Virus record (IMG/VR): IMGVR_UViG_3300042891_001786
Location: 1-22,109 of that record
Reading direction: 5' to 3' (one strand)
Origin: a virus
Length of the DNA stretch: 22,109 nt
Of the stretch, positions 1-22,109 are shown in pieces (positions within the stretch are counted from its first letter, which is position 1; every line of letters starts with the position of its first letter). A program made the position numbers and the translations under genes. The notes under the pieces were generated by a model. That model was not told where the DNA came from, searched no databases, and saw only the letters and a list, made by a program, of their open reading frames with translations.

Positions 1-39
1 TAGATATCAGAAAGTCAAGTTTTTTCATTCAAATACTAA

Positions 40-47
40 TATTTATC
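40..47 (+). promoter_or_regulatory. Putative late promoter element TATTTATC (sheath gene)
   Basis: This copy differs at one base (last position C) from the TATTTATA octamer found before most other genes here. It lies 33 nt upstream of the sheath ATG and no -35 element is visible. The rest of positions 1-80 is AT-rich leader in which I see no gene and no convincing Shine-Dalgarno sequence. The promoter role is inferred from the recurrence of the motif. Confidence 0.5.
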
Positions 48-80
48 ATTAAAATAAATCTGCATTAGAACAATTTAATA

Positions 81-3000
81 ATGGCAACAGCACAAGCAAA
101 TCAAAAAGTATACGTTTCTCCCGGTGTCTATACCTCAGAAACAGACTTATCTTTCGTGGCTCAAAGTGTCGGTGTAACGACATTAGGTCTTGTTGGAGAA
201 TCCATCAAGGGCCCTGCATTTGAACCTATCTTTATCACGAACTATGATGAATTCCAAGCTTACTTCGGTGGAACAATTCCCGAAAAGTTTGTGAATACAC
301 AAATCCCTAAATATGAAGCGGCGTATATTGCCAAATCTTATCTTCAACAGTCGAACCAAATGTTCTTCACAAGAATTCTTGGTTTATCTGGATATGATGC
401 AGGTCCATCATGGAGTATAAGAGTAACTGCAAACCCAGACCCAACAACAATAGGTCTTAGTTCAGCGGTTGCAACATCGACTTGGACAGCAGGTTTTACG
501 GGTTCGTCATCTGCAAATACAATAACATTCGTTAGTGGAGCATTACCAACACCCGTTTTACAAAACTTAAATGTTCAATTTAGGTTATCAAACGGTTCAA
601 CTTCAACATATGCTGAAGGTTTTAATACATACGTTGGTAATATAATAGATACTCCTTCTTTGTCTGCAACAACAGCAGTTGTTTACGGGTCAATTCCTGA
701 TACTGATTATTCGAATTTATCAGGTTATACAACAATTGTTAATGCGTTTGGAAGTGATTCAACTAATTTATTATTCAATGATTTATCTGCAGCAGATAAC
801 GACCCATGGTTTTATGCAACTTTCGATATTCCAAGTGGTAACAACTATTCAGGATATTCATTTGATTATGTGGTAAATAATTTAGTTTCATTAGGTGGAA
901 CCGTTTATAGTGGAACAGTATCAGGTAACTCTTATACGTTCTCAGGAACTGCATTTGAAGAATATAATAATATGGTTGTTGCAACTTTACGTTCAAGAGG
1001 TATTTCTCTTTACACTAATAGTTCTGCAAGTCTTAATCACGGACCAGTCTATGAAGTTACTGGATTAACTGACGTTCAGTTAGTTTGTAACGACCAATAT
1101 TCAGGTGTTACTAAAAATCCTTTTGGAACTTTCTTACTTTCAGGGGTGACTAAAGATAATGACATTTTCTCTTTCGAGACTTCTTTATTAGCTTCATCTT
1201 CTAAGTATCTTACTAAGGTATTAGGTGTTGATAACTTTGGAAAATCAAGAAATGAAGTTCCTTTGTTTGTTGAAGAAATTTATCCTGGTTCTTTAAATTA
1301 TGCATTTAACCAAAGTTACATCAGAGGTTTAAACTGTGACTTGGTTGCATTACCTGAAGCTAGAGATACGACATCAACTACAACTATTGCTTGGAAATTA
1401 CAACAATATCAATCACCACAAACACCTTTTTTTGTATCTGAGTTAAGAGGTAATAGAGTTTACAACTTATTTAGATTCATTTCAATCTCAGACGGAGATG
1501 CTGCTAATACTGAGGTAAAAGTTTCAATTGCAAACATTTCTTTTAACAATATGACATTTGATGTTTTAGTTAGAGATTTCTTTGATACAGACCAAAATCC
1601 TGTGGTAATTGAAAAATACACAAATTGCACATTGGACCCAGCAACTAACAACTTTATTGGTGTTAGAATCGGGACTTCAAATGGCGAGTATGCTTTAGTA
1701 TCAAAATACATCATGGTTGAAATGGCTGACGGAGCTCCTATAGATGCTTTACCTTGTGGTTTCAATGGATATACACAGAGAGAATATGATTCAATGTCGA
1801 ATCCTTCTCCTATGATTGTATACAAAACAAAATACTACTTCCCAGGTGAAGTTATTTATAACCCTCCATTCGGAACTAACTCTGGTGGTTCAAACACAGT
1901 AGAGTCTCCTGGTGATGTGGTTAGAAGAACATATTTAGGTTTCTCAACTCAGTTTGGTGTTGATGATTCTTTCTTACAATATAAAGGTCAACAAAATCCA
2001 ATAGCTGATTGGGCTCAAGCAACTGATTCTATTCCTTGGAACTACCTTTCGAAAGGTTTCCACATGGACTCAGGTGCAACTGTTGTGACTATCGGAAACG
2101 TTTATGATACAAGTGGTCAAACGGCTTATGAATGTGGAGTTGCTGAATTTAGAAATGACCCTGAATCTCAAGAGAACCCTTACTATTTCATCTACGCTAG
2201 AAAATACACTTGTTGTTTTGCTGGTGGATTTGACGGATGGGATATCTATAGAGAATTCAGAACTAATGAAGATAGATTCCAATTAGGTGCTACAGGTTTC
2301 TTAGCAGGTTTCGCACCTGACCAAAGATACCCAACAGCAACAGGTGATGGTTTATTCAAGAGAATTGTTGTTCAGAATAACAGAAGTGATTTTGCTAACA
2401 CTGACTACTACGCTTACTTACTTGGTATCTTAACATACGCTAACCCTGAATCTACAAACATTAACGTGTTTGCAACTGCATCAATTAACTATGTAGATAA
2501 CTCAAACTTAGTTGAGGCGGCTATCGATATGATTCAATTCCAAAGAGCGGATTCTGTGTATATCACAACGACTCCTGACTACGATATGTTCTCACCAGAT
2601 GCTACAGACCCTCAATTGATTGTTTACCCACAAGAAGCTGTAGACTCTCTTGATAACACAGGAATTGATTCGAACTACACAGCTACTTACTATCCTTGGA
2701 TATTAACAAGAGATACAGTTAACAATACTCAAATCTACTTACCAGCTACTGGTGAAGTTTGTAGAAACTTAGCATTGACTGATAACATCGCATTCCCTTG
2801 GTTCGCATCAGCGGGTTACACAAGAGGTCTTGTTAATTCAGTTAAAGCGAGAGTTAAACTAACTCAAGAAGATAGAGATACTTTATATCAAGGTAGAATC
2901 AACCCAATCGCAACTTTCTCTGATGTGGGAACTGTAATTTGGGGTAACAAAACTTTACAAGTTGCTGATACCGCTCTTAACAGATTAAACGTTAGAAGAT

Positions 3001-3290
3001 TGTTGTTACAAGCTCGTAAGTTGATTTCAGCGGTGGCTGTAAGATTATTGTTCGAACAAAATGACCAAATCGTTAGACAACAATTCTTAGACAGTGTTAA
3101 CCCAATCTTAGATTCAATCAGAAGAGACAGAGGTTTATACGATTTCCGTGTAACAGTTTCTTCTTCACCTGAAGACTTAGATAGAAATACACTAACAGGT
3201 AAGATTTACTTAAAACCTACGAAGGCATTAGAATTCATCGACATCGAATTCTTCATTACTCCAACAGGAGCTTCGTTTGAGAATATTTAA
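81..3290 (+). CDS. 18: Tail sheath protein (gp18-like), 1069 aa
   Basis: This is the contractile sheath subunit that surrounds the tail tube and drives tube penetration when it contracts. The N-terminus (YVSPGVYTSETD, then LGLVGESIKGPAFEP and a YFGG turn, residues about 10-65) is the typical gp18 opening. The last 115 residues (NVRRLLLQARKLISA through GKIYLKPTKALEFIDIEFF) are the typical C-terminal sheath domain that packs on the tube. The protein is much longer than T4 gp18 (about 660 aa). A Ser/Thr/Gly/Asn-rich stretch at about residues 115-355 looks like an added, surface-exposed beta domain. Its codons look more AT-ended than those of the C-terminal third, where AAC, TTC, TAC and ATC are frequent, as expected for a highly expressed gene. 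The start at 81 is supported by the conserved N-terminus, although no Shine-Dalgarno sequence is visible. The gene ends 20 nt before a strong terminator. Confidence 0.95.
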   Translation: MATAQANQKVYVSPGVYTSETDLSFVAQSVGVTTLGLVGESIKGPAFEPIFITNYDEFQAYFGGTIPEKFVNTQIPKYEAAYIAKSYLQQSNQMFFTRILGLSGYDAGPSWSIRVTANPDPTTIGLSSAVATSTWTAGFTGSSSANTITFVSGALPTPVLQNLNVQFRLSNGSTSTYAEGFNTYVGNIIDTPSLSATTAVVYGSIPDTDYSNLSGYTTIVNAFGSDSTNLLFNDLSAADNDPWFYATFDIPSGNNYSGYSFDYVVNNLVSLGGTVYSGTVSGNSYTFSGTAFEEYNNMVVATLRSRGISLYTNSSASLNHGPVYEVTGLTDVQLVCNDQYSGVTKNPFGTFLLSGVTKDNDIFSFETSLLASSSKYLTKVLGVDNFGKSRNEVPLFVEEIYPGSLNYAFNQSYIRGLNCDLVALPEARDTTSTTTIAWKLQQYQSPQTPFFVSELRGNRVYNLFRFISISDGDAANTEVKVSIANISFNNMTFDVLVRDFFDTDQNPVVIEKYTNCTLDPATNNFIGVRIGTSNGEYALVSKYIMVEMADGAPIDALPCGFNGYTQREYDSMSNPSPMIVYKTKYYFPGEVIYNPPFGTNSGGSNTVESPGDVVRRTYLGFSTQFGVDDSFLQYKGQQNPIADWAQATDSIPWNYLSKGFHMDSGATVVTIGNVYDTSGQTAYECGVAEFRNDPESQENPYYFIYARKYTCCFAGGFDGWDIYREFRTNEDRFQLGATGFLAGFAPDQRYPTATGDGLFKRIVVQNNRSDFANTDYYAYLLGILTYANPESTNINVFATASINYVDNSNLVEAAIDMIQFQRADSVYITTTPDYDMFSPDATDPQLIVYPQEAVDSLDNTGIDSNYTATYYPWILTRDTVNNTQIYLPATGEVCRNLALTDNIAFPWFASAGYTRGLVNSVKARVKLTQEDRDTLYQGRINPIATFSDVGTVIWGNKTLQVADTALNRLNVRRLLLQARKLISAVAVRLLFEQNDQIVRQQFLDSVNPILDSIRRDRGLYDFRVTVSSSPEDLDRNTLTGKIYLKPTKALEFIDIEFFITPTGASFENI

Positions 3291-3306
3291 TACTATCAAT
3301 AGTATT
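3289..3306. repeat. Perfect 8-bp inverted repeat over the sheath stop codon
   Basis: AATACTAT and ATAGTATT flank a 2-nt centre (CA), and the left arm begins inside the TAA stop codon. It lies just before the GC-rich terminator. As RNA, the outer 6-7 pairs could form a weak hairpin; as DNA it could be a protein site. It may be accidental in AT-rich sequence. Confidence 0.3.
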
Positions 3307-3309
3307 TCG

Positions 3310-3339
3310 AAATCCCCCACCACAAATGGGGGATTTTTG
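3310..3339 (+). terminator. Rho-independent terminator after the sheath gene
   Basis: The arms AAATCCCCCA (3310-3319) and TGGGGGATTT (3327-3336) pair perfectly over 10 bp around a 7-nt loop, and the T-run TTTTT spans 3334-3338. The GC-rich core stands out from the AT-rich surroundings. It separates sheath transcription from the next gene, which has its own TATTTATA element 11 nt further on. Confidence 0.9.
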
Positions 3340-3350
3340 TTTAATAAAGG

Positions 3351-3358
3351 TATTTATA
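3351..3358 (+). promoter_or_regulatory. TATTTATA element 4 nt before the start codon
   Basis: This is an exact copy of the octamer, preceded by AAAGG (3346-3350) and only 4 nt from the ATG at 3363. If it is a -10-type late promoter, the transcript would be leaderless or nearly so. If AAGG is instead a Shine-Dalgarno sequence, its spacing of 12 nt is long. The same arrangement recurs before 4471. Confidence 0.5.
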
Positions 3359-3362
3359 TGTT

Positions 3363-4451
3363 ATGGGAAAAAAATTGATTATCAGTGAATCAGAAGTTGA
3401 TGAAATCCGTAGAATGTATGGGTTGTTAGTTGAACAACAATATAGTGACGGTATGATTCCTTCAAAGGGTTACGAAATTATTGAAGATATTGAAGGTAAC
3501 ATGGGAAAAGCCCGTAAAGTTAATGGAGTTTGGAAACCAACTCCAACTCCTTATAAAGGGGATGTGCTTGAAACTCAAATAAAAAATTATATTACTAAGT
3601 ATTTGCCCGAAAAACAATGGTTTAAGATAGACCCTTTATTCAGAACTCAAATATATTCTTTTATGTTCCAAGCGGGTTCAAGTTCAGGAAGAGAATTTAG
3701 ATGGATTGCAGGTTTAGCAAATGCAATCGACCCTTCTCTTGACAGGTCGGAGATAATCAATGATGAAAATAAAAGAGACTTCGCAGCCAAAATTATCAAA
3801 CAAGCAATTAACAGTGGAAAGATTAATAATTTCTATAATAATTACCTCTCGGTCGTTGACACCCAGTATAAGGGGTTGAAAAAAACCGAAGGTAAAAAAG
3901 AAGACATCGAGGAATTCGGTAAACAATACGAAATTGTTTGGAAAAACAGACCAACGATTATCGAAGAGATGTGGAATGGTGCAACAATTAAGGATATCAT
4001 GAATAAATACTACCCTGACCCTAACGTAACCAAATCCTCGAAAATAAACCCGACAGGACAGAAAGATAAAGTTGTCACTATTCCTACTAAGTCTGGTGTT
4101 AAACCTGTTTCGGAACCAACTTCAAACGTCCCGATTAAGACTAAAGAAAAAATTAAAGTAACTGGTAGAGATTTACAAGAATTTTTAGATAACATAAGAA
4201 GTAAAACAGTCGGTCTTAAGGTTGATTTTGATTCTGTGAATATTGACATGGATAAACGAGAATTAACTTTTAGTTTAGATGAAACCAAAGAACCTGTCAA
4301 AAGGTTGGTATTTGCAGTTAACCTGCGTGATGAGAAAACTTGTGAATCTTGTGTTAACATTGGGAAAAAAAACAATGTTCCTAATGACAAGAGAATTAAA
4401 GGAAAGTTTGAAAACGGAACAAGAATGTTTGAGTTATTCGCCCTTTATTAA
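3363..4451 (+). CDS. Leader-bearing protein with possible lysozyme-like region, 362 aa
   Basis: I do not recognise the full-length protein. Residues 1-24 form a charged, probably helical leader (GKKLIISESEVDEIRRMYG, then LLVE) ending in Leu-Val-Glu before Gln-Gln. Similar endings occur in other proteins here and resemble T4 capsid-targeting sequences. Residues 38-62 (EIIEDIEGNMGKARKVNGVW, then KPT) can be laid on the catalytic N-terminus of T4-type lysozymes (IxxxEG...GxWT), with Glu44 at the catalytic position. The usual Asp is not in register (Val53/Asn54). Residues 92-105 (LFRTQIYSFMFQAG) resemble the lysozyme INMVFQMG helix. Residues about 220-260 are a Lys/Thr/Pro-rich linker. The C-terminal 100 residues (from TGRDLQEFL) form a second domain containing CESC. 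The gene sits between sheath and tube, unlike T4, with its own promoter element and an upstream terminator. The lysozyme relation is an inference, and the enzyme may be inactive. Confidence 0.7.
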   Translation: MGKKLIISESEVDEIRRMYGLLVEQQYSDGMIPSKGYEIIEDIEGNMGKARKVNGVWKPTPTPYKGDVLETQIKNYITKYLPEKQWFKIDPLFRTQIYSFMFQAGSSSGREFRWIAGLANAIDPSLDRSEIINDENKRDFAAKIIKQAINSGKINNFYNNYLSVVDTQYKGLKKTEGKKEDIEEFGKQYEIVWKNRPTIIEEMWNGATIKDIMNKYYPDPNVTKSSKINPTGQKDKVVTIPTKSGVKPVSEPTSNVPIKTKEKIKVTGRDLQEFLDNIRSKTVGLKVDFDSVNIDMDKRELTFSLDETKEPVKRLVFAVNLRDEKTCESCVNIGKKNNVPNDKRIKGKFENGTRMFELFALY

Positions 4452-4458
4452 AAAAGGA

Positions 4459-4466
4459 TATTTATA
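4459..4466 (+). promoter_or_regulatory. TATTTATA element 4 nt before the HAD gene start
   Basis: This exact octamer follows AAAAAGGA and lies 4 nt before ATG 4471. The geometry matches the element at 3351 (AAGG, octamer, 4 nt, ATG). It falls in the 19-nt gap after the stop codon of the preceding gene. Confidence 0.5.
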
Positions 4467-4470
4467 TAAT

Positions 4471-5301
4471 ATGTTAAGAGTTATTAAAGAAGGTTTTAAA
4501 GAACCTAATAGTCCAGATATGAAATATTATGCGTTCGATTGGGACGATAATATTGTTCATATGCCAACAAAAATCGTTCTTAAGACGGATGATGGTGAAG
4601 AGTTTGGAATGAGCACAGAAGACTTTGCGGAATATAGAAGTGAAATTGGTAAGGGGCCTGTAGAATATAAAGGTAAAACTATTGTAGGGTTTGCTAACAA
4701 TCCATTCAGAAACTTTAGAACTGAAGGAGACAAACAATTTTTGGTTGACTCCATGAAAGCTAAACTTGGACCTGCGTTCGATGATTTCAGAGAAGCAATC
4801 AATAATGGTTCAATATTTGCCATCATCACAGCAAGAGGTCACAATCCCAACACACTGAAAGAAGCTGTCTACAATTACATTATAAATGATTTCAATGGTA
4901 TAAGTAAGGAGAGTCTTCTGAAGAACCTTAGAAAATATAGGTCGTTCGTCGATGAGGGAGAAATGAGTGATGATGATTTAATAAAATCTTATTTAGAACT
5001 CAACAAATTCCACCCCGTTTCTTTTGGAGACGACAAGGGTGCGGCAAGTCCTGAAGAGTTAAAGGTTATTGCGATGGATGATTTTGTGAGTTATATTAAA
5101 GGAATGGCTGCAGTATTAAATAAGAAAGCATTTCTTAAAAAAGATATAGGTAATAAATTCGTTCCATCTAAACCAGTTATAGGATTTTCAGACGATGACC
5201 CTAAAAACGTAGAAGTAATGAGTAAACACTTTAAAGATAAACCAGATAATCTAGTTAAGACTTATTCTACAGCTGGAGGAATTAAAAAGGAAGTTAAATA
5301 A
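4471..5301 (+). CDS. HAD-superfamily phosphatase-like protein, 276 aa
   Basis: Haloacid-dehalogenase-type motifs are readable. Motif I is YYAFDWDDNIV with Asp23 (nucleophile) and Asp25. Motif II is FAIITARGH with Thr120. Motifs III/IV are K234 followed by VIGFSDDDPKNVE with Asp241-243. A Mg-dependent phosphatase or nucleotidase acting in the cytoplasm is likely, but the substrate cannot be read from the sequence. The reading frame is open back to 4279, but that stretch overlaps the previous gene. ATG 4471 directly follows that gene's stop and the TATTTATA element, so I chose it. Met17 (4519), just before motif I, is an alternative. The first 11 residues (MLRVIKEGFKE) resemble, in shorter form, the hydrophobic-x-Glu leaders of neighbouring proteins. 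With the preceding gene it forms an insert between sheath and tube. Confidence 0.8.
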   Translation: MLRVIKEGFKEPNSPDMKYYAFDWDDNIVHMPTKIVLKTDDGEEFGMSTEDFAEYRSEIGKGPVEYKGKTIVGFANNPFRNFRTEGDKQFLVDSMKAKLGPAFDDFREAINNGSIFAIITARGHNPNTLKEAVYNYIINDFNGISKESLLKNLRKYRSFVDEGEMSDDDLIKSYLELNKFHPVSFGDDKGAASPEELKVIAMDDFVSYIKGMAAVLNKKAFLKKDIGNKFVPSKPVIGFSDDDPKNVEVMSKHFKDKPDNLVKTYSTAGGIKKEVK

Positions 5302-5313
5302 AGAATATTCTTT
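5300..5313. other. 14-bp perfect palindrome AAAGAATATTCTTT
   Basis: The palindrome starts inside the HAD gene stop codon and is followed by an A-run (5317-5324). It has no loop, so it is poor as a terminator hairpin and more like a DNA-protein site. Chance is plausible in this AT-rich spacer. I see no clear intrinsic terminator elsewhere in 5302-5396. Confidence 0.25.
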
Positions 5314-5353
5314 CAGAAAAAAAAGTAAAGTAATATATTTTTCCATAAGACTA

Positions 5354-5361
5354 TATTTATA
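5354..5361 (+). promoter_or_regulatory. TATTTATA late promoter element (tail tube)
   Basis: This exact octamer, within CTATATTTATAAC, lies 35 nt upstream of the tube ATG in a 95-nt spacer. No TTGACA or TTTG lies about 20 nt upstream, so it stands alone like a T4 late promoter. It probably drives the tube gene as a separate unit. Confidence 0.6.
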
Positions 5362-5396
5362 ACATATAAACGAGAAAAAAACAAAACTAATATAAC

Positions 5397-5885
5397 ATGG
5401 CTGATTTATTAATGAAAATGCCGATACCTTACGAACCGAAACGCCAGAATCGATTCATTCTAAGATTTCCTTCGAGTTTAGGTATTAATGAGTGGTTTGT
5501 TGAATCAACATCAAGACCATCAATCAAAATCGTATCTACAGAAATTCCATTCTTAAACACTTCTACATATGTGGCTGGTAGATTCACTTGGGACGAAATC
5601 CCTGTTAAATTCAGAGACCCAATTGGTCCTTCTGCAGCTCAAGCACTTATGGAGTGGGTTCGTCTACACGCTGAATCTGTGACAGGTCGTATGGGTTATG
5701 CTGCGGGATACAAGAGAGATATCGACCTTGAGCTTTTGGACCCAACAGGAGTTGTTGTGGAAAAGTGGATTTTATACGGAACATTCTTAACGAGTGTAAA
5801 CTTCGGAACGTTAGCTTACAACACAGACGCTTTGGCAGACATTTCAGCCAGTCTTCGTCCTGACCGTTGCGTGTTAGTATACTAA
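5397..5885 (+). CDS. 19: Tail tube protein (gp19-like), 162 aa
   Basis: This is the subunit of the inner tail tube, which stacks as hexamers inside the sheath and carries DNA into the host. Its length is nearly that of T4 gp19 (163 aa). The sequence has the expected layout: an N-terminal segment with QNRFILRFPSSLGINEW, a central GRFTWDEIPVKFRDPIGPSA, and a C-terminal stretch (WILYGTFLTSVNFGTLAYN, then D and ADISASLRPD) typical of the tube beta-sandwich. Many C-ending codons (AAC, TTC, ATC) suit a highly expressed protein. The leader is A-rich with no Shine-Dalgarno sequence. An intrinsic terminator follows, so tube mRNA can accumulate independently of the chaperone and tape measure genes. Confidence 0.93.
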   Translation: MADLLMKMPIPYEPKRQNRFILRFPSSLGINEWFVESTSRPSIKIVSTEIPFLNTSTYVAGRFTWDEIPVKFRDPIGPSAAQALMEWVRLHAESVTGRMGYAAGYKRDIDLELLDPTGVVVEKWILYGTFLTSVNFGTLAYNTDALADISASLRPDRCVLVY

Positions 5886-5912
5886 TACTATATACAAAAA
5901 ATCAATACTAAT

Positions 5913-5922
5913 TATATTTAAC
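5913..5922 (+). promoter_or_regulatory. Degenerate late element TATATTTAAC before the gp26-like gene
   Basis: TATATTTAAC resembles the octamer context TATATTTATA but differs in the last bases, and it merges into the left arm of the terminator hairpin starting at 5919. If active, the hairpin would be the first structure transcribed, 34 nt before ATG 5957. It is weaker than the other copies. Confidence 0.3.
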
Positions 5923-5954
5923 CGTAAAGACATAAACTTTACGGTTATTTTTTT
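5919..5954 (+). terminator. Strong terminator ending 2 nt before a start codon
   Basis: The arms 5919-5929 (TAACCGTAAAG) and 5937-5947 (CTTTACGGTTA) pair over 11 bp around a 7-nt loop. Seven Ts follow (5948-5954), and then come AT and the ATG at 5957. It should end the tube transcript and limit expression of the downstream assembly gene. In read-through RNA the hairpin and U-run occupy the ribosome-binding region. Confidence 0.88.
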
Positions 5955-5956
5955 AT

Positions 5957-6700
5957 ATGGAAAATCAAGCAAGAGACTACGGTCAAGAAAATTTCACATT
6001 ACCACACGACATGGTGCCCCTACCATCACAGGGAGTATTTTATAAAAATAAAAAGAAATCACTCAAAGTTGGTTATCTAACTGCGTCCGATGAGAACATT
6101 CTCATGGGTGGTGCGGATGACATTACCGCAACTTTATTGAGGTCTAAAATATATGAACCAGACGTTAGAGTTGACGATTTGTTAGAAGGGGACATCGAAG
6201 CAATTTTGGTCTTCTTAAGAAACACTTCTTTCGGTCCAGAAATAGACATGTCTTTGACTGACCCGAATACAAAAAAACAATTCACAGCTAAAATTGTTCT
6301 TGATTCACTTCCAATTATCAAGGGACAAGAACCTTCCGAGGATGGAACCTTTACGACAAAGTTACCAAAGTCAGGAGCTACAGTTAAATTAAAACCAATG
6401 ACTTATGGTGAAATTAACGAAATTTCAAAAATGGCTGACAGTTATCCTCTTGGAAGAATTGCTCCAAGAATCACATGGAGGTTACAAAGACAGATTGTTG
6501 AGATTGATGGGGTGACAGATAAAGTAGAGATTATTAAGTTCATCGAAAACATGCCCATTGCTGACTCAAAATATGTGAGGACATTCATGAACGAAAACGA
6601 ACCAAGACTTAATATGTTCAAAGAAGTAACAGCCCCATCAGGAGAAAGACTAGCAGTTAATGTTGGTTTTGGGGTTGAATTTTTTCGCCCTTTCTTCTGA
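5957..6700 (+). CDS. 26: gp26-like baseplate/tail assembly protein, 247 aa
   Basis: It resembles the T4 gp26-type 'base plate protein' family by the opening VPLPSQGVFY followed by a basic stretch, the LTASDENIL motif, the VDDLLEGDIEAILVFLRNTSFGP segment (about residues 74-96) and the later LKPMTYGEINE. The family has an assembly role near the hub and tape measure. The position between tube and tape measure is where tail assembly chaperones are encoded in most tailed phages. The frame ends ...VEFFRPFF-stop, and a +1 frame continues for 50 residues. A ribosomal shift at TTT TTT CGC would give a 293-residue fusion. The ATG at 5957 precedes the conserved motif by about 20 residues and is only 2 nt from a terminator T-run, with no Shine-Dalgarno sequence. 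Low translation is therefore expected, as suits a catalytic assembly factor. Confidence 0.8.
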   Translation: MENQARDYGQENFTLPHDMVPLPSQGVFYKNKKKSLKVGYLTASDENILMGGADDITATLLRSKIYEPDVRVDDLLEGDIEAILVFLRNTSFGPEIDMSLTDPNTKKQFTAKIVLDSLPIIKGQEPSEDGTFTTKLPKSGATVKLKPMTYGEINEISKMADSYPLGRIAPRITWRLQRQIVEIDGVTDKVEIIKFIENMPIADSKYVRTFMNENEPRLNMFKEVTAPSGERLAVNVGFGVEFFRPFF

Positions 6701-6839
6701 TTATAGGAAAGGACAACTCGATGAATTCTTTTATTTGAATACATTACTAAAGATTACATACCAAGATTTTATCTCAATGCCAATTTTTATGAGGAAATAT
6801 CTCTTGGATAAATGGATAGAAATTAATAGAAAGGACTAA
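6660..6839 (+). CDS. 51: gp51-like small ORF or +1 frameshift extension, 59 aa
   Basis: This reading frame overlaps the 3' end of the gp26-like gene in the +1 frame. From the shift point (GCC at 6687) it reads ALSSDYRKGQLDEFFYLNTL, then LKITYQDFISMPIFMRKYLL and DKWIEINRKD. This compact helical sequence, with aromatic residues followed by a MPxxxRKYLLDKW segment, is reminiscent of small gp51 proteins and of C-terminal extensions of frameshifted tail chaperones. It may be made either by +1 frameshifting from the upstream gene or by initiation at ATG 6660, which would add MLVLGLNFF. AGGAG at 6640-6644 lies 15 nt upstream of that ATG, which is rather far. Its stop codon lies inside the following terminator hairpin. 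I am confident that the frame is coding; the mode of expression is open. Confidence 0.75.
   Translation: MLVLGLNFFALSSDYRKGQLDEFFYLNTLLKITYQDFISMPIFMRKYLLDKWIEINRKD
6680..6688 (+). promoter_or_regulatory. Candidate +1 ribosomal frameshift site TTT TTT CGC
   Basis: In the gp26-like frame two Phe codons precede CGC, which is expected to be a slow codon in an AT-rich genome. A P-site tRNA-Phe on TTT (6683-6685) can move to TTC (6684-6686), its exact cognate, placing GCC next and opening the 50-codon +1 frame. The zero-frame stop lies only 4 codons downstream (6698-6700). A -1 shift would give a short tail ending at TGA 6736-6738 with no recognisable features. Confidence 0.5.
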
Positions 6840-6852
6840 ATTTTAGTCCTTT
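6830..6852 (+). terminator. Hairpin terminator between assembly genes and tape measure
   Basis: The arms AAAGGACT (6830-6837) and AGTCCTTT (6845-6852) enclose AAATTTT, whose bases could extend the pairing. The stop codon of the small ORF is inside the hairpin. The T-run is short (TTTAT), so termination may be partial. A TATTTATA element begins 4 nt later. Confidence 0.6.
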
Positions 6853-6855
6853 ATC

Positions 6856-6863
6856 TATTTATA
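6856..6863 (+). promoter_or_regulatory. TATTTATA late promoter element (tape measure)
   Basis: This exact octamer lies 16 nt before ATG 6880, directly after the hairpin at 6830-6852. It is followed by GGAAATAAACATCATT, in which AGGA could be a distant Shine-Dalgarno sequence 13 nt from the ATG. No -35 element is seen. Confidence 0.6.
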
Positions 6864-6879
6864 GGAAATAAACATCATT

Positions 6880-8751
6880 ATGTTTGAAACCAAACCAGAC
6901 ACAAACGAAGCGGAATTAAATAGTGTAACTAATTTACAATCCGCTGTGGACAAACTCAAGGCGGAATTTACTAGACTTGGAGACCCCCTTAAGGAGATTC
7001 CTCAAAAGATATTTGAAATTACAATGGCTGCCGATGGATTGAACAAATCATTCATAGGTAACAGGGGGAGAATCCAAGAAATGATGAAGGCGGTCACCGA
7101 AGTAGGTCCTGAGATTGTGGGACTCGGTGGTAAATTTGAGGATGCGGGAAAAACTATTGCAGAAGTAGCTGCTGGTTCAAGAAGAAATGTTTTAGCGTCG
7201 AAAGAAGACATTCGAGAATTGTTTGCCACAGGTAAAGTTATAGGACAAGATGTCAGTAAACTTGTGGATGGGTTTGCTAAAGTCGGTATAATGTTTTCAG
7301 ACGTGTCTGAAAACGTAGTAAATTCGATAAGTTATGTTAACAGTATCGGTGTCAATGCTAAAGCAGTTATGGGAGATGTTTTGGCAAACACAGACCAATT
7401 ATCACGTTTCAATTTTGAAGGTGGAGTCAGAGGGTTGACAAAGATGGCAGCACAGGCGTCTATGTTAAGGTTTGATATGAAAGAAACATTCGAATTAGCT
7501 GATAAAGTTTTAGACCCCGATAAGGCGATTGAGGTGGCTTCAGCATTCCAAAGACTTGGTGTATCCGCAGGGAATCTTACTGACCCGTTCATGTTAATGA
7601 ATCAATCAATTAACGACCCATCAGGTCTTCAAGATTCTTTAATCAATGTTGCAAAACAATTTACATATTTTGATGAGGAGGCTAAACAATTCAAAATTAA
7701 CCCTCAAGGCATTTTGACCCTAAGAGAAATGGAAGCACAAACAGGTGTAAGTGCCAAGGCAATGAGAGAAGCGGCACTTTCTGCTGCAGATTTTGATAAA
7801 AGATTGGGTGATATTAAAAAAACGGGAAAGATTGGAGGGTTTAGTGAAGACGACCAAAAATTAATTACAAATTTATCCAGAATGGGTAAAGGCGGATATG
7901 AGATAAAAGTGAAGGAAGACGGTAAAGACGTGTATAAAAAGTTAGCCGACGTTAATGAACAACAACTTAAAGCGACATTAGACGCTGAAAAAACAAAACA
8001 GGACACTACCATAGAAGATGTGCAAAGGAATCAATTAAACATACAAGAAGGTATGTTGGCCAACTTAAAGGAGATAAATGAGAAAATTCTTAGGGGTATA
8101 ACAGGTAATAACACAGCTCTTGCTAATATTTCGAAATTATCAGCGGGCACAAGAAAAACAGGAACAAAAGTTGCGGGAGAATTTTTCAACGACGAATATG
8201 TAGAAAAGGTTGAAAAATTCTCAAAAGAATTAGCAGAAGCAGGAAAAGATGAGACAAAACGAAAAGAAGCACTCGATAAGATAGAGAAAGAAATCACTAA
8301 CACAGGAGGAAGTCTTTTAGCGGAATTCAAAAACGCAGCCAAGAGTGTTGCGGGAGGTAGTTTACCTTTCGCAAAACAAATTGATTCTCTTTTCAAATTT
8401 TTAGATTCGGATAAAATTCCTACCAAAAAAACATCACCAGAACGTGCAAAGACAGGAGTTGTTGCAACTAAGGAGCCAACAATCGATAATGATTTTATAT
8501 TTGGTAGAAATAAAACTGCTGAAAGTGTCTCTACAGGAAAAGGTGGTGTAGTAGGTGGTGGAGGTGTTAGTGTAAACGAAACTGTTGAGGTCAAACCAAT
8601 AAGTGGAAAAATTGATATAAACGTGACGGCAACAGGTGCTAGTCCTAAAATTATCGAAGATATGTTGAGTAAAGCTTCAGTAACATTAAAGGAAAGAATC
8701 TTTGAAATTGTTGCGGAACAATCTAAGATTACACCTGACAGAATCAAATAA
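6880..8751 (+). CDS. 29: Tail tape measure protein (gp29-like), 623 aa
   Basis: I call this the tape measure protein, which spans the tail lumen and sets tail length. The evidence is its position directly after the gp26/gp51-like assembly pair, its length (close to T4 gp29, 590 aa) and its largely helical, Lys/Glu/Ala-rich sequence with heptad-like stretches. Examples are SAVDKLKAEFTRLGDPLKEI near residue 30 and EKVEKFSKELAEAGKDETKR near 450. Residues about 60-260 (from FIGNRGRIQEMM to SAFQRLGVSAGNLTD) resemble the body of phage tape measure proteins. A Gly-rich hinge at about 552-562 (TGKGGVVGGGG) separates a C-terminal segment that probably binds the hub. At about 0.15 nm per residue the protein would fit a tail of roughly 90 nm. 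I see no clear transmembrane helix. A long antisense reading frame beneath it is only a composition effect. Confidence 0.8.
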   Translation: MFETKPDTNEAELNSVTNLQSAVDKLKAEFTRLGDPLKEIPQKIFEITMAADGLNKSFIGNRGRIQEMMKAVTEVGPEIVGLGGKFEDAGKTIAEVAAGSRRNVLASKEDIRELFATGKVIGQDVSKLVDGFAKVGIMFSDVSENVVNSISYVNSIGVNAKAVMGDVLANTDQLSRFNFEGGVRGLTKMAAQASMLRFDMKETFELADKVLDPDKAIEVASAFQRLGVSAGNLTDPFMLMNQSINDPSGLQDSLINVAKQFTYFDEEAKQFKINPQGILTLREMEAQTGVSAKAMREAALSAADFDKRLGDIKKTGKIGGFSEDDQKLITNLSRMGKGGYEIKVKEDGKDVYKKLADVNEQQLKATLDAEKTKQDTTIEDVQRNQLNIQEGMLANLKEINEKILRGITGNNTALANISKLSAGTRKTGTKVAGEFFNDEYVEKVEKFSKELAEAGKDETKRKEALDKIEKEITNTGGSLLAEFKNAAKSVAGGSLPFAKQIDSLFKFLDSDKIPTKKTSPERAKTGVVATKEPTIDNDFIFGRNKTAESVSTGKGGVVGGGGVSVNETVEVKPISGKIDINVTATGASPKIIEDMLSKASVTLKERIFEIVAEQSKITPDRIK

Positions 8752-8752
8752 A

Positions 8753-8771
8753 AAATAGGAATAACCTATTT
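8753..8771 (+). terminator. Weak hairpin overlapping a promoter element
   Basis: AAATAGG (8753-8759) and CCTATTT (8765-8771) pair over 7 bp around AATAA just after the tape measure stop codon. The T-run is poor, and the right arm contains the start of the TATTTATA octamer at 8767. It may be a weak terminator or may be part of promoter architecture. Confidence 0.4.
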
Positions 8772-8774
8772 ATA
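8767..8774 (+). promoter_or_regulatory. TATTTATA late promoter element (baseplate operon)
   Basis: This exact octamer lies 13 nt before ATG 8788. It is the only such element with clear spacing before the 12-kb run of three overlapping baseplate genes, so it probably drives all of them. A weaker copy, TATTTATT (13743-13750), occurs inside the first gene, 22 nt before the wedge gene. Confidence 0.6.
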
Positions 8775-8787
8775 ATAAAAACAATTA

Positions 8788-11700
8788 ATGGGTAGTCCGT
8801 TAGATTTAGTCAGCTCAGAAGGGTTCAGAAAAAAACTTATAACGAAGAACTTAGCACCATATGCTAAGTCTCCAAGTAGAACTACGCCACCAACAAACTA
8901 CGAATATATTCAATCTGACACATCCGTAGTTGATAGTCCTGATAATTTAATCGATGAACCAAGTTATGCCAATAAATTATATCCCCTCAATCAATATGGT
9001 AACGAGGGTGGGTATGAACAAGTTCCTGACCCAGGAGGATTATTAAATACCAAATCAAACGAAGGTGAATATGGGTATCAAGATGCTAATATCTTAGGAC
9101 AATCTTTACCAGAGTCACAAAAATGGAAACCACTCAATGTTTTCTCTAATGGTGGTGAATTACCTTTGGATAGTGCGGAATTCTTCGATTCAATGAATAG
9201 ACCACAAGCAACCGCTCTATACAATAACCAACCGTATCCAACAACCTTTGTTCCTTCAACATACAGTCCTGTATCAATTTTATTATCACCTGACCCACAA
9301 GGAACGAACGGTCTTTTATCACAAGATTCATTTATAGCTAAATTAGGTGCTGAAACCCTGAGAGCAGAATTTCAAAGAAGAATTGCTACAGGTATCAGAC
9401 AAAATACTATAGGTAGAATCAATGCATTTAATGTAAGAGGTGGAACAGATATTCTCAACTTAATTACAGGAAGAGTTCCTTTACTCGAGCCAAACTATCA
9501 AATCACAGTTCCGGCTAATCCTATCTTAGCTGCAACGGACTTTGCATTAAGATTAGCAGGAACTATAATACCAACATCAACAATTCCTGGTTCATATTTT
9601 GACCCTCTAATTAATCAAAGACAACCAACCACAATACAACAATTAACAAATGCATTCAGAAGGTCTGCTGTTGGTAAGTTTTTTAATAGACTTGTAGGTG
9701 CTGATAAGTCGGGTTCACAATTGTTTTTGAATAATACAGGTGGAGGTCAAAAATCTAGGTTATTTGATAATATTGATTATAACAAATACAAGCCGAATTA
9801 TCAAAGAACTATTTTTGATAGATTGGCGGGAGCATTAGTTGGAACCGTAGAATCGAACAGTAATTTTTATGTTGGTTCAACAACATCTGACCCATCAAGA
9901 GTGTTTTCACCTGGTGGAGACATACCAACAAATGCTTATGGACAAGAGCAAGAAACTCCCGTTTATGGACCATCTGAGTTGGCTCAACTTTATGAAGGTG
10001 TTAGCAGAGAAATAAAGCTTGCTGCTAATGGACCAACATATAGTAATGGTGGTGGTATTGAAGGAGGATTCACATGGGTCTCTCCAAAATACAAAGATAA
10101 TGCTGGTAAGAAGGTTGGTATAGGTGGTGAAATACTTGACCAAGACCAAGACTTTAAACCATCGTCATACAACAGCACTGAATCTACCAATATTGAATTC
10201 AAACAAGGGTCAATTCTTGACGATACTCAAAGAATTATTGATAGCCAACCACAGGGTGGTAGGAGATTACAACACGTTGGTAATGCAATTGACCAAGTAA
10301 GTAAAATATTCCATGACGGATATAATGAAATGACTAAGGGTTCAAGAGTATTAACTTATACAGGTTCAATCGGACAAGAAGTCGGAACAGAATACTGCAG
10401 AGTCTTTGCAAAAGATATTCCATACCTTCAATACAACGATTTACAGAAGACGGATGGCATGACTACACAAGGTAGGAAATTTGCATACTCCGTAATGGAT
10501 TCGACATACAATTTGAACATTGCTCCAAATAAAAGAGAAGGAGGACAAGATTCTACAAACTTAGTTTTAGACACCGCTGCTGGTGTGTCCTATGCCAAAA
10601 AATATATGTTCTCAATAGAAAATTTAGCGTGGAGAACATCAGCAACACCAGGTTTCAGTGTAACTGAATTACCTATATGTGAGAGAGGACCTAATAGTGG
10701 TAGGGTTATGTGGTTTCCACCATATGGGTTAACATTCAATGAGTCTGTGAGTGCAAACTGGAAATCAACGGACTTTTTAGGAAGACCTGAACCTGTATAT
10801 ACCTATACTAATACACAAAGAACAGGTTCTTTGACATGGAAGATAGTTGTTGACCATCCGTCTGTTTTAAACATCATAGTTAATAAAGTTTTAAGTAATG
10901 AAACGAATAAAAACAGAGTCAACAGTATTCTCGAATCTTTCTTTGCTGGTTGTAGAAAATATGATTTATATGAATTAGCAAAAAAATATTATACAGTTTC
11001 ACCAGGAGAATTGAATGAATTACAACAAATTATTAATTCAGGAGATTTAAGTAAAGAACAGTTAGGGTTCGTTAGAGACAGTGTAGCCACAGGTAAGGAC
11101 AATTCAGGTAATCAAGCAACATTAGTTGCCGAACCAAGTCAAAATACACCAAGTGACGATTTAAAACAGTTCCAAAACTTTTCGTTATATTTTCCGAACA
11201 ACGACCCTGTTAGTCAGGGCACGGTGTCTAGTTATCCTGAATACTATAATATTTATGAGGGGCAGAAAAAAAGTGCTCAATATAGTCAAGATAATTTACA
11301 AAATTTCTTCACTGACGTAATTGAAACAAACTATAAGGAAGTTAAAGATAACTTCTTTGTTCAGTTAGCTAGCACGTTGGAGAATAATCCCAATAGAGTT
11401 GTTACAATTACTCTTGAAGGTAGTGCGTCTAGTGCTGGTAAAGAAACATATAATTTGACGTTATCAGAAAGAAGAATAGATTCTGTTATAAAATACTTTC
11501 AGTCAGAACCATCTTTGAGCAAATTTATCAACACCGGAAGAATAAAATTCAAACAAGTGCCTTTGGGAGAAAATGCCAACGGAAAAAGATGGTTACCAAA
11601 AGAAAAAAGATTTGACGACAGACAATATACTTGTAGTGGAAATACGGACAGTAAAAGTGCAAATAATAATTCACAGATATATTCAGTGGATGCAATGGGA

Positions 11701-13773
11701 TGTAGAAGAGTCAGTATTTCATCAATCGTTGCGACAACAGGTGTTCCAAATCAACAACCTGCACAACCATCACAACCAGCTGGTGGACCTGGAAATGAAC
11801 CTCTGAGACCAATAGCTGGCCAGAATATTGAGACTAAAATTAGAAAACCTGATAATATTACTAAAAGGGTGCTCAGAACATTATTATCTGAGTGTGATTA
11901 TTTTGAAACTATTAAAGAAGAAACGCCTATGGTTTTCGACTCCCTTAAAGAAAAACTTAAATTTTTCCAACCTGCATTTCACTCCACAACACCGGAAGGT
12001 TTAAATTCGAGGCTTACATTCTTACAACAATGTATGAGACCTGGTGATACAATCCCAACAGTAAAAGAAGTTGGAGGAAAACAAGAATTACAATTCAATG
12101 ATGCCGTAAATACAGCCTTTGGTGCACCACCTGTTTTAGTTTTAAGAATCGGAGATTTTTACAATACCAAAATAATTCCTGATGGACTTCAGATTTCATA
12201 TGAAAGTTTGGATATTAACCCGGAGGGAATCGGGGTTCAACCGATGATTGCAAACATTACAATGTCCTTCAAGTTTGTTGGAGGTAGTGGATTGAAAGAG
12301 TCAATTGATAAATTACAGAACGCATTAACATTCAACTATTATGCTAATACTGAAATGTGGGACGATAGAGCAGATGTGACTGATGATAGTCTCAAGGTTT
12401 TAGATAAAGAGTTCCTACAATTGGTTAACCAAGCTGCGGCACCAACGGTTAATCAGGTTCCAAATCTTAATGGTCAATCAAACGAAAATACGATTGGTGA
12501 TAGAATAACTACCGTTATAACTGCTAGCGGAGAGACTGGAACAATATCGTATCAACAATTTATGGATAATTTTGTTTCAACAACACAAACATATTTCCAA
12601 ACGGTTGTTAATAAGAGTAGAGATGCTCTGAATCAATATAATAATGCTATATTACAGAATTGGAGCACATCAAGAATTTATACCAAAGGTAATTTCTTGG
12701 TTACAACAAGTGACGATGTCTATCTATTTGGTAAACCCGATTCAATTCAACAAATAATTGATAAAGTTACCAACGATTTCATTGGAAATATTGAATCAAC
12801 GACTGAAGCTACTCAAGACCCATTTATGTTCTTCATTACAAGACCACAAAAACAATTCAATGAAAAGGCAATCAGAGAACTGAGAAAGAATTTTGTTAAC
12901 TATGTCAAAAATAAAAAAGGAACATTCCAAAATGCCTTAACTAAAATAAATCAAGACATGGTGAATGCTCAACAAACTTATTTACAATTCGTAAGTCGAG
13001 CAAATACTGCACCATATAATACTGGACCGGGAACTCAACTTGATGGACTACAACAAAAAAATGGATTTTTAAAATTATATAAAGTAAGTGGAACAACTCA
13101 AGTAAGCGCCGGTAGCACCGCGGCTGATACTCAAATAGAAATGACTGAAGACATTATTAAAATAAAAAGAAATCTGAACGAATTCTATTCCGCGTCAACA
13201 TCGTTGTCAGAATTTAATTATCAGGGGAATTTATATAAGGGACATCTTGTTTATGGTGAAACAAAAGAAAATACTACTGCCAAATCTTTAGAAAGTGTTG
13301 TTTTCAATCAATACTCTAAAGATAATCAATTCATATCATTACCCTTCAAAAGAGAATATATGTTGTTGTCAAATGATTTAAAAAGTGAAAATTATCAAAC
13401 ATTTAAAAACGCTCTGATTGGTAATATAATTAATAACAATAAATTACTTGGGACTGCGGGTAGTAACACAAACATATCACAAGAATTTGATGCATATTGG
13501 TTGGCTCAAGCAAAACCTTTGTTCGACCAAGAAAATGCATTGGCTCAAACTTTCGTGAATGAAATGGAAACAAATAAACTTAAAAACTTTATAAAGTATA
13601 CACCATTCCCAAGTAAGACTAGATTGTTCAATTATGAATTGAACACTAATCCAAGTGATAATGAAAAGAAATTAATCAAAGCTCTAGGAGCATCAACAAA
13701 CCAATCAACGAATAAAGATACTTGGAATGACCCCCAAGGAATGATATTTATTTCGAAAGTAAAACTTAACTAA
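8788..13773 (+). CDS. Giant baseplate tube-initiator-like protein with OmpA-like domain, 1661 aa
   Basis: This is probably a baseplate protein at the tail-tube/hub junction, comparable in role to T4 gp48/gp54. Residues about 640-692 (VMWFPPYGLTFNESVSANW, then FLGRPEPVYTYTNTQRTGSL and TWKIVVDHPS) and 1116-1165 (VLVLRIGDFYNTKIIPDGLQ, then ISYESLDINPEGIGVQPMIA and NITMSFKF) look like the two halves of a tube-like domain. Between them, at about 830-985, sits an OmpA-C-like domain. VTITLEGSASSAGKETYN and LTLSERRIDSVIKYF (872-906) align closely with E. coli OmpA, except that the Asp of the TD motif is replaced (Ser881). Arg896 and Asn889 are kept. A Pro/Gln/Gly linker (about 986-1011) follows. The first 600 residues and the last 450 are unassigned; the latter are Asn/Gln/Thr-rich. 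The stop overlaps the next start by 1 base (TAATG), which suggests coupled translation. The OmpA-like part could touch host peptidoglycan. Confidence 0.8.
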   Translation: MGSPLDLVSSEGFRKKLITKNLAPYAKSPSRTTPPTNYEYIQSDTSVVDSPDNLIDEPSYANKLYPLNQYGNEGGYEQVPDPGGLLNTKSNEGEYGYQDANILGQSLPESQKWKPLNVFSNGGELPLDSAEFFDSMNRPQATALYNNQPYPTTFVPSTYSPVSILLSPDPQGTNGLLSQDSFIAKLGAETLRAEFQRRIATGIRQNTIGRINAFNVRGGTDILNLITGRVPLLEPNYQITVPANPILAATDFALRLAGTIIPTSTIPGSYFDPLINQRQPTTIQQLTNAFRRSAVGKFFNRLVGADKSGSQLFLNNTGGGQKSRLFDNIDYNKYKPNYQRTIFDRLAGALVGTVESNSNFYVGSTTSDPSRVFSPGGDIPTNAYGQEQETPVYGPSELAQLYEGVSREIKLAANGPTYSNGGGIEGGFTWVSPKYKDNAGKKVGIGGEILDQDQDFKPSSYNSTESTNIEFKQGSILDDTQRIIDSQPQGGRRLQHVGNAIDQVSKIFHDGYNEMTKGSRVLTYTGSIGQEVGTEYCRVFAKDIPYLQYNDLQKTDGMTTQGRKFAYSVMDSTYNLNIAPNKREGGQDSTNLVLDTAAGVSYAKKYMFSIENLAWRTSATPGFSVTELPICERGPNSGRVMWFPPYGLTFNESVSANWKSTDFLGRPEPVYTYTNTQRTGSLTWKIVVDHPSVLNIIVNKVLSNETNKNRVNSILESFFAGCRKYDLYELAKKYYTVSPGELNELQQIINSGDLSKEQLGFVRDSVATGKDNSGNQATLVAEPSQNTPSDDLKQFQNFSLYFPNNDPVSQGTVSSYPEYYNIYEGQKKSAQYSQDNLQNFFTDVIETNYKEVKDNFFVQLASTLENNPNRVVTITLEGSASSAGKETYNLTLSERRIDSVIKYFQSEPSLSKFINTGRIKFKQVPLGENANGKRWLPKEKRFDDRQYTCSGNTDSKSANNNSQIYSVDAMGCRRVSISSIVATTGVPNQQPAQPSQPAGGPGNEPLRPIAGQNIETKIRKPDNITKRVLRTLLSECDYFETIKEETPMVFDSLKEKLKFFQPAFHSTTPEGLNSRLTFLQQCMRPGDTIPTVKEVGGKQELQFNDAVNTAFGAPPVLVLRIGDFYNTKIIPDGLQISYESLDINPEGIGVQPMIANITMSFKFVGGSGLKESIDKLQNALTFNYYANTEMWDDRADVTDDSLKVLDKEFLQLVNQAAAPTVNQVPNLNGQSNENTIGDRITTVITASGETGTISYQQFMDNFVSTTQTYFQTVVNKSRDALNQYNNAILQNWSTSRIYTKGNFLVTTSDDVYLFGKPDSIQQIIDKVTNDFIGNIESTTEATQDPFMFFITRPQKQFNEKAIRELRKNFVNYVKNKKGTFQNALTKINQDMVNAQQTYLQFVSRANTAPYNTGPGTQLDGLQQKNGFLKLYKVSGTTQVSAGSTAADTQIEMTEDIIKIKRNLNEFYSASTSLSEFNYQGNLYKGHLVYGETKENTTAKSLESVVFNQYSKDNQFISLPFKREYMLLSNDLKSENYQTFKNALIGNIINNNKLLGTAGSNTNISQEFDAYWLAQAKPLFDQENALAQTFVNEMETNKLKNFIKYTPFPSKTRLFNYELNTNPSDNEKKLIKALGASTNQSTNKDTWNDPQGMIFISKVKLN

Positions 13774-14096
13774 TGGGATTTCCTTATTATAATAGATATA
13801 GTGAGTTTCTTCTAAATGGTGAACAGACTGTAGTGCCTTATGTGAATATTCCACAGAAGACTACCGACAAGACATACATTTATAAGGTAGCACAAAGTAG
13901 ATTGGATAAGGTATCACAACAATTCTACAACTCACCTTATTTCGGTTGGCTAATTTTACAAGCCAATCCACAATTTGGCGGTTTAGAAAATAATATCTAC
14001 GATGGTGCTATACTCGTAATTCCATTTCCGTTAATTCCGTCATTACAGGATTATAAAGGAGCCTTGGAAAATTATTTTTATTATTATGGCAGGTAA
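13773..14096 (+). CDS. 53: LysM-type baseplate wedge protein (gp53-like), 107 aa
   Basis: The sequence has a LysM-like core, YKVAQSRLDKVSQQFYNSPY then FGWLILQANP and IYDGAILVIPFPL (about residues 37-90). This matches the pattern of T4 gp53 and related small tail LysM proteins that join wedge to hub. It is shorter than T4 gp53 (196 aa) and keeps little beyond the LysM part plus a C-terminal aromatic tail (ENYFYYYGR). It overlaps the stop of the preceding gene by 1 base and the start of the hub gene by 11 bases, so translation is probably coupled. In T4, gene 53 is also immediately upstream of gene 5, the hub lysozyme, which supports both calls. There is no separate promoter apart from a weak TATTTATT at 13743. 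Confidence 0.8.
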   Translation: MGFPYYNRYSEFLLNGEQTVVPYVNIPQKTTDKTYIYKVAQSRLDKVSQQFYNSPYFGWLILQANPQFGGLENNIYDGAILVIPFPLIPSLQDYKGALENYFYYYGR

Positions 14097-17000
14097 CATT
14101 CAAGCGGATAACAACGGTAACATTTATGTTGAATTTGATTACAACAACATCATACTTGTTGACCCGAACCGAACAATAAATAATGACGGTAAAGTTTATG
14201 AAAGATTGGTTGACCATGAGAATCTTATCATGTATGCGAATCTCGAGGCTGATGTTCTGCCAAGAACAAAGCTACTTGTTGGTGCCATACCAGGAACAAA
14301 CGTGAGACAAACCGTTTCTATTGCTAAAATCAATTTTTTAAGACCAGGTGAAAACAATTATTTTGGAACAGGTTATTATGATGAGTTAACAGGTAAAAAC
14401 TCATTACAATCTCAAGCAACTAACCAACCATTAAACAAAGTTAATTTAGGACAATCAGGTTCTAAAGGATATACAAGTGCCACTGTCGTAGACCAAGAAA
14501 ATGTTGTAGATAATGGACTATTAGGTATCACAAGTATTAGTGTAAAAGTTTCATCATCGTTTATTCCAACAGTATCGGTAGAACTTGAGGATGTTCAAGG
14601 AAAGGCTCTATTTCAGTTGGGGAACAACTCACCATATGCGGCGTTTTTTAACTTACCTTATCCTCAATTTTATTTGACGTTGAAAGGTTATTATGGGCAG
14701 GCTATCAGATATCAACTCAATTTGGAAAAGTTCAATGCGAGATTCAACAGTGCCAGCGGAAATTATACAGTTAGTTTGGAATTCAAGGGATTCAAGTTCA
14801 ATGTTTTGAATGAGATATCTATCTCGCATTTGATTGCTACACCACACATGTATAGTAGAAGGTTTAATATTAATACTAGTAATGTTAGTTCAAACACATC
14901 GACAACTAACCAAAATTTACAACAACAGTCAAGTAATGTTCAAGCAAACAACTCAAACACAGATGCATCAAGAGCGTCAACCTCAACATCTGCTAGTTAC
15001 GTAAGTGAAAAAGGTTATCAAAAGATAGTTGAAGTTTATAGTGAATATAAGTCAAAAGGGTTAATACCACCAGACTTTCCTGAATTAACAATGATGCAAT
15101 TGATTAATAAGTTCGATACATTCCAACAGGAAATTGTTAATTCATATCCTAAGGTAAATGTTGAACCTTTGACAAACGTTAGAAATTATTTGAAGACAGT
15201 AACAGAACTTCAGAGTGTAGTTTTTGGAACCAACAACAGTTGGTCCTACAAATATTTGGACCCAAAACCAATTGTGTTAGATGACAACACAAGAGTTTAT
15301 TTTTTCAAATCAAATTTATTTAATAACCTTACACAAGAAGAGGTTGCGAAAACTGAACTTCAAGGAATTTTCACAAAATATCTTTCAGTATTAACTGAAA
15401 ATCCCACATTAGGTGTTGGTAAACCATCCGAAATCAAATTGAATAATTTGGGTTACGATATGCTTTTGGCTTCTTTCAATATTGATAATGTTAATTTGAT
15501 AAAGACTGCTCAACAATTTTTGGGTGTGGTTGCACCAACTAGCGTTCAAACACAACAAGTTAAACAACAGATTGAACTAAAGTTAATTCAAAGAGATGAA
15601 AAGGTTAATGGGGTTCCAAAGAAAACCAGTCCACCGTTGTTCATATTTGAAGGAAAGAATAGATTCATTCAAACAATCAACCAAATAACAACTGAAGCAA
15701 ATAAAAAACTACAAGAGTTTGAAGCGGCGATAACGCAAGATTTGAAAAACCGCATTCAAAGTCAGTCTTTAGGAATTGGATTCAATCCAACAGCAAGAAA
15801 CATCATAGCTGTTATTATGGCAAACGCCGAGGGTTTTTTAAGACTTTTGGATGAGGTTCACACAAATGCATGGAATGTTAAAAATGACCCCGTTAGAAAA
15901 CAAGTGATACAAAATAATGTATCCTCAGCCCCAAATATTGAAGTAAGAAAAAATGCAAAAATTGCTGGTAATGCTGCGACTCTAAATCAAGGTTTAGTAA
16001 CCGCCGAGGAACCAGTCTATCCTTGGCCATCATTTTTCATTGAATCTCCCGATGATAAAAAGGGTAGATTTCAATTAACTTATATTGGTGACCCATCCGT
16101 TGTAGATTTAACTCAAGGTTATTTAGCCGAAAGTTGGCCGGAAGTAGAGTTTGTTGAGGAATACATGAAAGGGTTGAACCAAAAGTTTTCTGTTCCTACA
16201 TCTCAATCACCAATAGAAAGTCAAAAAACAACTCCTTTGGTTAGTATAAATGCGATTGAGTTTCCACAAACAAATGTTCCATTTGCAAATAAAGAAATTC
16301 TTAAATTCTTATATGAAATTTGGGAAAGACAATTTGTTACATCACATTATTCAAACTTTATCAGGGGGACAGCGAATCAACAAAACCAAATCGTTAATTT
16401 AAATAAAGCTGCGGACACAAATAACATTGTTGTGTCTGTAGGAACAAATGCACCATTTTTGGCGTTTGACCTAAAAAATACAGATTACACATCAACTAAT
16501 TTTACAACCTTCCTTAGACAATATTCAAATGAAGGGACAGGAAAATCTTGGCAAGATTTCATTAGAGACTTTTTTGTAACACCGTATATTAAGGCTGAAA
16601 TAGAAACTCCTCTCAGTATTTTAGGAACTGATGAATTAGGGTTAGAGCCACAGGTTAATGTGAACAAAGGTGAATTATTACAATTAGCTAAGGAAGCTCC
16701 AAACGACCCACTTATTATCGATACGTATCCTTTCAGGGACTATACGTGGAATGCTGTAAATTTAGCCAACAGTGATGTAAGTCAATCACAACAAGTTTAT
16801 AATACTAAAAGAAGTCTGAAAGTTTTTACTGACAGAAATCAACTTTCGAACTTCGAAAACATTTATGATTATACTACTAACAGACCTGTTACAAATTTTT
16901 CTTATTTGAATGTTACCCAACCAAATTTTTTGGTCCAACCATTAGAGACTACACAAGTAACATTGAACGATTTTTATGCAAAAAGAACTCCGAATGAATT

Positions 17001-20000
17001 TATCCCAACTGAGGGATTTAGTTTATATAGTTCTCCATCAGGAGCGATGCCGGCAAAAAAGTCAACTTCTATTTTGAACACACCATATTTTGTAAATGCA
17101 ATTCAACAAGGTGTTGAAAGTGATAGAACCGGTAATACGTATCCTTATGTGACGGCTGCTTATTTATTTTTGAATTCTCTTCCGTTAGGGACTTTAAGAG
17201 AAAAATATAAGACAAATGGTCAAGCAACTGAATTGGACTATATTGCATCAGTATTCAATAAGTTTGGTGCAATACACAAAATGCCTTATGCTTGGGTTTT
17301 GAAATTAGGGTCGGTTTGGTATAGATACAAAAAATATGTTGATGATAATGTTGATATCTTAGATAGTGTTTGGAAAAATTTCGACTACATAAACAACTAT
17401 GACCCTGTAACAAACAACGTTTCAAAACAATACGATGTGCAACTAAAGGATACATCGAACACAATTACAATACAACTACAAGCACAAAACACACAACAAA
17501 TTAGAATCCAACCAGGGTTTTATCCTAAGTTGGTAAACGATTTCAATTATTTTTATAATGGGTCAAACCTTTATAAAAACTATACATCATCTGAAATACA
17601 ATCATCTATTAACGATGGTATGTTGTTATATCAATTTCCAAATTCTAATTTTAATACTAGCCAAAATAACGTTAGTTTAGCTTTAGCGACATGGTCTGTT
17701 TTGATACCAAAAAATATTAATGACTCATTCACCTCTCCCAATGTTTGTGTGCCATCAGCAAAGGCAAAGTTGGATGACGATTACTACGTTATTCCATCTT
17801 TCGGTGTAAATTTGAACCAAACAAAATTCGAATGTTTGAATAAAGATACTCAGGCAAACACCGTGGTTAATTTAACGTTTAACCCATCAATGTATAATGG
17901 TTCTGTTAGAACTTTATGGTCTGCTCCAAACTATGGATATTTCAACTCAGATGAAATAAAAAAACCGCTTTACAACGAGTATATGACTCATATTCCTCCA
18001 AATTTGTCGGTATCACCCTTGTTCTTGAATTCAATTTCAGGGTATAGTAAAATTGAGGAGATATTTGCGGTTTTTGATACAAAGACACTTAACCTGATGG
18101 AACAGGAATTCTTAAACTATTGTAAGCCAATTACAAATGTATCTTATAGAATAAATCAATCCACAATAGATTCAACCCTTATTCAAATGGACTCCAACTT
18201 CAGAAACTTCCAAAGTTTTATGAGGAGCACCATGACAGTATTTCCTACCGTGGTGAGTGGCAATACTGAAAATAAAGTAAAAGTGCTTTTTCAAGATACA
18301 ATTACCAAACAATTTGGTAACTTTAATTCACAGATAAAAGGCTTCATGCAGTATGATGTGGTTTTAAGAAATGGTAATCCATCAAACTACAGTAGAAGAA
18401 TATTTGATTCTTATGTGAGTTATCAAAATACCGTTCAAAGAGTTGTTAGTCCGATTGCCTTCACACCATATGTTATAAATAGTGTGCCTACAATAGGTGG
18501 AAATGTTACCTTGGCTCAATCAAGACAAAGATATCCTAACGAGTGGAGAGCTTTGGAAAAAGAAGTTGGATTCTCAACAATACAACAATTAATATATAAA
18601 GATAGTGGTTCATATATTACAGACTTTTTTCCTGACAACAACTTAGGATTTACAGTTGAAAACATTGTTTTGTGTTCGAAATTAATAAAGATGTATGCGA
18701 CACAGAAACTACTCAATCCTGGTTTGAATGCCTCAACCTTTAAAAGTCAGTTAAATACCTATTTGAATGGTCTTAACACATATCAAGATTTATTATTAAA
18801 TCAAGTGATAGCCGGATTTAAAGCGGGTTTACCAAATGTATCTCAACCGACTGAGGCAACTATCAACTCTCAGATTCAAAGTATGCAAGGTAAAGTTGAG
18901 ACTTATGAAGTTTTCAAAACACTGAATGACAAATGGGTTGCGGGTTCTGACTTCAAAACAAAAACACTTTTCGAAGACATATTGTTTTTAGATAGAGCGT
19001 CAAGAAACATAGGGGATACAATTATATTAGACATATTTGATATAAAAAATATGTTGAACAAGAATTACCTTAACGAAGGGATGTCTGTTTATACTTTGAT
19101 TAGTGGTATTTTAATGAAAAATAACTTTACTGTTATGCCATTACCAGCCTATGTCAATTTCTACAATGCTCAAGATGTTGATGGATTAACGGTGGCAAAT
19201 CCCGAAGGTTCATTAGAGTTTGCGGATAATTTGTGGGGAACTTTTAGAACTGTTGATTATAGAAAGTCTGGACCGAAGATGGTTTGTTTCTATGTTGGTA
19301 AACCTTCAGGTCACCTAAACTTACCAAATATTGTTTCAGGATATGGAGATGATTCTTTTGAGTTTAGAAGAAGTAGTGAGGTTCCTCTATTGGAGGACCA
19401 ATTGGGAAAAACCGATTATGCAATTTCAAATAAATGTGTGGGATTCAACGTTGATATTGGTATAAGAAACCAAAACATATTCTCATCGTTTAGTGTTGGT
19501 CAAGATAATGGAAAAGCGACTTCTGAGTCAATTCAGGCTGTTCTCGAAATGGCAAACCAAACAAATACAAGAACAGTTGGAAACCAAAACGCCAGTTTAT
19601 ACAACTACTATAAAGGTAGAAGTTATACCTGTTCTGTTACTGCATTAGGAAATGCTTTAATTCAACCAACAATGTATTTCAATTTGAGACACGTTCCAAT
19701 GTTCAACGGTCCATATATGATTACAAGTGTATCTCACACAATAAGTGCGGGAAACTTTATAACTGAATTTGAAGGTGTAAGACAGGGGGTATATGATTTA
19801 CCACCAATAGATAACTTCATTCAGTCAATCAACCAAAACCTCCTTACTCAAATTGAGGCATTGGTTGTTAATAAGACAGACCGACCAACAACACAAGGAA
19901 CAACGACTCAATCAATTGCGGATAATGTTGTTCAAGATGCTGATGAAAATACTTTAGCGGAACCAAACACATGTAGTAATAATTTGGATTCGTCATATAT

Positions 20001-20877
20001 TTCATGGGTAACGACAGGGGCATCCAAAACATCTATAAGTCAGTTAGACTTTGCTGCGGCAATTAAGGCGTCAGCACCTAATAATGTTGCATTACAAACT
20101 GTAATATACATGATAAGTTATGTCAGAGGATACAGTAAAAGTCTTTCAGATACAGGTCAATTCTCAAGTTGGGACCACAACTATGGTCTTATAACTTTGG
20201 ATAAGGACAATTACTCACAGACCGAAAACTTTATTCAAAATTCTTTCTTTTGTGTTAACACAAAAACACTTGGAGGTATTAAGCAACTACCGGCAGCAAG
20301 ATTCAGAAGTCTTGACTCATATCTCACATTTATGAGAAATGTTATTGGAAGTAGAATTAATGAAATTCAAGACCAAGGAGGTATTTTGAAATATTATGTT
20401 ACATCGTTCCCAGTTGATAGTATGTCATCAGAGGAATATGAGAAAGACAAAGAGAGATATTTGAAAGAGTTTACTCCATTATTTAATGCTGCGGCATTGA
20501 ATGCTGCTCAAAATGGATTGAGAGGAGCTGTAGTTGTGGAAGAACAACAAAAACCACAAGAGCCACAAAGTCAAGGTAATACACCGGCTCCAACACCAAC
20601 ATGTCCACCAACAACAGTATCGTCATATTCACCGTTGACAGCTTCTACAGGGACAATTATTACAATTAATGGAACTAACTTAGAATTTGTAAGAGAAATT
20701 AAAGTTGCAAATCAACCGGTTGATATTAGGTCAATTCAATTAATAGGAACCACTAAAATTAAATTCTCGGTTCCAACTTTGAGTGGTGGAGTTCCTGGTG
20801 GTCAATATAATATAACATTGGAAAGTTATAATAATACATCACCAATAATATTAACACCACCACTTACATATGCATAG
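14086..20877 (+). CDS. Giant baseplate hub protein with degenerate glucosaminidase-like and IPT/TIG domains, 2263 aa
   Basis: This is probably the central hub or spike protein, combining the roles of T4 gp27/gp5. Residues about 146-245 (LGITSISVKVSSSFIPTVSV, then FFNLPYPQFYLTLKGYYGQA) resemble the first tube-like hub domain. Residues about 1846-1900 (SYTCSVTALGNALIQPTMYF, NLRHVPMFNGPYMITSVSHT, then EFEGVRQGVYDLP) match the gpD/gp27-type second hub domain. The ~1600 residues between them are unassigned. Residues about 1986-2090 resemble a glucosaminidase/lysozyme fold (FAAAIKASAP, YSKS, WDHNYGLI, then RFRSLDSYLTFM), but where the catalytic Glu is expected the sequence reads VIYMISYVRG. Activity is therefore doubtful. 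A Pro/Gln linker (about 2155-2175) leads to an IPT/TIG Ig-like domain (about 2176-2263: VSSYSPLTASTGTIITINGT). The start at 14086 overlaps the wedge gene by 11 bases. The order gp53-hub is the same as in T4. Confidence 0.78.
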   Translation: MAGNIQADNNGNIYVEFDYNNIILVDPNRTINNDGKVYERLVDHENLIMYANLEADVLPRTKLLVGAIPGTNVRQTVSIAKINFLRPGENNYFGTGYYDELTGKNSLQSQATNQPLNKVNLGQSGSKGYTSATVVDQENVVDNGLLGITSISVKVSSSFIPTVSVELEDVQGKALFQLGNNSPYAAFFNLPYPQFYLTLKGYYGQAIRYQLNLEKFNARFNSASGNYTVSLEFKGFKFNVLNEISISHLIATPHMYSRRFNINTSNVSSNTSTTNQNLQQQSSNVQANNSNTDASRASTSTSASYVSEKGYQKIVEVYSEYKSKGLIPPDFPELTMMQLINKFDTFQQEIVNSYPKVNVEPLTNVRNYLKTVTELQSVVFGTNNSWSYKYLDPKPIVLDDNTRVYFFKSNLFNNLTQEEVAKTELQGIFTKYLSVLTENPTLGVGKPSEIKLNNLGYDMLLASFNIDNVNLIKTAQQFLGVVAPTSVQTQQVKQQIELKLIQRDEKVNGVPKKTSPPLFIFEGKNRFIQTINQITTEANKKLQEFEAAITQDLKNRIQSQSLGIGFNPTARNIIAVIMANAEGFLRLLDEVHTNAWNVKNDPVRKQVIQNNVSSAPNIEVRKNAKIAGNAATLNQGLVTAEEPVYPWPSFFIESPDDKKGRFQLTYIGDPSVVDLTQGYLAESWPEVEFVEEYMKGLNQKFSVPTSQSPIESQKTTPLVSINAIEFPQTNVPFANKEILKFLYEIWERQFVTSHYSNFIRGTANQQNQIVNLNKAADTNNIVVSVGTNAPFLAFDLKNTDYTSTNFTTFLRQYSNEGTGKSWQDFIRDFFVTPYIKAEIETPLSILGTDELGLEPQVNVNKGELLQLAKEAPNDPLIIDTYPFRDYTWNAVNLANSDVSQSQQVYNTKRSLKVFTDRNQLSNFENIYDYTTNRPVTNFSYLNVTQPNFLVQPLETTQVTLNDFYAKRTPNEFIPTEGFSLYSSPSGAMPAKKSTSILNTPYFVNAIQQGVESDRTGNTYPYVTAAYLFLNSLPLGTLREKYKTNGQATELDYIASVFNKFGAIHKMPYAWVLKLGSVWYRYKKYVDDNVDILDSVWKNFDYINNYDPVTNNVSKQYDVQLKDTSNTITIQLQAQNTQQIRIQPGFYPKLVNDFNYFYNGSNLYKNYTSSEIQSSINDGMLLYQFPNSNFNTSQNNVSLALATWSVLIPKNINDSFTSPNVCVPSAKAKLDDDYYVIPSFGVNLNQTKFECLNKDTQANTVVNLTFNPSMYNGSVRTLWSAPNYGYFNSDEIKKPLYNEYMTHIPPNLSVSPLFLNSISGYSKIEEIFAVFDTKTLNLMEQEFLNYCKPITNVSYRINQSTIDSTLIQMDSNFRNFQSFMRSTMTVFPTVVSGNTENKVKVLFQDTITKQFGNFNSQIKGFMQYDVVLRNGNPSNYSRRIFDSYVSYQNTVQRVVSPIAFTPYVINSVPTIGGNVTLAQSRQRYPNEWRALEKEVGFSTIQQLIYKDSGSYITDFFPDNNLGFTVENIVLCSKLIKMYATQKLLNPGLNASTFKSQLNTYLNGLNTYQDLLLNQVIAGFKAGLPNVSQPTEATINSQIQSMQGKVETYEVFKTLNDKWVAGSDFKTKTLFEDILFLDRASRNIGDTIILDIFDIKNMLNKNYLNEGMSVYTLISGILMKNNFTVMPLPAYVNFYNAQDVDGLTVANPEGSLEFADNLWGTFRTVDYRKSGPKMVCFYVGKPSGHLNLPNIVSGYGDDSFEFRRSSEVPLLEDQLGKTDYAISNKCVGFNVDIGIRNQNIFSSFSVGQDNGKATSESIQAVLEMANQTNTRTVGNQNASLYNYYKGRSYTCSVTALGNALIQPTMYFNLRHVPMFNGPYMITSVSHTISAGNFITEFEGVRQGVYDLPPIDNFIQSINQNLLTQIEALVVNKTDRPTTQGTTTQSIADNVVQDADENTLAEPNTCSNNLDSSYISWVTTGASKTSISQLDFAAAIKASAPNNVALQTVIYMISYVRGYSKSLSDTGQFSSWDHNYGLITLDKDNYSQTENFIQNSFFCVNTKTLGGIKQLPAARFRSLDSYLTFMRNVIGSRINEIQDQGGILKYYVTSFPVDSMSSEEYEKDKERYLKEFTPLFNAAALNAAQNGLRGAVVVEEQQKPQEPQSQGNTPAPTPTCPPTTVSSYSPLTASTGTIITINGTNLEFVREIKVANQPVDIRSIQLIGTTKIKFSVPTLSGGVPGGQYNITLESYNNTSPIILTPPLTYA

Positions 20878-20900
20878 AATGTAATTTAACTATTTCATTA

Positions 20901-20908
20901 TATTTATA
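20901..20908 (+). promoter_or_regulatory. TATTTATA late promoter element (small-gene pair)
   Basis: This exact octamer, within TTATATTTATAAT, is 15 nt upstream of ATG 20924 in a 46-nt spacer after the hub gene. It probably serves both 20924-21148 and 21153-21806, which are only 4 nt apart. No intrinsic terminator is visible between the hub stop and this element. Confidence 0.6.
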
Positions 20909-20923
20909 ATAAACATATTTTTT

Positions 20924-21148
20924 ATGAACATTAAAACAGCCTTAGACAACTACCTTGGAAAATCAGTGAGATTTTCTGAGCAAGACAACGGTAACGGAAC
21001 AAAAGAAGTTTGTGATTTAGACACAGGCGAATGTTATGTTGTTAGAGAAAAAGATGGATTGATTGAAAGAGCGGGACATCAAGTATACACGAATAGAAAA
21101 GTTAAAGTGGAAACCGCACACGGAATAAAACAATTATTAAACGGATAA
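20924..21148 (+). CDS. Small unassigned protein with leader-like N-terminus, 74 aa
   Basis: I do not recognise a family. The N-terminus MNIKTALDNYLGKSVRFSEQ ends in Phe-Ser-Glu before Gln, the same hydrophobic-x-Glu-Gln ending seen in the leaders of the proteins at 3363 and 21153. The rest is short and polar with CDLDTGEC (Cys30, Cys37), then a Lys/Arg-rich stretch (YTNRKVKVETAHGIKQLL). There is no signal peptide or membrane segment. It starts 15 nt after a TATTTATA element and is followed after 4 nt by the next gene, so the two are probably co-transcribed. A minor virion or assembly protein is possible from the context, but nothing in the sequence proves it. Confidence 0.7.
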   Translation: MNIKTALDNYLGKSVRFSEQDNGNGTKEVCDLDTGECYVVREKDGLIERAGHQVYTNRKVKVETAHGIKQLLNG

Positions 21149-21152
21149 TAAA

Positions 21153-21806
21153 ATGAGTTTAGACAAAAAAATTCTAAGTGAAATTCAAAGATACAAGAGT
21201 ATCAACAAATACATTAATGAGCAAGAAGCTCCATTACCACCAACAGACCCTGTGGCTGATGAAGTGACTGCTGCTATCCCACCAACAGGTGCGGGTGAAG
21301 GAGCCCCTGCGGCACCATTAGCACCAACTGCACCGGCAACACCAGAAAAAATTGATGTTGAAAATGACCCAGACGTTGAAGTAATAGACGACGAGGGTAA
21401 CTCAACGGAAGGTGAGGAGAGTGGAACAGAAGAGTTAGAAATAACTGACCTTGTTGATTCTCAAAAAAACATCGAACAAAAACAAGATGAGTATTTCAAT
21501 AATCTTTTTGGACAAATCTCAAAGTTAGAATCAAAATTATCTGAGATGGATGCTCTAATGAATAAACTCAATACTATTGAGAATAAAATCGAAAAGTATA
21601 GAGAGAAAACTCCACAAGAAAAGTTAGAATTAAGAACTTATGATTCATATCCTTTCAACCAAAAGTTATCAGATTTCTTTGATGACAAAAAAATTGAGAT
21701 GGAGAAAACAGGTAAAAAAGATTACGTTTTAACTTCAGATGATGTTGAAGACATTAATCCAACAGATATAAGGAGTTCGTTCCAACCAGGTCAAGACATG
21801 GTTTAA
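21153..21806 (+). CDS. Acidic coiled-coil protein with leader peptide, possible internal head or scaffold protein, 217 aa
   Basis: I do not recognise a family. Residues 1-23 (LDKKILSEIQRYKSINKYIN, then E) form a basic amphipathic leader ending Ile-Asn-Glu before Gln-Glu, resembling a T4 capsid-targeting sequence that gp21 protease cuts after (L/I)xE. Residues about 25-70 are Ala/Pro-rich and disordered, and about 70-100 are strongly acidic (Asp/Glu). Residues about 105-155 are a heptad-like coiled coil (EYFNNLFGQISKLESKLSEM, then NKLNTIENKIEKYR). The C-terminus (YVLTSDDVEDINPTDIRSSF) is a short conserved-looking motif. Charged, helical, leader-bearing proteins are typical of prohead core or internal proteins, but that role is inferred. 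A terminator follows at once, marking the end of the late operon. Confidence 0.75.
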   Translation: MSLDKKILSEIQRYKSINKYINEQEAPLPPTDPVADEVTAAIPPTGAGEGAPAAPLAPTAPATPEKIDVENDPDVEVIDDEGNSTEGEESGTEELEITDLVDSQKNIEQKQDEYFNNLFGQISKLESKLSEMDALMNKLNTIENKIEKYREKTPQEKLELRTYDSYPFNQKLSDFFDDKKIEMEKTGKKDYVLTSDDVEDINPTDIRSSFQPGQDMV

Positions 21807-21815
21807 AATTCTTAG

Positions 21816-21842
21816 AAGGTCATCGAAAGATGACCTTTTTTA
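21816..21842 (+). terminator. GAAA-loop rho-independent terminator
   Basis: AAGGTCATC (21816-21824) and GATGACCTT (21829-21837) form a 9-bp stem closed by a GAAA tetraloop, followed by TTTTAT. It ends the late structural unit and insulates it from the gp32-like gene. Confidence 0.9.
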
Positions 21843-21843
21843 T

Positions 21844-21876
21844 TTGACATCAGAGATACTTTCAACTATATTTATA
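21844..21876 (+). promoter_or_regulatory. Promoter of the gp32-like gene with -35 and -10 elements
   Basis: TTGACA (21844-21849) lies 17 nt from TATATT (21867-21872), a good sigma70-type spacing. Read in the Bacteroidota style, TTTG (21843-21846) is 20 nt from TATATTTA (21867-21874). The TATTTATA octamer (21869-21876) overlaps the -10 region. This is the only octamer here with a plausible -35, which fits host-polymerase expression of a replication gene before late transcription, with a possible late promoter added on top. The ATG is 31 nt downstream of the octamer. Confidence 0.6.
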
Positions 21877-21907
21877 ATTCAATTTAAACACTTTAATTAT
21901 TTAAAAA

Positions 21908-22109
21908 ATGAGTAATGTATTAGACGCCGTATTGGCACAGTATGAGAAATCACAAAACGCATCGGGCGGGGCCCAAAGTAAAATGTCGCAAGACGAAAGA
22001 ATGAAAAAGTATTTCGCTTTAATCCTTGGTGATAAAGAGAAATCAGGACAAAGAAGAGTAAGAATCCTTCCTACTCAAGATGGTTCATCACCATTTAAAG
22101 AAGCTTGGT
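21908..22109 (+). CDS. 32: ssDNA-binding protein (gp32-like), N-terminal 67 residues, partial
   Basis: The gene runs off the window end. The visible part starts MSNVLDAVLAQYEKSQ, has a Gly/Ser/Gln linker, and then reads ERMKKYFALILGDKEKSGQR followed by RVRILPTQDGSSPFKEAW. The pattern of a short oligomerisation N-terminus, then a Lys/Asp segment, then R-x-R-I/F-L-P and a Pro-Phe motif matches the start of the OB-fold core of T4 gp32 (VIRFLP...APF). gp32 coats single-stranded DNA during replication, recombination and repair. There is no Shine-Dalgarno sequence; the leader is TTATTTAAAAA. It is placed directly after the late tail/structural genes, separated by a terminator and its own promoter. 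Confidence 0.85.
   Translation, partial: MSNVLDAVLAQYEKSQNASGGAQSKMSQDERMKKYFALILGDKEKSGQRRVRILPTQDGSSPFKEAW

Follow-up and report, generated by a model that had tools for sequence, protein, structure and literature searches.

Why does a protein from the baseplate region of a phage carry a domain of the kind that cellular proteins use to anchor themselves to peptidoglycan? The question is raised by the window, a virus record of 22,109 bases whose tail genes all lie on one strand. One of these genes encodes a 1661-aa protein in which a stretch resembling the C-terminal domain of OmpA stands between two conserved segments. We ask here what this stretch is, how it has evolved and what it might do.

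The carrier protein and its nested domain

The carrier gene follows a coiled-coil, tape-measure-like gene and precedes gp53-like and gp6-like genes. For comparison, 80 loci homologous to the 1661-aa protein were fetched. The features of the region are as follows.

81-3290, same strand: sheath protein, 1069 aa
5397-5885, same strand: tube protein
5957-6700, same strand: T4_baseplate/hub-like protein
6880-8751, same strand: coiled-coil protein in the tape-measure place
8788-13773, + strand: 1661-aa baseplate-region protein, carrier of the OmpA-like domain (open reading frame, 80 homologous loci, gene position)
10615-10860, + strand: conserved segment before the insert, about residues 610-691 (conservation; partial homology to the C-terminal module of immuto gp35)
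11140-11733, + strand: OmpA-C-like domain, residues ~785-982 (PF00691, AlphaFold models, structure matches)
11848-12390, + strand: conserved segment after the insert, about residues 1021-1201 (TPEGLN.RLTFLQQC ... NPEGIGVQPM ... LQNAL; conservation)
13773-14096, + strand: gp53-like baseplate wedge protein, 107 aa, a separate gene (PHROG 7145 match)
14086-20877, + strand: 2263-aa protein in the gp6-like wedge place (phrog_52 tail protein, E 1.9e-4)

The product of 13773-14096 matches phrog_7145, a baseplate wedge family (E 6.9e-5), and its agreement with the T4 gp53 profile is modest (probability 54, E 1.3e-4), so that on profile comparison it looks, modestly, like a member of the gp53 family. 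The 2263-aa neighbour has no named relative in the collection of phage records; near its end lies an IPT/TIG domain, for which the TIG match (E 4.7e-4) is slightly below cut-off. Elsewhere in the window, sheath families match only the C-terminal ~220 residues of the sheath protein, and its long N-terminal part is unmatched. Two open reading frames on the same strand, 3363-4451 and 4279-5301, share 173 bases, read in different frames; the true start of the latter is probably at a later codon. RNA families and tRNAs were sought in the 22,109 bases and none was found.

PF00691 (OmpA) is the sole recognisable domain of the 1661-aa protein. It matches residues 855-908 with 27.6 bits (E 3.8e-6) in a search with the whole protein, against a gathering score of 27.2 bits, and reaches 32.3 bits with the domain excerpt alone. 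At E <= 0.01, 25 of 46 homologous domains match it individually. Among solved structures E. coli Pal comes closest in sequence (1oap, E 7e-4), the E. coli OmpA entry 3nb3 being a weaker match (E 0.32), and the family profile retrieves the same set of OmpA-like structures. The preliminary description had spoken of an alignment almost position by position with OmpA; the motif is real, but the wording was a little strong and Pal is nearer than OmpA.

An AlphaFold model of the domain, built from the 46 aligned domains, has a mean pLDDT of 86.6 and a pTM of 0.82. In the PDB, Foldseek ranks PorE, Pal, OprF and OmpA highest, with a moderate best E value of 1.6e-3. By VIA, the domain excerpt alone gives Z 8.0 (rmsd 3.8, 114 aligned). 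Fragment 520-1215, which includes the first strand, gives Z 11.0 to PorE (rmsd 3.3, 130 aligned, the match covering residues 266-463 of the fragment), and its table contains OmpA/Pal/MotB/TagL/Dot-Icm-type rows throughout. Compared with OmpA-C, the predicted fold is OmpA-like, as had been supposed. With a PF00691 score above cut-off and a structure model in agreement, residues ~785-982 are confirmed as a predicted OmpA-C-like domain nested within a baseplate-region protein. Chance similarity to OmpA is ruled out by the PF00691 score, the homologue matches, the AlphaFold model and the structure matches. The domain was indeed present at 11278-11742 (residues 831-985), where it had been placed initially, but that start is too narrow; the limits are widened to ~785-982 because the first strand (FSLYFPNNDP) precedes it.

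The segments on either side had been called tube-initiator-like, and this fares less well. For the first flank hhalign established homology with Flavobacterium phage immuto gp35, in its C-terminal module (probability 92, E 6.3e-7). However, hhalign comparison of the flanks with T4 gp48, T4 gp54 and the window's tube protein family gave no match, and the flank profile found no credible match among solved structures (PDB). The model of fragment 520-1215 (mean pLDDT 55.8) is poor outside the OmpA part. What does fit the T4 tube initiators gp48/gp54 is the place of the gene, directly after the tape-measure-like gene and before the wedge genes (compare the T4 order 29-48-54 and the immuto order). 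Since gp48, gp54 and tube protein gave no sequence match, the label "tube initiator" comes from gene order.

Two relatives show what the carrier looks like when the insert is missing. Immuto gp35 and WWT39329 of Microcystis phage Mel-JY01 share the place in the tail operon and a C-terminal module homologous to the first flank, but they have no OmpA domain and a short stretch replaces the insert. Mel-JY01 has a protein of 2255 aa (L082, 28592-35359) in which many ~45-aa repeats (SIFDWDGKREQAPSVDFFDI...) precede the module that it has in common with immuto gp35.

The putative ligand pocket

One clue to function is the set of residues that line the pocket. The DAP site of TagL consists of Asp486, Asn494, Leu497 and Arg501 (PMC8253398). 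The corresponding positions of the phage domain, and a pair of cysteines in it, are these.

11428-11430, + strand: Ser881, where TagL and A. baumannii OmpA have the DAP-binding Asp (Asp486 and Asp271)
11452-11454, + strand: Asn889 (TagL Asn494; pocket alignment)
11461-11463, + strand: Leu892 (TagL Leu497; pocket alignment)
11473-11475, + strand: Arg896 (TagL Arg501, A. baumannii OmpA Arg286; pocket alignment)
11632-11634, + strand: Cys949, kept throughout the window's clade (no variation in alignments A1 and A2)
11701-11703, + strand: Cys972, adjoining the last strand's RRV (likewise without variation in A1 and A2)

The spacing of the four pocket residues, 8/3/4, is identical to that in TagL. 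The preliminary description was exact in calling Ser881, Asn889 and Arg896, and what it had noticed in one protein, replacement of the Asp of the TD motif with Asn and Arg kept, proves near-fixed across the whole family. Among 161 unique phage copies the Asp position holds Ser in 146, Thr in 8, Asn in 4, Asp in 2 and Gly in 1. The Arg896 column is Arg in 161/161 and the Leu892 column Leu in 154/161, while the Asn889 column is Asn in 145 of 148 aligned copies. In a MAFFT alignment of 46 domains all four pocket columns are invariant, against a mean column identity of 34%. In the wider iterated-profile set, where mean pairwise identity is 24%, they rank 1-4 among 105 columns, in an alignment built with a profile whose strongest part is the pocket motif itself. 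As a control, the same profile retrieved 15 cellular OmpA domains from two bacterial genomes, and all 15 have Asp. Within the phage family, L170 and L273 have Asp at the Ser881 position (GSAD and GQTD).

The Asp-to-Ser change is thus old as well as nearly fixed, leaving a pocket that is conserved but altered. Because the change is near-fixed across the family while Asn and Arg remain, an altered ligand specificity can soundly be inferred from the alignments. Moreover, with Arg, Leu and Asn kept and Ser nearly fixed, the pattern is not that of decay. Cys972 is present in 66/66 copies that have a letter there, and together with Cys949 it could form a disulfide or a metal pair.

How does the domain compare with its cellular relatives? 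With the PF00691 anchors PorE, Pal, OprF, OmpA and TagL it shares the fold, Asn-Leu-Arg at identical spacing, Gly-Glu, and the Arg-Arg-Val of the last strand. However, the anchors keep the DAP-binding Asp, whereas nearly all members of the phage family have Ser. The phage domain also differs in being nested in a baseplate protein and in the conserved Cys pair of the window's clade. It belongs to the OmpA-like fold family but not to the DAP-binding peptidoglycan anchors, because their defining Asp is absent at residue 881. TagL, of the type VI secretion system, is similar in that an OmpA-like domain is part of a contractile machine. Yet TagL, which keeps the Asp, is a component of the attacking cell's own membrane complex, whereas the phage domain would be part of the particle.

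Distribution, exchange and loss

Both flanks were recovered in 195 unique proteins. The profile finds the domain in 161, nine have a degenerate copy or an insert outside the profile's reach, and 25 have a shorter stretch at the insert site, mostly a low-complexity linker. These 25 unique proteins rule out presence in every homologue, the outcome that would have spoken against the preliminary description. The opposite idea, an insert confined to the window's close kin, is ruled out as well, presence being the usual state of the family. On the flank tree the OmpA domain has been lost at least twice, in a clade of 24 and in the single protein L279. Relocation of the domain to another gene in OmpA-less phages was considered and rejected: four records lacking the domain (95-156 kb, perhaps fragments) contain no PF00691 match, and five long OmpA-bearing records, which may be incomplete as well, contain one each, in a frame of the length expected for the carrier protein. 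The OmpA-less relative L150 (6230-10421) has a carrier protein of 1026 aa, and between its gene and the gp53-like gene stands an additional one of 366 aa, as though the carrier's C-terminal part had become a gene of its own.

The carriers are a large uncultured phage group. A search of 50,697 phage records found no relative of the 1661-aa protein, of the Prochlorococcus-linked homologue or of the rumen homologue. Collections of bacterial genomes yielded three homologues, in a Prochlorococcus single-cell genome, a Paludibacteraceae rumen MAG and a Holophagaceae MAG (the last a fragment only), and these records hint at hosts.

Where the domain is present it has evolved fast. Mean identity is 25% for the domain vs 65% for the flanks. 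The distances of the two are correlated (Mantel r 0.85, 0/2000 permutations), and domain and flanks share a common history. In the pairs tested, dN/dS is 0.04-0.35 for the domain vs about 0.006-0.1 for the flanks, about 3-20 times the flank value. It is nevertheless well below 1, so the domain is under purifying selection.

In three close pairs the record is of another kind. At unchanged residues, synonymous identity falls from 0.86 in the rest of the gene to 0.56 in the domain for L012/L041, from 0.81 to 0.58 for L027/L054 and from 0.87 to 0.61 for L058/L059 (p = 9e-14, 2e-6 and 1e-12), which puts the domain at 0.56-0.61 in all three. Among further pairs, four have a weaker drop and four have none. 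For L058/L059, nucleotide identity is 76-80% over residues ~781-960 as against 89-100% before, and it is back up by ~1021. A synonymous drop limited to the domain marks it as a recombining cassette, replaced by recombination in these three pairs of phages while the rest of the gene stayed alike.

A possible envelope binder or baseplate joint

What might such a cassette do? The preferred reading, to which we give about an even chance of being right, is that of an exposed, exchangeable envelope binder near the tube/baseplate junction, for stem peptide or another carboxylate. The OmpA-C-like module would have been inserted mid-protein into a carrier encoded directly after the tape-measure-like gene, and we infer that it is most likely exposed near that junction. 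An envelope ligand would be bound by the modified pocket, Ser-Asn-Leu-Arg instead of Asp-Asn-Leu-Arg, in which Arg896 would hold a carboxylate. With the Asp lost, the free amino end of diaminopimelate would no longer be salt-bridged, so the ligand is perhaps a peptidoglycan stem with another modification or cross-link, or some other carboxylate. The domain would come into play when the particle reaches the cell and would help to keep the tail end on the wall or seat it there.

A conserved pocket, as read from the alignments, speaks for a ligand, and other envelope machines grip peptidoglycan by OmpA-like domains, for example TagL (PMC8253398). A hint of another sort comes from the insert-less, syntenic immuto, which has a VanY domain in a neighbouring large gene: gp33 (L085, 28290-31106), in the gp6 place, ends in a C-terminal VanY D-Ala-D-Ala carboxypeptidase domain (PF02557, E 6.6e-10). 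DAP-type peptidoglycan is expected in Prochlorococcus and Bacteroidota hosts. The Asp is missing even in the contigs linked to them, which makes plain DAP binding unlikely. Against the preferred reading, the fold alone might require Asn, Leu and Arg, peptidoglycan-binding folds in baseplates such as LysM can be purely structural, and two lineages manage without the domain.

The main rival takes up the second of these points. The OmpA-like fold may have been co-opted as a joint linking tube and wedges, its pocket perhaps clasping a side chain or C-terminus of a neighbour. The precedent is LysM. T4 gp53 has a LysM fold, and baseplate LysM proteins (T4 gp53, Mu gp43, Milano gp25, A-1(L) gp16, Cis7) are alike in placing a fold of peptidoglycan-binding type at or in the tube initiator. 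The LysM of Mu gp43, Milano gp25, A-1(L) gp16 and Cis7/tCIS joins tube and wedges, built into the baseplate in or beside the initiators (PMC11915804, PMC10966104, PMC8894136). The position of the carrier gene between tape-measure-like and wedge genes, the strongly conserved flanks and the absence of the DAP-binding Asp all agree with a joint. LysM is an unrelated fold, structural in those baseplates, and the window has a gp53-like gene besides the OmpA domain. This separate protein in the same operon counts against a joint, and the adjoining gene rules out that the OmpA domain substitutes for a LysM-type gp53. A joint should also evolve with its partners, yet the domain is far more divergent than the flanks, has been swapped between close relatives and was lost twice with a low-complexity linker alone remaining. 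We therefore consider a joint rather unlikely, though a serious competitor.

Exchange and fast divergence are also what receptor-binding modules display, and perhaps the domain is a host-range module with an OmpA fold whose ligand lies outside the wall, such as a surface glycan or outer-membrane component. A pocket nearly frozen family-wide is unlike a site that tracks many receptors, and we know of no OmpA-C domain that binds surface glycans or outer-membrane components; we think such a role improbable. Still less credible is a decaying relic of a captured host OmpA domain with no present function. The lost Asp, a degenerate motif in L100, L101 and L107 and the fact that the domain can be lost would suit a relic, but an invariant Arg, the predominant Ser and dN/dS well below 1 would not, and purifying selection on the pocket columns disfavours it.

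A more specific version of the envelope-binding reading can be put forward tentatively, with the chances against it: the contractile-tailed phages of this group would carry a swappable OmpA-derived baseplate cassette whose pocket has been retuned (Asp to Ser, Arg kept), by which the particle would grip the host wall at entry through a feature other than the free DAP end. No description of a baseplate OmpA domain in a phage came out of the literature library searched, the two hits of one such search concerning the T6SS. OmpA-like domains do occur in genes of other phages (Cellulophaga phi17:2 R9ZWT8, phrog_7897, Bacillus phage G gp249/gp250, Prevotella Lak phages), but there they are in separate genes, unlike the nested baseplate copy. 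In Bacillus phage G (L215, 1089-4294) two OmpA/MotB-domain genes adjoin each other despite a Gram-positive host.

The domain of the window is not a one-off but one copy of a swappable cassette that runs through the family and whose pocket has changed in the same way almost everywhere. Next to LysM, it would offer another case of baseplates having recruited a fold that binds peptidoglycan. How a contractile tail handles peptidoglycan once the outer membrane has been breached is a long-standing question, and in this large natural family a cell-wall-anchor fold belongs to the baseplate, with binding residues changed but fixed. The natural swaps and deletions make the question testable with one soluble domain. 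The uniform change of one of four pocket residues hints that these phages may have retuned their grip on the host envelope.
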